This document shows positions 1 to 64,000 of a stretch of 64,000 nt of DNA, in pieces (positions within the stretch are counted from its first letter, which is position 1; each line of letters begins with the position of its first letter). Under the pieces are notes generated by a model that saw only the letters and a program-made list of their open reading frames with translations, ran no database searches and was not told the DNA's origin. Source of the stretch: a virus; the IMG/VR virus record IMGVR_UViG_3300031251_000001, positions 62,001 to 126,000 of that record. One strand, given 5' to 3'. A program made the translations under genes and the position numbers.

Positions 1-4
1 CCAT
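1..4 (-). CDS. start codon of the next tail/baseplate gene, cut by the left edge
   Basis: An ATG on the minus strand lies at 4..2, right after the TAG stop (9..7) of the baseplate J-like gene, with a GAG-containing purine stretch just upstream. The tight spacing matches the rest of this operon, so the next baseplate or tail gene probably begins here. Only one further base is visible, so nothing can be said about its product. Confidence 0.4.
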
Positions 5-6
5 TG

Positions 7-1659
7 CTATCTCGATACGGGGATGCTGTTGGTGGCGGTGATGGAGATGTCGTCAATCGACGAGAAGAACTGCACGGTACGGTAGCTGATGCCCTGCAGC
101 GGCAAGTAGGGAATGTCGATCAACGTCGCCGAGTCAAACAGGAGGGTGTTGTCCTGGTTATCGACTAACCGTCCTCGTGCTGAGGCTCGTGCCACTTTAC
201 CGTTCGTGCCGATCACCGAATAGACCGCGTTGATGATGTCGCTGACGTAGAGCTTCCCGATGAAGTTAGTCCGGTTGATTACACGGGCCACAGCGTCCTG
301 GATGGCTCCGTTGTCAAAGAGCGGATCGGTGTCCTGACGGGTGAGCGAGAGATCGACGCTGACCCAGCAGGGGAAGGGAGCCCGCACCAGGCAGTCCGCC
401 CCAGGATGGTCCACCAGCTTGTTGGAAGCATAGCCATCCTGAATAGCGGCGATCCGGCTGATGGCGGAGAGCACGACGTTGTAGGACGCTGTGGCTCCAA
501 TCGCCAAGGCTGTGACATCGGTCGCAGTATCAATGAAGTCGATTGTCGCGGTCTGGTAACGGCTATAGCGGCCATCCACCGGGTTACTGACGTCGGGATC
601 ATCGACGCCAATGTTGACGCCCCGTGAGAGGCTCTGCACTGCGAAGGAGCCGCCCAGGGTCGAGCCGACCGGCAGAATGGAGGCGACCTCGTAGAAGCCG
701 GGCATATCGTCTTTGGTGATGAGGATACGCCAGACACTTTTAGGGGTGCCGTCGCTGGTGGTCAGCTTCTCGGAGAGAACAGCGGTTTTGGTGATCTGTG
801 TTTTGAGGGCTACCTCATCCGTTCGCACATACCAATCGACTCGCCCACCAACTCCCACAGGGATCAGGAAACGACGATCACGTCGCATCTCGGCGTCGCC
901 GGCGCCAATGATGGAATCACAGACGAAATCGGATAGGGTGGTGTCGCCACGCAGCAGGGCACGCATGGCAGGGCGGGAAGCGAAGGAGGGACGGGCTACT
1001 CCAGCTTCCAGCTTGTCAATGAGATCTTCGTTGGTCTCGGAATCAATGCCATTGCGGAAATCGCTGGCGGCGTAAGACGAGGTGAAGCCGGTGGGGACCA
1101 CATTCGGCGTGACGATGGCTCCGGCACGAAGCATGCCGACGCTGCCCGTCTGCGAGCAAACAATGGTGATCGTGAACTCGTAGCTGTCGTTGTCAATTTT
1201 GGTGATCAGCCGATCAGTCGGGGTGGCGATATCACCGGGGTCATTGCGTGCCGAGAAGACGGTGGTCGTAGTGAACTGCAGCGGTCCTGAGAAGAAGATG
1301 CTGCCGACGGGTACGACCAAGGGAGTATCGTTATCGCGGATGATCTTGATCTCACCTTCGGCCGCGACAGCGGGGAGACGGTCGATGCCGAAATTGGCCA
1401 CGATGTCGGTGACCATATCGGGGTCGGCCGCAGCGGGGTCATTCTTGATCAGGGTCAAGCTGCGGTTAGCCAGGACTTCGTTGTAGAGCGTGGTGGTCTG
1501 GGCTGTCAGCAGGGCGTGGATACGCGAGAGCACGTCATACACCGCGCCACGGGAGCTGTCGATCTGCGGATCAAACTCCACGATCTGCCGTACCGTGGAG
1601 TCAGCGAGGTTGGTCACCAGATCAGGTGCCAGCGTCTCAAGAGTGGGAGCTGTGATCAT
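7..1659 (-). CDS. baseplate wedge protein, gp47/J-like
   Basis: This 550-residue protein is probably the baseplate wedge component of the gp47/J family, which links the inner baseplate to the fibre-bearing periphery of contractile tails. Supporting features are the N-terminal helical region, a beta-rich stretch near residues 100-190 with the VPVGSIFFSGPLQF pattern, and an NGIDSETNEDLIDKL segment. That segment resembles the conserved (N)G-(x)-D-x-E-(T/S)-(D/N)-E-(D/E)-L-(R/I) motif of J proteins. Its ATG (1659..1657) overlaps the TGA of the preceding gp25-like gene as ATGA, the usual gp25-gp47 order and coupling. The length is normal for the larger members. The assignment rests on motif and position; the main alternative is another wedge protein of the same fold. 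Confidence 0.7.
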   Translation of the reverse strand: MITAPTLETLAPDLVTNLADSTVRQIVEFDPQIDSSRGAVYDVLSRIHALLTAQTTTLYNEVLANRSLTLIKNDPAAADPDMVTDIVANFGIDRLPAVAAEGEIKIIRDNDTPLVVPVGSIFFSGPLQFTTTTVFSARNDPGDIATPTDRLITKIDNDSYEFTITIVCSQTGSVGMLRAGAIVTPNVVPTGFTSSYAASDFRNGIDSETNEDLIDKLEAGVARPSFASRPAMRALLRGDTTLSDFVCDSIIGAGDAEMRRDRRFLIPVGVGGRVDWYVRTDEVALKTQITKTAVLSEKLTTSDGTPKSVWRILITKDDMPGFYEVASILPVGSTLGGSFAVQSLSRGVNIGVDDPDVSNPVDGRYSRYQTATIDFIDTATDVTALAIGATASYNVVLSAISRIAAIQDGYASNKLVDHPGADCLVRAPFPCWVSVDLSLTRQDTDPLFDNGAIQDAVARVINRTNFIGKLYVSDIINAVYSVIGTNGKVARASARGRLVDNQDNTLLFDSATLIDIPYLPLQGISYRTVQFFSSIDDISITATNSIPVSR

Positions 1660-2120
1660 GAGGTCCTCGGCAGGGTCGGCAACGTCACTTGGATATCCGG
1701 GCTGTCCCCGGCCAGAGTGGTCAATTTCAGGGAAAGCGTCACGCGACCATCGCCGATGTCGGCACTCAGCAACTCCACGTTGTCGATCTGATCCGTGAGG
1801 GTGTCAGTATCAAGCACCTGGAGAGCGAATTGGCGTCGCAGGTCTATCATAGCAGACGCGAAAGACTGGCTTACGTCAGCGGCGGTGCGGAGACGGCCCT
1901 GCTTGACGTCGGTCATGAAGCGACAGCCGGTGTTGGGCCAGAAGAGCACCGAACCCATCTCGGTGAAGAGCAGGATGATGAAGCGCTGAATCGTCTTCTG
2001 AATACCGGAGATGACGGAGCCCGAGCCGCTGCCTCGAAGATCCACGGTCATCTGGTAAGGGATGCCGGGACGGGCGATGACGTTCTCGATACCGTTGATG
2101 ACCGTCATGTCGTAGGTCAC
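1656..2120 (-). CDS. baseplate wedge protein, gp25/W-like candidate
   Basis: This 154-residue protein sits directly before the J-like gene, where gp25/W-type wedge subunits are normally encoded. Residues about 38-70 read SGIQKTIQRFIILLFTEMGS followed by a GCRF segment. This fits the family pattern of a helix with I-x-Q-x-I-x-x-I-(L/I)-x-T, then a glycine turn. The C-terminal half is beta-rich, also as expected. It overlaps both neighbours by 4 bp, so translation is probably coupled. It has no lysozyme-like active site, as is usual for gp25. Position carries more weight than sequence here. Confidence 0.5.
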   Translation of the reverse strand: MTYDMTVINGIENVIARPGIPYQMTVDLRGSGSGSVISGIQKTIQRFIILLFTEMGSVLFWPNTGCRFMTDVKQGRLRTAADVSQSFASAMIDLRRQFALQVLDTDTLTDQIDNVELLSADIGDGRVTLSLKLTTLAGDSPDIQVTLPTLPRTS

Positions 2121-2530
2121 TGCTGGTTTTCTCCTCGACCCTGCTTGAGGACCTGTTGCAGGTAATCAAGCTGGGATTGCAGCGGTCCTTGGGGGTCAGC
2201 CTGGGCGATGTCCCGGCCACGGGCCAGGGCAACACACCTATTCCAAGGATAACAGTGGCGGTGCAGAAACGCACGACGCAGTGAATCCAGCAGATCGACT
2301 TGGAGTGGCCCAGCGGTCATGTCTCCCGAGGTCCCAGGAGCGGAAGGATCGGAGACAGCTTTGGCAGTAGCGACGTTCAGATTGCTGGTATTGAGTGCCT
2401 TGGTGTAGGCGGCGGGATCGAAAACGTCTCCCTGGATGGCCGGCAGCACCCAGTCGTCTGCTTGCAGCTGCGCGCGAAGCGTCTCCATCGCTGTTTTTAG
2501 GTCAGAACTGTAGTCAACATAATCCGCCAT
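2117..2530 (-). CDS. baseplate-operon protein of unknown function
   Basis: This 137-residue protein is not recognised. It is soluble-looking and mixed helical, with a C-terminal helix (QSQLDYLQQVLKQ) and no signal peptide or membrane segment. It starts with ATG at 2530..2528, overlaps the stop of the sigma-like gene as TAATG, and shares 4 bp with the gp25-like gene. It is therefore translated from the same message as the baseplate wedge. A small baseplate or assembly role is inferred only from context. Confidence 0.7.
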   Translation of the reverse strand: MADYVDYSSDLKTAMETLRAQLQADDWVLPAIQGDVFDPAAYTKALNTSNLNVATAKAVSDPSAPGTSGDMTAGPLQVDLLDSLRRAFLHRHCYPWNRCVALARGRDIAQADPQGPLQSQLDYLQQVLKQGRGENQQ

Positions 2531-3240
2531 TATTTACTCAGGTATTGGACGCGATCGAGCATCTGCTGAATGGAACGACGACGCTGACTGATGTAACCGT
2601 CGCTGACCTTCAGCTTACGGGCCAGCTCCGAGGTGGGAAGCACGCTCTTGCCGTTGATCCCCAGCGTGTGGTCGAGGATGTGGCGGTCCATCTTGCCCAG
2701 GTCGTCTGCTACCAGGTCGATGGTGAGTGAGTGGATTGGTTTGCCGGCTGCCTCGCTGTAGATGCCGTCGTCCCCGAAGGATCCTTCTGACAGGCCGTGG
2801 TGGAAGTTCTGCATCTTGCGGACTTGCGATAAGTTGATGCCCAGGTGGTCGGCGATCTGCGAGTCGTTGGGCTCGTAGCCGTGCTCCTCCTGGAGACTGC
2901 GGGTGGCACCCATGATGGCACCGTGCAGTTGAGCGGCTCGTTCCGGGACGCGGATCAGATCGGTTTGTTTCTTGTTCTGCCGCTTGAGGCCTTGCAAGGT
3001 GTTGATGACGTGTGTGCCCAGGGCTGCCTGCTTGGGGTCGTAGTTGTCGAGGCTGCGCAGAGCCATCAGACGGGCCTGGCCCTGGAGGAGGGGGTTGTTC
3101 TGCCCAGGGACGTGGATATTGATTGCTTTGTCGATGGAGGGCTGCAAAGCGGTGAGCATCGCCTTGTTGGTGGTCGGTGACTTACCGGCCTTCCAGGCGG
3201 TATAGGGCTCGGTCAGCTCCTTTTCGAGTTTACTGGCCAT
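2530..3240 (-). CDS. sigma-70-like factor
   Basis: This 236-residue protein resembles a reduced sigma-70 family factor. Residues 50-80 (LLQGQARLMALRSLDNYDPK and following) match the end of region 2, where sigma factors have A-x-x-(K/R)-F-D-P-x-x-G-x-x-F-x-T-Y. Residues 96-145 match region 3: IRVPE, then GYEPNDSQIADHLGI, comparable to the (R/K)-E-P-T-x-E-E-(I/L)-A-x-x-L-G motif. Residues 200-230 (TSELARKLKVSDGYISQRRR) form a region 4-like helix-turn-helix. Regions 1 and most of 2.1-2.2 are missing or divergent. It is encoded between the hub and wedge genes, with TAATG overlaps on both sides. Since the phage also encodes RNA polymerase subunits, it could be the specificity factor for them. Binding to host polymerase, or a structural role kept from a sigma ancestor, are alternatives. 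Confidence 0.65.
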   Translation of the reverse strand: MASKLEKELTEPYTAWKAGKSPTTNKAMLTALQPSIDKAINIHVPGQNNPLLQGQARLMALRSLDNYDPKQAALGTHVINTLQGLKRQNKKQTDLIRVPERAAQLHGAIMGATRSLQEEHGYEPNDSQIADHLGINLSQVRKMQNFHHGLSEGSFGDDGIYSEAAGKPIHSLTIDLVADDLGKMDRHILDHTLGINGKSVLPTSELARKLKVSDGYISQRRRSIQQMLDRVQYLSK

Positions 3241-4934
3241 TAGGTGTAACTCCTGAACTCAGACAGCAGCGGAGCTCCGTGTAATCCGGCACCGAAGACG
3301 GAGGCACTGGTGAAGAGCGGGTGCTTGCTGATCCCAAAGCGAGCATCAGCATAATCCGACTCGCTGCGCATGTTGGTGAGCATGATCGAGGTACCTGCTG
3401 CCGGCCCTTCAGCACTGAGGTAGTGGCTGACGCGAGCTACCATACCATACTCGTTGGTAGCCAGGGTGTCAGTACCATTCAGCTTGCGACCCATCACTTG
3501 CACGATGGATCCGGGAGCGATATCGAAACGGTGCTTGAGGGCGTAACTGCCGCCGCTGTCAGCCAGGTTGTTCGAGATATAGGCGAACTGAGCGTATTGC
3601 TTGTAGGCGTCACGGATGTCGCCGATGCCCGGTGCGGGGCTGCTATTAGCTTGGTTCTTCCCCGTGTCACTCGGCCCGACTTCGTTGTTGCGGAAGTTGT
3701 CGAGGTTGCTTTTGCCGCTCAGGACGTTGGCGTAGTTGCTGAGCCACATCGGTGCCGGGATGAACTGGTAGACCCCTTCACCAGGAAGGATGGAGCCGGC
3801 AATAAAGCAGCCGCCGACCAGCTGCGGGTTGGCGATCGTCGCTTCTTTCCCGACTCCCGTGGGAGATTCCAACATGGAATAAACGGCCACACCCCGCAGG
3901 GGGTAGGTAAATCGCTTGGTAGAGTCACCGCTCTCGTAGTCGCTGGTCGGGATGCTTCGCCACACCTTCTGGTTGTAGAGCGGGTTGAGGGCTACCACGA
4001 TGGCCCGGTTGACCATGGGCACGATGGCCAGGCCGAACATCGGGAGGATCTCCCCGACCAGCTTGTCCCAGATGGTAAAGTTTGCAAGGCTCCGGATGGA
4101 GGCACTGGCGATGGTGTCGCGGATGGCGATCTGGGCGGCGGTTAGGGCAGGGTCGATTTGGATGGGACAGCCGTAATCATAGGCTAGATCGGTGGTCTCC
4201 CCTGGTCCTTCAATGCGACGGAGGGCCTCCAGGGCCACGTCGTTCTTGAGGGGGTTATCCAGGGAGAATTGAAGGCACTGGGCTGTAATGTTTACACTGA
4301 CCGTTGAAGTATTTGCAATTTTGGAAAAGAGCTTCTTAATCGCTCCCCACAGGTCCACCGTGATGTCGGAGGCCATGAAGTTGGAAAGGGGGATATGACC
4401 CACTAGGCCGTACTGATCCTGGCTGGTGGTACCGCCGGTAGCGACCGCCAGGGCTTTGGCAGAAAACTGCCAAGGGTTGCCGGCGTGGGAGATGGAGGAG
4501 ATCGCCGAGCTGAAGGTCAGCTGCAGGAGCCAGTGACGCAGGAAGACAATGACGGAGACCTTGCCGTCTTCCGACGTGTGGTGGCCATAGCCCTCAAAGT
4601 AGCCGTCGAACACTTTGAGTCGCCCGTTGGGCCAGGTCTTGCCCGTAGCGTCCCAACCTCCGGATGCGGTCTCGTAGACACGGGCCTTATAGAGCCTGCG
4701 CAACTTCGAGGCGCTGGCGTGGATTGTCGCCAGGTTTCCTGCAGCGTCGCCATTGAGGGCCATCCCGACCGCCACAGTCACTTCCGCTGTGGGGATCTCG
4801 TTGAGTCCGAAAGAAGAAGTATACTGCGCGAAGTTGTAGACGTACGTGGTCCCGTTGACGTCGATCTCCAGCTCACCGGCTTTATCGTCGGTGAACGAGA
4901 GCACTACCAGTTTGGCTTGAGGATCAAGCGGCAT
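3240..4934 (-). CDS. baseplate hub protein, gp27/late-control-D-like candidate
   Basis: This 564-residue protein lies downstream of the tape measure gene, where the tail hub is usually encoded. The N-terminal part has the alternating beta pattern and a VFDGYFEGYGHH segment typical of hub proteins (ligand-free gp27/D fold). The C-terminal part has GSIVQVMGRKLNGTD followed by YGMVARVSHYLSAEG, resembling the second tube-like domain of hubs. The start is placed at ATG 4934..4932, which has GAGG upstream and overlaps the preceding stop as TGATG. An upstream in-frame start at 4982 would overlap that gene by 49 bp and has no ribosome site. No lytic domain is visible. Confidence 0.5.
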   Translation of the reverse strand: MPLDPQAKLVVLSFTDDKAGELEIDVNGTTYVYNFAQYTSSFGLNEIPTAEVTVAVGMALNGDAAGNLATIHASASKLRRLYKARVYETASGGWDATGKTWPNGRLKVFDGYFEGYGHHTSEDGKVSVIVFLRHWLLQLTFSSAISSISHAGNPWQFSAKALAVATGGTTSQDQYGLVGHIPLSNFMASDITVDLWGAIKKLFSKIANTSTVSVNITAQCLQFSLDNPLKNDVALEALRRIEGPGETTDLAYDYGCPIQIDPALTAAQIAIRDTIASASIRSLANFTIWDKLVGEILPMFGLAIVPMVNRAIVVALNPLYNQKVWRSIPTSDYESGDSTKRFTYPLRGVAVYSMLESPTGVGKEATIANPQLVGGCFIAGSILPGEGVYQFIPAPMWLSNYANVLSGKSNLDNFRNNEVGPSDTGKNQANSSPAPGIGDIRDAYKQYAQFAYISNNLADSGGSYALKHRFDIAPGSIVQVMGRKLNGTDTLATNEYGMVARVSHYLSAEGPAAGTSIMLTNMRSESDYADARFGISKHPLFTSASVFGAGLHGAPLLSEFRSYT

Positions 4935-5698
4935 CAGGACCTCGATCGGGCGTAGTTGACCAGAGCCATGACGATGCCACACAACCGAGCCTGCGTGTCT
5001 CGACTGCGGTACCAGAGGTTAGTCGAGGTGATGGACTGCATGTCAGTGCCGGCGTTCACCAAAGCACTGATGGTCCCGAAATCGACCTTATCCATGATCT
5101 CCAGTTCGATTTGACCCAAGCTCCAACCCGGTTCACGGGGAACGAGGATGTCAGCGGATTGACCGTTGCTGGGTACGGCATTGAAGACGACGTTCAGGCC
5201 GGTGTTACCCAGGGCAATCGGGTTGCTGACGCCGTTGCTAAAAGTGTAGGGAATGTTGGCGATAGTGACTGAGCGACGGAGGATGGTAGCAGTGCCGAGG
5301 TTATTGATCCGAACGGTATAGAGATCATTGCAGACCCCCTCAGCGTCGTTGGGGGTCACGATGCCGGAGAGCAGGATTCCCAGCGTGGAGTTGCTGATGA
5401 CCTCCTTGCTCCAGTTGACCTGGGTGCCGGGCCAGATCCACGGGTCGTAGGTTGTGCGGCGATCGACCGCTGTAACGGCCTCGGCCCACTTGCTGGCATG
5501 CAGGAGGCGGAGGAACTGGAAACAGCGATAGTTGACCATGAGCCGGTCGGGGTTGGTGCCGAACAGTACATTACGGATGGTCAATTCAAATCGATCCAAG
5601 GTACGTGGTGTATAGTCCGGCGGTACGAAGACTTCACCAGGATCGAAGTCTTGGGTCGGTGTCAGGTTGGCGAGCAGGCAGCGAAAATCGTTGACCAT
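4934..5698 (-). CDS. tail/baseplate protein of unknown function
   Basis: This 254-residue protein is not recognised. It looks soluble and beta-rich, with one tryptophan-rich stretch (YDPWIWPGTQVNW) and a helical C-terminus. It has no signal peptide. It lies between the hub candidate and a small tail gene, with TAATG and TGATG overlaps to both, so it is co-translated with them. Such genes between tape measure and hub often encode tail-tip or hub accessory proteins, but no motif here decides this. Confidence 0.7.
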   Translation of the reverse strand: MVNDFRCLLANLTPTQDFDPGEVFVPPDYTPRTLDRFELTIRNVLFGTNPDRLMVNYRCFQFLRLLHASKWAEAVTAVDRRTTYDPWIWPGTQVNWSKEVISNSTLGILLSGIVTPNDAEGVCNDLYTVRINNLGTATILRRSVTIANIPYTFSNGVSNPIALGNTGLNVVFNAVPSNGQSADILVPREPGWSLGQIELEIMDKVDFGTISALVNAGTDMQSITSTNLWYRSRDTQARLCGIVMALVNYARSRS

Positions 5699-6165
5699 TA
5701 TCTCTTCTCCGGGATGGAAATGAGTTCGGCGGTCCAGTTCACCACGCCCGACTCGGCGTCGGCGATGTCGAACGGGAAACCGACAAGCAGCGCGTCAAAG
5801 CCGTGCTGCCCGATCATGATGCGGATGAGGCGTTGATAGTTGGAGGCACGAAAATCCGAGTACCACTGGAGAGCCAGTTCGATACCGTGCTGGGTGTTGT
5901 TGTCGCAGCCGCGAGCCGCCGACAGGCCCGAGATCGTCAGCGGGCTGGACCGGTCTCCGAAGATATTGGCATAGACGGTGTTACCCACCGTGTGCATGAG
6001 CTGGAAGTTGACCTTGGGCTGTCCGTTGAGTCGGGTGACGATGGAGCGATGTTCTTGGAACGTGATGGGGTTGTCCATCTTGAGCGGAATGAGGCTGCCG
6101 TCAACGAAGGAATCGTTGAACTGCACAATGCGTCCCGGTCCGCTAGGGAAGAAAGCCGTCGCCAT
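5698..6165 (-). CDS. small tail protein after the tape measure gene
   Basis: This 155-residue protein is beta-rich (VNFQLMHTVGNTVYANIFGD, then ELALQWYSDFRA). It is the first gene after the tape measure gene, where T4-like and other contractile phages encode a tube-like or LysM-bearing baseplate protein (gp53/gp48/gp54 type). I see no clear LysM repeat. It starts at ATG 6165..6163 with GAGGCAGG in front. A tail-tube initiator or hub-adaptor role is an inference from position. Confidence 0.6.
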   Translation of the reverse strand: MATAFFPSGPGRIVQFNDSFVDGSLIPLKMDNPITFQEHRSIVTRLNGQPKVNFQLMHTVGNTVYANIFGDRSSPLTISGLSAARGCDNNTQHGIELALQWYSDFRASNYQRLIRIMIGQHGFDALLVGFPFDIADAESGVVNWTAELISIPEKR

Positions 6166-6174
6166 GCCTGCCTC

Positions 6175-9100
6175 TTAGACGTTGCTCAATTGACCACTGG
6201 TCTTAGTATCCATCGTAATCGAACCGCCCTCCAGGCGGACGGAGCCGGTCAGTTTCAGTGTGCTAGGCCACTTGTCCTTGCCCTGACCCTGGCTCGTCTT
6301 GGCTTGCTCCCGCTGCTCTTCTGTGGTACGGGCTGACTCGAAATCGGTGAGCATCTGTCCGGTGTCGAGTTCGCCGCCACGGAGTCTGCCTTTGAACCGA
6401 TCAGCACGGCGCTTGAAGGCGGTAAAGTCTTCGTCTTTGGTAAGGCCGTAGGTCTTGCGGAACTCCTTAGTGTGGTAATCCGAACCTGATACTTTGTTGT
6501 ACTCGGAGAGGAGCATCGGAATGGGAGCACTGGACAGTTGACGGGCCTTGACCTTATCAGCGTCGGTGCCGCTTTCCATCAGGGCCTGCCCAGCTGCAGC
6601 CACTGCTGCCAGGCTGCGGGCATCCTGGAGACGACCCGACAGGGTATGGCCACCGCCACGGCCGGCAGCATCGGCGATCTCCTGACGCCGTGTCTCGTTG
6701 GCGTCTGATCCGAATAGCTTGAGATAGGAGTCGACCTGCCCGCGGATGTTACCTTGGCCGAGGGACTCTTCCTCGAACTTCTCGCCCAGGCGGTCACGAA
6801 TCTTCTTGAGTCCGGCAACGTCACTTTCGGTGACGCCCATTCCCACACCTTTAAGGTAACGGTCGCGAATCGATGACATGTCGTCGTCAGACTTCATGTT
6901 CTTGATCAACGTGTCACGGGTGACACCCTTTTCCTTAGCTGCGGCATCGAGCGACTTGCCGGCGTTAAGGAAGTCCTCAGCTTCGTTGATGCTGCCGCCC
7001 AGGGCACGATACTTAGGTAGCAGCTTGGCCAAGGAGTCAGCGTCTTTGTCGTTCCCGAAGAGAGAAGCGATCTCGGCCTGATCGGCCTTGGCCTGGGCAG
7101 CTGTTCCTTCGGTAACAGACATCCCGCGCATGCCCTGCTTGGCGTAATTACCGAGTTCAGCGTTAATCGCAGCCAGACGACGAGAGGCGTCCCGCTCAGT
7201 TCTCGCGTTACCCGACTTGCTGAGGTCGAGAGTGCTGACGCCGGCCTGGGCACGAGCTGCATCACCGTCAAAGTAAGAATCAGTGAGGTTCTGCTTCTCT
7301 GCCAGGAGAGCGTTGATCTTCTGGGCTGCCTCCAGGGTAGCTACTGAGCCTTGACCCTGTTTGCCCATCGCGATGATCCGGCTGGCGTTACCGCTCAGCA
7401 TCTGATTGAGATCGCTGTCTTCGTCCTGGACGGCATAGTAGTCTGCAGAACCTTTGAAGTAGTTGAAGCCAGTGTCGCGTGCCTTCTGCCGTTCGCCCAT
7501 GGCACCGGCGTAGCCTTCTTTCGTGATGCCGCCGTGCTTATTGATCTCCGCCATGGTGGGATCGTAGAAGGCATCCAGTCGCTTCTGGATGGCCTTGTTG
7601 ACATCACCATAGTAACCCATGCTCATGGATCGCTTGGAACCGATCTCCGCCTCGGTCAGGCCCAGTCGATCAGCTCGGCGACTAGCGTTGAGTACCGCTT
7701 CGATCTGGACGTGCGACATGCTGGGATTGGCAGCGGCGTACTGTTCAATCTCCTGCCGGCTGGCACGCGGGTTGACCCGCTCGCGGTCCCGGTTAGCCAG
7801 AACACGACCAAACTTGGAAAGGGTGCCTTCGTCCATGTCGAGCTTGCCGGCGTTCAGCTGCTGCTGAGCTTCGGTGATCTGCTGCGCGCTGGGCGATCGT
7901 CCTTGTATCTCTTCGCGGATGTACTTAGCTTTGATGACCGCATCACTGGCGGTGGGGTTGGCTGCTTTGATTTTCTTGGAGTACCAGTCAGGGACGCTGC
8001 CGGCGTCGGCAGCGGCCAGGTTCTTGGTCTTGATGTAGAGCATGGCGTCTTCGGTGGTGGCTTTCCCTTTGATACGCTCAATTGCAGCTGAGCCTTGAGC
8101 AGCCGTGACCTGAGTGCTAAAGTTACCCCCGATTCCAGCCAGATCGGAGCGAGTAGTATCAGAAGCAAGACGCATGCGATTAACATCATTGATGTCCTTA
8201 CTGGTGAAGCCGTTTTCGTTGTAGAGACCTTCTTTGGTGGCGAGTGCAACAAATTGATCGGCTGTAGCCTTCATGCCAAGTTCATGGGCTTCCAGTTCCT
8301 TCGTTAGCCGTTCCCGCTCAGCAGGATCGGTGACCTTGTCGATCGCTGCCTGCTTCTCAGCGAAACCGCGACGGGCCTTCTCGATGTCAGTGACCAGGCC
8401 GGTGAGCTTGCTGCTCACTTCCTTGGTCGGCACACCGAGCACACCGGCGACGACTTGGCTGATGCCGGCAGTATCAGTCAGTTTGACGTCCTGCAGGGAG
8501 CTGACCACGCGCATGAGCAGACCGCCACCCTTGTTGAGGGAGCGTAGCGATTCGCGAGCACGGCTGTCGAAGGAAGCCTGTTGGTTAAGACGGGCTTCGG
8601 CCTTGAATCGGTTGGGGCTGGTGAACGACATGGCGTTAGCGAAGTTCTGGAACTGACCGAATTGGCTGTTGCGGGTCATCTCATCCAGATGACCTGGTAG
8701 CGTCAGGGACAGCTCACGTTCAATCTTGGCCTTCTCCGTGGCGGGCAGCTTGTTGTACTCGGAATCGGCACTCAGGTGACGTTTGACGATCGCCTGGACC
8801 TTCTGGGGATCCTGCATCTCGGAGGGCTGCAGACGGCCCAAGTCACTGATGATGCCCTGGCTGGCTTTGTCAGCAATGGAGCTGGCGGCACCGTCGCTAA
8901 CCCGCTGACCCAGGCTCATACGGACAATGGCACCGGTCTGGGCTGCCGCCATGGTTCGCAGTTCATCGCCCTGGGCCGGCATGACCGATTTACCCAAGTC
9001 GTACTTGTTGATGGTCGCCTGGAGGGCGTAGTCTTGTCGCATCACCTGCTGAGCGGCAGACTGGGTCAGGCCCGCTCGTTGCATGAGGTTGGTGGTCGAC

Positions 9101-10575
9101 ATATTGTCGAAGCTCAAGTTCCTCGACTTGCCGGTGGCAGGGTCGATGAAGGAGCCTTGGCCGGCCTTGGCGGCGGTCACAATGGCTTTGAGTGTGGGAT
9201 CCTTGGCACCGGCTGGATCAGTCTCGTAGGCACGCACAATGGCAGCCAGGTTCTTGGCTGACTGGCTGGCGGAGGCGGTCAGGTAGGAGTTGGCACCCGC
9301 CTGGGTGAACTCGTTGACGTTCATGGCTCCGAAGTAGTTCTGTTGTCCCAGGCCCATGTTGCGATAGGCACCGTTGGCGAGCATACCCTGTTGAGCTGCT
9401 CCCATCGCGAAGGAGGGATCCAGGCCCAGGCGGGCAGCAACGTCGGCTCCGTGCCGCTGGAGGGCCAGGACGTTCTCAATCGGCATGCCGACCCGTTTGC
9501 TGATGGCATAGGTCTGGCCGATCATCTGTGACACCCGAGAGGCTCCCATGCGGTTCATGGAGCCCATGCTCATTTCCTCGAGCGCGGAGAAGATCTTCTG
9601 CATCGGGGCGTTGTGCTCGCCGTTGTCGCCCATGATGTCTTTGATCGCGTCGATGGCTTTGCTGTAACCTTCGAGGGTCTGTTTGACCTTAACGCTATCG
9701 AAGGCCCGCAGCTTGTTGGCCACCTGGTCATCACCCAGGAGCTTGTCGACATCTTTGACGCTGAGGCTGCTGACACCACCCGACATGGATACATTCTGCC
9801 TCTTGGCTGCACTGGCCAGCATGCTGGGGTCGAGGGACATCATGGTGTTCATGGGATTGCCGCCCATCGTGGTCATACCGCGGCTCTGCAGTTGTCCGTA
9901 CATGTCGCCCAGCTGGCCGGCAGTCATGGAGCCAAAGCGGGACGGCTGCCTCATCGCCGTCTGGTAGATGTCGCGAGTCATGGCGTTGACGCTTTGAGTC
10001 GAGAGGCCGAACTGACCGCTTACAGGGTCAATTTGGTACCGTCCTGTGTCAAAAAGGCGTCGAGAGAGGACGGCTGCTGACCCCGCCATCCCGCCCATCG
10101 ACTCCAGGAAGGCAGCTCCCTGCTGGGTTTCGGCCAGGAACGGTGACATGGAAGTCAGGCCGCGGGTAACACTGCGGGAGAATTGTCGTTGACCAGCGTC
10201 GAAGGGCTCACCGCCGGCACGGAACAAACCACGCATGGTTCGCATCTGGTTTTCCTGGTCCAGGGCGGCGGACATGGATGTCGCTTGCCGGCTGGCGAAC
10301 AGGAGCTGGCGGTTCCTCATCTGGTCATAGAGGTTCTGGTCGTGACCGTAGCCAGTCATGGCGATCTGTTGCCCACGCATCAGCTGATGAGCGATAAACG
10401 GCATGGTCATGCGACCGATAAGGTTCCCGGTGAAGGGAAGGTTCTCGGTGCCGAAGCGGGGCATGTAGGGCTGGGGAGACGCAACCGGGGCGTAACCTGG
10501 TCCGTAGTTGTTGCCGAAGTTGGACTGGGGGAACGCTGTTTGCCCCAGCATTCCGTAGTAAAGTTGCGGATCCAT
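6175..10575 (-). CDS. tail tape measure protein candidate
   Basis: At 1,466 residues this is the longest gene of the tail cluster. It lies between the frameshifting chaperone pair and the hub genes, which is the diagnostic place for the tape measure protein. It is almost entirely helical and rich in Q, A, G and M, with long coiled-coil-like stretches (for example residues about 700-800 and 1,060-1,250). I saw no peptidase or lysozyme motif, and the usual strongly hydrophobic central segments are weak. At the usual 1.5 angstrom per residue it would set a tail of roughly 220 nm. The start is placed at ATG 10575..10573 (AGGAG six bases upstream), not the TTG at 10599, which lies in the palindromic element. 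A large internal virion protein is the alternative. Confidence 0.65.
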   Translation of the reverse strand: MDPQLYYGMLGQTAFPQSNFGNNYGPGYAPVASPQPYMPRFGTENLPFTGNLIGRMTMPFIAHQLMRGQQIAMTGYGHDQNLYDQMRNRQLLFASRQATSMSAALDQENQMRTMRGLFRAGGEPFDAGQRQFSRSVTRGLTSMSPFLAETQQGAAFLESMGGMAGSAAVLSRRLFDTGRYQIDPVSGQFGLSTQSVNAMTRDIYQTAMRQPSRFGSMTAGQLGDMYGQLQSRGMTTMGGNPMNTMMSLDPSMLASAAKRQNVSMSGGVSSLSVKDVDKLLGDDQVANKLRAFDSVKVKQTLEGYSKAIDAIKDIMGDNGEHNAPMQKIFSALEEMSMGSMNRMGASRVSQMIGQTYAISKRVGMPIENVLALQRHGADVAARLGLDPSFAMGAAQQGMLANGAYRNMGLGQQNYFGAMNVNEFTQAGANSYLTASASQSAKNLAAIVRAYETDPAGAKDPTLKAIVTAAKAGQGSFIDPATGKSRNLSFDNMSTTNLMQRAGLTQSAAQQVMRQDYALQATINKYDLGKSVMPAQGDELRTMAAAQTGAIVRMSLGQRVSDGAASSIADKASQGIISDLGRLQPSEMQDPQKVQAIVKRHLSADSEYNKLPATEKAKIERELSLTLPGHLDEMTRNSQFGQFQNFANAMSFTSPNRFKAEARLNQQASFDSRARESLRSLNKGGGLLMRVVSSLQDVKLTDTAGISQVVAGVLGVPTKEVSSKLTGLVTDIEKARRGFAEKQAAIDKVTDPAERERLTKELEAHELGMKATADQFVALATKEGLYNENGFTSKDINDVNRMRLASDTTRSDLAGIGGNFSTQVTAAQGSAAIERIKGKATTEDAMLYIKTKNLAAADAGSVPDWYSKKIKAANPTASDAVIKAKYIREEIQGRSPSAQQITEAQQQLNAGKLDMDEGTLSKFGRVLANRDRERVNPRASRQEIEQYAAANPSMSHVQIEAVLNASRRADRLGLTEAEIGSKRSMSMGYYGDVNKAIQKRLDAFYDPTMAEINKHGGITKEGYAGAMGERQKARDTGFNYFKGSADYYAVQDEDSDLNQMLSGNASRIIAMGKQGQGSVATLEAAQKINALLAEKQNLTDSYFDGDAARAQAGVSTLDLSKSGNARTERDASRRLAAINAELGNYAKQGMRGMSVTEGTAAQAKADQAEIASLFGNDKDADSLAKLLPKYRALGGSINEAEDFLNAGKSLDAAAKEKGVTRDTLIKNMKSDDDMSSIRDRYLKGVGMGVTESDVAGLKKIRDRLGEKFEEESLGQGNIRGQVDSYLKLFGSDANETRRQEIADAAGRGGGHTLSGRLQDARSLAAVAAAGQALMESGTDADKVKARQLSSAPIPMLLSEYNKVSGSDYHTKEFRKTYGLTKDEDFTAFKRRADRFKGRLRGGELDTGQMLTDFESARTTEEQREQAKTSQGQGKDKWPSTLKLTGSVRLEGGSITMDTKTSGQLSNV

Positions 10576-10595
10576 CCATGGCTCCTGGGCATGAC

Positions 10596-10613
10596 CCAAA
10601 ATACGTATTTTGG
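10596..10613. repeat. 18-bp palindromic element, copy 1 (CCAAAATACGTATTTTGG)
   Basis: This is a perfect 18-bp palindrome, 20 bp upstream of the tape measure ATG and directly after the TAA stop of the chaperone ORF. The minus strand reads TAATCCAAAATACGTATTTT, a context shared with the copies near 47.9 kb and 60.5 kb. As RNA it could form a 7-bp stem with an ACGU loop. No U-tract follows, so it is not an ordinary terminator. An operator or an RNA regulatory hairpin is possible. Confidence 0.85.
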
Positions 10614-10614
10614 A

Positions 10615-11148
10615 TTAGCGGATGCCCCACTCCTTTTTGCGCAGCTCGATCAGCTTCAACCGTGCTTCTTCAAATTGTACCATCTCATCTTGCTTCCCTT
10701 CAGGGGGAGCCAGGTCGGCGTATACTTTGTTGATCGCCGCATTGAACTTCTTGCGGTAGCTGGGGTCGTTCAGATCGCCGATGGTTTCCTTCACCATTTG
10801 ATCAACGCTACGACGGCTGGCAGTCATCTGCCTCTTTTCCTCTTCCTCATCTACCCAGGGCTGGAGCTGCTGACGCAGATCCTTGTCGAGATCGATGAGG
10901 GTTTCAAAAGTTTTGCGGAACATCGAGCCGTTGTCGTTTGCGGCGATGGTGTGGCCGCACTGCAGAAGAGCGCTGTTGTAGATGATTTGCGTCTGCAGCG
11001 ACGTGACTTTGTCGCTGCGGTAGATCTCCTCGCGAGCCATGTTCAGCAGTCGCCACAAGCGAGGATCATCGCGTCGGTATTTCCTGATATCGATTTTGTA
11101 TTGCAGAATCGCACGTAGCGTCAGGCTCGCTACTGGATCCCCTTCCAA
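10615..11148 (-). CDS. tail assembly chaperone, -1 frameshift extension
   Basis: This open frame of 177 codons is highly charged and helical, with a C-terminal segment FEEARLKLIELRKKEWGIR. It overlaps the end of the preceding gene by 19 bp and is in the -1 frame relative to it. The only in-frame start near the overlap is a TTG at 11148 with no ribosome site, and no ATG or GTG occurs there. Its place just before the tape measure gene is where contractile and siphophage tails encode a chaperone made by -1 frameshifting. I infer that it is translated mainly as an extension of the 319-residue upstream protein. Independent translation from the TTG is the alternative. Confidence 0.6.
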   Translation of the reverse strand: MEGDPVASLTLRAILQYKIDIRKYRRDDPRLWRLLNMAREEIYRSDKVTSLQTQIIYNSALLQCGHTIAANDNGSMFRKTFETLIDLDKDLRQQLQPWVDEEEEKRQMTASRRSVDQMVKETIGDLNDPSYRKKFNAAINKVYADLAPPEGKQDEMVQFEEARLKLIELRKKEWGIR

Positions 11149-11151
11149 AAA
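11130..11151 (-). other. candidate -1 programmed frameshift window
   Basis: The end of the upstream frame reads TCT TTT TGG AAG GGG ATC CAG TAG. Homopolymeric stretches (TTTTT and GGGG) fall within the 19-bp overlap, and a -1 slip on either leads into the downstream frame. Neither is a perfect X-XXY-YYZ heptamer, so the exact slip point is not settled. The lack of a credible start for the downstream frame is the main support. Confidence 0.45.
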
Positions 11152-12089
11152 GACGCATGGGGAGCATTCGTCTCCATGTAACCCATGAGCCGGTTGAACT
11201 CACGGAGCGTCTGAAGGAGCATCCGCTGCATGCCTTCATTCTTGATGTACTTATCGAGCATGAACTTGGTGACGTCATCCAGGGTAGCCGGTTTGACGTT
11301 ATTCTCTCCTTCGGGGCCGCCGTCGAGTTTACTGCCGACGTGCCAGCTGCCGGCTTCCGGATTGGTGTCTTTGTTAAGGCCCATCGGGAACTCAACGCTC
11401 CCACCCTCGTACGGGTTGCCGCTGAGCTTGCGGAGCTGCAAGTAGAGGCGGCAACGCAGGTAAGACTCACCGTACTCCTGTTCGCTGAGGGCAATCTTGC
11501 CGTCTCGCATCAGCTGCATGACGTGGTGGGAGATGGCATCCAGCTCGCGGACGGTGAGGACGCGGAACTGAACCTTGATGTGCCCGTTGAGGATGGAATA
11601 CTCTTTGACGAAATCCAACCCGTTCAGGTGCACCAGGTACTGGAGTTTGTCTTCGGGCGTACAGTCGGGGACGTCGCTCTTGCCCTTCTGCTGGTCGTAG
11701 CCGCAGTAGGGACAGAGGTGAGCGTCGGGGTCTTCGGCCCCGGTATCGCCCGGCTTAGTATCCTCCACCGCCGACTTGGCTGGACCTTCGCTGGGCTTCA
11801 TGGTGCCCACGGCGTCCTCGTCACTCAAGGGAACCTCATCGACCGGGGAGGCGACTTGCTGCTGGGCCGCAGCTGCAGCTGTTTGCATGGCCGCTCCGAT
11901 ACCGGGGTGTCGGGCACTCATGCGTTCCAGGCGGTCCTTATCGACCTCGGTGGCACGAGGGTCCAGAGCCTCGCCCGTCGCCAGGCTGCGCGGCATGGTC
12001 GGCTTGGGAGGAGGCGGCGGCATGGGCCGATCCTCTTTGGTCGCAGTAGCCAGACGGAGTGCTTCGGGCGGGAGGTTCTTGGCTGCCAT
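11130..12089 (-). CDS. tail assembly chaperone-like protein with a zinc ribbon
   Basis: This 319-residue protein has a proline/alanine-rich N-terminus (residues 20-130). A CPYCGYDQQ zinc-knuckle half-site follows near residue 126, and then comes a folded helical domain beginning HLNGLDFVKEY and VQFRVLTVRELDAI. The second half resembles baseplate/tail chaperone proteins of myophages that combine a zinc-binding site with a helical domain. It lies between the spike and tape measure genes. Its stop is in the overlap with the -1 frame ORF, so it is probably the short form of a two-form chaperone. Only one CxxC pair is obvious; a later cysteine (VPDC) and others may complete the zinc site. Confidence 0.6.
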   Translation of the reverse strand: MAAKNLPPEALRLATATKEDRPMPPPPPKPTMPRSLATGEALDPRATEVDKDRLERMSARHPGIGAAMQTAAAAAQQQVASPVDEVPLSDEDAVGTMKPSEGPAKSAVEDTKPGDTGAEDPDAHLCPYCGYDQQKGKSDVPDCTPEDKLQYLVHLNGLDFVKEYSILNGHIKVQFRVLTVRELDAISHHVMQLMRDGKIALSEQEYGESYLRCRLYLQLRKLSGNPYEGGSVEFPMGLNKDTNPEAGSWHVGSKLDGGPEGENNVKPATLDDVTKFMLDKYIKNEGMQRMLLQTLREFNRLMGYMETNAPHASFWKGIQ

Positions 12090-12091
12090 GA

Positions 12092-14773
12092 TTACCCTAT
12101 CATTACCTTAAAGTTGCCCAGCATGGTTACCATTCGCTGGGTGCCTGGTGTGGCGTTTCCGGTCGCATCTGTTCTATCAGCTACGCGACCATTCTGGAAG
12201 TCGATCACGTCGCTGGCGTCGGTCTGCTGGAGGATCTGGTTCTCCGCCCAGGCCTTGCGACCGGGATAGGGAAACAGGTTCTTGCCCTGATAGGTGATGG
12301 ACTCCTGCCGCCAGGTGCCACCACCGGATGCCAGACCCAGGCGGAGCCAACGCTGCCATCTGGGCTCATCGAGAATCAGGGCGGCACTCCCGTACTGCCG
12401 GGAATCATCATCGTCGCGGAAGGAGAAGCCGGCGTCGCTGATGAGGTCCGTGTTGCCGGGGCGGTTGTCGTCGTAGAGATTATTGGTGAAATAGGTGTCG
12501 TAGAATGGCTCAGCAACGCTCAGGGCGTCTTTGAGCGTTTGCTCGTTCTTGTCGCGGGCATCGTTGAGCCTCTTGCCGAAGTCATCCGGCACCTTGGACA
12601 CGGCTCCCGACTTGTCGGCCATCTGCCCAGCGCAGCTGATGGAAGCACCGGAGTAGATAGGGCCGGAGACAAAGAGCTGAGCGGAGGCACCCACGTCGGC
12701 ACCGATGATCCCGACGTTACCACGGATCACGCACTGATTGCCAATGATGCTGGCGTCGCGGCCGAAGGAGTGTAACGTCGTGAACTTGCCCTGGTCGATG
12801 TTGCCGACCCACATGTTGATGCCGGACTCGGTGAAGTAGTTGGTCTGCTGGGCGTGCAGAATGATGGAGCTTTTTCGTTTGTTGGCATCGAGGACGATGT
12901 CACCTGATTTCTGGGTGCCCACTCCGGTCCGCATGTAGACATTATCGGACCAGGTCACGATCGAGGTCTTGGACTTCAGGATCACTCCTGAAGATATGAC
13001 ATCTTCTCCTACCTTGTCGTGATAGAGGAAGCCGCCTTCCTCGTCGGTAGCTTCGATGATCGCCGATTTGCTCAGCGTCTGAAGGTTGCCCTTCTGGGCT
13101 GCCACTCGCACGTCCCCGTTGGAGGAACTCATGTCCGTGGAGCCGTGCGAAACGGTAACCAGCTCACCTGTCAGGATCAGCGTACGACCGCCAGAGAGGA
13201 TCTCAATGCCGTCCGGGGCGTGCATGAAGATCTTGCCGTTGCGAGCACCAAAGTGGCAACCACTGCCGTCGCCGAGGTCGATCGAGCCATCGGGCCGGAG
13301 CATCAGGAATGAGGTACGGCGATAATAATCGACGTTACCGTAGCGATGGTCAATGCGGCACTGCACGGGGGTAGCCGGGGTCATGGCCCGGCGAGCAGAG
13401 ATCGGGGAGTAATCTACGTTTTCCTGTGACCGCGTAAAAATGGAGTCTCGGTCGTTCTGCAGCTCGAAATCGAGCTTATGGTAGTAAAAGGGGTGGATGG
13501 CCTTCCAGCCCGTCAGGTAGGCCAGTTCGTCGTCTACGGCGGTTCCGGTGGCATCCAGGGCCGCCTTGACCACGTGGGCCGGTCCACCGCCAGTAAGGCC
13601 ACTTCCCTTGTAGTTGGGCGTTTGGCCCTTGGAGCGGTCACCAGTGGGGTCAGCGGGGTCCTTGCGGCGTTGAGGGTAGGCGTTCACCAGCTGCTTGACC
13701 AGACTGATCGACTGGGCCGCTTGGATTGCCAGGCTGCCTTCCAGGCCCTTGCTGATGGTCAGGAGGCCCACAGGATTGTGATCTGGCCCATTGACGGTGG
13801 ATGAAGCGGCAGGGGCGGAGATGGCCTCGTAGCCGCCCTGGCCCAGGTAACCGCCATATTCAACGACCCGCCCATAGGGCCTGATGGCCTTATCGGCTGC
13901 TTTACGGTCCACGGAGCCCTGGAGGGCACTGTACCAGACCTTGTTGTCGGTGGTCGTCTCCGTGGCATCCACGCCGTTCTGGAGGTAGCCAACACCCTCC
14001 CAGTCGTAGATCAGGGACAACCGCTCACTGAAGGGCTCTACGCCGCTGTCCGTGCCCTGGAAGAGCAACTCAGCAGGACTGAAGACCTCCAGGAGCTTGC
14101 CGGCCAAGCGGGTAGCCTCATCGACCCAGTTAAGGGTCAGGCCGCAGATCTCCGACATCCGGAGCTGGATGAGGTAGGGGTTATGCAGAAAGGTGGATCC
14201 GGTGATGAAGGTTCCGCCGGTGTCCAGGAGGAGTGAGTCAATCGGGCTGCCACCTGAGAAGTCGAGCATGCCGCCATTGCGATCGAGCTTGGCACCCTGG
14301 TTGTGGGCAGCGTTGCGGAAGAAGCCGGTGCCGGCACCCTGGAGGAGCCAACCAGGTCGGTAGACCCAGGCGTCGTAGAGACTACTGGGAGCAACGCAGA
14401 GGATGGTCCCCACCGTAGCACCGGGATGGTGCATCACCAGCACACGCTGACCGGGGAGGATCATCTCGAAATCAATGCGACCGAGGGGGCTGTTGTTGGT
14501 CTTACCACGGAAACAACCCAGCGAGCCGTACGAGTTCTCCAGCTCGACTTTGTACCAGCCCATGAAGGGTGCTGCCTGGTTGACCTTGCCGAACGAAAAG
14601 ATGGGCGGAGCATTCTTGGCCCCGAAACGACTGAAGAACGAAAAGGAGTCTCCCGTGGGCTGCAAGGGGGAGAGCCCTGGATTCATACTGAGCTGCTGGC
14701 GGATGATCTTGGGGATACGACTGTCAGGAGCACCCACAGTGCCGTAGTTCGTTCCGCCGATTCGATGTTCCAT
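12092..14773 (-). CDS. baseplate central spike-like protein
   Basis: This 893-residue protein is probably the cell-puncturing spike or its carrier. Around residue 100 it has an OB-fold-like stretch (PLGRIDFEMILPGQRVLV, HHPGATVGTILCV), as in gp5/VgrG N-terminal domains. Residues about 530-720 contain repetitive short beta strands (ILTGELVTVSHGSTDMS, GDIVLDANKRKSSIILHA, GVKLKS-like units) compatible with a triple-stranded beta-helix. The C-terminus continues beyond the helix into a globular tail, unlike the short apex of classical spikes. The start is set at ATG 14773..14771, preceded by GAGGTAG; the upstream TTG (14803) lacks a site. It follows the tube gene. A large virion glycan-binding protein is an alternative. 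Confidence 0.5.
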   Translation of the reverse strand: MEHRIGGTNYGTVGAPDSRIPKIIRQQLSMNPGLSPLQPTGDSFSFFSRFGAKNAPPIFSFGKVNQAAPFMGWYKVELENSYGSLGCFRGKTNNSPLGRIDFEMILPGQRVLVMHHPGATVGTILCVAPSSLYDAWVYRPGWLLQGAGTGFFRNAAHNQGAKLDRNGGMLDFSGGSPIDSLLLDTGGTFITGSTFLHNPYLIQLRMSEICGLTLNWVDEATRLAGKLLEVFSPAELLFQGTDSGVEPFSERLSLIYDWEGVGYLQNGVDATETTTDNKVWYSALQGSVDRKAADKAIRPYGRVVEYGGYLGQGGYEAISAPAASSTVNGPDHNPVGLLTISKGLEGSLAIQAAQSISLVKQLVNAYPQRRKDPADPTGDRSKGQTPNYKGSGLTGGGPAHVVKAALDATGTAVDDELAYLTGWKAIHPFYYHKLDFELQNDRDSIFTRSQENVDYSPISARRAMTPATPVQCRIDHRYGNVDYYRRTSFLMLRPDGSIDLGDGSGCHFGARNGKIFMHAPDGIEILSGGRTLILTGELVTVSHGSTDMSSSNGDVRVAAQKGNLQTLSKSAIIEATDEEGGFLYHDKVGEDVISSGVILKSKTSIVTWSDNVYMRTGVGTQKSGDIVLDANKRKSSIILHAQQTNYFTESGINMWVGNIDQGKFTTLHSFGRDASIIGNQCVIRGNVGIIGADVGASAQLFVSGPIYSGASISCAGQMADKSGAVSKVPDDFGKRLNDARDKNEQTLKDALSVAEPFYDTYFTNNLYDDNRPGNTDLISDAGFSFRDDDDSRQYGSAALILDEPRWQRWLRLGLASGGGTWRQESITYQGKNLFPYPGRKAWAENQILQQTDASDVIDFQNGRVADRTDATGNATPGTQRMVTMLGNFKVMIG

Positions 14774-14806
14774 AGCTACCTCGTCAGAGCAGTCTAACAA
14801 CAAGCA

Positions 14807-14830
14807 ACCCGCTGGGGAATCCCAGCGGGT
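14807..14830 (-). other. 10-bp stem hairpin between tube and spike genes
   Basis: ACCCGCTGGG and CCCAGCGGGT form a perfect 10-bp stem with a 4-base loop, just downstream of the tube gene in the direction of transcription. The following bases (TTGCTTGTTGTTAG) are only moderately T-rich. It could be a weak terminator or a 3'-end stabilising or processing hairpin that raises tube mRNA over the distal genes. Confidence 0.7.
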
Positions 14831-14855
14831 CGAGGAGTAAGCGAGGGAACCAGGA

Positions 14856-15392
14856 TTAAGCGCTCTGCAGGTTCATGCCGGTGAACATCAGACCCATCTG
14901 GTCGGAGAACATCGTGATCTCCCCAGCCTGGACTGAGATCTGCACCGAGGTGAGCAGGGCGTACTTGCACAGGTAGTTGGTGAGGTTAGCAGCCTGAGCA
15001 GCGGCCGCCGCTGTCTGCGACACCGTGGCGCCGGCAGGACCGCAACCACGCTGGAAGCGAAGGTTGAGATCGTTGTTGTCCTGCGAGTTGGCCACATTGC
15101 AGACGTCGCCGTACTTGTCGTAGAACGCCTTGATCGCCACGGGTGGTCCAAGGATACGGCTCAGGTTGGCCATACCGCTGGTACGACCAGTCAGGTAGTA
15201 GACGTTGGAGGTGGCGGTGCCGTCCTGCTGGAAGGCCCCGATTTCGTATTGTCGCTGGGCCGCATAATTGTGTTGGAAGCTGACCGTCTGCACGAGAGCG
15301 ACGTCCAGCGTTCCAAAGGCAATCGCGGCCGAATTGGAGTCAAACGCGCCACCGAAGTTGGTGGCTCCGCGTGTATAGATATCTGCGCCCAT
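14856..15392 (-). CDS. tail tube protein
   Basis: This 178-residue protein directly follows the sheath gene, the standard sheath-tube order of contractile tails. Its size fits the tube family (about 140-200 residues). The sequence shows mostly beta segments (IAFGTLDVALVQTVSFQHNY, LLTSVQISVQAGEITMFSDQ) with one alanine-rich loop near residues 123-135. It has no signal or membrane segment. A strong hairpin lies after its stop, consistent with high expression. Identification is by position, size and fold-like pattern. Confidence 0.65.
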   Translation of the reverse strand: MGADIYTRGATNFGGAFDSNSAAIAFGTLDVALVQTVSFQHNYAAQRQYEIGAFQQDGTATSNVYYLTGRTSGMANLSRILGPPVAIKAFYDKYGDVCNVANSQDNNDLNLRFQRGCGPAGATVSQTAAAAAQAANLTNYLCKYALLTSVQISVQAGEITMFSDQMGLMFTGMNLQSA

Positions 15393-15444
15393 GAAACCTC
15401 CGTGTTACTGATCGTAGTTAGCTGTCATCCTGACCGCTGGAGAA

Positions 15445-18279
15445 TTAGAACGAGATGTACAGATCGACGCCGTTGTTAGGAGCGACGCCTGTGCAGCTGG
15501 CGTACACATTGATGCGATCCTGGTTGATCGGATCGCGTGAGACGAGAACGTCACCGTTGATGCTCTGCAGCTGCGGTCCCAGATCAGGGTTGATGATGGT
15601 ATCCGTCTTGCTGCGGAGAATCGCGTTGGTGAGATCGCGAATCTTGCCCACCAGGCGGTCGGTGGTATTGGTACGACCCTTGAAGGGTTCATAAGCGTCG
15701 GCGAAGGCATAGAGGACGTCGTACTTGTTACGCACCATCATCTCTTCGCGAACACTGATGTTGTTGGTGTCACCGGTGGTCACAGCATGGCGGGTGTAGA
15801 TACGACCCGTCGCTGGATCCTGGGTGATGATGCAACCGCCGGCTGCGGCGATCGTATCCTGGTTGTCGTCGCTGAAGCGGCGAGTGATTCGCTGGACACT
15901 GGAGAAGCCCAGGAGTTCGACGTTGGTGAGGCCCTGGTTAGGCAGAACACCGTACGCCAATCCCACCCAGGCACAGCAAGCGAAGTAACCAGGCACGCTC
16001 TCGGCACCCGACTCGAAGGAGTCGGGGACGATGCGGCTGATCGTTTCGCTGGAGTCAGCACCGCACTGAGCGGCGAACTCGGCGGCTTCCAGGCCGGCGT
16101 CAGTGTTTCGCCACACCTCGCCCTTGCTGGCGACGCTGATGGCAACCGAAGTACCGGTCACCAGACGCAGCTCCTCCTCCGACACGACTTCGGCGATGAC
16201 GTATTCAGCGTAAGTGACGCCACCGAAGCCATTGGTACCGTAACCGAAGCGGAAGATATCACCAGCGTGAACGCCATTGGTGATGAACCCGGCGTTGGAG
16301 GTGGTGCAAATGACACGGGTGTATTGAGTACCCGTGGTATCGGGATCGTCCGAGGTCGTGAACAGGGCCACTGCCTCGTCCAGGGTAGTAGGCAGTGTAT
16401 GGCCTACCACGCTCGAGCCGGCGGAGACGACCGGGATCGCCGGAGTGGCGAAGGTCGGCAAGAAGACGCGACGGAACTTCTTGTTGATGGCAGAACCCAT
16501 CGCCGCCACGTGTGCGATCGCCAGGTCATGCACGTCGGGGTCGTTGCTGCAGACCGCGATGGCTCCCACGTCGTTTCGCTGAGCCAAGTCACCAAAGCCT
16601 GAAGCCCAGGAATTGATGTCATCGGGGTTAGCGATACAGCGGAACAGGATTGTGGAGGTGTTGTTGCCACCGTTCTGCAGGGCGTAACGGACACCACGAT
16701 AACCGGGGTTATCATTGCTGTCGTCGCCACCCAGCAACGTCGGTAGCTGGCTCACGTCCGTGAAGGACAAGACGGAGTCAGAGATGTCACCACGCCAGTA
16801 TTGAGCTTCGACGTACAGCACGCCGTAACCCTTGCTCGCTTCCGAGACCAGGGGGATACGGAGCAGGGCACCACCGTTGGTCCAGCTTGGATCGGTGAGG
16901 GTGATACCGGACTTGACGGTCAGCTGCGTCTGGGTCGTCGAGAAGCTGACATTCGGGGGCGACCAGGTCTGGTTGCGAGGCAACTGGATTGAGGGCACCC
17001 GGATGAACAGAGTCAAGTCGACTTCAGTGTCATCGTCGATCGTGGAGTCGAAGTTGTTGGTGAGCTCCAGGTACTTCATGGCCCCGGTCGTCGCGGCGGT
17101 GGCGGCAATGGTGTACTTGTCGCCCTTCCGCAAGCCGGTGTGGCTGAAGGCTCCGGTGACTCCCAGGGAGCCGATGAGGACAGGGGTAGCGGCAGCCGTC
17201 ACACTGGTTGGCCCGCTCTGATCGATACCATTGCTGGTGGAGACGGTGATCTGAGGAGGAGTGCCGTCCGTGAACTCACCGCCACGGGTCACTTCGATGA
17301 TGTAGACGGTATCCTGCCCGCCGCTGTAGGTGCCGGCAGCCGTGACCGCGGAAGCGGTGTGAGCACCGACCACAGCGTAGGACCAGACCTGACCGACCAC
17401 AATGTTGCTGGGGCTGATGCCGGCGGATGTGGCGGTCGAGATACAACTAGAACCAGTGGTGTAGGTGAAGGTCACTGTCAAGCCACGGGTACCGACTGCC
17501 TTGGCGACGCCGGTGGCGGCAGGCGAGAAGCTGGCGACGTCATCCAGGCCCGAAGCACTGGTAACACGGAAGACGGCTGTGGTCAGATCGCCACCGATGG
17601 AGCCTTCGAGCACCGTGAAGGTGTAGGTATCGGTGATGAAGCCATCGTGCTGGCCGTTATAGCCAGCTGCGCTGCCGGTGGCGAAAATACAATTCACGCC
17701 GCCGCCTGTTTGCGTCGGAGTAGCGGAAGCAGAAGTGGTACCGGCGTTCCCGGCCACTGCGGCAGCCGAACCGACCACAGCATCGACTGTCACACCCTTG
17801 ACGCTGCGGACGGTGCTCCACAGGGTGATCGGGGCGGAAGCGTTGTTAATCGCTCGCACTTTGACCACGTCACCGGCCTGGACGTCGCGGTCCTTGAAGG
17901 CACCGCTGCGGGCGATGCCGCCGTTGGCAGCGAAGTTCAGATCGGAAGAGAAGATAAGGTTGGGGCCGTCACCAGACTTGGTGATGGAGGAACCACCGGT
18001 GGAAGAATCGGTGAAATACTGGAGCAAGGCGTCTTTGACGAACACCTTGGTAAAGGTCTCGCTGACTCGCGAGGTTCCGGGTTTGCCTGGCCAGCTGAAT
18101 GTCTGGTCGAGAAGACCATCGTAGTAATCCAGACGCCCCTGGGCCTGCTCGGCGGGAACGCCGAAACGAATCAGCTGGGCCACTGGCGCCATGACCACAC
18201 CGCGGCGTGGGCTGACGTTGACAGTGGGCTGAATCGTCGAGGTCTGGAAAATGCGGTTTTGAGGCCGGATATACGTCAC
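15445..18279 (-). CDS. tail sheath protein
   Basis: This 944-residue protein is the contractile tail sheath. The N-terminal residues carry the VSPRRGVVMAPVAQLIRFGV entry segment. A central block (about 120-420) is rich in T, G and V like immunoglobulin-type insertions. The C-terminal domain (about 790-944) has the conserved sheath order: IAAAGGCIITQDPATGRIYT, then THAV-like, then a long helix LVGKIRDLTNAILRSK, then a terminal beta strand INVYASCTGVAP. It is longer than T4 gp18 (659 residues), so it probably carries extra surface domains. The following gene is the tube. This is the best evidence that the phage has a myovirus morphology. Confidence 0.8.
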   Translation of the reverse strand: MTYIRPQNRIFQTSTIQPTVNVSPRRGVVMAPVAQLIRFGVPAEQAQGRLDYYDGLLDQTFSWPGKPGTSRVSETFTKVFVKDALLQYFTDSSTGGSSITKSGDGPNLIFSSDLNFAANGGIARSGAFKDRDVQAGDVVKVRAINNASAPITLWSTVRSVKGVTVDAVVGSAAAVAGNAGTTSASATPTQTGGGVNCIFATGSAAGYNGQHDGFITDTYTFTVLEGSIGGDLTTAVFRVTSASGLDDVASFSPAATGVAKAVGTRGLTVTFTYTTGSSCISTATSAGISPSNIVVGQVWSYAVVGAHTASAVTAAGTYSGGQDTVYIIEVTRGGEFTDGTPPQITVSTSNGIDQSGPTSVTAAATPVLIGSLGVTGAFSHTGLRKGDKYTIAATAATTGAMKYLELTNNFDSTIDDDTEVDLTLFIRVPSIQLPRNQTWSPPNVSFSTTQTQLTVKSGITLTDPSWTNGGALLRIPLVSEASKGYGVLYVEAQYWRGDISDSVLSFTDVSQLPTLLGGDDSNDNPGYRGVRYALQNGGNNTSTILFRCIANPDDINSWASGFGDLAQRNDVGAIAVCSNDPDVHDLAIAHVAAMGSAINKKFRRVFLPTFATPAIPVVSAGSSVVGHTLPTTLDEAVALFTTSDDPDTTGTQYTRVICTTSNAGFITNGVHAGDIFRFGYGTNGFGGVTYAEYVIAEVVSEEELRLVTGTSVAISVASKGEVWRNTDAGLEAAEFAAQCGADSSETISRIVPDSFESGAESVPGYFACCAWVGLAYGVLPNQGLTNVELLGFSSVQRITRRFSDDNQDTIAAAGGCIITQDPATGRIYTRHAVTTGDTNNISVREEMMVRNKYDVLYAFADAYEPFKGRTNTTDRLVGKIRDLTNAILRSKTDTIINPDLGPQLQSINGDVLVSRDPINQDRINVYASCTGVAPNNGVDLYISF

Positions 18280-18303
18280 GTCACTTCCTCCGTGTCGGGT
18301 GGC

Positions 18304-19014
18304 TTATTGCAAGACGGTATTGGCAGTCAGGATCACATCTTTAAGTATGGGTGATTCCTGATTTAATTTCCACATGTAGTCGAAGGCCCAGGAGATGTTG
18401 ATGGGGCAAGCGAAGGCTTCGCGAGCCTCTTCGATCTCGGACGGCCCCTCCATCCCAACGACCTTGTAGTCCCATAATCTGAGCTTCGTGCCGATGATGG
18501 GAGCGGTCTCCGCCAGGGCCATGGCCGCTTCTACACCCAGCCAGAGAGCGCCTTCTCCGTTGGAGTGAATAGCGAAGACAGTGTGTGTCCCCAGGATGCG
18601 AAAGGTGTAGCAGGCTTGGTTGTCTTCATAGCCGAGGCGGTTGGCGATGCTGGTGACCTGGAACTTCATTCCGTGCGACTTGACCACCAGAGCAGGGCGA
18701 ACTCCGACGTCTCTCATCTTGATGCGATAGATCGATTCAATGGTGATGTCGGAGGGTGTGGAAGAGGTGGTGGGTCGCCAGACCTTATTGCGCAGGGTCG
18801 TCTCCCCGAGTGTCTGGGGTTGGGAGAACTGGGTCCGCAAGATCTGGATGATGGAGCCCTTGATGGCGATCGGGTGCATAGCCCGGCTGCAGACGGTATC
18901 CAGCAGGTCGCTGGGAACGAGCTGGACGATCTCCGGTGGCGTATCCGATGAAGAGTCATCGGGTGGACACCACTGGTTCTGTGCGTCATCACTGACTGGC
19001 TGACTGTTCGGCAT
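18304..19014 (-). CDS. neck/tail-completion protein candidate
   Basis: This 236-residue protein lies immediately upstream of the sheath gene, where tail terminator or neck proteins are encoded. It begins with an acidic, proline-rich N-terminus, followed by mixed beta and helical structure (AIKGSIIQILRTQFSQPQTL, LRLWDYKVVGMEGPSEIEEA). I do not recognise a family motif. It shares one base with the stop of the small gene before it, so it is part of the same operon. Confidence 0.6.
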   Translation of the reverse strand: MPNSQPVSDDAQNQWCPPDDSSSDTPPEIVQLVPSDLLDTVCSRAMHPIAIKGSIIQILRTQFSQPQTLGETTLRNKVWRPTTSSTPSDITIESIYRIKMRDVGVRPALVVKSHGMKFQVTSIANRLGYEDNQACYTFRILGTHTVFAIHSNGEGALWLGVEAAMALAETAPIIGTKLRLWDYKVVGMEGPSEIEEAREAFACPINISWAFDYMWKLNQESPILKDVILTANTVLQ

Positions 19015-19205
19015 TAGCGTCCTTGCTTATTCCGGTCGTCGTAACCACGATGGCTGGTATCGGCTGGTGGCTTCTGGAGACGTTCGATAACAGCTTGCGG
19101 GTGCTCGAACGTGTAGTGGTTCAAGGAGATTTTCCCGATGAGGGGATTGCTCTCCTTGGACTTTTTCTTTTTCTCTTCGTTTTCATCCCGCGAGAAGGGC
19201 GGCAT
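19014..19205 (-). CDS. small charged protein in the neck operon
   Basis: This 63-residue, strongly charged protein (lysine/glutamate-rich residues 6-18) overlaps the end of the zinc-containing neck gene by 23 bp and ends one base into the next gene. It is translated in frame with the operon, and no other reading frame better explains these bases. It may be a small assembly factor. Its start (ATG 19205) has no strong ribosome site, so coupling to the upstream gene is likely. Confidence 0.5.
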   Translation of the reverse strand: MPPFSRDENEEKKKKSKESNPLIGKISLNHYTFEHPQAVIERLQKPPADTSHRGYDDRNKQGR

Positions 19206-20061
19206 AGGCGGCCTGCTGTGGTATTTGGACTTTGTAAATGACGTCGTTTACCGGAGCGAGCTTCAGCTCTACGGACCCCAGGATGGGGGTGCCGCGAATC
19301 TCCTTGGTGTTCTGGATCGGGCCAATGTAGTAGCGGTCATCGGTCCGCAGGTTGACCCAGACGTCGTAAGGGTCGACCATGGGAATGAGCAACATCTCCC
19401 CTTTGATCTTAACCAAGGACCAGGGTCCTTTGGTCTCGCCGTCGAGCTGCAGATCCGTCTCTGAGGGGGTAGGACGAATCCAGACGCAGTCGACAGGGTA
19501 GAAGTAGCCGCAGGTAAAACCTGTGCCAACACAGACTTCGCACTGCGGATCTTTGATGTCGCCTGTCTCTTCACTGGTGCAGCGAGGACAAGGGGTGCCG
19601 GTGATCCGCCGCTTGAGCAGGAGCCCAAGCTGGCAGCGTAGGTCACGGCGGAACTTGAGCGTCTCGGTGAAGTAGGTGTGCTGCAGGATTCGCCACGATT
19701 CCGGATCCAGCGTCCCTTCGATCGATGTGGGCTGTGAGTAGTAGACACCCAGGTCGGTGGTGAGGCGGATGCGGTAGTGGGTATAGACGATGTCGCCGCT
19801 GATGTGGTCATCGGGGTCCGTCATGCTGAAGGCGTCAACGACGTCGGAGCCCACGGGCGTCCAGTCGGTGGCGCTGGCATTGCCGGTGTAGCCGATCTGT
19901 ACCTGGAAGGTGTACGGCCCTGGATCGGTGAAATCTGTTCGCAGATCCCAGTAGATCGACGTGCCGCCCCGGTTGATGAACGACACAATGACCCGCTCAA
20001 AGACGGAATCGCAATTCCGGGGGTCACAGGCGACGTCAGTGGTGTTGCAGGTATTGGTCAA
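19183..20061 (-). CDS. neck or head-tail connector protein with a zinc-binding module
   Basis: The first half of this 292-residue protein is beta-rich and resembles an immunoglobulin-like fold (VIVSFINRGGTSIYWDLRT, PYTFQVQIGYTG). The second half contains a four-cysteine module at about residues 157-180 (CPRC, then CEVCVGTGF), a CxxC-CxxC zinc site of the kind seen in some neck and tail proteins of large myophages. It sits between an unknown neck gene and the sheath genes. The domain combination and position suggest a connector role, but the family is not named. Confidence 0.55.
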   Translation of the reverse strand: MTNTCNTTDVACDPRNCDSVFERVIVSFINRGGTSIYWDLRTDFTDPGPYTFQVQIGYTGNASATDWTPVGSDVVDAFSMTDPDDHISGDIVYTHYRIRLTTDLGVYYSQPTSIEGTLDPESWRILQHTYFTETLKFRRDLRCQLGLLLKRRITGTPCPRCTSEETGDIKDPQCEVCVGTGFTCGYFYPVDCVWIRPTPSETDLQLDGETKGPWSLVKIKGEMLLIPMVDPYDVWVNLRTDDRYYIGPIQNTKEIRGTPILGSVELKLAPVNDVIYKVQIPQQAAYAALLAG

Positions 20062-20064
20062 GGT

Positions 20065-20928
20065 TTAGAGGTACCCGCTGAGCATGCTGTAATCAGAGTT
20101 CACTTCACCCCAGCACTGGTTGAAGCTGTTGGCTGCCTTCTGACCAGCCACGAACTTCTCGTACGCTGCCAGGTCAGTACGTGCCCAGCGATCGTAGGTG
20201 GCATCACGGTTGAAGGGATCGTCCGGGGAGTTCATCTTGTTACGGGCGTAGCCGGCTGCGGCCCCGAGCTGCAGGAGGGCCACGGTGGCACGCAGCCATT
20301 GTTCGCGGTACGGGAAGCTCCTGGTGTGATAGACGTATTGCGGCATCTGCGGTCGCATCTCGTTCCATATCGTCACCGGGCGGGTGTAGGCCATCATGAT
20401 CTCGTCGGCCCCGAACTCGGCCCGCTGCAAGAGCACGTTATCGACTCGCCCGTTGTCGCGGATGGCGTAACGGATTTCGGAGATCGTCGGTGGTCCACGC
20501 CTGGTAGCAAGTTCGTTGGCAAGCATGACCCAGTTGGATCGTTCAATGCTGAGGACGCTGCGGGCGATGCGATTAGGCCGAGTGGTCCCCGTAGGCACGA
20601 TTCCCCATTCAATGCCCCAGATACCGGGGCTGTCGAGGAGGTCGTCCGGCAAGTCGACTGACATAAGTGTGGGCGACGTCCTAGTGGCTGTGACTTTGTA
20701 AATGGGATCGCTGCAGCGGTCGGATGTCTGATCACGGTTGCCGTGGGATAGAGGTTCACGGATGACGGCGTAGATGGTATCGCTGTCCAGCGTGGTAATG
20801 GGGGCGCCGCTGGGGTCGCGAAACGAGAACTGCAAGGTAGCGGAAACACCGCCGTCAATGACGTACGCCCTGGCGCGTTCCAGGGTCTTGCAGCCGTCGA
20901 TAATCGGAATGGTTTCAGGGTAGAGCAT
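20065..20928 (-). CDS. head-tail region virion protein, unknown
   Basis: This 287-residue protein starts at ATG 20928..20926, with a GGGAG site upstream and a terminator about 50 bp further up. Residues 25-130 have an immunoglobulin-like beta pattern (VSATLQFSFRDPSGAPITTL, IWGIEWGIVPTG). The C-terminal part is helical (LRATVALLQLGAAAGYARNK). The longer in-frame start at 21048 would run through the terminator and the preceding gene and is rejected. It is the first gene of the neck-tail transcript. No family is recognised. Confidence 0.65.
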   Translation of the reverse strand: MLYPETIPIIDGCKTLERARAYVIDGGVSATLQFSFRDPSGAPITTLDSDTIYAVIREPLSHGNRDQTSDRCSDPIYKVTATRTSPTLMSVDLPDDLLDSPGIWGIEWGIVPTGTTRPNRIARSVLSIERSNWVMLANELATRRGPPTISEIRYAIRDNGRVDNVLLQRAEFGADEIMMAYTRPVTIWNEMRPQMPQYVYHTRSFPYREQWLRATVALLQLGAAAGYARNKMNSPDDPFNRDATYDRWARTDLAAYEKFVAGQKAANSFNQCWGEVNSDYSMLSGYL

Positions 20929-20978
20929 GGACTCCCATCCTTGGTCGTCGTGTTTCTCCAGTATACCCTGAGTGACGG

Positions 20979-21009
20979 CTAAAGAAAAAGATCGGGGCCG
21001 AAGCCCCGA
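20979..21009 (-). terminator. rho-independent terminator with a UUCG loop
   Basis: On the minus strand TCGGGGC-TTCG-GCCCCGA forms a 7-bp stem with a classical UUCG tetraloop, followed by TCTTTTTCTTTAGC. It ends the transcript of the exported-protein gene, whose stop codon is at 21020. The tail TTTTTCTTTAGC is shared with two other terminators in the window. Confidence 0.9.
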
Positions 21010-21019
21010 CCTCGTGAGT

Positions 21020-21577
21020 CTATTTCTTGCATAAGGCGGTGAAGGCATCCTTCTCGTTGTAAGGCTTGCTCTTGTCGGCGATCGCCTTTGTCTCGGCGGT
21101 CGCCAGACCGTCCAGAATGCCCATGATCTCCTCGGTGGTGGAGACCTGGTTGAGGTTGGTGCTGGCGGTGATCAGGTCGGCAATGCGTCGATATGACACG
21201 GCCACCTTAACGGCGTAGTCGTGCTGCTCTTTGCCGGCATATCTCCATTCTTCAATCGCTGCATCGGCCAGGGCCGCTGCATTGATGTACTGCTGGGCTA
21301 CCTTGCCCGACCGCCAGCCCTTCCACCAGATGCTGGAGACCGTCTCCATGTTCCAGAGACGGATCTTGGTAGCGTAACTGGTCAGCTCTCGGCTGGCTTC
21401 CTCTTTGTCGGTGGCGGCGTTGCCCACCCAGATCTTCTGCCCAAACAGACCAAAGCACCAGGTCTTGTCCTCAATCTGAAGATTGCGGAAAGACTCGTGA
21501 CGCTGAGGACCGTAGTCCTGGGCGGAAGCGAGGCCAGTGGAAACCAACACGGCCAGGATTGCGACGAACTTCTTCAT
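21020..21577 (-). CDS. exported protein with signal peptide, unknown function
   Basis: This 185-residue protein begins MKKFVAILAVLVSTGLASAQ, a typical Sec signal peptide (positive n-region, hydrophobic core, ASA-Q cleavage site). It should be exported to the periplasm or outside. The mature part is helical, with tryptophans (IRLWNMETVSSIWWKGWRSG) and two cysteines. The start at 21577 has AGGGAG upstream; an upstream in-frame start at 21625 would bury the signal peptide. It is followed by a strong terminator and preceded by a terminator-like hairpin, so it may be expressed separately from the structural operons. Superinfection exclusion or envelope modification are possible but unproven roles. 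Confidence 0.75.
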   Translation of the reverse strand: MKKFVAILAVLVSTGLASAQDYGPQRHESFRNLQIEDKTWCFGLFGQKIWVGNAATDKEEASRELTSYATKIRLWNMETVSSIWWKGWRSGKVAQQYINAAALADAAIEEWRYAGKEQHDYAVKVAVSYRRIADLITASTNLNQVSTTEEIMGILDGLATAETKAIADKSKPYNEKDAFTALCKK

Positions 21578-21633
21578 AACTCGGACTCCCTTGAAAGGGT
21601 GAAACGGAACAACCCAACCGACCATCGGCTGGG
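21578..21633 (-). promoter_or_regulatory. hairpin plus leader shared with the gene at 51.6 kb
   Basis: On the minus strand CCCAGCCGA-TGG-TCGGTTGGG (21633..21613) is followed by TTGTTCCG and then by the leader CAAGGGAGTCCGAGTT right before the ATG. Almost the same leader (CAAGGAGTCCGAGTC) precedes the ATG at 51598, also after a hairpin with a T-run. The shared leader includes the ribosome site and probably a common control element. Confidence 0.5.
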
Positions 21634-21668
21634 CTTAGGTGCGTGTTTAACGTCACGCCGGACGAGCC

Positions 21669-22031
21669 TCAGACGACGATACGCGCGTTATCGATCATGC
21701 GACCGGTGAGTGTCGGTTCGTCGTGCTGAGCTTGACGATCGGCCATGGCAGCCCGCAGGTCTGCCGCTGACCATTGTTTGATCCTCTGCTGTGGCTCCCG
21801 GACGGGAGCAAATTGACTGATCCCGCTCGGCTGGTGGGGAGCGTCGATCCAACGGACCACCGGGGAGCCGCCAGGCCCGAAGGCCTCAACGATCCAGGCG
21901 ATCCCCTTGGTCAAGTGACCAGCCAGATTCGCTATGCCTTGAGCCAGCATAACGACTAGGCCGGCCAGAGAGCCGAGGGAGCCCTCAAAGCACTTCATGA
22001 AGATGAATCCAGTCAGTAACCAGAAAGCCAT
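21669..22031 (-). CDS. small membrane protein
   Basis: This 120-residue protein starts at ATG 22031..22029, with GGGG a few bases upstream. Residues 1-45 are hydrophobic (WLLTGFIFM, then LAGLVVMLAQGIANLAGHL), giving one or two membrane segments. The remainder is a soluble glutamine- and arginine-rich tail. No family is recognised. It sits downstream of the Fn3 protein terminator and of palindrome copy 2, and upstream of the exported protein, so it may belong to a small host-interaction unit. Confidence 0.6.
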   Translation of the reverse strand: MAFWLLTGFIFMKCFEGSLGSLAGLVVMLAQGIANLAGHLTKGIAWIVEAFGPGGSPVVRWIDAPHQPSGISQFAPVREPQQRIKQWSAADLRAAMADRQAQHDEPTLTGRMIDNARIVV

Positions 22032-22131
22032 GTTAAGCCCCAAAGTAAGAGATGATGTATACCGGTGAGGTATACGATCTTCATGTGTTATGACGCAAAT
22101 AGGGCTGTAATTTAGTGGTTTTCAGAGCCTT

Positions 22132-22149
22132 CCAAAATACGTATTTTGC
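22132..22149. repeat. palindromic element, copy 2 (one mismatch)
   Basis: CCAAAATACGTATTTTGC differs from the perfect palindrome at its last base. The 18-mer TCCAAAATACGTATTTTG on the plus strand is identical to all other copies. It lies next to the terminator of the Fn3-protein gene and about 100 bp upstream of the small membrane protein start. Confidence 0.8.
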
Positions 22150-22153
22150 AACG

Positions 22154-22181
22154 AAAAAACGGCGAGGAAAACCTCGCCGTT
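22154..22181 (-). terminator. rho-independent terminator after the Fn3 protein gene
   Basis: AACGGCGAGG-TTTT-CCTCGCCGTT on the minus strand is a perfect 10-bp stem followed by TTTT. It lies 22 bp beyond the stop of the gene at 22203 and should end the head-module transcript. Confidence 0.9.
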
Positions 22182-22202
22182 GTCATAGTTAGATCAGCTC
22201 GA

Positions 22203-22817
22203 TTAGGAGGTCGAGTGAGTGCCGATGCCGCTGGCGGTGCCTTGACCTTCGGCTGTGACAGCACGGACTCGGAAGTCGTAGCTGGTGGCAGTCGTGAGGC
22301 CGGTCACCGTGTGGGTCGTACCAGTACCTGCGGAAGGTACCTGGGTCCAGCTGTTGGCGCTGTGGACAGACCATTCCACAATGTAGCTGAGGATCGGTCG
22401 AGTACCGGGGTCGGTAGGAGCCGTCCAGTTGACGACCTGGGTCGTCGCTGCGGTAGTACCGAAGGTCGGCGTACCAGGAGGGCCAGCAACCACTTCTGTG
22501 GAAGGTACTTTGGTTCCGACAGTTCCGCTCGCCGAGGTGATGTCGTAGAGACCACCATTGACGGTATCCAGAACTTGCGGTGCTGGGGGGATAATAGCAA
22601 TGGTGCCAGCGACAACCAATGCTTCGATTTCAGCGCTCATCCGCTTGGGAGAACGACGATTGCCTGCAGAGATGAGATCTCCGATCGACCCGATGTTATC
22701 GAGCATCACGGAGCCATTTGCGGGAATCGTGCCACCCCACGGAGGCAAGAAGGCGATGTATTGATCCTGAGCTGTCAGGTTCTTTACAACCGTCTTCAAG
22801 CTGTTGGCAGTTGACAT
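22203..22817 (-). CDS. virion protein with a C-terminal fibronectin type III domain
   Basis: This 204-residue protein has an N-terminal domain of unknown fold (residues 1-105). A C-terminal Fn3 domain follows, with PGTPTFGTT, VVNWTAPTD, PILSYIVEWS and YDFRVRAVTAEGQG in the right order. Fn3 and other Ig-like domains are common decorations on phage capsids and tails and bind cell-surface glycans weakly. The start at 22817 has GAGG five bases upstream; a GTG at 22823 overlaps that site. It ends the head module before a strong terminator. A capsid decoration role is inferred. Confidence 0.7.
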   Translation of the reverse strand: MSTANSLKTVVKNLTAQDQYIAFLPPWGGTIPANGSVMLDNIGSIGDLISAGNRRSPKRMSAEIEALVVAGTIAIIPPAPQVLDTVNGGLYDITSASGTVGTKVPSTEVVAGPPGTPTFGTTAATTQVVNWTAPTDPGTRPILSYIVEWSVHSANSWTQVPSAGTGTTHTVTGLTTATSYDFRVRAVTAEGQGTASGIGTHSTS

Positions 22818-22879
22818 GATCACCTCGTTAATCCGGCCGCGATCGACCGGTGGGATAGTTGGTTATTGAGTACCTGGGG

Positions 22880-23233
22880 TTATTCCTGATCGGCTTCCGC
22901 CTCGAAAGCCACTGCTGCGGCCTCCGAGAGGACAGCATCGCTTGCCAGCTTACTGACCAGTTCGCCGAGGTCGTTTTCCTCGGTGGACTGGGTGGTGAAG
23001 CGGCTGACGATGTCGTTGGCCTGCTTGGCCACGCCGGCGAATCGATCCTGAGTAGCGATCAATCCGTGTTCCTGCGCGGTCACCAGGTCATCAGCCAGTT
23101 TGATCAGGCTGTAGCGTTCCGCATCATTTTCCGGAACCAAGTCGAAAGCGTGCTTCAGCTTATCGAACATCACGTTGTCGCGGAGTTCGGTGAGCTGACC
23201 ACGGGACCTCTCGATCACTTGGATATTGTTCAT
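22880..23233 (-). CDS. small helical head-module protein
   Basis: This 117-residue, acidic, all-helical protein follows the major capsid gene. It contains LADDLV, QANDIV and VSKLASDAV segments; the last matches the K-x-A-x-D pattern common in this gene block. No family is recognised. It could be a capsid-associated or chaperone protein. Confidence 0.65.
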   Translation of the reverse strand: MNNIQVIERSRGQLTELRDNVMFDKLKHAFDLVPENDAERYSLIKLADDLVTAQEHGLIATQDRFAGVAKQANDIVSRFTTQSTEENDLGELVSKLASDAVLSEAAAVAFEAEADQE

Positions 23234-23269
23234 GTTTGAATCCTTGTGTCTGTAAGTGAGGAAGAGACA

Positions 23270-23289
23270 CCGCTAGCTTACACTAGCGG
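23270..23289 (-). other. hairpin after the major capsid gene
   Basis: CCGCTAG and CTAGCGG form a 7-bp stem around a 6-base loop, 14 bp after the capsid stop. The next bases on the minus strand (TGTCTCTTCC) lack a T-run, so partial termination or mRNA stabilisation is more likely than full termination. Confidence 0.55.
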
Positions 23290-23302
23290 CACTCCCGTGG
23301 GA

Positions 23303-24256
23303 TTAGTATTGGATGCGGACCAAGCCGTTGGTGTTGGCGATGACAGCACCGAAGCGCTGGTACACCGACATCCTCACGACTTCTTTATGACGCTCAATAA
23401 AGAGCATCGGCTCCGACATGTAGATATGTTTGCCCAGGCAATCTGGCTTCGCAAAATAGTAAGCCTCGCCGGTCTGCACCAGGGCCTTCTTGATGGTGAT
23501 TCGCCAGGTCAAGTCGAACAGGTTGTCCTGAACCTTGAACTCCTGGGAATAGAGACCACGCTTGGCGATCAGTTCAGCGGTGTCACCACCCCATTCCTGA
23601 CGATTCCACTTGGCCACATCGAAGAAGGTGATGTGATTGACCAGGCCCACCTTGGCGGGGAAGCTGGAGGGGGTGTCGGCCAGAGTCTTGAGAGACTCGA
23701 CCAGGGACTCACGGGAGAACCCGCCGCCCACGTCCTTGTACTGGACGGAGCCGGAAGTAGCGACCGTGCTTCCCATCGTGCCGACAGCGAACTGGCAGGC
23801 CGATGTAAAGACGGTATCTTTTTCCGCTGAAAGATCTTTCGTCATGTTATCGACGACGATCTGGCGGATGTCCATGTCGTAGGTGACGAGATCGCCAACG
23901 TCGACTTGGACTTCGGGGGTTTCCACGTGCTGAACGGTGAGGCGGTAGCGATCACCACGCAGGTAGAAGTCATCGGTGCTGGAAGCGAAGGCCATGCTGA
24001 TGGCAGCAGGGCTATCGGGTTCCATGTCGAGCACGTACCCAGGGCGTGGGTCGTCGATCGACTTGTCATACCGACCCTCGGCCTTCTCGCCGGGGATAAT
24101 GTCATCAAGATACCCGGTTTCACGGAGCATCTTGCGGATGAACGATCGGATGCCGTCTTCGGCCTTCTTGGTCCGCATCGGGTCGCCACTGAGGTAGTTA
24201 TCACGCCATTGGGCGTTTGCCTGCCTCATGTCTTCCCGAGTGTATGTCTGCGTCAT
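23303..24256 (-). CDS. major capsid protein, HK97-fold candidate
   Basis: This 317-residue protein has the layout of HK97-fold capsid proteins. It has a helical N-arm (residues 1-60), an extended-loop-like region near 105-130 (VDVGDLVTYDMDIRQIVVDN), and a long helix-containing P domain. The C-terminal strand MSVYQRFGAVIANTNGLVRI closely follows the end pattern of many capsid proteins. It is preceded by a capsid-associated gene and a scaffold candidate and followed by decoration candidates. I see no long cleaved propeptide, so maturation cleavage, if any, would remove little. Confidence 0.7.
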   Translation of the reverse strand: MTQTYTREDMRQANAQWRDNYLSGDPMRTKKAEDGIRSFIRKMLRETGYLDDIIPGEKAEGRYDKSIDDPRPGYVLDMEPDSPAAISMAFASSTDDFYLRGDRYRLTVQHVETPEVQVDVGDLVTYDMDIRQIVVDNMTKDLSAEKDTVFTSACQFAVGTMGSTVATSGSVQYKDVGGGFSRESLVESLKTLADTPSSFPAKVGLVNHITFFDVAKWNRQEWGGDTAELIAKRGLYSQEFKVQDNLFDLTWRITIKKALVQTGEAYYFAKPDCLGKHIYMSEPMLFIERHKEVVRMSVYQRFGAVIANTNGLVRIQY

Positions 24257-24318
24257 GCGTAATTCCTTTTACAGCATTGTGAGTTGAGGGGAAGTCAGTT
24301 CATTCCTGGTACACAGGA

Positions 24319-24873
24319 TTAGGACACAGGCCAGGACAGCCAAGTCCAGAATGCACAGGCTTCCGCCTTGCGCTGAGGATTGAGTTGAATACCACGGCTG
24401 ACGATGCCCACGATGGTGTTGGTGGGGTGAACACCGACCACCAGCTTGCCCACCGTGCCACCTGAAGTGGGGCTGGTGAGCGGAGCATTACGGACATAGT
24501 CACCGAGGTTATCGGTGTCGATTTCCGTGCTGAGCAGCTCGTAACCACCGGTGGCTACCAGGGTGTTGAACACACCAGTAGGGCCGGCAGGGACGAAGGC
24601 TCCCTTGTCAACAGAGGGATCGCCGCCGTAGTTATTCACATCAGCGTCGTACTCATTGTTGCGGAGGAACAGTGGCATCACCTTGGTGTTGCCGACACCA
24701 GGCAGCAGAGTGCCGGTGGATGTTTGGTGACAGACCATGCCTTCATAGGCGATGAGGTCGTCAGGCCAGCTCGCGTCTTGCTTGGCGCGATAATCGAGGC
24801 ACTTCTCGTTGATCTTCCAGTTTTTCAGGGCATCAAGAGTGTGCTCACCGATTCGGCGGGGCTTCGTAATCAT
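24319..24873 (-). CDS. capsid-associated protein, decoration candidate
   Basis: This 184-residue protein is beta-rich and glycine/threonine-rich (residues 55-150), with a helical N-terminus. It is encoded immediately before the major capsid gene, where capsid stabilising or decoration proteins are frequent. The segment SGGTVGKLVVGVHPTNTIVG near the C-terminus suggests a small beta barrel. No family motif is certain. Confidence 0.55.
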   Translation of the reverse strand: MITKPRRIGEHTLDALKNWKINEKCLDYRAKQDASWPDDLIAYEGMVCHQTSTGTLLPGVGNTKVMPLFLRNNEYDADVNNYGGDPSVDKGAFVPAGPTGVFNTLVATGGYELLSTEIDTDNLGDYVRNAPLTSPTSGGTVGKLVVGVHPTNTIVGIVSRGIQLNPQRKAEACAFWTWLSWPVS

Positions 24874-24933
24874 CGTGATCAGACCTCCATGTCGGATGCA
24901 GTTAAAGAGCCGGCCAGAGCCGGGTTAGGATTG

Positions 24934-25314
24934 TTATTGCTGACTTTCCACGAACTCATCGTTCGCTTCATCGCGACCGATGCGAATCCGGTCGCCTGCC
25001 GTCTTGGGCATGGCGCGACCAGGTCCACCGACCGTCACCTCGTCCTGTTCCTTGGAAATCATTTCAGCTACCTTGCGGAGCTTGATGAGAGCCTCGGCGT
25101 GAGAGGACAAGTTGGCAGCAGCGGTCTTACGCTGCTCATGCTTGACGAGCCCGACTTTGATAAGGGCGTCAACGGTTGGAAGGACTTCATCTTGAGCGGC
25201 CTTGTGAGCCAGCTCATGAAGAGCAATTTCCTCTGCGGACTTGGCGACCGTCGCATGCGAGATCATCGCATAGGACGCCACCTTCCGGAGGAAGTTTTGA
25301 AGTTTGGTGCTCAT
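24934..25314 (-). CDS. helical head-module protein with K-x-A motifs
   Basis: This 126-residue helical protein contains LRKVASY, QRKTAAAN, LRKVAEM and PKTAGDR, four versions of the K-x-A pattern that recurs in this region. It lies between the scaffold candidate and the capsid-associated protein. It may be a core or scaffold component. No homologous family is recognised. Confidence 0.6.
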   Translation of the reverse strand: MSTKLQNFLRKVASYAMISHATVAKSAEEIALHELAHKAAQDEVLPTVDALIKVGLVKHEQRKTAAANLSSHAEALIKLRKVAEMISKEQDEVTVGGPGRAMPKTAGDRIRIGRDEANDEFVESQQ

Positions 25315-25352
25315 AGTTACCTCAGTATCGGAATTGTTAAGAGGAAGCGATC

Positions 25353-25376
25353 ACCCCGGAACTCATGTTCCGGGGT
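25353..25376 (-). other. 10-bp stem hairpin upstream of the capsid block
   Basis: ACCCCGGAAC-TCAT-GTTCCGGGGT is a perfect 10-bp stem with a 4-base loop, between the scaffold candidate stop (25390) and the next start (25314). There is no T-run after it on the minus strand (GATCGCTTCC). It may protect or process the head mRNA. Confidence 0.6.
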
Positions 25377-25389
25377 AACCGGGAGTTGA

Positions 25390-26673
25390 CTAGCGTGATC
25401 GGCGAATGATCTCTTCCGCGAGAGCCGCTGCGGCCTTCGGGGTGAGCTTGGTGACCTTGGCTGGCACCTTATCGGCTGCCATCTTGGGGGCACCTGCTGC
25501 GGGTGGAGGAGGAGCACCACCGCTGGCGTCAGCACCACCGGCTGCACCGGCATCGGGAGGAGGAGGTCCGCCGGCACCTGCGTCAGCACCGCCGCCTTGG
25601 GCGTGGGCCTGATCAAGCAACTGCTGGATTTCCTCATCGGACATGCCCTGCTGCTTGAGCAGCTGGACGATCTCTTCGTCGCTCATCTCGCCGCCTTCGC
25701 CACCTGGTGCACCGCCGCCTGGAGGGCCACCGGCTGCAGCATCAGGAGGAGGGGGACCGCCGCCACCCATGTCAGCACCACCGCCGCCACCGCCATCGGG
25801 TGGGGGAGGAGGAGCATCAGCAGCCCGCTTGGCGGGAGTGACGACCTTGGTTGCGGCAGCCGTCTTGGCTCGGGCATTCTTGGTCAACTGAGCCTTGGCT
25901 TCGGCGATCTTGTTGTCGGAAGCGATCTTGGATAAGTGCTGGCCTACCAGTTCAGCACGATCAGCACCAGCGCGAACGAACACCTCCAGAGTCTGGCGGC
26001 GATCTTCGGCGGATGCCTTCTTGCTGATGGTGCCGGCTACGGGAGCCTTGCCCTGGCCAACCTTAGCGTCACCGGCAGTCTTGGCACTCTTGCCAGCTGC
26101 GGGAGCCACTTCGATTTCACCGAGCATGTCGTTGATATCAAGCATCAGCTCACCAGCGGCCTTGTTGAAGGCAGGGTAGAGATCCTTGATGTCCATGGAG
26201 GCATACTTCTTGCCGTCCAGCTCCTCGTTGTCGACTCGCAGGGGAGTCGTGGAGCCTGGGTCCTCTTTCTTGTTGCTGAGGACGCCGGACAACTCGTTCT
26301 TGGGGTCTTCACCCGTCAGAGCGATGCTGTCGTTGGCAGCGGTGTGGTCCATGCCATTGTCCCCGGCAACCTTACCGGTGAGACGATTGATAATTTTGTC
26401 CATAGCGGTTTTATCCAGGGGTTCGACGCCAAGATCCTTGACGTCCTTGTCGTTTTCTTTTGCGTGACTTCCTTCCTCATTGGGCTGAGTCTGGTCGTCG
26501 ACGGTCTTGGAGGGACTTTCAGTTTTACCGTCCATGTTGGTTTCGGACGGCTGTGGTTCTGATTCAGCTTCCGCTTTCTTCTTCTTGACGGGAGCCACGG
26601 CAACGGCGGAAGCGGTCTTCCGGGTTGCAATGAGTTCGTCCAGCTGAGAAAGCAGCGAAGGTCGCTTGGACAT
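25390..26673 (-). CDS. low-complexity head scaffold/core candidate
   Basis: This 427-residue protein has a charged helical N-terminal half. The second half contains glycine/proline-rich stretches and an imperfect repeat, MSDEEIVQLLKQQG then MSDEEIQQLLDQA (UIM/helical type). Several K-x-A-x-D-like sites occur (SAKTAGD, SKIASDN, PKMAADK). The start at 26673 has AAGGAA upstream; the in-frame start at 26721 would overlap the preceding gene. Its place between the protease-like gene and the capsid genes fits a scaffolding or core protein, which is usually removed by the maturation protease. That role is inferred. Confidence 0.55.
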   Translation of the reverse strand: MSKRPSLLSQLDELIATRKTASAVAVAPVKKKKAEAESEPQPSETNMDGKTESPSKTVDDQTQPNEEGSHAKENDKDVKDLGVEPLDKTAMDKIINRLTGKVAGDNGMDHTAANDSIALTGEDPKNELSGVLSNKKEDPGSTTPLRVDNEELDGKKYASMDIKDLYPAFNKAAGELMLDINDMLGEIEVAPAAGKSAKTAGDAKVGQGKAPVAGTISKKASAEDRRQTLEVFVRAGADRAELVGQHLSKIASDNKIAEAKAQLTKNARAKTAAATKVVTPAKRAADAPPPPPDGGGGGGADMGGGGPPPPDAAAGGPPGGGAPGGEGGEMSDEEIVQLLKQQGMSDEEIQQLLDQAHAQGGGADAGAGGPPPPDAGAAGGADASGGAPPPPAAGAPKMAADKVPAKVTKLTPKAAAALAEEIIRRSR

Positions 26674-26717
26674 GTGGGAAGTTCCTTTTTGGTTATTGCA
26701 CCTGCGAGAGCCCGTAC

Positions 26718-28124
26718 TCATATATCTTGCGCTATTGTGCCCCGCAGCGTCAACGAGATGTCAACAGCGGAAGGGAGGTAGCGAGATAGTGCAGCGAGGC
26801 GGTAATCCACGTAATCGCTGGCGAGCTTCCTGCCTTCCGCGGTGACAGAAACGGAAGACAGGGTGGGACGACGTGGAGAAACAGACGAGCGGATGGCACG
26901 TGTGGTGTACCCGAACTCAATCCCTAACTCCCCGGCAACCTTGGACACGGTCGACGCCATATTGACGTTTTTGCTGTCAGCCTTGGCCCAGCGATCGGAA
27001 CGTGGATCATAGCTGTCGCACGTGTCGCGGGCTTCTTTGTACATATCGAACAAGCAGGATCGGGCAGCGCCGAGGTGATCGACTCGTCCGGACAAGGCGG
27101 CGAAATCGTTCAGGTTGGCGAAGATGCCACGGTCGGCCAGGGCAGCCAACTGATCAGGAAGATCACGAGCCGTGACGATCTTGCTGAGCTGAGGCAGGTC
27201 ACAATGCCATTGATAGGCGACGTGAGCCGGCATCTCTTCTTCGCTGAAGTCACACAGGAGACTGGCGATCTTGAACCGCATCTTGGATTCGGGACCCGCA
27301 TCGTTGGTCATCACCCAGGAGGGACCACGGATACCCATAAGCAGGGCCAGCTGAGCTGAGCCGATGATGCCGCCATCCGCCCGCTTCTTGGCGAAGTCGG
27401 AGATGGTGGCATAGGAGGTACGTCCAGCAGGGCGGTGGACCGTGGAGATATCCACGAAATAAGAATCAGGATTGAACACGCCCATCTGGACCATGTCATT
27501 CCCGACCTTCACAACCTGGCCAAGGTGCTCGGCACACCCGCCGCCGGGGCAGGTCGCTGCGGTACAGTAGTCCGCAGCTGTCTTGGCCTTGTTCTTGCAG
27601 ACGCCGCAGACGTCATGAGCCACGCGGGCACCCATTGAGATCGGCAGATCGTCACCAGCTTCGAGCCTGTTGATTTCGTAGCTGGCGACTTTACCCTTGT
27701 TCCGATCGGCAGCGGTCTTATTGCTGCTGAGACCGGCGAGCAGCTCGATGCGACCCATGTCGGGGTTGTGCATCGACGCCACGACTCGACCAAAGCTATT
27801 GGTAGGATCTTCGTCGTCGTGATTGCGGTACCAGCGGGCATACTTGACGAAGGTGTGGTGGCGGTCCTCGCATTCCTTGCGGGTCCAGCCATCACCCTTG
27901 CGGTTGAAGCCGGTGGTCTCGTGATCGGCGACCGCCAGGCCGTGCACCAGCAGCTCATCAGGGAAGAGCTTGGTGTTGGCGACCTTTCGCATCAGGTCAT
28001 CACTGGCGCGTTTACGGAACTCGTTCTTATCGTTGCCACGCAGGCCACGACGAGAAACTTTCACGGGGTAGAGCACTTGCTCGCCGTGAAAGTCGAAGTC
28101 CAGCGGGTCGACGATTTTGAACAT
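26718..28124 (-). CDS. prohead protease-like protein with a cysteine cluster
   Basis: This 468-residue protein resembles the large head-maturation-associated proteins of some myophages. Features are a DHETTGFNRKGDGWTRKE block, HHTFVKYARWYRNHDDED, GRVVASMHNPDMGRIELLAG, then ISMGARVAHDVCGVC and a C-rich site CGVCKNKAKTAADYC followed by CPGGGC. The first blocks resemble the (D/N)-x-(N)-G-D-x-(W/F) and H-x-x-x-(D/N)-x-D-P signatures of prohead protease-like proteins. I cannot assign the catalytic residues, and the cysteines may bind zinc. Gene order (before scaffold and capsid genes) supports this. The K-x-A pattern occurs six times here. An alternative is a non-catalytic head protein. Confidence 0.45.
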   Translation of the reverse strand: MFKIVDPLDFDFHGEQVLYPVKVSRRGLRGNDKNEFRKRASDDLMRKVANTKLFPDELLVHGLAVADHETTGFNRKGDGWTRKECEDRHHTFVKYARWYRNHDDEDPTNSFGRVVASMHNPDMGRIELLAGLSSNKTAADRNKGKVASYEINRLEAGDDLPISMGARVAHDVCGVCKNKAKTAADYCTAATCPGGGCAEHLGQVVKVGNDMVQMGVFNPDSYFVDISTVHRPAGRTSYATISDFAKKRADGGIIGSAQLALLMGIRGPSWVMTNDAGPESKMRFKIASLLCDFSEEEMPAHVAYQWHCDLPQLSKIVTARDLPDQLAALADRGIFANLNDFAALSGRVDHLGAARSCLFDMYKEARDTCDSYDPRSDRWAKADSKNVNMASTVSKVAGELGIEFGYTTRAIRSSVSPRRPTLSSVSVTAEGRKLASDYVDYRLAALSRYLPSAVDISLTLRGTIAQDI

Positions 28125-29288
28125 TTACTTCCCTACGATTTTCTTGATGTTTTCGAGTCGTGCTTGCTGTTCGGGTGAGGTATTCGGGGCGGTCAGTGAC
28201 CGGTAGATGTCGTAGCCGGCACCCATAGCCATGGGTCCCAGGGCTCGACCCATCTGTCCGCCCGGCCTGATCCCGCGAGTGAGGAAACCGCGGTAGAGCT
28301 GGGGAGCAGCGGTCACCTTGGGGGCCTTGACTCCGGCAACGCCAGCTGCGGCACCAGCACTACCAGCGGCATGAAGAGCATTGCGGCCCTTATCGGCAAA
28401 TTGCTCAGCAGCGTTGATGGAGACGGACTTGCCGGCCGTGCCCATCAATGCTGGTTTGCCGGCTTCCATGGTGTGATTACCTCTCCACTGTTTGAGCGCT
28501 TCTTTACCAGTGTCGAAGATATTGCGTGTCTTCCTGAGTTCGCGTTCCTGGAGATTACGGGCCAGGCTGTTTTGTCCTTTCTCGCCCATGTTGAGCACGT
28601 TTTTAGCGTTGTCGGAAATAGTAGCGTCGCCATGACTCTGCATGGCGTTAGCGCCTTCGACGAGGTTCCTGGGGTCGCCGAGAACTGTGGATTTTACCTT
28701 GGGGCTGAGACCGGCGTTAAGGATACCGACACCGGCACCGATGGTGGTACCAGGTGCGGCTTCAGCCAAGTCCTTGCCTTTGTCGTAACCAAAGCGAACG
28801 CCGCCCTTGATGCCTCGCTGTGCCCAGGAGGGACCAGGATCATTCTTGTAATCCTGGAAGTCCTTGGTGTGCAGCGCGTCGGTCATTTTCGACGGATCAA
28901 TGGCTCCGCCTGGATAAGAGAAGTCTCCCTTGGGGGTGACAGGCGGGGCCGCCTTGTTGAGGCTCTGATAGGCCATGCGACCACCGTAGCCCATCGCTCC
29001 ACCGACGGCAGCACCGCCAGCAGCGCGACGCAGACGATCCTTGATGCCGTTTCCGGTCAAGAGACCCGCAGCACCGCCGGCAACCGCACCGCTGACGGTG
29101 GGGTTGCTGAGGATCTGGCTACCGATGCCTTTGACTGCAGCGGGTGTTTGGACGATGGGATCACGCATGGTGTTCCCGATGCCCTTGAGCTTTTCCATGA
29201 TGGTGGACATCACGCTTGGGTCCGTCGCCTGCTTGTTGTGATAGGCGTTCCCCAGAATCTCCGCGATGTCAGCAGCGACCTTATTCAT
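28125..29288 (-). CDS. glycine-zipper internal virion protein candidate
   Basis: This 387-residue protein starts MNKVAADIAEIL. Residues about 65-110 are rich in G and A (GAVAGGAAGLLTGNG, GGAAVGGAMGYGG), forming glycine-zipper-like membrane-active segments. A second G/A-rich region is near 185-200 and a third near the C-terminus (AAGSAGAAAGVAGVKAP). There is no signal peptide. It overlaps its upstream neighbour by 8 bp and abuts the protease-like gene. Such proteins are often packaged and help move DNA across the cell envelope. That role is an inference. Confidence 0.55.
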   Translation of the reverse strand: MNKVAADIAEILGNAYHNKQATDPSVMSTIMEKLKGIGNTMRDPIVQTPAAVKGIGSQILSNPTVSGAVAGGAAGLLTGNGIKDRLRRAAGGAAVGGAMGYGGRMAYQSLNKAAPPVTPKGDFSYPGGAIDPSKMTDALHTKDFQDYKNDPGPSWAQRGIKGGVRFGYDKGKDLAEAAPGTTIGAGVGILNAGLSPKVKSTVLGDPRNLVEGANAMQSHGDATISDNAKNVLNMGEKGQNSLARNLQERELRKTRNIFDTGKEALKQWRGNHTMEAGKPALMGTAGKSVSINAAEQFADKGRNALHAAGSAGAAAGVAGVKAPKVTAAPQLYRGFLTRGIRPGGQMGRALGPMAMGAGYDIYRSLTAPNTSPEQQARLENIKKIVGK

Positions 29289-30492
29289 TGGGCTTCCTTG
29301 CTTCGCGTGGGGGAGAGATGGTGCGCTCGAGGTTACTCATCTCCTGCAGCTCAAAGGGCTGAGGAGCCGATTGCAGGGCACGACGCAGGAGCGGTTTGAG
29401 GGCTCCTGGCATGCGGGCAATGTGCGGGGCGACGGCGGCGATGTCGTTGGTCTTCTGCACAATCTTGTGCAGCGGTACATCACGGATAGGGTCATCCGGA
29501 TCGTTGATCACGTGACTGAGCACCGCCTTGGAGCGGATGCTGTTCAGATCCTGGGTGTGGTTAGGATCGTTGAGGTCGTCGTAGAGCGACTGGACCTGGC
29601 TGCCGTCCGAAGGCTTGCCCATGATGGACTGCCCCAGGGCGGTACCGATACCGATGTTGCCGATGTCACCCAGGCCGGCTTGTTTCTCGAAATCCAAAAT
29701 ACGTATTTTGGCTTGCTCCACCTGGTCGATCGCGGTCTTGACCCGATCCACGTCGGCAATGAGTTCCTTCACATAGGTGAAGGGAGCCGAGTTCAGGTTG
29801 ATCCGTCCGGTGACGACGTGATGATCACTGGCCCGCTTGTCGGTGTGCTCCAGGCCGATGTCGGTAAACAGGCCATCCATATCGAAGTCGGCGTGGACGT
29901 GCTTGCAGACCGCTTCCACGTCGGCCAGGGAGAGTCGAGAGTGTTGTGGCATCTTGAAGTAGTTGGCCAGCTTCCGCATGTTGAGCAGGGCCGTCTCGCG
30001 GGATGATTCGATATCGACGTTGAGCCGTTCGACTGTTTCGCGGTCGGCAGCCAGCTTCTTCATGATGCCGAAGAACGGACGCTCGGCCGGTTTCTCGACG
30101 TCGGAGGCCGCTTTTTGAAAGAAAACGGCCGGTACTTCGGGCAACGGGTCGACATGGAGCTGCAGCGGGGCAAAAGCGTCGCTAGCCACCTTCACCCGCG
30201 CTGCAGGTGTACTCTTGGGCTTTTCGCCGTAGACGTGGTCGATCGCTTTGTCGATGTCGGCCAGGGGCATGCTGGCCAGTTTGTCGGCGGCGGTCTTGCC
30301 TCGCTGGAATTGATCGACCTGGGCACCGGAGTTATAGATGCTGCCGGCCACGCGGATGAAGCCGGGCTGGAGGTCGAGCTCCTGGGCCGTCTTGACCAAG
30401 GCGTCCGTAGGGTGGCAATCAGCGTCGACGTGGTAACCGATGCGGTCCACGGCTCGTACCAACTTTTGTTCGTCGGCGCTAGTTAGCTTCAC
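29281..30492 (-). CDS. virion protein of unknown function, K-x-A-rich
   Basis: This 403-residue, largely helical protein begins with GTG at 30492..30490, six bases after an AAGGAG ribosome site. It has a dense set of K-x-A-x-D-type segments (GKTAADK, VKVASDA, QKAASDV, KKLAADR). A central acidic region (HADFDMDGLFTDIG) is followed by a C-terminal helical part. It overlaps the HTH gene upstream by 14 bp and the glycine-zipper gene downstream by 8 bp. Palindrome copy 3 lies inside it. No family is recognised; packaging in the virion is inferred from the shared motif and neighbours. Confidence 0.6.
   Translation of the reverse strand: MKLTSADEQKLVRAVDRIGYHVDADCHPTDALVKTAQELDLQPGFIRVAGSIYNSGAQVDQFQRGKTAADKLASMPLADIDKAIDHVYGEKPKSTPAARVKVASDAFAPLQLHVDPLPEVPAVFFQKAASDVEKPAERPFFGIMKKLAADRETVERLNVDIESSRETALLNMRKLANYFKMPQHSRLSLADVEAVCKHVHADFDMDGLFTDIGLEHTDKRASDHHVVTGRINLNSAPFTYVKELIADVDRVKTAIDQVEQAKIRILDFEKQAGLGDIGNIGIGTALGQSIMGKPSDGSQVQSLYDDLNDPNHTQDLNSIRSKAVLSHVINDPDDPIRDVPLHKIVQKTNDIAAVAPHIARMPGALKPLLRRALQSAPQPFELQEMSNLERTISPPREARKPNE
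29694..29711. repeat. palindromic element, copy 3, inside a coding region
   Basis: The perfect palindrome CCAAAATACGTATTTTGG occurs within the gene at 29281-30492, where it is read as AKIRILD and uses the ATA codon. The surrounding plus-strand context AATCCAAAATACG matches the other copies. Its presence inside a gene argues that the sequence itself is selected or was inserted. Confidence 0.8.
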
Positions 30493-31600
30493 TTTCGACT
30501 CCTTCTATTCCGTCAGGGAACATGCTGGCTCGCACAGCCCCTTCCATACGGTCCCGCAACTGATCAGGACGAAGTGCCGGTTTGGGTTCACGGGCAGGCA
30601 TGCCTTCGACGGCGTGTAGTTCGTGTCCAAGCGCTACCGTAGCCAATTCACCCGACCGCAATTCATCACTGTCTCCATCGTAACGGTACGTGGATTCTGC
30701 CGCTATACCTAGCGGGTCCAGCGAAGGTGAAAACCACTGTTGGGCAGTATGTTCGACCACTTCGTGCATCGCGGTGATGATGCGGGAGTCACCGCTGCCA
30801 CCGCTGCCCTGAGCGTCGGCGTTTCGCTGCACTTCGAGGATGCGAGCGAAGACGTTGAACATTTCCGTGATGTTGTCGGCGTGGAGGATGACTTCCTCGG
30901 CCGCGATCGCCGCACGCCTGGTGATCGTGTTGATGGCGTGCTCAATGATGAATCTCTTGGCCTTCTCTTTGCCCACGGGAATATCTTCGATCGCCTTACT
31001 GCCGCCATTGAGCAGGTAGTCAGCGACAGCAGGGCCGCCACGGTAGGAGAGCAGGCGGATACCGGCGTTGATGAAGGGACGGGCCACACCGACATAGTGG
31101 CTGTGCTGACCATCCACGATGATCTCATGGGATCGCTGGTAGGACGGGATGATGATCTGATTCATGACCCAGTCGTGCTGCTTGAGGCGGTCGCGGACAG
31201 AGAACCAGCAGCGTTCGTACCATTCGACGGCTCGGGGCGAGGCTCCGCACTCCTCACCGATCTCCTCGAACGACTGGCCGGCCAGGAGGCGGGCCTGGAG
31301 GGCTACGGTGACCGTGCTGTTGAGAATGGACTCGTGCCATAAGGCGTGAGCGATCCAGAGGTCCGGATCGCTCTGGTAGAGACGTTCGCGGACGTTGCCG
31401 CGATCACGACCCTTGATCTTCCATTTACGAGTGAACTCAGTCAGGCCTCGCGTCCACGTATCGTCGGCTACGGAGGCTCGTGGCCTGCCTGACTTCTTCT
31501 CCTTCTTGAGGATCATGTTGACGCGACGCGACCGCCAATCCGGTTTGGCTAACGGATTGAGGAGCTGGATATCACTGTAGGTGCGTAGCTTCTTGGTCAT
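30479..31600 (-). CDS. helix-turn-helix protein
   Basis: This 373-residue protein carries a sigma region 4 or RNA-polymerase-sigma-like HTH at about residues 100-140 (QARLLAGQSFEEIGEECGAS, PRAVEWYERCWFSVRDRL). A basic N-terminus and a long helical middle (IEHAINTITRRAAIAAEEVI) accompany it. It could bind DNA as a regulator, or be a small-terminase-like or transcription-coupling virion protein. It starts at ATG 31600 and ends inside the next gene by 14 bp. No other domain is recognised. Confidence 0.6.
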   Translation of the reverse strand: MTKKLRTYSDIQLLNPLAKPDWRSRRVNMILKKEKKSGRPRASVADDTWTRGLTEFTRKWKIKGRDRGNVRERLYQSDPDLWIAHALWHESILNSTVTVALQARLLAGQSFEEIGEECGASPRAVEWYERCWFSVRDRLKQHDWVMNQIIIPSYQRSHEIIVDGQHSHYVGVARPFINAGIRLLSYRGGPAVADYLLNGGSKAIEDIPVGKEKAKRFIIEHAINTITRRAAIAAEEVILHADNITEMFNVFARILEVQRNADAQGSGGSGDSRIITAMHEVVEHTAQQWFSPSLDPLGIAAESTYRYDGDSDELRSGELATVALGHELHAVEGMPAREPKPALRPDQLRDRMEGAVRASMFPDGIEGVESEAN

Positions 31601-31602
31601 AG

Positions 31603-32025
31603 TTAGCTGGAGATGGCCACGGCAATGTCGGTCTTGAGATTGATCACATCCGCTCCGACAGGAGACGCCGAATTGAACGTCATACGAGCGTAGATGGTGT
31701 TGCTGAGCTGGGACGACATGTTGTTCCCCAGCGAGTAGATGTTGTCGTTGAGGCCGTACTGCGAATAGTGAACGCCATCGCTGATGTCGGCACTCATGAT
31801 GAAGTAGGCATCATCAGCCAGGGGGAAGACCACAGGGTCAACCGTGTTAGCTCCCTCCAGGAAATCGATCGAGATCGGAATAGCTACGTCCGTCTCCATG
31901 GCAATGCGCAGGATCGAGCCGGCACGGGGTACGGAGATAGGCACGTACACCGTGATTGGCGTATTATTCCCGCTGTGCCCTGGGAAGTTCAGGGTGCGGG
32001 TTCGGGTGTTGACTGATTGATACAC
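31603..32025 (-). CDS. small beta-rich virion protein
   Basis: This 140-residue protein begins at GTG 32025..32023 with AGGGTAA upstream. It is mostly short beta strands (ITVYVPISVPRAGSILRIAM, IPISIDFLEG), with no membrane or signal segment. It sits between two large virion-type genes. It may be a small capsid decoration or head fibre protein, but no family is recognised. Confidence 0.6.
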   Translation of the reverse strand: MYQSVNTRTRTLNFPGHSGNNTPITVYVPISVPRAGSILRIAMETDVAIPISIDFLEGANTVDPVVFPLADDAYFIMSADISDGVHYSQYGLNDNIYSLGNNMSSQLSNTIYARMTFNSASPVGADVINLKTDIAVAISS

Positions 32026-32035
32026 GGCTTACCCT

Positions 32036-34477
32036 TTAGTTGGAAGTTGACTCAGTCAGCTCCGGGGAAGAGGCAGCGGACAGGTTGAACCCGTTGCTGC
32101 CGCCTACCGACTTCTCCTTGAGATAGAGAGTCGTGTCGCCCAGCGAGGTGAAGGTGTTGCGAACACCGTCTTCGAGCTGCGGCATATCGGAGCTGCCGTA
32201 CCGCTCGGAGAGGGCTTCGTAATTGTTGTAGATGTGGAACAGGGTGCGACCGAGGCCGTCGATGGCACTCATGTACCGGCCCAGGAAGCGATCGACCATC
32301 GTCTCGGTGTCGGTGGTGTTAGCCAGGGCCACGAGCACGCCGATGTCGAACAGATCCTTCTGACCCGATGCCGAGGCCTGCTGTGCCAAGTTCAACATCT
32401 TGCTGTCAGGAGAGAACCACTGGTCCTCGCTGTAGTATTGGCCTGGGTCAGGGTGCACCATGTCCTGGACGGGGACGGCTTCACGCTGACGGTAGGTAGC
32501 ATCGATCGTACGTGGGCCGACCTGCTCGGTGCCGGTCCAGGGATCGGGGATCTGTGGTGAGTAGTTGCTGTTGGCCCCGTCCGCCTGCTTGATCAGGCAA
32601 TTGACGTTCTGGGTCTCGCGAGCCTTGGCGGTCAGGTCGCGGGCTTCCTTCTCCCGCAGGCCGCCACGCAACATGAGGTCAATCACGACTTCACGGTCGC
32701 GGACGAAGCTGGCCGACTTGCTGTTGAGCTTGACCTCGAACTTCTCGCCGTCGTGGAAGAGAGAGCACTTGGCGTACTTCTTCTGGATCGAAGAGAGTAC
32801 GTGTTCGATGTTGCCGATGTCGGGAACCTTGCCATCCTTCCAGCGGTCATCCTCGGATCGCTGTTCCAGCTTCACCAAGGTAGCGCTTTCGGGGATGGAG
32901 ACCCAGCCACGACCGCTCATGATCTTACGGCCAGGCTGACCCAGGCTGAAGTCGATGTTGCAGTCGGACATCATGATCGGTTGCGGGCTGAAGGTCTTGG
33001 TGTCGTCGACACCCAGGCGGGCGGTCTGGTATTCACGCCAGTCAGCGGTGAACCGCTTATCGTTGGTCTTGGCGGTCACGATGAACGGCAAGGTGGAGTT
33101 CAGGTTGTCGTCGACCGCGATATAAATGCCGTTGATTGATACGTCAGTGGTACCGTTGCTCTTGAGCCATTTGCGGAGTCCAGCACGAGCACTGATATCG
33201 TCTTCCAGGATCGTGTCAATGTGGCTGTCCGGACGGGCGAGGACTTCGTTGGTCGGGAATCGGCCATACTGTTCCTTCTCCTTGGGGTTGATGACCAGCG
33301 TGCCGCTGGTGTTACGACCGGGGGAGGCCTTCACCGAGGTGAGGATTACCATGTCCTGGAACTCACCGTCGCGCATGGCCGTCTCGTAAACGCCGGCACT
33401 GTTGGGAGAGAGGACCTCGTTATTGATGTCTTCGGCGACCTTGTTCACTTCGGCGTCGACGCGGTTGTCGATCGCCACGAACCCATCGCGAGCAAACTTC
33501 CGCTTGCTCGACTCGTCCATATCGTAGACCGACTCCATCGTCCGCAGCACATTGACCTTGGCGCTGGGGTGAGCAGGTGTCTCATCGGAGAAGAGTGAGC
33601 CCAGACCAGCTGACTTCTTGTTGAACTTGAAGCGGGCCGGCCACTGGAGAATGGCAGCGTAGGGATTGAGCTGCGGGAAGAGCGACGGTTTGAGGTTATC
33701 CGACAGGATGTCGCCGGCGGTCTTCTTGTGGGCGACGGCCAGCTCGGTGATCATGTCCGGCCCGTACCAGGTATCCAGACCACGCTTGATGAGCGGGTAG
33801 GTATTGGCCAGGTGATTCAGCTTGATCAGGAAAGTTGGGTCGGCCGCAGCTTCCTTGCGTAGGTCAAACGGGCCGCTCCAATCAGCGGTCTTACGATGTG
33901 ACCGTTCAGGAGCCAGTTCGGCAGCGGCAAACAGAGGCAGGATGGGCTCTGTCCAGGCAGCGAACTTGTGGCCGAAGAACTGCGGCGTGAAGAGACGGCG
34001 GAAGCTGGGCTTGCGACCACCCAGATCCTGGTAGCTTCCCTGTGAGGGTTCGCCGATTTCGGTGGGCTGGCGGTTGATGAGGAAGGTGACCCAGTTCTCT
34101 TTACAGGGCAGGAAGTTGTCACGGTTCTTGACCCACAGGAGCTCGTGGCCCTTGAGATCTCCCTGGAGGAAGAAGACAGGGACGAAGAGCCAGAGGTCAT
34201 CGACCTTGAAGCCGAAGACGCCGACCGCCTTGGAGCGAGCAGGATCGTCGACCCGCTTGATGGTCTGGAAGCCGATGGCGTAGTCGATGAGCTGTGGTGC
34301 TCGACTCTTGATGTACTGGTGGGCCAGTGACGAGAACGACCGCTCGAAGTCATCCGTACCGGGGTTATCGTCGGCACGCTTGGGGCGAGCGATGATCTCT
34401 CGCAGATCGTCAGCACGGGCATTGGATACCCAGTATTGTCCGACGTCCGACTGCTTCGCCTGGAAGATCGATCGCAT
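32036..34477 (-). CDS. large virion protein of unknown function
   Basis: This 813-residue protein starts at ATG 34477..34475, eight bases after AGGAG; an ATG at 34483 is only two bases from that site and is less likely. It contains an N-terminal domain with VFGFKVDDLWLFVPVFFLQG and WVTFLINRQP, a middle region with HRKTADWSG and HKKTAGDILSD, and a helical C-terminus. It is not a recognisable portal or terminase: the usual portal stem helices and TerL Walker motifs are absent. Head location is inferred from neighbours. It could still be a divergent portal. Confidence 0.55.
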   Translation of the reverse strand: MRSIFQAKQSDVGQYWVSNARADDLREIIARPKRADDNPGTDDFERSFSSLAHQYIKSRAPQLIDYAIGFQTIKRVDDPARSKAVGVFGFKVDDLWLFVPVFFLQGDLKGHELLWVKNRDNFLPCKENWVTFLINRQPTEIGEPSQGSYQDLGGRKPSFRRLFTPQFFGHKFAAWTEPILPLFAAAELAPERSHRKTADWSGPFDLRKEAAADPTFLIKLNHLANTYPLIKRGLDTWYGPDMITELAVAHKKTAGDILSDNLKPSLFPQLNPYAAILQWPARFKFNKKSAGLGSLFSDETPAHPSAKVNVLRTMESVYDMDESSKRKFARDGFVAIDNRVDAEVNKVAEDINNEVLSPNSAGVYETAMRDGEFQDMVILTSVKASPGRNTSGTLVINPKEKEQYGRFPTNEVLARPDSHIDTILEDDISARAGLRKWLKSNGTTDVSINGIYIAVDDNLNSTLPFIVTAKTNDKRFTADWREYQTARLGVDDTKTFSPQPIMMSDCNIDFSLGQPGRKIMSGRGWVSIPESATLVKLEQRSEDDRWKDGKVPDIGNIEHVLSSIQKKYAKCSLFHDGEKFEVKLNSKSASFVRDREVVIDLMLRGGLREKEARDLTAKARETQNVNCLIKQADGANSNYSPQIPDPWTGTEQVGPRTIDATYRQREAVPVQDMVHPDPGQYYSEDQWFSPDSKMLNLAQQASASGQKDLFDIGVLVALANTTDTETMVDRFLGRYMSAIDGLGRTLFHIYNNYEALSERYGSSDMPQLEDGVRNTFTSLGDTTLYLKEKSVGGSNGFNLSAASSPELTESTSN

Positions 34478-34492
34478 GCTCATAGCTCCTGA

Positions 34493-34939
34493 CTATTTGA
34501 CTAGCCCAGCTGCTTGAAACAGCCTGTTGTATTGTTGGTCTTCCTGGTCCACCGCGGGGCCAGTCTGTTCACCCGTGCCGTAGTAGGAGGGGATGTTCTT
34601 CCCGTTCCAGGCTTGGGGGTTCTGATTTTTACCCAGGTAGCCGGCAGTACCCGCTGCACCGATGATGCCGGCGCCAGCCGCCCATGGCTTCCAGCTCTGG
34701 CCGCCTGTTGCGGGGGCAGGCGCTGGCGGTACTAAGCTACCGACCGTTGCTCCAGCGGGAGCTGGTTTGGCCATGGGCGGGGCGTGAGCAGCGAGAGGAG
34801 GAGCATGTGCCGCCATCGGCGGGGCGAGCTTGGCTACGGGAGCGTGAGCTCCCAGACCCAACGCGGGCTTCACCATCGGCAACTTAATGCGTGGCGGACC
34901 TGCGAGCTTCCTCAATCGACTTTGAATCAGACTGTCCAT
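34493..34939 (-). CDS. small proline-rich protein with a glycine-zipper membrane segment
   Basis: This 148-residue protein starts at ATG 34939 (AAGGA five bases upstream), not 34978. Residues 30-80 are a proline/alanine repeat (HAPPMAAHAPPLAAHAPP-type). They are followed by a membrane-like AAGAGIIGAAGTAGYLG segment and a polar tail. It sits between the large virion protein and the beta-prime C gene. It may be another internal or membrane-active virion protein. Confidence 0.55.
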   Translation of the reverse strand: MDSLIQSRLRKLAGPPRIKLPMVKPALGLGAHAPVAKLAPPMAAHAPPLAAHAPPMAKPAPAGATVGSLVPPAPAPATGGQSWKPWAAGAGIIGAAGTAGYLGKNQNPQAWNGKNIPSYYGTGEQTGPAVDQEDQQYNRLFQAAGLVK

Positions 34940-34993
34940 GAACATCCTTGTTCGGTGGTTAAGTCCACTATACACCAATGGCCGACGTTACGT

Positions 34994-37900
34994 CTAACTC
35001 TTGACGGCCTTCTTTTCGTCTTCGATCTTGGTGTTCAACTCTTGCTGTCGAGCCAACAGTTTCGGGTCGTTCGGGGTCGCGGCCAACTGTTTGTCCAGTT
35101 GAGCCCGTTCTGAGTGATAGCTCTTCATCTTAGCCAGGGCATGGAATTGACCCCATTCGAGGTTTTCCGGAGCCTGGTTGAGACGTTGTACGTACTCCTG
35201 GCTGTTAGGAGATTTCTCCACATCGGCGTCCCGCAGCAGGGCCTTGCTGAGGGTGGAAGCACTGAAGGAGGAAGGATTCGTCAGCTCCTGCTCGGTACTC
35301 TTGACGACCTTGTTGATGTCGATGAGCTGACCCTGCAGCTTGGCGTACTCGGCCTGGGGCAGTGGGTTCTGACCGGAGTCGGACATCTGCAGCTGGGAGC
35401 GGATGTCAGCTCGCTGCTGCAGCTTGTCCCCGACTTCCTTCTCCACGTCGGCGAAATCGTTAGGCCGGGCCTTGGTCGCCAGGTTGGTGCGGAACTCCGA
35501 CAACTCCATGTCAGCCTTGCCGCGATTGTTCCGCATCACCTGTTTCTGGGCTTCAGCGACGTCGGGGTTGTTCAGAGCCTCATCGGTCTTACGCTCAAAG
35601 TATTGCTTGGAGAAGTTAGTGCTGTCTTGCACGCCTTTGACGTACTGATCATGTTGACCGCTGATCTGGGCAGCAGCACGGGCTGAGGTGACCGGAGTCA
35701 TGGCGGCGCCAAGCATACCCTTGGCTCGTGTTAATCCGGAGTCAGGCGTACCCAGAGCAGGGCTGCTCTGTTCGAGCTGCTGGGCACGGTTATTGATGTC
35801 TTCTTGGCTGACGGTACCCAGCAGGTTCTTGCCAGCGTCCACGAGAGCAGGAGCAGCAATCATGCCGGCACCGAGCGGAGCTACACCGGAGATAGCACCC
35901 TCCAGGGTGTTCTCAACGACGTCTTTGGTCTCAAGCGGATTGCCGGCAGCCAAGTCGTAGATCATGCCTGCCGTCGAGCCGCCGACGCCGCCCATTGCTC
36001 CACCCCGGATCATGCTCTTGGGACCGAGGGTCTTACCCAGGGAACGACCTACCGCGACCTGGGTGCCGTTCTGGGCAATCTGGTTACCGATCCAATTGGT
36101 GGTAGAGTTGCCTTCCGGAGCCTGGGCAAAATCAGCCGGCGGTTGCTCCGCTGCCGACTCGTGCTCAGGGTACTGCTCAATTTGCTGTTGTGGTTGCTGA
36201 CGTGGAGGTCCCCATTGGTGCTGGACGCCATATTGTTCCAGACCGGGTTGCTGATATTGAGGTCGCATTTGCGGAGGCAGTTGCGGAGCAGGGAACGGAG
36301 ACTGGCCTTGCTGCGGTTGCTGGGCCTGGTGAGCCGCCATACCCGCCATCGGCGTGTATTGGTTGCTACTGTTGAAGCCGGGCTTCGGCATGTTGTTCTT
36401 GGGAGCACCAGCGCTGTAGGGATTGTGCTGTCCCTGCCCTGGCGGCTTTTCCCAGGGGACTTCGGGTGGCTTCACCGGATCCAGCGGGCTGATCTGGCTT
36501 CGGCTTGGATCGGGCTCGAAGTCGGCGGTCTTGTCGAACGCTTTATCGAAGGAGTCTTTGTAGCCCGGCGTGCAGTTCTTACACTCACTCGACGGGATGT
36601 CATAGACTGGCACCGCACCCATCGATCGAGGGCCGTGGCAGGGTTTACGACAGCCCTCGCAGTAATGGTACTGAGGGCGTGGCCCCTTGTACCAATGCTC
36701 TTTGCCGCCGTGTGTCACGAGATAGTGAGTATCTGTGTCACGAGAAGTATCAGGATCGTGTGTGTCACTGGCTACCTTGGGCAACGGTTTGCCTTCAGGT
36801 GGGAGCTCGACCGGCTTGCTCTTGTGTTGGAAGTAGCCTTCGCGGCCGAAGTCAGCAGCATGGGCCAGGCTCGGCACAAAACTGGTACCGGTTCGGTCGC
36901 TGACCGCACCCCGGTGAACCGAAGCCAGGAGACCCTTGCTCAGGTTCGAGCCGTACATGCGGGTGATCGGGTCGGGATCGTGCAGCAGGTTATCACTGGC
37001 TCGCACCATCTCGAAGTTGAACGGTGGTGGCTGGTCGTGGACGTGGACCTCATCGAGTTTGAGATCGTCCATCTCTTTGGCCATCTTGGGCGTCACCTTC
37101 ACACCGATCGTGTGGTGCAGGATCGGCGATTCCAGGTACTTCCCGATGGCCTTCTTGGGGTGGAGACGTTGCCCGCCCTCACGGGGTTCGTACGCCGCCT
37201 CGATCATGTGGTAAGGGACGACATCGTCCGGGATGTAGTCACCGACAAAGTCGTTGAGCCTGACGTGATTGATGAGGCCACGGCTGATGAGTTCCAGGTT
37301 ACGGCGATCGGCTCGCATGTTCTGGCTCTTGGCCAGATCCATCATCGTGTTGGTCCAGTAGCGACGGCCCTCACCGATGCCTTTGTGCATCGTGATCTTT
37401 TCGGGGTTGGGGATGCCGTTGGAGAGCGTATCGCCGGCCTCGACGGAATCACCAACCTTGACCGTGGCTGCTTGCTCCGGAGCTACGTAGTGGCGATTGG
37501 AGCCGACCCAGACGTAGCTACCGCCGGCAGGTGCCTTCTGGATACGTTGCACCGTGCCGTCAGCGACAGCGTGAGCAGCTCCGCCCTGGAAGGTGCTCGG
37601 GATCTGTGCCATCTGCTCGAACGACTTAAAGCCGGAGACAGCGACTTGACCGGCCACGCCGCCGGTGTGCTTAGAGTTGAGACCCATCTGGGTGACGGGC
37701 TCACTGACACCCTGGGAGGTGGTCATCCCTGGCATGTCGCCACGCTGCACCAGGTGCCCGTTTTCATCGAGACCTACGTCGTAGGCGTAGACGCCACCGT
37801 CAGGGCTGCTGCGGGCGATGGGGGAGCGGACAACCAGCTTCTTATGCCCGCCACGGTCGAGAGAGTCCAGGATCTTCTGCGTGATGACCGTATTGGCTTT

Positions 37901-38695
37901 GAACGGGCCGGTATCGCGGGCGAGGAGTGCCCCCACGCTTCCTTTATCGGATACGTCAACGGGAAGGCCCCGAAGGTACTGCTTGCGATCTTTAACGTGT
38001 TCGTCATCATCGGACACGTCGGTATCGACGACCACATTCCGGTGGGAGACTTGGTTAAGTAGTTTGTTGTAGTATCCAGCATTGGCCACCCCCAGCTTGA
38101 CGTCCACGACTCCCTTGCGGGCACCGAAGAGGCTGGCGTGATATTCAGGGTAAGACAACCCTTGTGAGTAGCTACGGTACACCGGCAGGAGCAGCGGGTT
38201 GTCCTGGTTATCGTTGTACTGCAGATCGCCGCCGACCAGGCTGTTGTAGTTGGCTTTGTTGCCGCGAGCTCCGGAGTGGATCTGCATCGCCAGAGGGTTC
38301 TTGGCGGCAATACCTTCATCGTAGACCTCGCTGTTCTGCTGTTGCTGAGCAGCCGAGGTGAGTTCGATAATCTTCTTCTTGCGTGTTTCGGGGGATAGGC
38401 CGGCGTGAAGTACCCGTTGGATCTGGGTATCGAGCTTGGCTTGGATACGCTGGGCCGTGGGGCTCTTGCGCATGTGCTCCAAGTCGAAGGAGTAACCTCC
38501 GGTGGACTGGGCGTGGAAGCGACCGATGTCCGAGAGTTTCTTGCTGACGTCGACGTACTGGTCGGGGTGCCGCTGAGCGACCTCCCGTAGTAACGTCTCA
38601 AGGCCCTTCTTGTCGAGCACCCGCGTGTAATCGCGGAGATCGGCAGGAAGGGCCATGTTAGCCTTGAGCTGGCCAGCGGTTGTTCTGATTGGCAT
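34994..38695 (-). CDS. RNA polymerase beta-prime subunit, C-terminal part, with long extension
   Basis: Residues 1-630 of this 1,233-residue protein are the C-terminal half of a multisubunit RNA polymerase beta-prime. It begins RTTAGQLKANMALPADLRDY, homologous to the segment after the active-site loop. NPLAMQIHSGARGNKANYNS (about 133-152), then the trigger loop GARKGVVDVKLGVANAGYYN (191-210), follow. VRSPIARSSPDGGVYAYDVG and EPVTQMGLNSKHTGGVAG (289-349) correspond to the region near the C-terminal clamp. After about residue 640 comes a part with no polymerase similarity. It has four cysteines near 677-705 (CEGC, CKNC), a P/Q-rich linker (about 740-870), a glycine-zipper segment (GGAMGGVGGSTAGM) and coiled coils. 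Its partner is the beta/beta-prime-N gene, three genes upstream. Confidence 0.85.
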   Translation of the reverse strand: MPIRTTAGQLKANMALPADLRDYTRVLDKKGLETLLREVAQRHPDQYVDVSKKLSDIGRFHAQSTGGYSFDLEHMRKSPTAQRIQAKLDTQIQRVLHAGLSPETRKKKIIELTSAAQQQQNSEVYDEGIAAKNPLAMQIHSGARGNKANYNSLVGGDLQYNDNQDNPLLLPVYRSYSQGLSYPEYHASLFGARKGVVDVKLGVANAGYYNKLLNQVSHRNVVVDTDVSDDDEHVKDRKQYLRGLPVDVSDKGSVGALLARDTGPFKANTVITQKILDSLDRGGHKKLVVRSPIARSSPDGGVYAYDVGLDENGHLVQRGDMPGMTTSQGVSEPVTQMGLNSKHTGGVAGQVAVSGFKSFEQMAQIPSTFQGGAAHAVADGTVQRIQKAPAGGSYVWVGSNRHYVAPEQAATVKVGDSVEAGDTLSNGIPNPEKITMHKGIGEGRRYWTNTMMDLAKSQNMRADRRNLELISRGLINHVRLNDFVGDYIPDDVVPYHMIEAAYEPREGGQRLHPKKAIGKYLESPILHHTIGVKVTPKMAKEMDDLKLDEVHVHDQPPPFNFEMVRASDNLLHDPDPITRMYGSNLSKGLLASVHRGAVSDRTGTSFVPSLAHAADFGREGYFQHKSKPVELPPEGKPLPKVASDTHDPDTSRDTDTHYLVTHGGKEHWYKGPRPQYHYCEGCRKPCHGPRSMGAVPVYDIPSSECKNCTPGYKDSFDKAFDKTADFEPDPSRSQISPLDPVKPPEVPWEKPPGQGQHNPYSAGAPKNNMPKPGFNSSNQYTPMAGMAAHQAQQPQQGQSPFPAPQLPPQMRPQYQQPGLEQYGVQHQWGPPRQQPQQQIEQYPEHESAAEQPPADFAQAPEGNSTTNWIGNQIAQNGTQVAVGRSLGKTLGPKSMIRGGAMGGVGGSTAGMIYDLAAGNPLETKDVVENTLEGAISGVAPLGAGMIAAPALVDAGKNLLGTVSQEDINNRAQQLEQSSPALGTPDSGLTRAKGMLGAAMTPVTSARAAAQISGQHDQYVKGVQDSTNFSKQYFERKTDEALNNPDVAEAQKQVMRNNRGKADMELSEFRTNLATKARPNDFADVEKEVGDKLQQRADIRSQLQMSDSGQNPLPQAEYAKLQGQLIDINKVVKSTEQELTNPSSFSASTLSKALLRDADVEKSPNSQEYVQRLNQAPENLEWGQFHALAKMKSYHSERAQLDKQLAATPNDPKLLARQQELNTKIEDEKKAVKS

Positions 38696-38715
38696 CCTTG
38701 CCTCAGTCCCTGCTG

Positions 38716-39576
38716 CTATTGGTTATCGAGGTCCTCGTGATTGAGATCCTCGTTCTTGGGCTCTTCATGAACCTCTTTCACTTTACCATGATCGTCCGTT
38801 TCGGACTTCTCTTCGGTATGAGTGTGCTCCGCTGTGGTGTGTTCGGTCGTGCCGCCGACAGGGACCGTAGCGGTTGCATGTTTTGCAACTTCTGATTCAA
38901 TTTTTGAAACAGTTGGTGCAACGTGAGGAGCGGGGGCAGGGGCAGGTTTGGTGGCAACCGGCTTGACCGGTTCAGGACCCTTGTGCGGAGCCGCTACAGG
39001 TGCCACGACTGGCTTGGGTGTCGTGTGCACTGCTGCTGGTGGCTGCTCGTGCTCGGTGATTGTTTCCGGGCAGTTGGGAGCATTCACGGGACGAACGATA
39101 GCCCAGCCTTCGGGGATCTCGGCTTCACTGACCAGGTAATCACACAGGGTGACCAGTGCTTCTTCCTGGCCCTGGGGTACACGAATGATCGTGCGGTTCT
39201 GATCGGCTGCCGCAGCAGTCACGATGGCGTGCTGCCAGGCGTCGACAGGGAGATGGATCAGAGTGATGTGGGGTGATGCGGTACCACCCTTGGAGTTGCG
39301 TGGCACCACTCGCGGGGGCTGGGCTGCAGGGAGCTTCTTGGCGTTGGCGTAATAAGCATCAGGAGCCGAAGTGAGGTCCTGGGGGTTACGGCCGCGAATC
39401 GGGGTTCCTTGTTGTCGTTCTGCGTTCATGCGAGCACCATCGAATATGTCGACGGCCATGGCGCCTGCTGAGGTGCCCTGACCGGTGCGACGGGGTTGAG
39501 GCTTCTTGGGACTTCCGTAGTAAGCGTGTTCAGGGGATTCAATACCGCCATTGAGATCGCGGTGTGGTAGGGACAT
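38716..39576 (-). CDS. low-complexity protein between polymerase genes
   Basis: The middle 90-160 residues of this 286-residue protein look folded (TLIHLPVDAWQHAIVTAAAA, DQNRTIIRVPQGQEEALVTL). The C-terminal third is proline-rich and then acidic/histidine-rich. It lies between the two polymerase subunit genes in the same operon. It could be a polymerase accessory or a virion protein; no motif settles this. Confidence 0.6.
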   Translation of the reverse strand: MSLPHRDLNGGIESPEHAYYGSPKKPQPRRTGQGTSAGAMAVDIFDGARMNAERQQGTPIRGRNPQDLTSAPDAYYANAKKLPAAQPPRVVPRNSKGGTASPHITLIHLPVDAWQHAIVTAAAADQNRTIIRVPQGQEEALVTLCDYLVSEAEIPEGWAIVRPVNAPNCPETITEHEQPPAAVHTTPKPVVAPVAAPHKGPEPVKPVATKPAPAPAPHVAPTVSKIESEVAKHATATVPVGGTTEHTTAEHTHTEEKSETDDHGKVKEVHEEPKNEDLNHEDLDNQ

Positions 39577-39578
39577 GA

Positions 39579-39803
39579 CTAACCTCCCAGTCGGATGAGT
39601 TGGGCTGGCTTTTCCCCGAGCCGACTGAGTACCGCAGGGAAATCGGGTTCACCGTGTTTACTGACAACGATCTGGCGACCTACGCTGTAGCAGACCACCA
39701 GGGCGTTGCCGTCAATGTCACGGATGACCACCTGCTCGATAGGAATCACGTCGCGTTTAGCTCCGCGACCAATGCCTCCGGCAGTGACGATATCCGCAAA
39801 CAT
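39579..39803 (-). CDS. small beta-barrel-like protein between polymerase genes
   Basis: This 74-residue protein consists mostly of beta strands (IPIEQVVIRDIDGNALVVCY, RQIVVSKHGEPDF), suggesting a small beta barrel. It is only a few bases from both neighbours, so it is co-transcribed with the polymerase subunits. Its function is not recognised. Confidence 0.6.
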   Translation of the reverse strand: MFADIVTAGGIGRGAKRDVIPIEQVVIRDIDGNALVVCYSVGRQIVVSKHGEPDFPAVLSRLGEKPAQLIRLGG

Positions 39804-39804
39804 A

Positions 39805-40632
39805 CTAGCTCCGCTTCAGGCTGTTGAGTCTGGACAGGATGGATTGGTTCATAGGTCGCACCGATGGTAACGGACGCATAGCCGGCATGGCAACCCCATC
39901 TCCGGCATCGGAAGCCTGCTTACCCTGGAGAGGGTCGATCGGCTGGATGGGGTCGGTAGGCATGCCAGGGATACCCTGGGAAGGATCCTGACCGCCGCCT
40001 GCAGCTCCACCAGCACCGCCACCAGACATAGCTCCGCCTGGTTGTTGCTGCTGAGCCATCATCTCGTCCGGCGTGGCAACCATGTGGCTGGCGGGCATAG
40101 GAATGCCCTTAGCGTCGATCATGGCAGCGGCCAGCTTCTGGATAAGCACCAGACCGTTGTTGATGTCGACCTTGCTCTTGCCGCCCTCGCCCTGTTGGAC
40201 CAGGGTGGGCATGGAGTTCTGCACCTGGGTCAAGGCTGCCTGGATCACACCAGGATCAACCAACTCATTACCCGACTGCTTGCCCTGCTCGTCTTCAAGG
40301 ACAGCGCTCATCATGCGGATGCACTGGATGATAACCGAGCCTGGGTCGATCTTCACCTTGGGAGCCTGGGGCGGCATCATGCCGGGCATACCGGGTTGAC
40401 CCATGCCGGGTTGACCACCGGGGGCCATCATGCCGGGTTGCGGTTGGGGGATGTCCATAGGCTGATCAGGAGCAACGCCAGGAACGGGGGAACCGCCTCC
40501 CGATGGATCGGCAGGCGGTGCGCTGGCTCCTGGATCGTTACCACTGACTCCCGCCGGCATCATCCCGTCTGCTGTCTTGTAGAGACCGTAGTCAGCACGA
40601 CGACGGAGGCGAGCGAAAATGGAATCAGTCAT
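39805..40632 (-). CDS. low-complexity protein following beta/beta-prime-N
   Basis: This 275-residue protein is rich in P, G, M and Q in residues 20-90 and 185-250 (GMGQPGMPGMMPPQ-type). A helical middle has QKLAAAMIDAKGIPMPASHM. It begins MTDSIFARLRRRADYGLYKT, a basic N-terminus containing KTADG. It follows the polymerase gene by two bases. It may be a virion core protein; no family is recognised. Confidence 0.6.
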   Translation of the reverse strand: MTDSIFARLRRRADYGLYKTADGMMPAGVSGNDPGASAPPADPSGGGSPVPGVAPDQPMDIPQPQPGMMAPGGQPGMGQPGMPGMMPPQAPKVKIDPGSVIIQCIRMMSAVLEDEQGKQSGNELVDPGVIQAALTQVQNSMPTLVQQGEGGKSKVDINNGLVLIQKLAAAMIDAKGIPMPASHMVATPDEMMAQQQQPGGAMSGGGAGGAAGGGQDPSQGIPGMPTDPIQPIDPLQGKQASDAGDGVAMPAMRPLPSVRPMNQSILSRLNSLKRS

Positions 40633-40634
40633 GA

Positions 40635-43600
40635 CTACCCCTTGTCTTGCAAAATCTCGACCTCATCGTGAGGATCGATGGTTCTTTGTTCTAACGCTTT
40701 TAGCACATCCTGGATGTTGCGGAAAGTACGCAACGGACGTTTGCTCTTATTGGATGTTAGCTCATAGAGCCCACCCACGTACTCCTGTGACGGCATGGCC
40801 ACTGGTGTTTTACGGTCAGTCGGGCTGATCAGGTGCTTGCTGGGGAGCATGCGTTCGTAGGTCTCTTTTGCCGCCTCTTCGGTGGCGGGCACGTGGAACT
40901 GCGAGGCGTCGCCATCGAAGTCCATGTTGAAACCCTTGAGCACCAGCGTGGGCACGTGGACGGCGTTGCCGGCCACCAGCTGCGGACGGAAGCCCATATA
41001 GCCCAGTTTGTGGAGCACCGGGGCGCGATTCATTTGGACCGGCTTTTGATCCATGACGCGGAGAAGGGAGCGGTGTGCCTCGTCATCTTGTTGGTTGATC
41101 GATTCCATGGCGTTAGCCACCGTACGACCGCGGCGAACCATGTCACGAACGATCTCTTTCTTGTAGACATCGAACGCCAATCGCTTGGGGATACCGATCT
41201 GGTCCATGTTCAAGTCAGGGTTGGGCACCACTACCGAGCGACCAACCTGGTCCACGGCGGAGCCAATGAGACGCCGTTGAACCGTGCCCATTTTAGGATT
41301 GCTTCCAAAGATATGCTGCAGAACTCCCCGTACGTTGCGCTCCTTGGACTTCTTTGTAACAGGATCTCCAAGACCCGTGACTGCCTTGAGAGCGTTGTAG
41401 AGGGTGAGATGTTCTGGTCCGACGTAGTCATCGCCCATCTCCTTGTGGAAGTCCTTCACCGCTTCGTTGGCGGAGTGGAGTTCTTTATAGAGCGGGTTGG
41501 CGTCAGCCACCATAGGAACACCTGAGCCGCCCAGTGTCGAGATGCGACGGTAAGCAGGTGGGATCACTGGGGCGGACTTCAGGGTCCAATCGCGTGGGTG
41601 CATGCCCACACGTTTGGTGTCCATCATGTAGTACAGCTTCCGAATCGCTTCATCCCGCTTGGTCTTACTACCCGACTGAAATGCTTGTTTAGCCGTCGCA
41701 ATCTCATGGTCGAGGTTAATACCTTCCAACGCTTTGACGATCGCATCAGGGCCTGTCTTGCCATTCAAGTGCTCCTTCCCGGCCAGGATGTCCTCGAACT
41801 TGCCTTGCGTCAGACCGAGGACTCGTTTGACCGGGTCTTCCATGACCGGGTTGACGAGAGGAGTAACGAGAGGAATCTTCGACCACTTCATGCCGCCATG
41901 TCCACCGGTGATCTCCGGATCGAACAGGCCACCGGGAACGGGGTCCAGGGCTTCACCTGATTTGACCGTCTCGGCGTTCTTGAGGGTGCGACCCTCAGCC
42001 AGATCCTCGACTGACTTGTTAGTCATCGCCAGGAAGTGCGTACGCTTGCCGTCCGGCACGGGATCGATGCCAGCTGCCCGGAGTTGGGCCAGATATTTCT
42101 GGTAAACGGTGGTCGTGTGCGGCTCGACCGGCTTCTGTCCACGCTGATATTGCAGCCAGTAAGTGTCATTACGCTGGCCACGAACCAGGCCCGCATCGCG
42201 GAGGACTTCATAAGCACCGTGGGAAAGGATGGCGTTCACATCCAGGAGCGAGACGCGCTTGGAGTTGGAGACGTGAGCACCGTTCTTGAGGTAGTAGCTG
42301 GCACCGTCTTCGACCGTGATGTCGTAGACCTTCTCACCGGGCCTCTTGAACCGGGTGTAGATGGTGGCGACTACGAGCGTGGCCGGCCCATAAAGGCGTT
42401 GTGAACTTTTCCGAGGAAACCGCTCATGGCCCCGGTAAAGGTCTGTCCGATCGACGTCCGCATCCGCCGAACCAAGTCGGCGGTCGGCTTTGGACCTGGC
42501 TGGTCGAGCTTCTTGAATATGCTTTGCGTCCTTTCGGGCGTGAAGGCTGGTAAGACGTACGGTCGCTGCGGGGCAGCGGCTTCCTGGCCATCGATAGGGG
42601 CGGACTGCTGAGTGGGGTCCATCGCAATAAATCTCCTGACCGGGCTGCAGCAGATTAGCAGCGATCTTCGTGTCGTGGATAAAGAACTCGTGACCGGGGG
42701 TGCATTCCACCACGGAACCATCGGTGAAAGTGATGACCACCAAGTAACGGGGAGCATCGTACTCCATCCAATCGGTGATCTCGCGGTAGACCGGAATCAT
42801 GTTCTCGTTGAGCAGGACCTTCGTGGGAACGCGAACGGCTTTCCGCTTCTTGACAATCTCACCGATCGTGTCGGAACCGAACTCGGTCCACAGCTTGGTC
42901 GTCCCGACAAAGCAGCCACCGTAACCACCCTTGGCCGGCTCGTCATCCTGGTTATAGGCCCCGCTCGAGCGGGCCTGTCCCTTGGATTCCGAAGTGTGAT
43001 GCAGTTTCATCATGAAGCGGGTGCCGGTCGCCACGCCGGGGATCTTCTGTCCTGTCTCGGGATCGGTGATCTCTTCCGAGAGCTTCATGCCGTGTTTGCC
43101 CAACTCGTTGCGGACGTACTCGTCGTGATCTTGCCCAGTGAAATCCTTCACCAGGTAGGGTTGACCTGTCTTGCGGGCGATCTTCCCCAGGCCGAGCTCG
43201 TGGGCCTGGGCAGCGTTGGTGCGGGAGATCATGCCGTTGGGGCTGAGCAGTAGCTCGAAGGGGTTGCCGTCTTTGTCGTGCGGCATCTGGCTGTCAGGAA
43301 GGATCTTCGAGATCACCCCCTTATCACCGAAACGCCCTGAGAGCTTATCCGCCTCTACAGTCGGGTGGTAGGATTTGACGATGACGACGGGGCCTTTCTT
43401 GCCCTGCTGCACGTCCACGACTTCACCATCGTGGTCATGGTCCCAGGCGACCGAGGCGTCCTGCCAGGAGTCCGACTTGCGTCGCAGGAGGCGGTTGGGA
43501 TTCATGCCCTTCTGCTTGGCGGCGACGATGAGTGGCTGACCGTGGGTGACCTTCTGGCCGACCTTGATGACGCCAGTGTCGTCCATCTTGCCGAGCTGCT

Positions 43601-45659
43601 CACGAGTGAAGCGGCCAGGGAACAGATCAGAGAAGGCCTGGCGGCCCTGCTTGGTCTTGTTGTCGACCTCCAGCTCGTGCTGGTAGGCGTGCTCTGAAGT
43701 CATCTTCCTGGCAAGAGAATCCGAGATGACCACGGCGTCGTTGTGATTAAGGCCCTTCCAGGGGACGTAGGCGGAGTAAGCATTGATGCCCATCGCCATG
43801 GTCCCGTGCTGATCGGTATAGTTGCTGCCGGCGAGAAGCTGACCCTTCTGTACGGTGCTGCCTTCCTGGACAATGGGTTCCTGGTTGAGCAGGGACTTAC
43901 GGTTGAAGGGCAGGTTCTTGTAGTAGGGCTTGATGCTGGTCGTGCCGTCCGGGTGCTGCATGTGGATTTCATCTTCCGTCACCTTCGTCACACGACCAGG
44001 CTTATCGGCCGCGACGGCTCCAAAACGATGACCCAACCATTGTTCGTAGGGCTGGTTGGTCTCCTCGTCCACGTTCTGTACGTGAGGAGCCTCGCGATGC
44101 TGGAGGGATAGCGCCTGCATGTACATGCGGGCACCCATGGAGTTTCGCTGTCCCTTGTTGGAGCTCTGGAACGGGATGGTGTTGGTCAGCGGGCTGAAGT
44201 TACGCGACCCGTGCGGGGAGACATAATCCAGCTCGGACTTCTTGGCATAGTCGAGCTCACCGTTGCGGATCACCGGCACATAATCATTCTTCGATTCCAT
44301 CGACTTGTAGAAGCCGATCGTCTTGCCGGCCAGGTCCTGGGGCGATCGCCACAGCTTCTTGCCGCTCTTGGGATCGATGAACTGGCTGTAGAGCCTGCCG
44401 TCGCTGCCTTTGCGTGAAGCAACGCTGGCAGAGAGATCGACGCCGGCCCGTTCCGATTCCGGTGTCTTGACGACATCAAGGAAGCCCAGGTGCGAGTTCT
44501 GCACCGAGCGGGCCTCCAGCGGGATGGCAGCTCCGGAGATGCCACCCTCACCCATGCGGGTGACGTTATGCAGGCGGTCAGCAAACTCAGAGGTATTGAT
44601 TTCTTCCAGGGGCTGGGCGACGCCGCTGCGCAGCAGGACGTGATCCAGTTGATGGGTCAGGGCACCCGAAGGCATGTGCTGCAGGTGGCCCGCTTTGGAC
44701 ATCTTGTAGAGGAGTTTCTTCTGCCAACCCTCAGAATCCTTGGCGATACGCTCGGCAAAGAGGTCTTCTGGCCCCAGGAACTTCTGATACTCGAGCGCGT
44801 CACGATCATCGGGTTTGGCCTCGCCCCGGTTGATCTTGATCAGCTTACTGGTGGCAGCCAGGAGCACGTCCTTGTTGAGCGTGGGGCTGACGTTGCCGAT
44901 CGTGCTCTTGTTGACGAACGGATTGACCTTGTAGCCCTGATACTTCTCGACGAGCTTGGCGATACGATCGACGCCCGGTGCCGCCAGCTCTTCTTTGGAG
45001 AGTAGCTTGTGAGACAGTCGATCAAGTGCGTCACGTTCCTTGACCCCGCGGTTGGACTGGGCGATCTCTTTGCCCCAGTGGTGTTCGATCTCGTCGTCCT
45101 TGGCTCCCATGGCGGTCAGCAGCGGCAGGAGGGGTGCGGTGGATCCGGCGATGTTGAGATGGAAGGTGCCCTTGTCGGGATCGAAGCCGATGCGGTGCGT
45201 CAGGCCTTCACCAGGAAGGATATTGAGGTAAGTCTCCAGTTCGCCGTTACCTTTGCGTCGGTTGTAGACGCCCGGTTCGAGACGCTGTTGGTTACGAACG
45301 GCGTACTTGGTCCCGTTACGCACGACGGTCCCGAAGTCGCTAAAGTGTGGCACGGTGGCAACGACTTGCTTGCGGGAGTCAACCATCTTGTCGGTGGCAT
45401 TGTCGTAGAGCTCCCACGTCCCTTCGACACGCCGGCCCAGCGATCCACGCGAGAGGATGGCCTTCTTGACCTCGCTGGGCTTGCGGTATTCAGGGTCGAT
45501 ATATTTGGGGTTGGTGAGCTTGAGCGTGTGCGTGCGATTCTTCACCGGGGGCAGATTCTGCATAGCACCGAGCACGTTGCCGTACACGTTTTTACGCAAC
45601 GCCCCAGTATCGCCGAACTCACGGAGGGTCACTCCCTCCGGGACTCCATCGAGATCCAT
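40635..45659 (-). CDS. RNA polymerase beta fused to N-terminal part of beta-prime, with intein
   Basis: This is a 1,674-residue precursor. The first about 1,250 residues, less the intein, are a beta subunit. The catalytic lysine motif is KLSGRFGDKGVISKILP (about 772-788, both lysines present), followed by PNGMISRTNAAQAHE. The C-terminal beta motif is interrupted by a 217-residue intein (916-1132). Beta-prime then starts in the same chain (GLFDPEI, SAPVIPPAYR, VDQVGRSVVVPNP). The active-site loop NMDFDGD (residues 1578-1584) keeps all three metal-binding aspartates. The chain ends shortly after, near the PSQEYVGGLYELT block, and beta-prime continues in a separate gene at 34994-38695. The beta-prime N-terminal zinc site is absent. 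ATG 45659 follows GGAG. Beta/beta-prime fusions and split beta-prime genes are known separately in bacteria and jumbo phages; the encoded enzyme is presumably active. Confidence 0.9.
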   Translation of the reverse strand: MDLDGVPEGVTLREFGDTGALRKNVYGNVLGAMQNLPPVKNRTHTLKLTNPKYIDPEYRKPSEVKKAILSRGSLGRRVEGTWELYDNATDKMVDSRKQVVATVPHFSDFGTVVRNGTKYAVRNQQRLEPGVYNRRKGNGELETYLNILPGEGLTHRIGFDPDKGTFHLNIAGSTAPLLPLLTAMGAKDDEIEHHWGKEIAQSNRGVKERDALDRLSHKLLSKEELAAPGVDRIAKLVEKYQGYKVNPFVNKSTIGNVSPTLNKDVLLAATSKLIKINRGEAKPDDRDALEYQKFLGPEDLFAERIAKDSEGWQKKLLYKMSKAGHLQHMPSGALTHQLDHVLLRSGVAQPLEEINTSEFADRLHNVTRMGEGGISGAAIPLEARSVQNSHLGFLDVVKTPESERAGVDLSASVASRKGSDGRLYSQFIDPKSGKKLWRSPQDLAGKTIGFYKSMESKNDYVPVIRNGELDYAKKSELDYVSPHGSRNFSPLTNTIPFQSSNKGQRNSMGARMYMQALSLQHREAPHVQNVDEETNQPYEQWLGHRFGAVAADKPGRVTKVTEDEIHMQHPDGTTSIKPYYKNLPFNRKSLLNQEPIVQEGSTVQKGQLLAGSNYTDQHGTMAMGINAYSAYVPWKGLNHNDAVVISDSLARKMTSEHAYQHELEVDNKTKQGRQAFSDLFPGRFTREQLGKMDDTGVIKVGQKVTHGQPLIVAAKQKGMNPNRLLRRKSDSWQDASVAWDHDHDGEVVDVQQGKKGPVVIVKSYHPTVEADKLSGRFGDKGVISKILPDSQMPHDKDGNPFELLLSPNGMISRTNAAQAHELGLGKIARKTGQPYLVKDFTGQDHDEYVRNELGKHGMKLSEEITDPETGQKIPGVATGTRFMMKLHHTSESKGQARSSGAYNQDDEPAKGGYGGCFVGTTKLWTEFGSDTIGEIVKKRKAVRVPTKVLLNENMIPVYREITDWMEYDAPRYLVVITFTDGSVVECTPGHEFFIHDTKIAANLLQPGQEIYCDGPHSAVRPYRWPGSRCPAATVRLTSLHARKDAKHIQEARPARSKADRRLGSADADVDRTDLYRGHERFPRKSSQRLYGPATLVVATIYTRFKRPGEKVYDITVEDGASYYLKNGAHVSNSKRVSLLDVNAILSHGAYEVLRDAGLVRGQRNDTYWLQYQRGQKPVEPHTTTVYQKYLAQLRAAGIDPVPDGKRTHFLAMTNKSVEDLAEGRTLKNAETVKSGEALDPVPGGLFDPEITGGHGGMKWSKIPLVTPLVNPVMEDPVKRVLGLTQGKFEDILAGKEHLNGKTGPDAIVKALEGINLDHEIATAKQAFQSGSKTKRDEAIRKLYYMMDTKRVGMHPRDWTLKSAPVIPPAYRRISTLGGSGVPMVADANPLYKELHSANEAVKDFHKEMGDDYVGPEHLTLYNALKAVTGLGDPVTKKSKERNVRGVLQHIFGSNPKMGTVQRRLIGSAVDQVGRSVVVPNPDLNMDQIGIPKRLAFDVYKKEIVRDMVRRGRTVANAMESINQQDDEAHRSLLRVMDQKPVQMNRAPVLHKLGYMGFRPQLVAGNAVHVPTLVLKGFNMDFDGDASQFHVPATEEAAKETYERMLPSKHLISPTDRKTPVAMPSQEYVGGLYELTSNKSKRPLRTFRNIQDVLKALEQRTIDPHDEVEILQDKG
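42264..42914 (-). other. intein in the beta subunit
   Basis: This is a 217-codon in-frame insertion between GGYGG and SKRVSLLDVNAILSHGAY, inside the conserved beta motif GGQRFGEMEVWALEAYGA. It begins with Cys (CFVGTTKLWTEFGSDTIGEI, block A), has TPGHEF (block B, T-x-x-H) and VYDITVEDGASYYL (block F), and ends HVSN followed by Ser (+1). The residue before the terminal Asn is Ser instead of the usual His. There is no LAGLIDADG or HNH endonuclease, only an about 80-residue linker. Residues essential for splicing appear present, so it should be removed from the polymerase. Confidence 0.85.
42371..42622 (-). CDS. nested ORF inside the intein linker, 83 codons, different frame
   Basis: It starts at ATG 42622..42620, ten bases after AGGAG (42637..42633), and ends at TAG 42373..42371. 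The encoded peptide begins MDPTQQSAPIDGQEAAAPQR and has an amphipathic C-terminal half (TADLVRRMRTSIGQTFTGAM, SGFLGKVHNAF). By hand count, third positions are about 72% G+C in this frame but about 53% in the intein frame over the same bases. The first value matches real genes here. The intein frame across this stretch looks like an untypical R/P-rich sequence. It may be a separate overprinted gene. Alternatively, a linker once read in this frame is now bypassed by two compensating frameshifts. Confidence 0.5.
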   Translation of the reverse strand: MDPTQQSAPIDGQEAAAPQRPYVLPAFTPERTQSIFKKLDQPGPKPTADLVRRMRTSIGQTFTGAMSGFLGKVHNAFMGRPRS

Positions 45660-45662
45660 GTA

Positions 45663-46424
45663 TTACTCCGCTGAGGCACCAGCCAGGACGGGCGGTTGGC
45701 TGAGGCTGCCAGGCAAGATGATTTCCGTGGGAGCTGAACGAGCACGATTGGCCTGTCGCATGGACAGTGCCTTCTGGAGGGCCTTGCGATTCTTATCTTT
45801 GCTGGCACTATAGGCCAGGGCGCCGGCACCGAGACCGGTACCGACAGCATAGAGGCCGTAACCCTTGAGTGCGCCATCGACAATGTCCTGTAATCCGGCG
45901 TTCTTCTTGACGGTGTCAAAGAGGATTACCAGGCAATCACCCAGGTCGCAGTCACTGGCCAGCTTGCTGACGGGAGCCAGGGTCTTGGTCAAAGCCGCAT
46001 CGAACTGAGCACGAGCGTTTTCTTCCTTGGCCTTGCGGTTGCTGGCTGCCATGCGACCGGCGGTGCTGCGGATGAGACCAGCAGTACCGACACCAGCGAT
46101 CAAACCACCGGCCAGGGCAGCCGGGGATTTCCACCAGACGTGGTCGGAGTCGAGAGCGTTGTTGGCGTGGAGGGCGTCGCGGATGATGTTGTCATCGGCT
46201 GTTTTGACGGGCAAGATGGCTTCTTCGGGGCTGGTCCGCTTGGTGACGCGGGGGTCTTGTTTCTTGAGCATTCGGTAGAGGGCGTAGCCGCCACCGGTGA
46301 GGAGACCAGCACCCACGCCGGCTTTGATCGTGTTGCCGACGTCGCCGACAGCCTGCTGCTTGGCGACGTCATTCGCAGCACCACGAAACGCCGACTCAAA
46401 GTTAGGGTAGCCTGTGCCGCTCAT
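45663..46424 (-). CDS. glycine-zipper virion protein candidate
   Basis: This 253-residue protein starts at ATG 46424..46422, overlapping the previous stop as ATGA, with AAGG nine bases upstream. Three G/A-rich hydrophobic stretches are visible: AGVGAGLLTGGGYALYRML, AALAGGLIAGVGTAGLI and AVGTGLGAGALAYS. K-x-A-x-D-type sites occur (VKTADDN, SKLASDC). It is directly upstream of the polymerase gene. Membrane interaction during ejection or assembly is an inference. Confidence 0.55.
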   Translation of the reverse strand: MSGTGYPNFESAFRGAANDVAKQQAVGDVGNTIKAGVGAGLLTGGGYALYRMLKKQDPRVTKRTSPEEAILPVKTADDNIIRDALHANNALDSDHVWWKSPAALAGGLIAGVGTAGLIRSTAGRMAASNRKAKEENARAQFDAALTKTLAPVSKLASDCDLGDCLVILFDTVKKNAGLQDIVDGALKGYGLYAVGTGLGAGALAYSASKDKNRKALQKALSMRQANRARSAPTEIILPGSLSQPPVLAGASAE

Positions 46425-47122
46425 AGTCGCCATCCTTGGTTACTAGGCAATTCGATCTCGGTTTCCTTCACGGCGACCCACACCATGAAGATTTTTCGCT
46501 TCTCTTGATCGTACTGGATTTTTATGCAGTCACACAAGCACTCCTTAGCCAGGATGGAGTCCAGGGCCACGTGGAAGCGAGCCATGCTCTCGGCGTCAAG
46601 GATATCGAAGATCCCGCTATCAGTGTAGTAGTTCTTGACCCGCCGTACCGTCGTCTCCTCGTCTTCGACTTCTCCTTTATTCTCGCCCAGACCAGTGATT
46701 TGCGTGACCAGGTCGATGGCAGTGTGGAAGATGGTGTCGGTCGGACTGAGGGCTCGTACTGCCTCGGTGCGGTTGAAGTTGAACTGGCTCTTGGACATTT
46801 CGACGTTGTAGTTAACGCCCCAGACGGTGAAGATGTATCGCTCTTCCTCGTCGAAGAGGACGTTGTTGTGGAAGATGCTGAACCAGCCGGAATACTGACG
46901 ATCGATGAGACCGTTGTACTCTTTCATGTCGCTGGGATTGAAAGCATCAAACACACGGCTGTAGGACAAGACCTTGTGGCCCCGCCGTTCCAGCCGTTCT
47001 TCTTCTGTGAGGAGGGAGTTCTGCTTGCCGAGGAAGGGGAAAGGATCATCACCTACGCGACCAAAACTGGCCTCCGGTGTCGTGTCAGCGAACCGGAGGA
47101 TAGGACTGAGTTCAGTGGTCAT
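46421..47122 (-). CDS. unknown soluble protein
   Basis: This 233-residue soluble protein has beta strands (YIFTVWGVNYNVEM, FMVWVAVKETEIEL) and a CLCDC cluster near residue 195. The first half contains a WFSIFHNNVLFDEEE segment. ATGA overlaps join it to both neighbours. No family is recognised, and its place among internal virion proteins gives the only hint of function. Confidence 0.6.
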   Translation of the reverse strand: MTTELSPILRFADTTPEASFGRVGDDPFPFLGKQNSLLTEEERLERRGHKVLSYSRVFDAFNPSDMKEYNGLIDRQYSGWFSIFHNNVLFDEEERYIFTVWGVNYNVEMSKSQFNFNRTEAVRALSPTDTIFHTAIDLVTQITGLGENKGEVEDEETTVRRVKNYYTDSGIFDILDAESMARFHVALDSILAKECLCDCIKIQYDQEKRKIFMVWVAVKETEIELPSNQGWRL

Positions 47123-47493
47123 GGTGCTAGCGAGGGAGCCCTGAGTGGTTGACGCGATCTCTTTTGTAACTTGGACAGGCGACGAAGTCTATCCGTCTCC
47201 GTCTGGTAGGCACTCGTCAACTCCTGCGACTTGATGTCGTCGATGTCGGCGGCAGGGTCGGTATCGGTCATGCGGGCCAGACCGTGGCCGGCTGCGGCAC
47301 CGAGCAGGGGAGGAGCTACCAGGCCGGCCAGGATAGCGGGCTTGGCGACACCAGCCAGGGTGTCGAGAACACCACCGGCATGCTTGACCCGTTCGGTCAT
47401 GTCGCGGGCGACCTTCTTCATCTGTTCGATGGAGAGCCCCTTGAGCGTGCACTCGGTCAGGAACCCGGCGGCAAATTGTTGGTATTCGGTCAT
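47119..47493 (-). CDS. small glycine-zipper protein
   Basis: This 124-residue protein has its start placed at ATG 47493 (AGGA upstream), because the in-frame 47517 start lies inside the previous gene. An N-terminal helical domain contains GLSIEQMKKVARDMTERVKH. A hydrophobic G/A segment (ILAGLVAPPLLGAAAGHGLA) and a charged helical tail (ETDRLRRLSKLQKRSR) follow. It is similar in layout to the other membrane-active candidates of this block. Confidence 0.55.
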   Translation of the reverse strand: MTEYQQFAAGFLTECTLKGLSIEQMKKVARDMTERVKHAGGVLDTLAGVAKPAILAGLVAPPLLGAAAGHGLARMTDTDPAADIDDIKSQELTSAYQTETDRLRRLSKLQKRSRQPLRAPSLAP

Positions 47494-47501
47494 AGGATGT
47501 C

Positions 47502-47933
47502 CTAGAATCGGAACCACTTGGGTAGACGTCCCCGGTGTCGCTCGGGGCCTTGAGGATCTTCCGGGGCACCGTGTTCGCGGGCGGCCCGTACCAGCCTCAT
47601 TCCATCATCATACCACTGTTTCACGGTTTCTTTCTTCTTGACGCCGAGCATCTCCAACTTCATGCCCCGATAATCGCGATCGTCACCATTCTGGAAGTGG
47701 TGCTGATAGATGTCTTTGAAGAGATCGAGTGTTGCCTCGAACTGGGTCGGAGTGACACTCCCCCATTGTCCGGTTTTCTCGTCGAGGCGGTGGATGACGC
47801 CGCCTTCATGCCAGAAGGTCAGAGCACCGATCTTGACCAACTCATGGTTAACAGCGGAGACAATGTGCTTGCCGTCCGCTCCCAGAATCCCCGGTGTCTT
47901 GGCCTGTTTACTGGCCAGTAACAGTGTTGCCAT
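47502..47933 (-). CDS. unknown small protein
   Basis: This 143-residue protein starts at ATG 47933 after a GGGGGAGAG ribosome site. The first half is mixed (KHIVSAVNHELVKIGALTFW); the second half is helical and basic (VKKKETVKQWYDDGMRLVRA). Palindrome copy 4 lies 12 bp upstream of the start. No family is recognised. Confidence 0.6.
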   Translation of the reverse strand: MATLLLASKQAKTPGILGADGKHIVSAVNHELVKIGALTFWHEGGVIHRLDEKTGQWGSVTPTQFEATLDLFKDIYQHHFQNGDDRDYRGMKLEMLGVKKKETVKQWYDDGMRLVRAAREHGAPEDPQGPERHRGRLPKWFRF

Positions 47934-47945
47934 CTCTCCCCCGGT

Positions 47946-47963
47946 CCAAAATACGTATTTTGG
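47946..47963. repeat. palindromic element, copy 4 (CCAAAATACGTATTTTGG)
   Basis: This perfect palindrome lies between the stop (TAA at 47967..47965) of the gene at 47965 and the ribosome site of the gene starting at 47933. The context TAATCC on the minus strand is the same as at copy 1. Confidence 0.85.
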
Positions 47964-47964
47964 A

Positions 47965-48957
47965 TTAGCCGAATAACTTGGGTAGCGCCAGGTTGACGAT
48001 ACCCACCGCTGCTCCGTAATTCCCCCAACTCTTGTCGGGCATCCCGGTGGCGATGTTCAGCGCTTTGCCCACCACCTTGCCCATAACGTACCCTTGTCCC
48101 GCCGCCATCGCAAGCTGACCTAGCTGATTAGCGGTCACCCAGCCTGGCGTCGCGTTGTCATCCGGGAACTGCTGAGCGGCGTGCATAACCCCCATCGTCG
48201 CTCCGGTGATCGGTGCCGGGGCCTGCCCCTGCCAGAGGGTCTGACCCAGAGCATTGACGTTGATGTCACCAGGATTAGACTGTGCGGGTTCGGCCCCCTC
48301 ATAGCCAATGGTATCCATCGCTACTTTGGGGATGGGCACATGGGGTGTCTGGTGGAAAGGCACGACCGAGGGAACTGGTTCTATCGGTTCCTGCACACCA
48401 GGCCAACCATCTGTCATGCTGTGCCCGTTAGCGTGGTTGGTCAGAGCCCACAACGCCCCAGGGGCGGCACCGAGGAGGCCACCCATCAAGGCACCATTAC
48501 GTCGCAGCCTCTTCTTGTCCCAGCCATCTGGTGTTTTGGAGGCAACCAGGGAACCGGCACCATAGCCCAGGCCCGTACCCAGGAGCCCTGAAGCGATCAT
48601 GGCAGCCAGGGGTGAGGGGGCATTGGGGATGCCAGTCGTGGAAGGCAGGAATTGAAGAGCCTCCAGCCCCTCCCGCAAGGGCCTCGACTCGGCCACCTTG
48701 ATCCAGCTGTCCTGGCGTGCCTCTTCAGCGGTGATCGGCATTTTCTGGACAGGGAGAGCTGAGCACTTGGCGAGCTTCCGCAGATAGGCTACCGGCAGAT
48801 CGGTTTGAATATCGAAGGCGACTTTGCGAGTGAGCGGGTTGGCGTAGATCCGCACCGGACCTGGTAGCAGGAAGAGGTGGGGACGCAGGCTGGCAGCCAC
48901 CGGGCGGGCGAAGGCTGCATACTCGTCGATGCGGTCGGTGATGGTGTCCCAACTCAT
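47965..48957 (-). CDS. virion protein with glycine-zipper membrane segments
   Basis: The folded N-terminal part of this 330-residue protein (residues 1-95) has LPGPVRIYANPLTRKVAFDI and a LRKLAKC site. G/A-rich membrane-like segments follow: MIASGLLGTGLGYGAGSLVA and GALMGGLLGAAPGALWAL. It overlaps the pyrophosphatase/HAD gene as ATGA. It may be a packaged membrane-active protein. No family is recognised. Confidence 0.55.
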   Translation of the reverse strand: MSWDTITDRIDEYAAFARPVAASLRPHLFLLPGPVRIYANPLTRKVAFDIQTDLPVAYLRKLAKCSALPVQKMPITAEEARQDSWIKVAESRPLREGLEALQFLPSTTGIPNAPSPLAAMIASGLLGTGLGYGAGSLVASKTPDGWDKKRLRRNGALMGGLLGAAPGALWALTNHANGHSMTDGWPGVQEPIEPVPSVVPFHQTPHVPIPKVAMDTIGYEGAEPAQSNPGDINVNALGQTLWQGQAPAPITGATMGVMHAAQQFPDDNATPGWVTANQLGQLAMAAGQGYVMGKVVGKALNIATGMPDKSWGNYGAAVGIVNLALPKLFG

Positions 48958-50105
48958 TTGAGGAGCCCCTCGATACGGAGGATGTCGAGGATACGCTGCA
49001 GCTGCTTGGCTACCGGGCCTTCAGCTCGCACGGCCCGATCGTCGAGGTAGACGTCAGCGTAGATCTTGTTGGAGCCGCCTTCGGGCTGGAATGGGCTGTC
49101 ATTGATGTAATCGAACTCGACGCCGGCAGCTTTAAGGTGGCTGGTGAGCAAGAGCCGATCGCTGCGAACGGTCCAGATGCAGATCGTGCAGCCCAGCTTC
49201 TTGAGGGCGTTGACCAGGATCACCATCTGTGGTTTGACGGGGCCGATCTTGGTGTTGTCGAACGGCTCCATTGTCTCGCAGAGGGTGCCGTCGACATCGA
49301 TCGCGACGATAGGTTTACGGTCGCCGGCATACTTCTGCCATCGCCGCAGGAGAGCGGCACTGGCCCGCTTGCGAAAGGCACGATCGACAAAAGGAAAAGG
49401 ATCAACCGCCAGCTTCACCAGCTCCTCCATATCGGAGAAAGTGGGGGCGACAGCAAGCTGGGAAGCAGCCTTGCGAACAAGTTTCTTCCAGCTCGCTACA
49501 AACACCGAGTCACGGTCAGTACGAACACCCCGAGCGTAGTCTTCGTACCAATTAAGCCAGGCGGTCTTGCGGCGTGTATCCAGAAGCCCGAAGCGGGCCA
49601 GATCAGAGACAGTATAGTCGGGAGTGAAGTCAAAGGCACGCTTGGCTGCCTTGCCGCCGGGGAGGAAGTCTTCTTCGCTCACCTCGGACTGGGTGTCTCC
49701 TCTTTCCAGCCACCATTCCAACTGATAGGGAGTGACGGCTACGATGCTGCCAAAGCCGGTCCAGCCTTCTTTGTAGCAGCTGAGATATGCTTCCTTGGCC
49801 TCTTGGGCGGAACCTGGTCCCAGGATGACTTTGTGCTCGTCGAATGCACCAGACTGCTTAACCTGGTTAATGATAAAGGCAACGTCGTTTTGGTATGGAT
49901 CAGAATCGATAAACACATCGACATGATCGCCATCATCGTCCGTTGATGAATCGGGAAAGTAACCGTAGTGAAGTGGGAGATCAACTCCATGACGCACCTG
50001 GCCTTTAGCATACTCCAGGGCAATAGGGATGCCCTTCCACTTGAGCTCCCTGATCGTCGGCCTGTCCTTGGCGATCTTATCCGGCATCGTTAGTTCCAGA
50101 TTCAT
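48954..50105 (-). CDS. inorganic-pyrophosphatase-like domain fused to a HAD phosphatase
   Basis: This is a 383-residue two-domain protein. Residues 15-115 (WKGIPIALEYAKGQVRHGVD, HYGYFPDSSTDDDGDHVDVF) match the pyrophosphatase-like domain found in phage polyproteins, including the D-x-D-x-D-type metal site. Residues 264-380 are a HAD-superfamily phosphatase: IVAIDVDGTLCE carries the DxDGT nucleophile motif, followed by IWTVRSDR and YADVYLDDRA (late acidic motif). A helical linker carries FRKRASAAL and KLAVDPF. It may hydrolyse pyrophosphate or nucleotides during polymerisation. Starts at 50105 or at the internal ATG 50087 are both possible. It is co-translated with the membrane protein gene. 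Confidence 0.7.
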   Translation of the reverse strand: MNLELTMPDKIAKDRPTIRELKWKGIPIALEYAKGQVRHGVDLPLHYGYFPDSSTDDDGDHVDVFIDSDPYQNDVAFIINQVKQSGAFDEHKVILGPGSAQEAKEAYLSCYKEGWTGFGSIVAVTPYQLEWWLERGDTQSEVSEEDFLPGGKAAKRAFDFTPDYTVSDLARFGLLDTRRKTAWLNWYEDYARGVRTDRDSVFVASWKKLVRKAASQLAVAPTFSDMEELVKLAVDPFPFVDRAFRKRASAALLRRWQKYAGDRKPIVAIDVDGTLCETMEPFDNTKIGPVKPQMVILVNALKKLGCTICIWTVRSDRLLLTSHLKAAGVEFDYINDSPFQPEGGSNKIYADVYLDDRAVRAEGPVAKQLQRILDILRIEGLLK

Positions 50106-50343
50106 AAGGGTGGTTGCTGAGCCCCTCGGAAACCCCTAGTACCGAGGACCTTTGCTCCGAAAAGCATTGACAGCGCACATGAGGCGTCGCGCTGTCTCCT
50201 CCGCGGGTTAAACCTAGCGTCAATCCCCGCTGTCAGCGATCAAGCCGACATCCGTGCCCGTCCGCATCCTTGCGGTCGAGCGCCTACCAATCGCGCCTGC
50301 GATTAACCCAGCAACCGACCCTCACGAGTCCCATTGTAACTCG
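50106..50343 (-). ncRNA. structured non-coding region, multi-hairpin
   Basis: This 238-bp gap has no credible ORF. Perfect stems are CCTCGG/CCGAGG (50124-50129 with 50142-50147), GACAGCGC/GCGCTGTC (50169-50176 with 50189-50196), GCGGG/CCCGC (50203-50207 with 50226-50230), CCGCA/TGCGG (50262-50266 with 50271-50275) and AATCGC/GCGATT (50289-50294 with 50299-50304). A long-range pair GGTTGCTG/CAGCAACC (50112-50119 with 50309-50316) would close the whole. GGGTTAA (50205-50211) can alternatively pair with TTAACCC (50303-50309), a possible pseudoknot or switch. Strand and family are unknown. It could be an RNA gene or the leader of the pyrophosphatase/HAD gene. It is not a recognised tRNA. Confidence 0.45.
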
Positions 50344-51210
50344 TTAGCTAAAGAAAAGATTGTCTTCGTGCTCGGAGATGTCCATCATCTCCCTCACGGT
50401 GGAACTTGCCTTCTTCCGCACTTCCGTGTAATTCGCCACTCGACTTTTGATCGGGTAGGGATGGAGTGAGGCCATGGGAATGGCACCGAAACCATCAACG
50501 GGGAGCCGGAGGTAGTTGGCTAGGATAGCTTGAAGCTCGTTCAGGTTCAACAGCCATCGATACTGAATTAGGCAATAATCCTCGGTAGCCTGCTGGATCG
50601 TCCGTAATGTGTGATCACGTGTTGCCAGGCTGGCGTGGACGAACTCCGAACAGAGAGCGGGGTCGATTGAGACCGGCAGCAGTGGCCGCTTGGTATGACC
50701 AATCCACTTACCATAGCGTTCCCCGGTGTAGTAGCTGACGTAGCAGTCGAAGGGGTTGCGATCCACGAAGATGATGGCCACGTCTTTGGTGCGGCACCAG
50801 CGGTGGATCGAATCGGCGAGCTGCGTGTTGCGTAGCGTCTCGAACGTCAGGCGGACGCCGATGTGCGTTTCCCCGCTGATTGGGTTGGGGAAGAGTGTTT
50901 TCTCGATGTAGTTATGCAAGACCGGATTGAGTTCGATCCAGTGGTCATCATCATCAGGGTTGGCATGAGGATGGAGGGCCATTGGCGACATGCCGCACAT
51001 GCCGTACGGACGCCTGACATCCTCGGCACCGAAGTAACCATAGTGAGCCAGCATCCTGTCTCTGGCTTCTCTGTGATTGACCGCCTGGCTGTGGCATGTG
51101 AGTCCATTCTGGGTATTGAGCAGCGACGTAATCGGCCACGAGCCGCTGCGGTGCTCGCCTAACACAACGAAGTTGACCAACACCAAACTCCATTTCGGTG
51201 CGATACCCAC
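50344..51210 (-). CDS. sulfotransferase family protein
   Basis: This 288-residue protein is likely a PAPS-dependent sulfotransferase. The N-terminal VVLGEHRSGSWPITSLLN (about 15-32) matches the 5'-phosphosulfate-binding P-loop of sulfotransferases. VDRNPFDCYVSYYTGERYG (about 149-167) matches the 3'-phosphate-binding motif R-N-P-x-D-x-x-x-S. It would transfer sulfate to a glycan or other acceptor. It follows a terminator and a candidate sigma-70 promoter, and ends just before the structured region, so it is an independent cassette. The start codon is uncertain: GTG 51210 lies only a few bases after the promoter's -10, and TTG 51183 is another option. Sulfating the host surface to exclude other phages is speculation. 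Confidence 0.7.
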   Translation of the reverse strand: MGIAPKWSLVLVNFVVLGEHRSGSWPITSLLNTQNGLTCHSQAVNHREARDRMLAHYGYFGAEDVRRPYGMCGMSPMALHPHANPDDDDHWIELNPVLHNYIEKTLFPNPISGETHIGVRLTFETLRNTQLADSIHRWCRTKDVAIIFVDRNPFDCYVSYYTGERYGKWIGHTKRPLLPVSIDPALCSEFVHASLATRDHTLRTIQQATEDYCLIQYRWLLNLNELQAILANYLRLPVDGFGAIPMASLHPYPIKSRVANYTEVRKKASSTVREMMDISEHEDNLFFS

Positions 51211-51212
51211 AG

Positions 51213-51241
51213 ACTATACGGGGCCTTCCCAGAGGCTGCAA
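51213..51241 (-). promoter_or_regulatory. candidate sigma-70 promoter for the sulfotransferase gene
   Basis: On the minus strand TTGCAG (51241..51236), a 17-bp spacer and TATAGT (51218..51213) match the -35 and -10 consensus in four of six and five of six bases. It lies just after a strong terminator, where a new promoter is needed. Its closeness to the GTG start suggests a very short or absent leader. Confidence 0.45.
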
Positions 51242-51253
51242 TACCGGATAGCT

Positions 51254-51291
51254 AAAGAAAAACACGCCGGCCCGTACGAGGGGCCGGCGTG
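51254..51291 (-). terminator. rho-independent terminator after the Cys-rich gene
   Basis: CACGCCGGCCC and GGGCCGGCGTG form an 11-bp stem with a 7-base loop, followed on the minus strand by TTTTTCTTTAGC. The T-tract sequence is the same as at 20.98 kb and 59.5 kb. Confidence 0.9.
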
Positions 51292-51295
51292 AGAA

Positions 51296-51598
51296 TCAGG
51301 CAGGAACGAGGAGTTCATGCTCTTCCGTGATACGTTCTCTCACGCTGTGCACCAGAGCCATGTGCTCCATGTGTTCTTCGTAGAGATCGGCCAGGTCAAG
51401 CCAGTTGGGTTCATCGTGGTTACGACGAATGTCCTTGTCGGTGGGTTCCGCCATCGCCACACAGGCGTCAAGGCAGGCGTCACAGAGCTGGTTAGCTTTG
51501 CGACACGCCTTGCAGAGAGGAGCTCGGCAACTGCCGCACTTGGCGGTAGTACGCTTGGACTCGCAACAAGTGCAGCGTTTCTTGAGCGGTTCAGACAT
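51296..51598 (-). CDS. small zinc-finger-like protein
   Basis: This 100-residue protein has eight or more cysteines in residues 9-45 (CTCCESKR, CGSCRAPLCKACRK, CDACLDAC), the spacing expected for a B-box or RING-like double zinc site. The remainder is acidic and helical (WLDLADLYEEHMEHMALVHS). It lies between two strong terminators and is preceded by the leader shared with the exported protein gene, so it is a single-gene unit. A host-interaction or regulatory role is an inference. Confidence 0.7.
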   Translation of the reverse strand: MSEPLKKRCTCCESKRTTAKCGSCRAPLCKACRKANQLCDACLDACVAMAEPTDKDIRRNHDEPNWLDLADLYEEHMEHMALVHSVRERITEEHELLVPA

Positions 51599-51625
51599 GA
51601 CTCGGACTCCTTGAGAGGGGACATG

Positions 51626-51654
51626 AAAAAACCCGCTGAAACCAATCAGCGGGT
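51626..51654 (-). terminator. rho-independent terminator upstream of the Cys-rich gene
   Basis: ACCCGCTGA and TCAGCGGGT pair over a 6-base loop, followed by TTTTTC on the minus strand. It lies 30 bp beyond the stop of the gene at 51684 and directly before the leader of the Cys-rich gene. Confidence 0.9.
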
Positions 51655-51683
51655 AACAATACCGTTCAATAGTTATGACGCAT

Positions 51684-52109
51684 TTACGCCTCTTCTTTAG
51701 CTTCTTCTTCAGGTTTATCCTTCTTGGGTGGATCCGGGGGACGCTCAGCCTTGGCGCTGTGTTTGGCCACTTCGGCTACCAGGAGACGCAGTTGGTTCAG
51801 TAGCTCGATGGGGGCCTTGTTACAGTCGAGACGATCGATGACGACGCGGAGCATCATGACTTCGCTGACCATCGATAGATGGATCTTGGCGATACGGGGC
51901 GTCGGTTGGTTCAGCTCGACGAAGGCATACTGGTCGTAAAGGGGACCGGTGCCGACCGCGACGGAGAGAGGAGGGAGATCGCCTTCAGGCCGTAGGTTGG
52001 CGTCGACGAAGGTCTCCCCCATGAGGCGGTAGTTGTCTTTCTTGAAGTGGCGATCGAGCTTGGGCTTGGCCTCGTATGCCTTCTGAAAGACGCTGCTCGT
52101 GTTATCCAT
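51684..52109 (-). CDS. unknown protein with a charged tail
   Basis: This 141-residue soluble protein has a beta-rich middle (AVGTGPLYDQYAFVELNQPT), a hydrophobic helix (LSMVSEVMMLRVVIDRL) and a lysine/glutamate-rich C-terminus. It is the third gene of the short operon with the two membrane proteins. No family is recognised; a lysis-accessory role would be a guess. Confidence 0.6.
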   Translation of the reverse strand: MDNTSSVFQKAYEAKPKLDRHFKKDNYRLMGETFVDANLRPEGDLPPLSVAVGTGPLYDQYAFVELNQPTPRIAKIHLSMVSEVMMLRVVIDRLDCNKAPIELLNQLRLLVAEVAKHSAKAERPPDPPKKDKPEEEAKEEA

Positions 52110-52110
52110 G

Positions 52111-52458
52111 TCAACCTGCGCGTTGCCGTTGCTGCATATTGTGAATCACCGTGCAACGGGTCTGATGCCCCATGTGGTGGACTGCGGGGTACTCGCATTT
52201 CCCAGGCTCGAACGCCAGCGAATAGAAAACGCCGGCGATCACCCCATGCGTGGCGATGATAGTAACAGATCGCCCCGCGTCAAGCGAGACCGCTGAGTAG
52301 ATGCTATAAAGCATGTCGAGGGCCACCGCTCCCAACATGAGTACCATCGCTGCCCGCAACCGCGACGGGTTGTCGCGGTTTTTCCATAGATAGTAGCCAC
52401 CGATCATGAGGGCAATCAGGCAGACAAAGATGTCGCCGAAGCGAAACGTCATCATCAT
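52111..52458 (-). CDS. small membrane protein, holin-like candidate
   Basis: This 115-residue protein has three hydrophobic segments: FVCLIALMIGGYYLW, AAMVLMLGAVALDMLYSIYS and VTIIATHGVIAGVFYSLAF. The C-terminus is short and histidine-rich. The ATG (52458) overlaps the stop of the preceding gene as ATGA, so both are co-translated. Two adjacent small membrane proteins fit a holin/antiholin pair. No endolysin gene is seen nearby, which weakens the assignment. Confidence 0.55.
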   Translation of the reverse strand: MMMTFRFGDIFVCLIALMIGGYYLWKNRDNPSRLRAAMVLMLGAVALDMLYSIYSAVSLDAGRSVTIIATHGVIAGVFYSLAFEPGKCEYPAVHHMGHQTRCTVIHNMQQRQRAG

Positions 52459-52886
52459 TTCTTGATCTCCGGGGGCTGAGCAGGCACCGAGGGAGTCAGC
52501 GTCGCAGGTGGCGGTGCTGGGACGCCTGCAGCGGGCGGAGCAGGGGTTTGAGCTGTCGGCACCTGCGGGATGAGCACAGAGGAACCAGACCAGGCGTTGG
52601 CCCAGGCCGACATCTTCTTCAATACTACCGTGAGAATCGTCCAACCGCCAAACCCTACCGAGGCGGCGCCGGCGATCCAGACATCCATCTGGGTGGAATC
52701 CATATTGGCGTAACGACAAGCAATGCCTGTGAAAACGCTAGACGCCAAAACGCCGACAAGGAACTTCCGAACCGAGAGTTTTAGAGGGTCCTCGGTGGAG
52801 AGCAGCACGTAAAGCAGCGAACCGATAAGTCCTGCCGCAGTAGCGATGCCCAGACGAAAGATGACATGATTAACATTCGCATCCAT
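52455..52886 (-). CDS. holin-like membrane protein
   Basis: This 143-residue protein starts at ATG 52886 with AGGAGG in front; the in-frame start at 52907 precedes the ribosome site. Three hydrophobic segments are predicted: residues about 9-28 (FRLGIATAAGLIGSLLYVLL), 40-58 (FLVGVLASSVFTGIACRY) and 70-88 (VWIAGAASVGFGGWTILTVV). A proline/alanine-rich cytosolic tail follows. The middle segments resemble the SxRKxLVGxLxS pattern of the three-TM holin family. No signal peptide is present. Confidence 0.6.
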   Translation of the reverse strand: MDANVNHVIFRLGIATAAGLIGSLLYVLLSTEDPLKLSVRKFLVGVLASSVFTGIACRYANMDSTQMDVWIAGAASVGFGGWTILTVVLKKMSAWANAWSGSSVLIPQVPTAQTPAPPAAGVPAPPPATLTPSVPAQPPEIKK

Positions 52887-52973
52887 GCGGTACCTCCTAT
52901 TTGGCATCGTAACAGATCGAGCGTTGTTGCGGTTATGATCAGGTAGAGACGAACAAAATCGAGGAAGGTATCA
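52887..52973. promoter_or_regulatory. divergent promoter region of holin-like and tail fibre genes
   Basis: These 87 bp separate the minus-strand membrane protein genes from the plus-strand tail fibre gene, so promoters for both directions should lie here. On the plus strand TATGAT (52934-52939) resembles a -10 box, but I find no good -35 at the right distance. GAGGAAGG is the fibre ribosome site, five bases before the ATG. Confidence 0.4.
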
Positions 52974-55900
52974 ATGGGCACTTTGACAGGGCACACACCG
53001 GCAACCACGTACCCCAGCCTCATGCACATCGACCCCAACGTCGATGGGACGCTTCGCCGGATGACAGACGGTCTGGGCAACCCGTTGCCTATCCTGGTGT
53101 CGTCGACCGCTGTAGAGATCGACCAGCCATTATCGCTGACTACACTCGACATTACCACTTTAACGTCCGGCGGCGTGAACAGTTCTCTCGTCCCTTCCGT
53201 CGACAATACCTACAGCCTGGGCAGCAGCTCCAAACGCTGGGCCTACCTCTACGTCGATCACCTCGACTTTGCTGATCCTATCCCCATTGATTCGGGTGGT
53301 ACCGGGTCCACCACGGCGTACGATGCTCGTGTAGCACTACTCCCCAGCATGCTCGGGTCGGGGAACCATCTCTTCCAGGTCAACACCGGCGGCACCGACA
53401 TTGCGGTGAGCGTCATCACCGTTGATCAATTAGTCGTGACGTTGAACGATCAGACCATTGCTGGTAACAAGACCTTCACCGGCAAGACCTCTTTCGCTAC
53501 GATTCTCAGCTCCTTCATTCCGGATGCTGACAACACTTACGATCTGGGTAGTACCTCTAAACGCTGGCGTTCTGCTGACGTGGTCGGTATCGATATCTCC
53601 GGTAGTATCACCGGCAATGTGAATCCGGCAACGAGCCTGGCTTTCAACGTCGGCACGCCCACTGCGCGTTGGAACACGCTTTACGCTAATGCCGTCAACA
53701 CCAATTTCCTGGGTGTCGTTGGCTTCGTGCAGACCAACTTGTCACCCTACGTATCAGGACTTAGCCTGGGCGTCACCGCCAATCGTTGGTCCAGTGCCTA
53801 CATCGATACCCTGACTCTCACCAATCCTTTGACTGCCGCCAATGGTGGTACCGGGGCAGCCACCGCAGCCGCTCATGCTGCCTTGATGGGACCAACCAGC
53901 GGATCAGCTGCAGCTCCTTCCTTCCGCGTCCCGGTCGTAGCCGATCTTTCCGACTTCGACACCGCTGTGCGTGCCTACCGCCTGGATCAGTTCGCGGCAC
54001 CCACCGCCGACGTGTCGATGAACTCGCACAAGATCACCAACTTGGCAGTGCCTTCGGCCTCCAATGACGCGGTGAACAAGGCGTACGCTGATGGTCTGGT
54101 GACTGGCCTCATCCAGAAGGCCAGCGCTACCGTGGCTGCCACCTCGGCCCTGCCGGCTTGCACGTACGCCAATGGGACAGCGGGTGTCGGTGCCACGTTG
54201 ACGGGCAACAGCAACGGTGCTCTCACCGTGGACACCTATGCTGTTCAGGCAGGTAATTTCGTCCTGGTAGCAGGTCAGGCATCTCAGCTGCAGAACGGTG
54301 TCTACCTCGTTACCCAGGCTGGCGACGGCTCTCACCCCTTCATCCTCACCCGTCATGCTTCGATGGATGAAACCAATGAGTTCTCGGGCTCCCTGGTGCC
54401 AGTCGAAGATGCCGGCTCCGCTAATGCCAATTCACTTTGGCTCTGCACCAACACCGGCTCCCCGGTCGTGGGCACCGATGCCATCACTTTCGTGCAGCTC
54501 AACAAAGGTACTGATCTTCAGTCCGGCACCGGCATCACTATCAGTGGGAACACGGTCTCGGTCACCGGTATCCTGTCGACGTTCTATGGTTTGTCGTCTA
54601 CCGCCGGCTGGCTGCACAACAACGGGTCAGGAACACTCACCTACTCGACACCGACGCAGTCCGATGTCGGTCTCTCCAACGTCGAAAACACAGCCCTCTC
54701 GACCTGGGCCGGCACCACTAACATCACCACACTGGGGACGATCGCGACCGGCACCTGGGCTGGTACGGCGGTGGGTGTCACGCACGGCGGCACGGGCGGC
54801 ACGTCGGCCAATGCCGGCCTGAATAACCTGTTACCGTCGCAAACCGGCAATAGCGGTAAGACGCTCGTCACAGATGGCACGAATACCTCCTGGGGTGTCG
54901 GCGGCGGTTCAGTAACCAGTGTGGGTTTAGCACTTCCTTCCAGTGAGTTTGTCATCAGCGGTTCACCAGTCACGGGTAGCGGCACCCTGACAGGAGCCTG
55001 GCAGGTCCAGCTGCAGAATTACGTTTTTGCCGGCCCTTCTGCCTCTTCCTTTGCAACGCCTGGATTCCGCCTGCTTGTCAGCGGCGATATTCCGCAGACA
55101 CTGGATCACACCTGGATCACGGACTTCGACACCCAAGTTCACACGTCTCGACTAGATCAACTGGCTGTGCCGACTTCTGACGTATCGATGAACAGCCACA
55201 AGATCACTAACGTGGCGACACCGACTTCATCAGGTGACGCAGTCAACAAAAGCTATGCTGACGCGCTGGCTTTGGGTTCGATTCCCAAAATCACGGCTCA
55301 ATTGGCGACGGCCGGTGCTCTCCCTGCCTGTACCTACGCTAACGGTACGTCAGGCGTGGGTGCCACATTAACCGGTAACAGCAATGGTGCGTTGACAGTC
55401 GACGGTACGGTGGTTCAGTCCGCCTGGCGGGTTCTGGTTACCAGTCAATCGTCCGCCCTGCAAAACGGCCTCTACGACGTGACGACCGTGGGCGATGGCT
55501 CTCACCCCTTCGTGCTCACCCGCAATGCGTCGATGGATCAGAACTCGGAGTTTGCCGGTTCCTTCATTCCAGTCGAGGATGAGGGCACATCGCAAGCTAA
55601 TTCAATCTGGCTCTGTGTGACAACAGCGGCTCCTACCATAGGCACTGATCCGATCGCCTTCACCCGACTCAACAAGGCAACCGATCTGGCTGCCGGCACG
55701 GGTATTGGTATCAGCGGTAACACGGTCTCTGTGGCTGGAATCACGTTGACCTTCGCCAGCCTGGGTAATAGCTCTGGTTGGCTGCATAACGATGGGTCCG
55801 GCACACTTATCTATTCAACTCCCACGCCAACCAACCTGGGTCTGGGGAACGTGGAGAATACCGCCCTGTCGACCTGGGCAGGTACCACGAATATCACCAC

Positions 55901-58844
55901 GGTCGGTACCATCGCGACCGGCACCTGGGCCGGTACAGCGGTGGGCACCACGCATGGCGGCACCGGCGCCACGTCAGCCAATGCAGGATTTAATGCCCTG
56001 GCTCCGTCGCAGACAGGCAACTCAGGCAAGTTCCTTACCACGGATGGCACCAACACTTCTTGGGGTACCGTCTCCGGTGGCGGCGGTAGCGGCACCGTCA
56101 CCAGCGTCGGCTTGGCACTCCCGGCTGAGTTCAGCGTCAGCGGCACCCCAGTCATCAGCACTGGCACGCTTACTGGCAGCTGGGCTAACGCCACAGCCAA
56201 CCAGGTCTTCTCCGGACCTACTACGGGCAGCCCTGGTACGCCTGCCTTCCGTGCCTTGGTGGTCGCTGACATTCCGACGCTCACCTCGGCCAAGATCAGC
56301 GACTTTGACACGCAGGTTCGCACTTCGACGCTGGCACAGATGGCTGCTCCTGGTGCCGACGTCTCGATGAACAACCATAAGCTCACGAGTGTTGCCGATC
56401 CTGTTTCCTCTCAGGACGCTGCCAACAAGCAATACGTCGATATGGCGATTCAGGGGCTGAAGCAAAAGCCGACCGCCACGGTGGCCACGACTGCCGCGCT
56501 GGCTGCCTGCACCTACGGCAACGGCTCGGCAGGATTGGGTGCCACGCTGACTGGGAACAGCAACGGTGCCCTGACCGTTGATACGCACGCTGTCGCAGTC
56601 GGTGAGCGGGTGCTGGTGAAGAATCAGGTCGCTGGAGAACAAAACGGCCTCTACACCCAGACACAGTTGGGTGATGGATCGCATCCATTTATTCTGACTC
56701 GTGACATCTCTATGGATGTCAGCACCGAGTATTCCGGTGCCTTTATCCCGGTGCTGGACGTCGGTTCAGTCAACAACAATACGATCTGGCTGTGTGATAA
56801 CACTTCCACGCCCACCGTGGGCACGACGGCCATCACTTTCGTCCAGATCGCTGCGGCCGGCAGCTACACTGCCAGCACAGGCATTACTATCACTGGTTCC
56901 GCTATTTCATTAACAGCCCCTGTGACTCCAGCCCTGGGCGGTACCGGCACGACGACCGTCTTCACTTCAGGCAACATGGTTTTCGCGGGAGCGTCGGGCG
57001 TCTACACGCAGGACGCCAACTTCCACTATGACTCGACCAACCACTACCTGGTAGTTGGTACGACCGGCTCGGCCCAGGGCATTCTGCACGGTACCTCTTC
57101 AGCCGCGATTCCAGTGCTATTTGGCTACACCAATACCACATCATCTGGTCAGCTTATTGATGTCTACAATGGTGGTTCGCGTCGATTCATGTTCGACGGT
57201 TACGGGCAGCTTTACCTGAATGACATTCAGAACTCGGGCTGCAACGCAACTGGATCGCTCGCTTGTATCACTTGCCCTGCCAACGCCGGCGACAAGATCT
57301 ACCTCTATTCCAACGCTGGTAGTTCCCGCTGGGGCTTCGGGATCAGCTCCTGGACATTCAACATGTTCATGGACGGTGGCAATCCCGGTACCGGCAAGTT
57401 CACCTGGAACACGTCGCCTAGCAGCGGCAACTGCTCTGGCAACGGTACCTCCATCGCCAACCTCTACACCATTGGCACGTTTGAGCTGCTGCTCAATACC
57501 GACGCAGCCAAGGGTGTTTCGGTCAAGAACAATAGTGCCAGCTCTTCCGGCAACTGTTTCGAGATGAAGGATAGCAGTAGCAACGTCCTCTTTGCTGTGG
57601 CGGCCAAAGGTAACACCAGTCTGACACAGTTGGCCCAGACGACGGGAGCTCCGCCAACGCTACTCACGCTGACAGGTGCTGCCCACACCGGCATGACCGC
57701 CTCAACTGAGTTCATCAACGCTAACTTCAACTTCGCGCAGTCCGTGCAATTCGCTACGGGTAACATCGCCCTGCAACGCTGTGTGCTCTTCCAGGCCCCG
57801 AGCTACGCCTTCGTGGGTGCCTCGACCATCACCACGTCGGCCACCGTCTACATTGCCGGTGCCCCCAACCAGGGTTCCAGCAACACCACGACTAACCCTG
57901 TTGCCTTGATGGTGGGCAATGTCCACACCGCTGACATCGGCATGATCATCCAGGGGGCGGCCAGTGCCACTGGTGATCTCCTCCGGCTCTGGGACAGCAG
58001 CAGTGCCATCCTGGCTAAGTTTGCCGCAGCGGGTGACTTCACGCTCTCGCCTGGCGTGCGTACCACGGGATCACCGACGCACTTCACGCTGACCGGTGCC
58101 GCTCACACTTCGCTGACAGCCTCCACCGAGGCGTCAGACATTAACATCAACCTGAACCGTACTGTTCAGTTTGCCACCGGTGCTCTGACCACCCAGCGGG
58201 CGGTGCGTATTCAGGCTCCGACGTACGGGTTTGTAGCAGCCTCCACGCTCACAACTGGCGTCACCTGCGACATCAGCGGTGCCCCGGTGGCCGGCACTAA
58301 CGCTACCATCACCAACCAGATTGCCTTACGTGTCGCTGCTGGCGTTGCCAGTGGTGTTCCGCTCGTCGTCCAGGGTGCCAGCAGCCAGTCGAAAGACTTG
58401 ATGCAGATCCAGGACAGCTCGGGCACGGTAATCAACAACTGCGATAAAGACGGCTACATGTTCCCGTTTGCCATGGGCTTCAACCTGGCGGTGGGAGTGG
58501 CTGCGACCACAGGCACCAATCTGACTTGTGTGCTCCAGCTTCCCTGTGACTGTAAAATCGTCGACGTCGCGGCCTACGCTAAGACAGGGCCGACTGGTGC
58601 GGATTTGATCTTCGATCTTCTCTATCACGCTACTGACGATGCCAGTGCTACGACGATCTGGACTACCACAGGTAATCGTGTCAAGATCACGGCTGGCAAC
58701 AAGACCGGACACTCCTCGGCCTTTGATGTTTCGACGTTCGCCAAGTACGGTGTGATCGTCGCTAACATCTTCCAGGTGGGTAGCACCATCGCCGGAAAAG
58801 ACATCACTCTCACCTGCTGGTTCCGCGGCAAGGAAGCACGATAA
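52974..58844 (+). CDS. large modular tail fibre protein
   Basis: This 1,956-residue fibre-type protein begins with ATG 52974, five bases after GAGGAAGG. Residues 70-300 contain repeats with SLGSSSKRW and YDLGSTSKRW, short beta units typical of fibre shafts. Three about 390-residue modules follow, centred near residues 378, 765 and 1,158. Each has a (K/T)IT(N/S)-(V/L)A then ACTYANG-(T/S)-(A/S)-GVGATLTGN-type block and a GGTGxxxAxxGxxxL hinge. The last third has two related repeats starting TLTGAAHTxxTASTE. It probably forms a trimeric fibre that binds the host surface. The gene runs opposite to all other virion genes and is followed by the glycine-rich tip gene. Confidence 0.8.
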   Translation: MGTLTGHTPATTYPSLMHIDPNVDGTLRRMTDGLGNPLPILVSSTAVEIDQPLSLTTLDITTLTSGGVNSSLVPSVDNTYSLGSSSKRWAYLYVDHLDFADPIPIDSGGTGSTTAYDARVALLPSMLGSGNHLFQVNTGGTDIAVSVITVDQLVVTLNDQTIAGNKTFTGKTSFATILSSFIPDADNTYDLGSTSKRWRSADVVGIDISGSITGNVNPATSLAFNVGTPTARWNTLYANAVNTNFLGVVGFVQTNLSPYVSGLSLGVTANRWSSAYIDTLTLTNPLTAANGGTGAATAAAHAALMGPTSGSAAAPSFRVPVVADLSDFDTAVRAYRLDQFAAPTADVSMNSHKITNLAVPSASNDAVNKAYADGLVTGLIQKASATVAATSALPACTYANGTAGVGATLTGNSNGALTVDTYAVQAGNFVLVAGQASQLQNGVYLVTQAGDGSHPFILTRHASMDETNEFSGSLVPVEDAGSANANSLWLCTNTGSPVVGTDAITFVQLNKGTDLQSGTGITISGNTVSVTGILSTFYGLSSTAGWLHNNGSGTLTYSTPTQSDVGLSNVENTALSTWAGTTNITTLGTIATGTWAGTAVGVTHGGTGGTSANAGLNNLLPSQTGNSGKTLVTDGTNTSWGVGGGSVTSVGLALPSSEFVISGSPVTGSGTLTGAWQVQLQNYVFAGPSASSFATPGFRLLVSGDIPQTLDHTWITDFDTQVHTSRLDQLAVPTSDVSMNSHKITNVATPTSSGDAVNKSYADALALGSIPKITAQLATAGALPACTYANGTSGVGATLTGNSNGALTVDGTVVQSAWRVLVTSQSSALQNGLYDVTTVGDGSHPFVLTRNASMDQNSEFAGSFIPVEDEGTSQANSIWLCVTTAAPTIGTDPIAFTRLNKATDLAAGTGIGISGNTVSVAGITLTFASLGNSSGWLHNDGSGTLIYSTPTPTNLGLGNVENTALSTWAGTTNITTVGTIATGTWAGTAVGTTHGGTGATSANAGFNALAPSQTGNSGKFLTTDGTNTSWGTVSGGGGSGTVTSVGLALPAEFSVSGTPVISTGTLTGSWANATANQVFSGPTTGSPGTPAFRALVVADIPTLTSAKISDFDTQVRTSTLAQMAAPGADVSMNNHKLTSVADPVSSQDAANKQYVDMAIQGLKQKPTATVATTAALAACTYGNGSAGLGATLTGNSNGALTVDTHAVAVGERVLVKNQVAGEQNGLYTQTQLGDGSHPFILTRDISMDVSTEYSGAFIPVLDVGSVNNNTIWLCDNTSTPTVGTTAITFVQIAAAGSYTASTGITITGSAISLTAPVTPALGGTGTTTVFTSGNMVFAGASGVYTQDANFHYDSTNHYLVVGTTGSAQGILHGTSSAAIPVLFGYTNTTSSGQLIDVYNGGSRRFMFDGYGQLYLNDIQNSGCNATGSLACITCPANAGDKIYLYSNAGSSRWGFGISSWTFNMFMDGGNPGTGKFTWNTSPSSGNCSGNGTSIANLYTIGTFELLLNTDAAKGVSVKNNSASSSGNCFEMKDSSSNVLFAVAAKGNTSLTQLAQTTGAPPTLLTLTGAAHTGMTASTEFINANFNFAQSVQFATGNIALQRCVLFQAPSYAFVGASTITTSATVYIAGAPNQGSSNTTTNPVALMVGNVHTADIGMIIQGAASATGDLLRLWDSSSAILAKFAAAGDFTLSPGVRTTGSPTHFTLTGAAHTSLTASTEASDININLNRTVQFATGALTTQRAVRIQAPTYGFVAASTLTTGVTCDISGAPVAGTNATITNQIALRVAAGVASGVPLVVQGASSQSKDLMQIQDSSGTVINNCDKDGYMFPFAMGFNLAVGVAATTGTNLTCVLQLPCDCKIVDVAAYAKTGPTGADLIFDLLYHATDDASATTIWTTTGNRVKITAGNKTGHSSAFDVSTFAKYGVIVANIFQVGSTIAGKDITLTCWFRGKEAR
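53960..56870 (+). repeat. three about 1.17-kb modules in the tail fibre gene
   Basis: The block encoding SMNSHKIT(N)V(A), ACTYANGT-type and SHPFILTR-type segments occurs three times, starting near 54.10, 55.27 and 56.45 kb. The spacing is close to 1,165 bp. Protein identity between units looks high, so the gene can expand or contract by recombination. The third unit is truncated near the shaft end. Confidence 0.8.
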
Positions 58845-58846
58845 TC

Positions 58847-59491
58847 ATGTCGACAGACACTTACAACTCGTCAACCACCTGGGTCTGCCCAGCTGGTGTT
58901 ACTTCAGCTGCTGTGGAGTGCTGGGGCGCTGGAGGTGGCGGAGGAAACGCCAGCGGACTGGCTGGCGGTGCGGGCGGCACGGGAGGAGCGTACGCCAAGA
59001 AAAACACATTTACCACGACTCCTGGTAATAGCTACACTGTTCACGTTGGTTCCGGATCGGCTCACACCAATGGTGGTGACTCCTGGTTCGACAGTGGGGC
59101 GGCAATCTACGCCAGCGGTGGGCCAGCAGGAGGCCTCACCACTACCGACAACTCCGTCGGAGATGTTATCCACCTCGGTGCAGCCGGTGGTGGCCCTAGC
59201 GGCACCAACGGCGGTGGTGGAGGCAGCTCTGGCGGCACCAGTGCAGCGGGAAATGCCGGAAGCGGAGTGACCGCAGGTGCAGCGGTCAGTGGCGGTGGTG
59301 CGGGCGGCAACGGCGGTGCAGCTAACACGATTGGAAGCGCGGGAAGCACCCCTGGCGGTGCTGGCGGTGGTGGAGGTAAATCTACCGGCACGGGAGCGGC
59401 AGGCGGTAACGGTCAGGTCTCGATCACTTATACCCCGCCCGCTGGAACTCCACGAGTCAACCGAAGCTGTGTCGGCATGTTTTGCAACTGA
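58847..59491 (+). CDS. glycine-rich tail fibre tip protein
   Basis: This 214-residue protein begins STTWVCPAGVTSAAVECWGA, the entry segment of glycine-rich phage tip proteins. Dense glycine stretches (residues 25-200) are separated by strand segments such as YAKKNTFTTTPGNSYTVHVG. Related gp38-type tips of other phages fold as a polyglycine sandwich with exposed loops that choose the receptor. It follows the fibre gene by two bases and ends near a bidirectional terminator, so it is the partner tip of that fibre. Its loops are a likely place for host-range change. Confidence 0.75.
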   Translation: MSTDTYNSSTTWVCPAGVTSAAVECWGAGGGGGNASGLAGGAGGTGGAYAKKNTFTTTPGNSYTVHVGSGSAHTNGGDSWFDSGAAIYASGGPAGGLTTTDNSVGDVIHLGAAGGGPSGTNGGGGGSSGGTSAAGNAGSGVTAGAAVSGGGAGGNGGAANTIGSAGSTPGGAGGGGGKSTGTGAAGGNGQVSITYTPPAGTPRVNRSCVGMFCN

Positions 59492-59494
59492 CAG

Positions 59495-59530
59495 CTAAAG
59501 AAAAGAATCCCGGCCGCGATGGCCGGGATT
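59495..59530. terminator. bidirectional terminator between tip and thyX genes
   Basis: AATCCCGGCC and GGCCGGGATT pair over a 5-base loop. On the minus strand it is followed by CTTTTCTTTAGC; on the plus strand by TGAGTTGTTTTGCC. It should end both the plus-strand fibre/tip transcript and the minus-strand thyX transcript. Confidence 0.85.
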
Positions 59531-59554
59531 GAGTTGTTTTGCCTTACTGCTTCA

Positions 59555-60499
59555 TTAGACTTTAGGGTGCTTCAGGCCAACACCTTGTGGCGAGCAGCTG
59601 TTGTCGACGATCACATCATCAAACAATTCAGGGATAGTACCTTTACACACGCTGAGGATGCCGTGTGTCAGGTAGCGGATTTCCTCGTCAGCGTGCTTGG
59701 ATCCACGCATGCTGATGAAGTGCCGCAAGGCCCGAACATTGGCAGTAGCGATCATCATCGTCTCGGTGCAATTCGGCAGGCAATTGCGGGCGGTCTGGAA
59801 ACCGATCTTTCGCTTCTCGGTCTTCTCCATGTTGTCAAAGTCGGGACCTGAGAGCTCAGCCGTGATCATATCAGCCGTAGCGTTGTATTCAGCGACATTG
59901 GCGAATCGCTGTTGCAGCCAGAGATAACCAATCTCCGTCTCTTCTTTGGTAGCGTTTCTACCCCAGTTCTCAACGAGCGTTTTATTCCCGGCGTCAACCT
60001 GAAACTCAGGTGGGTCCTGCATGCTGATTGCGGTAATCCCGAAGCTCAGTGACGAGAAGATGCCCTTAGTCAATCGTGGAGGGACCACGAAGGCCAGACG
60101 TTTGGCGTCGACGTATCGTTGACTGAGTTGTGAGTATCCCCAGCCGGCACGGTGACGGACGAACTCGTGGGTCAGGCTGCGGGAGACGCCGGAGATGGCC
60201 ATGGTGATGTTGGAGTGTTCCAGCACCGAACCGTGCCCACTGGAGAGGATGTTACCAACGTAGGCAGCAATGCCACCCGGTCGTGGTTTGTCGAAGCTCA
60301 GGTAACAGGTGCGACCAGCTACTTCGCAGTTTCTGGCTCCGTGGGAGACACCAGGTACTTCGGTCTGATCTTTGATGCCGAGTTGGTCGAGCCAGCTGCG
60401 GAAGTTCTCGGAGTGGAACTCCGGACGCGAGATCATCGTCACCACGGGAGCTGAGATGATGGTGATCGATTGGTTGTGCCGATGGACTTTGATTCTCAT
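59555..60499 (-). CDS. thyX: flavin-dependent thymidylate synthase
   Basis: This 314-residue protein converts dUMP to dTMP using FAD, NADPH and methylene-tetrahydrofolate. The signature RHRAGWGYSQLSQRY (residues 115-129) is the ThyX motif in a one-residue-longer variant. Supporting segments are GHGSVLEHSN (the ring of folate and dUMP contacts) and NCLPNCTETMMIATANVRAL near the C-terminus. Its length is in the upper range of the family. The start at 60499 has GAGG upstream. It supplies thymidine nucleotides for phage DNA synthesis. It is preceded by palindrome copy 5 and ends at the bidirectional terminator. Confidence 0.9.
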   Translation of the reverse strand: MRIKVHRHNQSITIISAPVVTMISRPEFHSENFRSWLDQLGIKDQTEVPGVSHGARNCEVAGRTCYLSFDKPRPGGIAAYVGNILSSGHGSVLEHSNITMAISGVSRSLTHEFVRHRAGWGYSQLSQRYVDAKRLAFVVPPRLTKGIFSSLSFGITAISMQDPPEFQVDAGNKTLVENWGRNATKEETEIGYLWLQQRFANVAEYNATADMITAELSGPDFDNMEKTEKRKIGFQTARNCLPNCTETMMIATANVRALRHFISMRGSKHADEEIRYLTHGILSVCKGTIPELFDDVIVDNSCSPQGVGLKHPKV

Positions 60500-60521
60500 A
60501 GGACCTCGTTGGTTAGGGGTT

Positions 60522-60539
60522 TCAAAATACGTATTTTGG
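60522..60539. repeat. palindromic element, copy 5 (one mismatch)
   Basis: TCAAAATACGTATTTTGG differs at one outer base from the perfect palindrome. The conserved 18-mer TCCAAAATACGTATTTTG is on the minus strand, as at copies 1 and 4. It is 23 bp upstream of the thyX start. Confidence 0.85.
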
Positions 60540-60690
60540 ATTAGTTAGTTGTGGCTACCGACCACCAATGGACTCGGCCCGATCGCCTAATGGACGTAAG
60601 GGGTTTGCCCGACCATCGTGCGTTGTGCCGGCGACCACCCACCAGGAGTGGCCTCACCAGCTGTAGGCCTGTCGGAGGCCCCTTGAACTG
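60540..60690 (-). other. 151-bp non-coding stretch upstream of thyX
   Basis: No ORF with a ribosome site is visible. Two similar minus-strand stretches, GGTGGTCGCCGGCACAAC and GGTGGTCGGTAGCCACAAC, occur about 73 bp apart, and a GGCCTCCGACAGGCC hairpin lies near 60.66 kb. It may hold control sites for thyX. I cannot tell a promoter. Confidence 0.4.
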
Positions 60691-60993
60691 TCATTTAGAC
60701 GGGTAAGGTCTGCCGCCCAGATTGTTGATAGCGTTATCAGGCGTGACGAAATCAGCCTTGTTACCACCCACCATGATGGGCGGCATAGTGATACCCATGA
60801 CTCCCACCCAGATACGACCCGTTCGATTGACTTCATCAAGTTCTTCCTGGGTTAGCTTCCATGAGGAAATAACCGCAGCAAAACCTTGAATCAAACGACG
60901 TGAGATACACAACGGGTCACAGTCGTCAGCCCTGACGTCGTTAGGACGACCCAAGACTGCTTCAGACTCGTCGAACGACGCGGCGACTGCCAT
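60691..60993 (-). CDS. small unknown protein following the DNA methyltransferase
   Basis: This 100-residue protein starts at ATG 60993 with AACTGGAGGAAAG just before it, a strong ribosome site, and overlaps the methyltransferase end by 32 bp. LTQEELDEVNRTGRIWVGVM and TMPPIMVGG resemble small phage proteins found near replication or modification genes. The N-terminus has two cysteines (DDCDPLC). Function is not known. Confidence 0.65.
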   Translation of the reverse strand: MAVAASFDESEAVLGRPNDVRADDCDPLCISRRLIQGFAAVISSWKLTQEELDEVNRTGRIWVGVMGITMPPIMVGGNKADFVTPDNAINNLGGRPYPSK

Positions 60994-63010
60994 CTTTCCT
61001 CCAGTTCGCTTTGACCAGGGCCTTCACCATCGGAGGCGGGACGCTGTTGCCGATCTTAGCCACCTGGTTGGCTTTGGTGCCGGTCAGGATGTAATCCTCA
61101 CCGAACCCCTGAGCCGTGGCCAGCTCGCGTGGCTGCAGCATCCGTAGACCAATGTCCACGATGATGTGTGGCTCACCATCAACCATCACAGTCACCAGGC
61201 CAAAACGATCCTTAGTGGAGATCGTATGGAGCGAATCAGCACAACTCTGATCCTGCCCGCCCGTCGAGTAGTGCTTCGTCAGGAAGGCGTAAACCAGACC
61301 AGCTTTGTTAGCCTGGGCGGTCGTGACGCCGAGCGGAAGCTCGATGTCCTGACCATCCTGGTGATTCTGGAACCGCAGCAAGGAAGCCGCCGCCAGGTTG
61401 TTACGGTTGGTCTGTGTTGTAATGGGCGGCAGCGGTTCGTCAATAGGCTTCGAGGAGGGCTCACCGTGGTTGTTCTTGACGATCGTGGCAGCCAGTAGAC
61501 CCAAAGCATGAGCAGCGCCGGCAGGTCGTTTAGCCCCCGCCCCGCTGGTGATCGTGGGCATGGGTTCTTTAACCGACTGACCCGCGCTCTTGCCGCGATG
61601 CTTCATCAGACTGACGGCTGTCAGGCTGCTGTGGTCTACTGCAGTGATGGTAGGTGCCGGCTGATCCAGCTTCTGTCCGATTACGCCCGTGTAGTGCTTG
61701 TTCAGGAAGGCGGTGACCAGTCCTGATTTCTGCTTCTTCACGATCGTGTTGACCGGCTTATCGACTCCACGCACTCGCGGCTTCTGACCCTTGCGTTCAC
61801 CGTAGCCCTGATCGATGATGCCGGCGGCAGCGGCCAACTCCGTCTGGACCACCGCATGTCGCTTGCTGGCAGTCTGCGTACGTAACGGCTCATCGACTGC
61901 AGCCCCACGGAACTTGTTGGATTCCTTGTTGGTACCGTTGAAAGTCGAGATGTGTGGCGTCACGAGAGCGAAGCCGTTCTTCTTGACAATGGTACCCAGA
62001 GGTTTGTCGGTCGGCTGACCACGAAAGTGTTTGCTGCCGGCGTTGTCTACCCGGACGACGTAGGGGTCAACGACGCAGTGTTCCTGCTTAGAGACCACCG
62101 TCGTCAGTGGATCATTGATGTCGTTGGTATAGTCGCCATTTCCACCCGTTTGTCCGAGTCGTACGATGAACGGGGTTGGATTGTCGATGACGTACTTAAA
62201 GACACCCCGAGCCACTCGGTCAAGGGTCTTCTCCTTGTGCTTAATCTTGCGATCGAAGATAGATGGGCATGGAATGGACCAATCGATGCACTCGGCAGCC
62301 GTGCGGTAAGGCAGGAGACCTGGACCGTGTGTTTTGTCGGGCCAAACGATCGCTTGGCCGTCACGTCGCATGATGATAAACAGGCGACGCCGATTGGTGG
62401 GTGCACCGTAATCAGCGGCGTTGAGGATGCGATACTCGATGACATACCCGATGTTCTCCAGTCTTTTCTTCCAACGGTTAAAGGTTTGCCCCATCTTCTT
62501 TGGGTTCGGGAACCAGCCCCAGACCATCTTGGTGATTTTCTTCCCGCTCTTGGTCTTCACCTTGGCCTTGACCTTCTTCCGAGTGAGCGGCCCCCAGCCG
62601 AGGAACTCACGCACGTTCTCCATGAAGATCATGTCGGGCTTAACCTTCTCGGCCCACTCCGGGATGCACCAGGCCAGGCCACGGATCTTCTTTGAGACGG
62701 GCTTGCCGCCCTTGGCGCGGGAGAAGTGACGGCAATCGGGCGAGAACCAGGCCAGGCGTACCGGCTTGCCGTGCGTGACGGCCACCGGATCCAGCGAGCC
62801 CAGGTCCTCGCAGTAGTGCAACGTCTCCGGATGGTTGGCGGCGTGCATCCACAGCGCTGAGACATCATGGTTGATGGCGATATCAGGCGGACGCCCGATA
62901 CCGGCCTCAATCCCCGTGGACGCCCCACCGCCGCCGGCGAAGTTATCGATGACCAGGTAGTCCCGGTCTTTCAGGTGCTTCGCTGACTTGCGGGTGGGGC
63001 GACGAGACAA
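60962..63010 (-). CDS. C5-cytosine DNA methyltransferase with an expanded repeat region
   Basis: Motif I IDNFAGGGGAST, the catalytic loop FSPDCRHFS (Cys about 93), MENV (motif VI) and, near the end, TAQGFGEDYIL and KIGNSVPPPM (motifs IX-X) identify a C5 DNA methyltransferase. The loop reads PDC rather than PPC, as in some phage and plasmid enzymes. Between motifs VIII and IX lie about nine imperfect units of the form D-x-P-x-x-T-(I/V), such as DKPLGTIVKKNG and DQPAPTITAVDH. This makes the protein much longer than usual. The start is uncertain: TTG 63010 follows the stop of the preceding gene, while ATG 63133 would overlap it. It probably protects phage DNA against restriction. Confidence 0.75.
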   Translation of the reverse strand: MSRRPTRKSAKHLKDRDYLVIDNFAGGGGASTGIEAGIGRPPDIAINHDVSALWMHAANHPETLHYCEDLGSLDPVAVTHGKPVRLAWFSPDCRHFSRAKGGKPVSKKIRGLAWCIPEWAEKVKPDMIFMENVREFLGWGPLTRKKVKAKVKTKSGKKITKMVWGWFPNPKKMGQTFNRWKKRLENIGYVIEYRILNAADYGAPTNRRRLFIIMRRDGQAIVWPDKTHGPGLLPYRTAAECIDWSIPCPSIFDRKIKHKEKTLDRVARGVFKYVIDNPTPFIVRLGQTGGNGDYTNDINDPLTTVVSKQEHCVVDPYVVRVDNAGSKHFRGQPTDKPLGTIVKKNGFALVTPHISTFNGTNKESNKFRGAAVDEPLRTQTASKRHAVVQTELAAAAGIIDQGYGERKGQKPRVRGVDKPVNTIVKKQKSGLVTAFLNKHYTGVIGQKLDQPAPTITAVDHSSLTAVSLMKHRGKSAGQSVKEPMPTITSGAGAKRPAGAAHALGLLAATIVKNNHGEPSSKPIDEPLPPITTQTNRNNLAAASLLRFQNHQDGQDIELPLGVTTAQANKAGLVYAFLTKHYSTGGQDQSCADSLHTISTKDRFGLVTVMVDGEPHIIVDIGLRMLQPRELATAQGFGEDYILTGTKANQVAKIGNSVPPPMVKALVKANWRKDGSRRVVRRV

Positions 63011-63023
63011 GGCGTAGCTGAAA

Positions 63024-63503
63024 TCAAGAGGGCTTGCGGGCGGCGAGGTAGTCCTCTTCCGTTGGGTTGTTGTGGGTGACTTGGATGCTGGTGGCGTGCG
63101 TGCCGGGGAGGATGACTTGCGCGACGTTGGCATAGAGGAACTCAGATCCTTGTTCGGGGTTGATGATCCAGTCATCGAGCTTGCCGGTGAAGCCGCACAA
63201 GCGGCACAGTTGTTGAAGAGACTTGGGGTCAATCATGTGGCCGAAGGGCTTGTCGGTCAGCCAGGCCTTGAGGAAGCGAACGTACTGGCCGGTCTTGACC
63301 TGCTGCACGATCAAGGAGATCGCCAGACCGCCAATGTTCATGCGGAACTGGGGACGCATCGGGATGGGCGGTGCTCCCTCGACGGCCTTGAGCTCGATGA
63401 ACTTCGGCAGGGAGATCTTCTCCTTGTGCTGCCGATCGGCGAACTCGATCAAACGAATCCGATCCTCTTCGAGGAGGACCGGACGATGGGTCGTGTCACT
63501 CAT
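63024..63503 (-). CDS. unknown protein, nucleic-acid region
   Basis: This 159-residue protein is placed at ATG 63503, because the in-frame start at 63572 lies inside the upstream gene. It is soluble and mixed (LLEEDRIRLIEFADRQHKEK, GQYVRFLKAWLTDKPFGHMI), with a C-x-x-C pair (CRLCGF). It may bind zinc. No family is recognised; it is between two transferase genes. Confidence 0.6.
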   Translation of the reverse strand: MSDTTHRPVLLEEDRIRLIEFADRQHKEKISLPKFIELKAVEGAPPIPMRPQFRMNIGGLAISLIVQQVKTGQYVRFLKAWLTDKPFGHMIDPKSLQQLCRLCGFTGKLDDWIINPEQGSEFLYANVAQVILPGTHATSIQVTHNNPTEEDYLAARKPS

Positions 63504-63505
63504 GA

Positions 63506-64000
63506 TTACCAGGACTTCCTTTGGTAGACGGACAGGCCATTGTTGTTGGTAGCTTGGTGGATCAGATCCCACTCACCCCGCACCGCTGGGTCAGTGAATC
63601 CCAGGTGGATACCGGAAAGCAGGCCCGTCTCACCAGGTGTTTCACCGTTAAGGCCGAACGTGGTCGTGTCATGGAACACGATGTACTTGTTGACCTTGTT
63701 GGCGTGGGTGATGATCTCACGTTCGACAACCGGACCGTCGTGCTTGGTGTCAATGAAGAGCATGTCGCATCGTTGCAGATAAGGCAACTCTTTGGTGGTG
63801 TCAGCGATGGTACAGCCAGGTACGAAATCAGGATGGCAATGCTTCACCAAATTACCAATCACCATTGCACAGGCAGAATTGATGTCGTAACCGACGTACT
63901 TAGCCGGCAACCCCAGTTGTTTTCTGGCGTTTTGACCGGCCACCAGGGCAACAGTTGAGACGCCAGCTCTGATACCGAACTCCGCGACCCCTTCACAGCT
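63506..64000 (-). CDS. SAM-methyltransferase-like protein, N-terminus cut by the window edge
   Basis: The open frame runs off the right edge. The visible 164 residues start CEGVAEFGIRAGVSTVALVA, which resembles motif I of the Methyltransf_24/cephalosporin-hydroxylase family (E-(L/F)-G-x-R-x-G-x-S-T). KYVGYDINS (acidic residue after the second strand) and CDMLFIDTKHDG, then YIVFHDT follow. It would methylate or hydroxylate a sugar or small molecule, possibly a surface glycan. Such genes are frequent near surface polysaccharide or nucleotide-sugar genes. The start is outside the window. Confidence 0.65.
   Translation of the reverse strand, partial: SCEGVAEFGIRAGVSTVALVAGQNARKQLGLPAKYVGYDINSACAMVIGNLVKHCHPDFVPGCTIADTTKELPYLQRCDMLFIDTKHDGPVVEREIITHANKVNKYIVFHDTTTFGLNGETPGETGLLSGIHLGFTDPAVRGEWDLIHQATNNNGLSVYQRKSW

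Follow-up and report, generated by a model that had tools for sequence, protein, structure and literature searches.

RNA polymerases are found in the virions of several kinds of phage. In the phiKZ-like phages 201phi2-1 and SPN3US, a multisubunit polymerase resides in the head. The virion beta subunit of 201phi2-1 has a 275-residue propeptide that is cut off by the prohead protease, which provides a precedent for cleavage, and in SPN3US the equivalent N-terminal region is not removed (PMC5694885). All five SPN3US polymerase subunits are needed for any of them to enter the prohead (PMC5694885). The N4 virion RNA polymerase (Schitoviridae) is a giant protein with extra non-polymerase domains that is both packaged and ejected. 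It has been counted among the polyvalent proteins, mosaic, multidomain proteins whose enzyme or effector domains vary and for which packaging and injection have been proposed (Iyer et al. 2017, PMC5512222). In Thermus phage P23-45, gp96 is a virion polymerase that has homology to those of cells and is fused to another virion protein.

Closest to the locus described here are Salmonella phage Arash and the Vibrio phages D69, D148 and D181. They have the same fusion of beta with the N-terminal part of beta' (beta-beta'N) and the same separate beta' C-terminal subunit (beta'C), which are gp206 and gp216 in Arash, as well as the same head-block synteny and a sigma-factor homologue, at 24-31% identity. 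Arash is the only experimentally characterized member of the group that we found. In its virion proteome, gp206 ranks first with 3516 spectra and gp216 fifth with 1210, beside 1333 spectra for the capsid protein gp226 and 467 for the sigma factor gp10; the preparation also held non-structural enzymes, to which its authors attach a carry-over caveat (PMC10585845).

The polymerase genes and their likely packaging

The window, i.e., the whole stretch of DNA analyzed here, is 64,000 nucleotides long and corresponds to bases 62001-126000 of a 214,229-base virus record. Coordinates below are those of the window, with (-) for the minus strand, and L numbers designate relatives. The head-gene block, on the minus strand at about 22.9-50.1 kb, holds both polymerase genes. 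The beta-beta'N fusion (40635..45659, -; 1674 aa) matches Pfam Rpb2_6 (1.2e-48) and Rpb1_2 (9.8e-24) as well as Arash gp206 (E 1e-197), and it has the DxDGD catalytic motif in the form NMDFDGD. Its partner, beta'C with a C-terminal extension (34994..38695, -; 1233 aa), matches Pfam RNA_pol_Rpb1_5 (1.3e-19), PHROG 25354 and, by tblastn against isolated phages, Arash gp216 as well as proteins of D69, D148 and D181. The beta'C polymerase core, which carries the trigger-loop motif SEPVTQMGLNSKHTGG, comprises residues 1-620 (36836..38695, -), as judged from alignment with Arash and D69. The window polymerase sequences match cellular beta/beta' chains in the PDB at 1e-52 (phmmer) and 7e-72 (profile), and on these matches the enzyme is a cellular-type (two-barrel) multisubunit RNA polymerase close to the bacterial ones. 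It is the single multisubunit polymerase set in the 214-kb record, which may itself be a fragment.

Other features of the set were seen in passing. A 217-aa intein occupies residues 916-1132 of beta-beta'N (42264-42914, -), and intein-sized insertions are present in the polymerase genes of many relatives, including L015 (in the beta'C trigger loop), L203 and L208. In L007, a 380-aa ORF right after beta'C (11953-13095) appears by eye to be intein-like with a homing-endonuclease part. Arash and D69 retain the beta' zinc-site cysteines, which have been lost from the window beta'C (36836-38695) and from most nearer relatives. The beta' split point is near that between cyanobacterial gamma and beta'; in the window phage, beta and the gamma-like part form one polypeptide.

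In the baseplate module, the product of 2530..3240 (-) is a sigma-factor homologue (Pfam Sigma70_r3, 6e-7) that matches the Arash virion sigma factor gp10 (E 3.6e-14), with the same baseplate context. Moreover, the gene order of the head block is conserved between the window phage and Arash-type relatives. By analogy with Arash, the window polymerase is likely packaged in the virion. An earlier note on this DNA had proposed a virion polymerase from the presence of the extension. That conclusion is supported, but the argument for it fails: packaging needs no extension, because the Arash beta'C (606 aa), which lacks one, is the fifth most detected virion protein.

Boundary and make-up of the extension

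In the alignment with Arash and D69, beta' homology stops at residue 617 of the window protein. The terminal "...FG...G-R-Y*" of the relatives aligns with "...FGREGYF..." of the window protein, and since the C-terminal ends of the relatives align there, we place the start of the extension at about residue 621, about the position of the ancestral stop. The extension, residues 621-1233 plus the stop codon (34994..36835, -), is absent from Arash and from most relatives. It had been correctly recognized in the earlier note but was taken to start at residues 640-666 rather than near 621 (about base 36835), so that the range given for it, 34994-36700, covered residues 666-1233 only and not the whole extension. 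Codon-position GC follows a coding pattern across the entire extension, and domain and homology searches detected no known domains or homologues for it. We also considered, and rejected, translation of the extension as a product of its own from an internal start: no Shine-Dalgarno-like site precedes the internal ATGs near the junction, and the sole such site before an internal ATG is at residue 1063.

The first recognizable element is a cysteine cluster at residues 679-708 (36572..36661, -), which is a possible zinc site. It had been described as a four-cysteine site, but five cysteines are present (679, 682, 686, 705 and 708; CxxCx3C...CxxC), and these are every cysteine in the 1233-aa protein. 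We do not favor the idea that this cluster stands in for the lost beta' zinc site, since extension-less relatives lost the site too. The P/Q-rich linker that had been reported was confirmed at residues 730-895 (36011..36508, -), where the composition is 17% P and 17% Q. As to the glycine segment that follows, residues 896-1000 are indeed Gly/Ala-rich (17% G, 15% A), and residues 895-955 (35831..36013, -) include one membrane-like stretch, with a hydropathy maximum of 1.71 in the 19-residue stretch at residue 934. However, its likeness to neighboring proteins is compositional only: homology with them was rejected, as alignment scores were within 2.1 SD of shuffles. Toward the end of the protein (residues 987-1233; 34997..35737, -), single-sequence AlphaFold2 predicts long helices at about 987-1232, with low confidence for the extension overall (pLDDT 48) and values of 73-94 in some C-terminal helices; the coiled coils proposed earlier are plausible here but unproven. 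By its make-up, the extension is most like a membrane-active ejection protein. Directly downstream of beta'C lies a gene for a small Gly/Pro-rich protein with one K-L-A-G site (34493..34978, -).

Extensions among relatives

A first scan yielded 39 relatives, all of them extension-less, and the extension was taken to be private to the window phage. A second scan, which used an alignment from a closer clade, extended to nearer relatives and overturned this view, yielding six more distinct viruses with long extensions in a set from which records very near the window phage's own may be missing. The tails of these viruses (L166, L167, L170, L176, L189 and L195) are 523-765 aa, and identity is 49-54% in the best segment. 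The L202 tail is 101 aa, and most other relatives end 2-44 residues past the match. We found no isolated phage with a long extension. In a quick tree of the core, a single clade (SH-aLRT 91) unites the window phage, the viruses with long extensions and L171, which has none. The presence of an extension requires 3 changes on that tree, against 7.4 with shuffled labels, and none of 500 shuffles was as low.

Although the cores align, the extensions show no homology to one another beyond marginal, composition-driven matches. What they share is make-up: a P-rich linker, few K-x-A sites and a Gly/Ala hydrophobic stretch, the last found in all long extensions (best 19-residue mean, 1.03-1.71). One of them, in L170 (L170:7768-10122), scores above the Pfam cut-offs for two enzymes, an ATP-dependent DNA ligase and a LigD-type 3'-phosphoesterase, and this module has a K-x-A site on each side. 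A stand-alone ligase gene is found elsewhere in the record of the window phage (G000:159291-159887).

Downstream of beta'C, L168 and L169 have separate genes for P-rich, Gly-rich products that look like virion proteins; in several other relatives the homologue of Arash gp218 comes next. The earlier note had considered its virion reading to be at odds with homologues in which the extension is a separate, non-virion gene. Most homologues have no extension and one clade has long ones, a pattern that leaves the virion reading standing.

Another insertion was noticed in beta, where L045 has a 119-aa domain with no assigned family (L045:10790-11146), shared with L046, L048, L061 and L067. In this clade, which comprises five distinct sequences, the insert has K-x-A at both ends (P about 0.01 per sequence, for four tested sequences that are not independent).

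The K-x-A motif and the predicted head protease

In the 23 head-module proteins, K-x-A-x-D occurs 42 times, against 3.9 expected and a maximum of 10 in 500 within-protein shuffles. There is no excess in 18 tail proteins (1 against 1.8 expected) or in 199 ORFs from the rest of the record (18 against 11.6 expected; maximum, 24). In the corresponding loci of relatives, K-x-A-[SADEG] is mostly enriched two- to three-fold, and in 17 of 20 such loci the count is above all 200 shuffles. Within the window, six K-x-A-x-D sites lie in a candidate scaffold or internal protein, designated from its position and motif count (25390..26721, -), and five in the homologue of the Arash virion protein gp218 (32036..34483, -). 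Propeptides of capsid proteins are usually cut near the N-terminus. The window major capsid protein (23303..24256, -), a homologue of Arash gp226 (E 1.5e-21), has K30-x-A32 near its N-terminus, and this motif is invariant in the alignment.

The head maturation protease is predicted, from PHROG, BFVD and alignment, to be the product of 26718..28124 (-). Eighteen of the 19 members of its family match phrog_18299, "head maturation protease", and its predicted structure (model pLDDT 59) matches BFVD prohead proteases, down to E 4e-7. The same model gave no PDB fold match at E <= 0.001, and the protein has no match to PF04586 (Peptidase_S78). In a search of eight genome records, phrog_18299 gave no match, nor did its controls. 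Across 21 homologues, with 22-31% identity to the window protease, His102, Ser163 and an N-terminal K38-x-A40 are invariant. From the overrepresentation of the motif among head-module proteins and its invariance in both capsid protein and protease, we infer that K-x-A is the cut signal of the head protease of this lineage.

The earlier note had placed two K-x-A-x-D motifs at the junction of core and extension. The first, PKVASDT, does contain one: K-V-A-S-D at residues 640-644 (36764..36778, -), a predicted head-protease site. It is the sole K-x-A-x-D in both polymerase polypeptides and lies 20 residues beyond the ancestral end, so that a cut-site motif is found at the boundary of the putatively removable region. 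The second, DKTADFE (residue 722), reads K-T-A-D-F and fits K-x-A-[SADEG] only; it supplies a second K-x-A site, K-T-A-D, at residues 722-725 (36521..36532, -). Taking the seven extensions together, K-x-A-[SADEG] lies within 70 residues of the join in five (shuffle mean, 0.97; rotation P = 0.0005), and any K-x-A is found near the join in six (rotation P = 0.001). In L176 the first K-x-A is 134 residues from the join, and L195 has K-R-A-Q only. The proposal that the head protease cuts off the extension is thus strengthened by the motif enrichment, by the invariant K-x-A of capsid protein and protease, and by the K-x-A at the join in related extensions, and cleavage of the window beta'C is plausible on these motifs. 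A site need not be used, however, because SPN3US leaves its equivalent region uncut.

K-x-A sites were also noted in other enzymes. Arash-like beta carries one at its extreme N-terminus (MPKSAS), where a cut would remove five residues only. In the window, the product of 48954-50105 (-) joins an inorganic pyrophosphatase (PF18823, residues 19-134) to a HAD-like domain and has K-x-A-x-D at its N-terminus and between the domains. It may be a further packaged enzyme that the head protease cuts. The PF18823 family has been linked to phage polyvalent proteins (PMC5512222).

A candidate passenger and its alternatives

We consider that these results tip slightly toward a packaged, sigma-using polymerase with a fast-evolving passenger as cargo on beta'C, probably cut free in the head. 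The polymerase subunits of the window phage would assemble and then enter the prohead, and the passenger, being fused to beta', would ride in on the polymerase. The head maturation protease would, from the motif statistics, probably cut after A642 and perhaps after A724, the exact position within K-x-A being supposed. A cut after A642 would leave a beta'C of 642 aa, about its size in passenger-less relatives (about 600-670 aa), and cuts at both sites would release two fragments, one cysteine-rich and the other containing the Gly/Ala segment and the helices. The polymerase, the sigma factor and the freed passengers would then be ejected, such that a polymerase packed in the capsid would enter the host with the DNA.

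Alternatively, the extension might stay attached, as an anchor in the head or the host membrane or as a silencer until entry, with the K-x-A sites unused or serving to target the protein to the capsid. Domains of this sort are retained elsewhere: in the N4 polymerase, the C-terminal domain is autoinhibitory and the N-terminal domain is probably membrane-spanning (PMC12633501), and the SPN3US virion beta keeps a long N-terminal region (PMC5694885). The Gly/Ala hydrophobic stretch of every long extension would suit an anchor as well. We nevertheless regard this alternative as unlikely, if a serious contender. The K-x-A sites cluster at the join, and capsid protein and protease both carry the motif at invariant positions; the extension sequences are unconserved, which is unexpected for a regulator of a conserved enzyme; and a DNA ligase, as in L170, is neither an anchor nor an inhibitor.

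It is also conceivable, and in our view quite improbable, that the enzyme is a non-virion polymerase that transcribes late genes during infection, with the extension in a regulatory or scaffolding role. The record has one polymerase set, so a non-virion role would be available to it, and the enzymes in the Arash preparation could be carry-over, as its authors point out; yet in the Arash particle no protein, the capsid protein included, was detected more than the polymerase homologue (PMC10585845). Moreover, the window genes lie in the head block, in conserved order, and the protein bears motifs of the head-protease type. A neutral or accidental origin of the extension, by read-through or fusion and without any function, is scarcely credible: L171 lacks it within the clade and the sequences are unconserved, but open frames of 523-765 codons run past the core in six further distinct viruses, the codon pattern of the window extension is that of coding sequence, and L170 has a ligase domain there.

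The preferred reading, a passenger brought into the head on the polymerase and cut free, could be generalized. The beta' C-terminus might serve this lineage as a general carrier for interchangeable fused proteins, such as ejection proteins or a DNA ligase with a phosphoesterase, that would enter the prohead along with the assembled enzyme and be released there by the protease, making beta'C in effect a capsid-matured polyprotein for effector delivery. We offer this tentatively and would sooner doubt than assert it. The beta insert of the L045 clade, with K-x-A at both ends, would be a parallel.

If passengers are indeed loaded and cut in this way, a bacterial-type RNA polymerase would be both an injected enzyme and a delivery vehicle, and K-x-A would be a sequence-readable code for the head contents that are packed and cut in this phage group, which is environmentally common and almost unstudied. 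The loading and maturation of injected enzymes in large phages would become testable by one virion proteome.

Comparison with known systems

The polymerase of the window phage differs from each of the described virion polymerases. The phiKZ-like phages split beta and beta' at other points and have two polymerases per phage, whereas the window phage has one set, close to the bacterial enzymes. Their propeptide is N-terminal, and in SPN3US the cut sites are of the A-x-E type; the window protein has a C-terminal extension, and the cutting motif that we would name for it, K-x-A, is a different one. The N4 enzyme is a single-subunit, T7-type polymerase that is packaged unprocessed (PMC5512222), in contrast to the two-barrel subunits of the window phage. 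By the sequence features tested, then, the window polymerase is neither phiKZ-type nor N4-type. In P23-45 gp96, the polymerase is at the N-terminus of the tail tape measure, whereas here the extension is on beta'C, the gene belongs to the head module, and predicted protease sites are present. The polymerase genes are separate from ORF 6175-10599 of the tail module, whose length makes it a tape-measure candidate.

The Arash-type polymerases are the nearest counterparts, and they differ from the window enzyme in three respects: beta'C ends at 606-609 aa in Arash and D69 and is extended in the window phage, the window beta'C is without the cysteines of the beta' zinc site, and the window beta has an intein. 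Of these counterparts, the Arash polymerase has been detected experimentally in virions. Compared with the polyvalent proteins, the window phage has its candidate passenger attached to one subunit of a cellular-type enzyme built of several subunits, and head-protease sites are predicted where the two meet. The paper that described the polyvalent proteins does not use the term "DNA ligase" (PMC5512222). By analogy, the window protein may work like a virion polymerase with a region processed by the head protease and, at the same time, like a polyvalent protein. New in this comparison is a C-terminal, interchangeable and non-homologous candidate passenger on a bacterial-type phage polymerase.

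What the first reader, a model, noticed from the sequence alone, without database searches (positions are those of the whole stretch)
42371..42622. Overprinted 83-codon gene candidate inside the intein linker
A complete frame with AGGAG, ATG and TAG sits exactly where the intein frame stops looking like protein. Third-position G+C by hand count is about 72% in the nested frame against about 53% in the intein frame, and the nested peptide has a credible amphipathic C-terminal half. Either a new gene arose or was inserted inside an intein that lost its endonuclease, or two compensating frameshifts changed the frame of the linker.
Basis: seen in the sequence. Interest (0 to 1): 0.85.

Follow-up and report, generated by a model that had tools for sequence, protein, structure and literature searches.

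The report
Gene overprinted inside a phage intein
In a large phage, the self-excising segment (intein) of its RNA polymerase has lost its DNA-cutting domain and carries a small gene there instead, written in another reading frame; related phages have the same intein cut in two around a small gene, so this may show how split inteins arise.

Summary
The 83-codon frame at 42371-42622(-) has a strong ribosome-binding site, an ATG and a TAG. It fills the homing-endonuclease position of an intein in a fused beta-beta' phage RNA polymerase gene (40635-45659). Codon statistics place the coding signal in the nested frame: it scores above all 766 off-frame control windows, while the intein frame scores below all 383 true coding windows. 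A model of the intein folds confidently on both sides of this stretch and is disordered across it.

Relatives in IMG/VR carry an intein at the same site in other states: two full LAGLIDADG inteins, one contiguous mini-intein, one bare split intein, and two split inteins whose halves are separated by a non-endonuclease gene. In the window the through-frame is open and the C-half has no start codon or Shine-Dalgarno, so the polymerase must be translated through the nested gene.

Best reading: a contiguous, cis-splicing intein whose linker is overprinted by a captured small gene. Two compensating frameshifts are disfavoured. Homology of the nested gene to the genes in the split relatives is not shown. 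Expression, splicing and function are untested, and no close relative exists for a conservation test.

The parts
40635..45659 (-). fused beta-beta' multisubunit-type phage RNA polymerase gene (1674 aa) that hosts the intein
   Evidence: Pfam RNA_pol_Rpb2_6 E=1.2e-48 and Rpb1_2 E=9.8e-24; tblastn to Salmonella phage Arash and Vibrio phage D69 RNAP
42264..42914 (-). intein, 217 aa (C1 ... N, then +1 Ser), inserted between GGYGG and SKRVS; absent from most relatives
   Evidence: alignment to inteinless RNAPs; Hint fold, best PDB match Mtu RecA intein splicing domain E=7.8e-9
42621..42914 (-). intein N-half (IntN), ends in LLQPGQEIYCD
   Evidence: aligned to IntN of L036, L037, L038, L120, L134, L031; codon log-odds 0.544
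42633..42637 (-). AGGAG Shine-Dalgarno of the nested gene, made of the CAG GAG codons at the end of IntN
   Evidence: duplex energy -7.4; L036 and L038 also carry the SD of their inserted gene in the last IntN codons
42371..42622 (-). nested 83-aa gene in the frame that starts 1 base after the intein codon boundary; fills the homing-endonuclease/split site
   Evidence: codon statistics, synonymous-codon test, boundary test, predicted helices 29-39 and 48-78 at pLDDT about 70-80
42375..42620 (-). intein-frame linker (82 codons, no stop, no ATG/GTG/TTG), overprinted by the nested gene, predicted disordered
   Evidence: open frame; codon log-odds -0.211; start-codon list; pLDDT below 50
42371..42374 (-). 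GTAG: nested stop TAG overlapping the first IntC codon (GTA), at about the place where split relatives have ATGA or GTGA
   Evidence: sequence
42264..42374 (-). intein C-half (IntC): VVATIYTRFKRPGEKVYDITVEDGASYYLKNGAHVSN
   Evidence: aligned to six same-site IntC; codon log-odds 0.685

Best explanation
The RNA polymerase gene carries a contiguous intein without an endonuclease. At the conserved endonuclease-insertion site, the gap between the two Hint halves is filled by a small foreign or captured gene in another frame. Inferred working: ribosomes on the polymerase frame read straight through the gene in the wrong frame, making an 80-residue disordered linker; the Hint domain folds and splices in cis, so the junk linker leaves with the intein and the polymerase is restored. 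Other ribosomes start at the internal AGGAG-ATG and make the 83-residue, mostly helical protein, whose function is unknown (probably a small phage accessory or virion protein). Splicing out the linker shields the polymerase from the inserted coding sequence, and the need to make the polymerase keeps the through-frame open. Shown here: the frames, codon signal, SD, disorder, missing C-half start, and split or full-length alleles at the same site. Inferred: expression of both products, splicing, and function of the small protein.
For: Coding signal in the nested frame, not the intein frame. Nested codons follow genome usage far better than uniform synonymous choice (0 of 2000), while the linker's do not (0.134). 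Strong SD. The intein frame is open although only 2.6% of real-gene windows in that relative frame are, and only 10.5% of synonymous versions of the nested protein would be. No ATG/GTG/TTG in the intein frame between the halves and no SD before the C-half (-3.5 against -5.9 to -11.6 in split relatives), so the C-half needs the through-frame. Hint fold on both sides with a disordered middle. Same-site alleles: full LAGLIDADG inteins L031 and L134, mini-intein L120, bare split L037/L118, split plus 134-aa gene L038, split plus 637-aa gene L036.
Against: No relative close enough for a conservation or dN/dS test (best RNAP identity 51%). The nested protein has no homologue in Pfam, PHROGs, phages, IMG/VR or GTDB genomes. 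Its similarity to the genes in the split relatives is not significant (p about 0.02 to 0.12). Its codon score is at the low end of true genes (3.7th percentile), compatible with decay as well as with double constraint. One contig, no reads, no expression data.
Confidence: 0.72

Rival explanations
1. Re-fused split intein: the ancestor was a split intein with a gene between the halves, as in L036 and L038. A small indel at the IntN end removed the stop and joined IntN, the gene in the wrong frame, and IntC into one frame; the C-half start codon then decayed to GTA.
For: Same architecture: gene starts at the last IntN codons and its stop overlaps the first IntC codon by 4 nt. The intein tree places the window weakly with the split inteins (73/64).
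Against: Polymerase tree puts the window outside the split clade (99 support), so a horizontal transfer is needed. Homology of the inserted genes is not shown. No start codon or SD remnant at IntC.
Confidence: 0.3
2. Two compensating frameshifts changed the frame of an ordinary intein linker; the nested frame is the old linker and there is no gene.
For: Nested frame carries the coding signal and runs from one Hint half to the other.
Against: No similarity to same-site endonuclease domains. SD, ATG and stop at both ends are unexplained (0.5% by chance). Same-site relatives have real separate genes in this gap.
Confidence: 0.12
3. Chance ORF in a degenerate linker: the intein frame is the only product and the nested frame is noise.
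For: Recoding the linker peptide leaves the nested frame open in 35% of trials, so openness alone is not rare.
Against: Codon score above all 766 off-frame windows, typical GC3, strong SD, boundary match 0.5%.
Confidence: 0.06
4. Pseudogene: a gene was captured in the gap but is no longer expressed and survives only as a linker that must stay open in the intein frame.
For: Codon score at the 3.7th percentile of true windows and 2nd percentile for synonymous usage; no homologue found.
Against: Start, SD and full open frame are intact; double constraint explains the lower score as well.
Confidence: 0.2

Closest known systems
Fractured genes: split inteins with a free-standing homing-endonuclease gene between the halves (Dassa et al. 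2009, doi 10.1093/nar/gkp095; paper not held, known from citations and my own knowledge)
   Same: A separate gene sits between intein halves at the canonical split site; L036 and L038 at this very site have that layout.
   Different: The window is not split: the through-frame is open and needed. The gene shows no endonuclease signature here and overlaps the intein coding sequence in another frame.
[quoted passage not shown]
   Same: An insertion open in the host frame while the real coding frame is another one, with start and stop near its ends.
   Different: ShiLan is not an intein (no splicing domain) and encodes a homing endonuclease; here a Hint intein removes the insertion and the gene is not recognisably an endonuclease.
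Contiguous mini-inteins that lost the endonuclease (for example Mtu RecA splicing domain, L120 here)
   Same: Hint fold, catalytic Cys1, Asn-Ser end, short linker in place of the endonuclease.
   Different: The linker here is about 80 residues and is the off-frame reading of another gene.
Full LAGLIDADG inteins at the same site (L031, L134)
   Same: Same insertion site, alignable halves.
   Different: They carry a 230-residue endonuclease in the intein frame and no second gene.

Membership tests
Inteins (Hint self-splicing elements) | Hint fold | tested here: met
   AlphaFold model pLDDT above 90 in the halves, Foldseek best hits are intein splicing domains, E=7.8e-9; Pfam Intein_splicing only 16.7 bits, below its cut-off 35.8
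Inteins (Hint self-splicing elements) | catalytic residues: Cys1, block B TxxH, block F Asp, C-terminal Asn and +1 Ser/Cys/Thr | tested here: met
   C, TPGH, VYDITV, VSN then S; aligned in seven same-site inteins; penultimate residue is Ser, not His, in all of them
Inteins (Hint self-splicing elements) | insertion absent from relatives at a conserved extein point | tested here: met
Inteins (Hint self-splicing elements) | protein splicing | not testable with these tools
   needs expression
Split inteins / fractured genes | IntN ends in a stop and IntC has its own start | tested here: not met
   no stop through 82 codons, no ATG/GTG/TTG and no SD before IntC
Split inteins / fractured genes | separate gene between the halves | tested here: met
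   present, but overlapping the through-frame
Homing-endonuclease-bearing insertion (LAGLIDADG, HNH, GIY-YIG) | endonuclease motif in the insert | tested here: not met
   no Pfam or PHROG hit; no similarity to same-site LAGLIDADG domains
Overlapping (overprinted) gene pair | coding signal in the nested frame beyond chance | tested here: met
Overlapping (overprinted) gene pair | both frames constrained across relatives | tested here: inconclusive
   no close relative found; openness of the intein frame argues for constraint
Overlapping (overprinted) gene pair | nested product is made | not testable with these tools
   needs profiling or proteomics
Gene family inserted in L036 and L038 | sequence homology of the inserted gene | tested here: inconclusive
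   L036 and L038 genes match each other at both ends (0 of 5000 shuffles); window gene p about 0.02 to 0.12

The most novel reading that the evidence does not exclude
A living intermediate on the path between contiguous and split inteins: a non-endonuclease gene has replaced the endonuclease inside a polymerase intein and doubles, in the other frame, as the disordered linker of a still cis-splicing intein. One new stop and one new start would make the split, gene-carrying form seen in two related phages.
Probability: 0.4. Interest if true: 0.82.

Novelty: new variant of a known kind. Interest (0 to 1): 0.7.

Why it matters
How contiguous inteins become split inteins is an open question usually answered with 'a break in the coding region' (PMC7765530). 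Here one insertion site in one polymerase family shows full endonuclease, mini, bare split, split with an inserted gene, and an unsplit form with an overprinted gene. That gives a testable series: a gene captured in the endonuclease gap first, frame kept open by selection, stop and start later. It also suggests that an intein can serve as a safe landing pad for genes other than homing endonucleases, since whatever peptide the host frame produces there would be spliced out.

Tried and rejected
Close relatives of the nested protein: none in IMG/VR, GTDB genomes, GenBank phages, Pfam or PHROGs, nor in eight related phages searched whole. Close relatives of the phage by RNAP, capsid protein and DNA: none near. 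Homology to the L036/L038 genes by pairwise, C-terminal and two-sequence profile tests: suggestive, not significant. In one search the L036 protein was read one base off, so only its L038 comparison counts. Derivation of the nested frame or linker from the LAGLIDADG domain: no signal. Amphipathic helix: predicted helix, moment not above shuffles. Intein tree to decide the direction of change: unresolved. Last viral scan with a split-clade N-half alignment: no new allele.

Full report
OBSERVATION. The window is 62,001-126,000 of a 214,229-base virus record. The reported frame exists at 42371-42622 on the minus strand and encodes 83 residues. It lies inside a 1674-codon frame, 40635-45659(-), whose product is a fused beta-beta' RNA polymerase (Pfam and PHROG hits; tblastn to Salmonella phage Arash and Vibrio phages). 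Aligning it with inteinless polymerases shows a 217-residue insertion, residues 916-1132, beginning with Cys and ending Asn-Ser. Pfam's intein model is only suggestive, but the predicted structure is a confident Hint fold matching intein splicing domains (E=7.8e-9). Intein residues 100-175, which are the nested interval, are disordered in the model.

IS THE NESTED FRAME CODING? A codon model from 36 genes of the window plus the two polymerase flanks gives the nested frame 0.194. That is above every one of 766 off-frame windows and within the range of true windows (3.7th percentile). The intein frame over the same bases gives -0.200, below every true window and typical of off-frame reading. IntN (0.544) and IntC (0.685) on either side are ordinary coding sequence. 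GC3 is 0.72 against 0.53. Synonymous choices in the nested frame follow genome usage (better than all 2000 uniform draws, somewhat worse than typical), whereas those of the linker frame do not. The SD of the nested ATG is as strong as that of good genes; 4.9% of internal out-of-frame ATGs match it. An ATG-started ORF in another frame whose two ends fall on two given boundaries occurs at 0.5% of positions. The nested peptide, folded without an alignment, gives two helices at moderate confidence.

IS THE INTEIN FRAME NEEDED? Between IntN and IntC the intein frame has no ATG, GTG or TTG and IntC has no SD, so the second half of the polymerase can be made only by reading through. An 84-codon opening in that relative frame occurs in 2.6% of windows of real genes and in 10.5% of synonymous versions of the nested protein. 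It must also join IntN to IntC in phase, roughly a further one in three. This suggests, without proving, that selection keeps the through-frame open.

RELATIVES AT THE SAME SITE. Scans of IMG/VR with polymerase and intein alignments gave many inteinless genes and seven further contigs (six distinct alleles) with an intein at exactly this point. L031 and L134 are full inteins with LAGLIDADG domains. L120 is a contiguous mini-intein of 149 residues. L037 and L118 (two contigs) are bare split inteins: IntN stops, and IntC restarts about 30 nt later with its own SD and ATG. L038 is split around a 134-codon gene whose ATG overlaps the IntN stop (TGATG) and whose own stop overlaps the IntC start (ATGA). 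L036 is split around a 637-codon gene, again with GTGA at its end. The L036 and L038 genes are homologous to each other at both ends (0 of 5000 shuffles) and are not recognisable endonucleases. In the window the nested stop and the first IntC codon overlap in the same way (GTAG), but the codon is GTA, not a start.

WHAT IT IS. The evidence fits a contiguous intein whose endonuclease position is occupied by a small gene in another frame, with the intein's linker reduced to the off-frame reading of that gene. Two products are expected: a spliced polymerase and the 83-residue protein. Splicing would remove the off-frame peptide, which is why the polymerase can tolerate the insertion. The function of the small protein is unknown; no family matches it.

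DIRECTION OF CHANGE. In the polymerase tree the split alleles form one group (99) to which the window does not belong. The intein tree is unresolved. The window may have captured a gene while remaining contiguous (which makes it a model for the step before splitting), or have re-fused a horizontally acquired split intein. Homology of its gene to those of L036 and L038, which would favour the second, is not demonstrated (p about 0.02 to 0.12).

COMPARISON WITH THE LITERATURE. Split inteins with a free-standing endonuclease gene between the halves are known as fractured genes (Dassa et al. 2009, cited in PMC7090010 and PMC10448857; the paper itself was not held). A phage methylase insertion that is open in the host frame but encodes an HNH endonuclease in another frame is known as the ShiLan domain (PMC11855218). 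The conserved endonuclease insertion site of inteins is discussed in PMC6801210. I found no paper describing an intein overprinted by a non-endonuclease gene, nor a split intein around such a gene, within the open-licence library searched; subscription papers were not searchable.

LIMITS. One contig without reads; no sister phage; no expression data. The openness tests use the codon usage of one window. The synonymous resampling was used only to obtain null distributions. The confidences given to the explanations are not exclusive: the re-fusion rival is a different history for the same present-day anatomy.

Noticed in passing
L036:6832-8742 and L038:6828-7229: Split-intein RNA polymerase genes carry a non-endonuclease gene between the halves, apparently translationally coupled (TGATG/ATGA in L038, GTGA in L036). 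The two genes match at both ends (MxxLxxLAAKAAxLRxK and RGxTxxAxxGxxxFWxR) but not in the middle.
   Followed up: partly
RNA polymerase loci L021, L027, L031, L037, L051, L080, L099, L103, L111, L134, L155, L171, L174 and others: The fused beta-beta' polymerase of this phage group is a hotspot for intein-like insertions: about ten distinct points, with up to five in one gene (L080).
   Followed up: partly
L003 2944-3842 (Vibrio phage D181; D148 alike): The polymerase of Vibrio phage D181 is interrupted by a free-standing homing endonuclease gene while close relative D69 is intact: a fractured-gene-like layout whose polymerase halves are annotated only as hypothetical proteins.
   Followed up: no
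L009, L012, L019, L028, L035 near polymerase position 1077-1088: Several relatives have the polymerase split into two genes at one other point, with no sign of an intein seen; in L012 about four unrelated ORFs lie between the halves.
   Followed up: no
window 39805-40632(-): The gene next to the polymerase is a low-complexity Pro/Gly/Gln-rich protein that by eye appears to have a counterpart beside the polymerase in L062.
   Followed up: no
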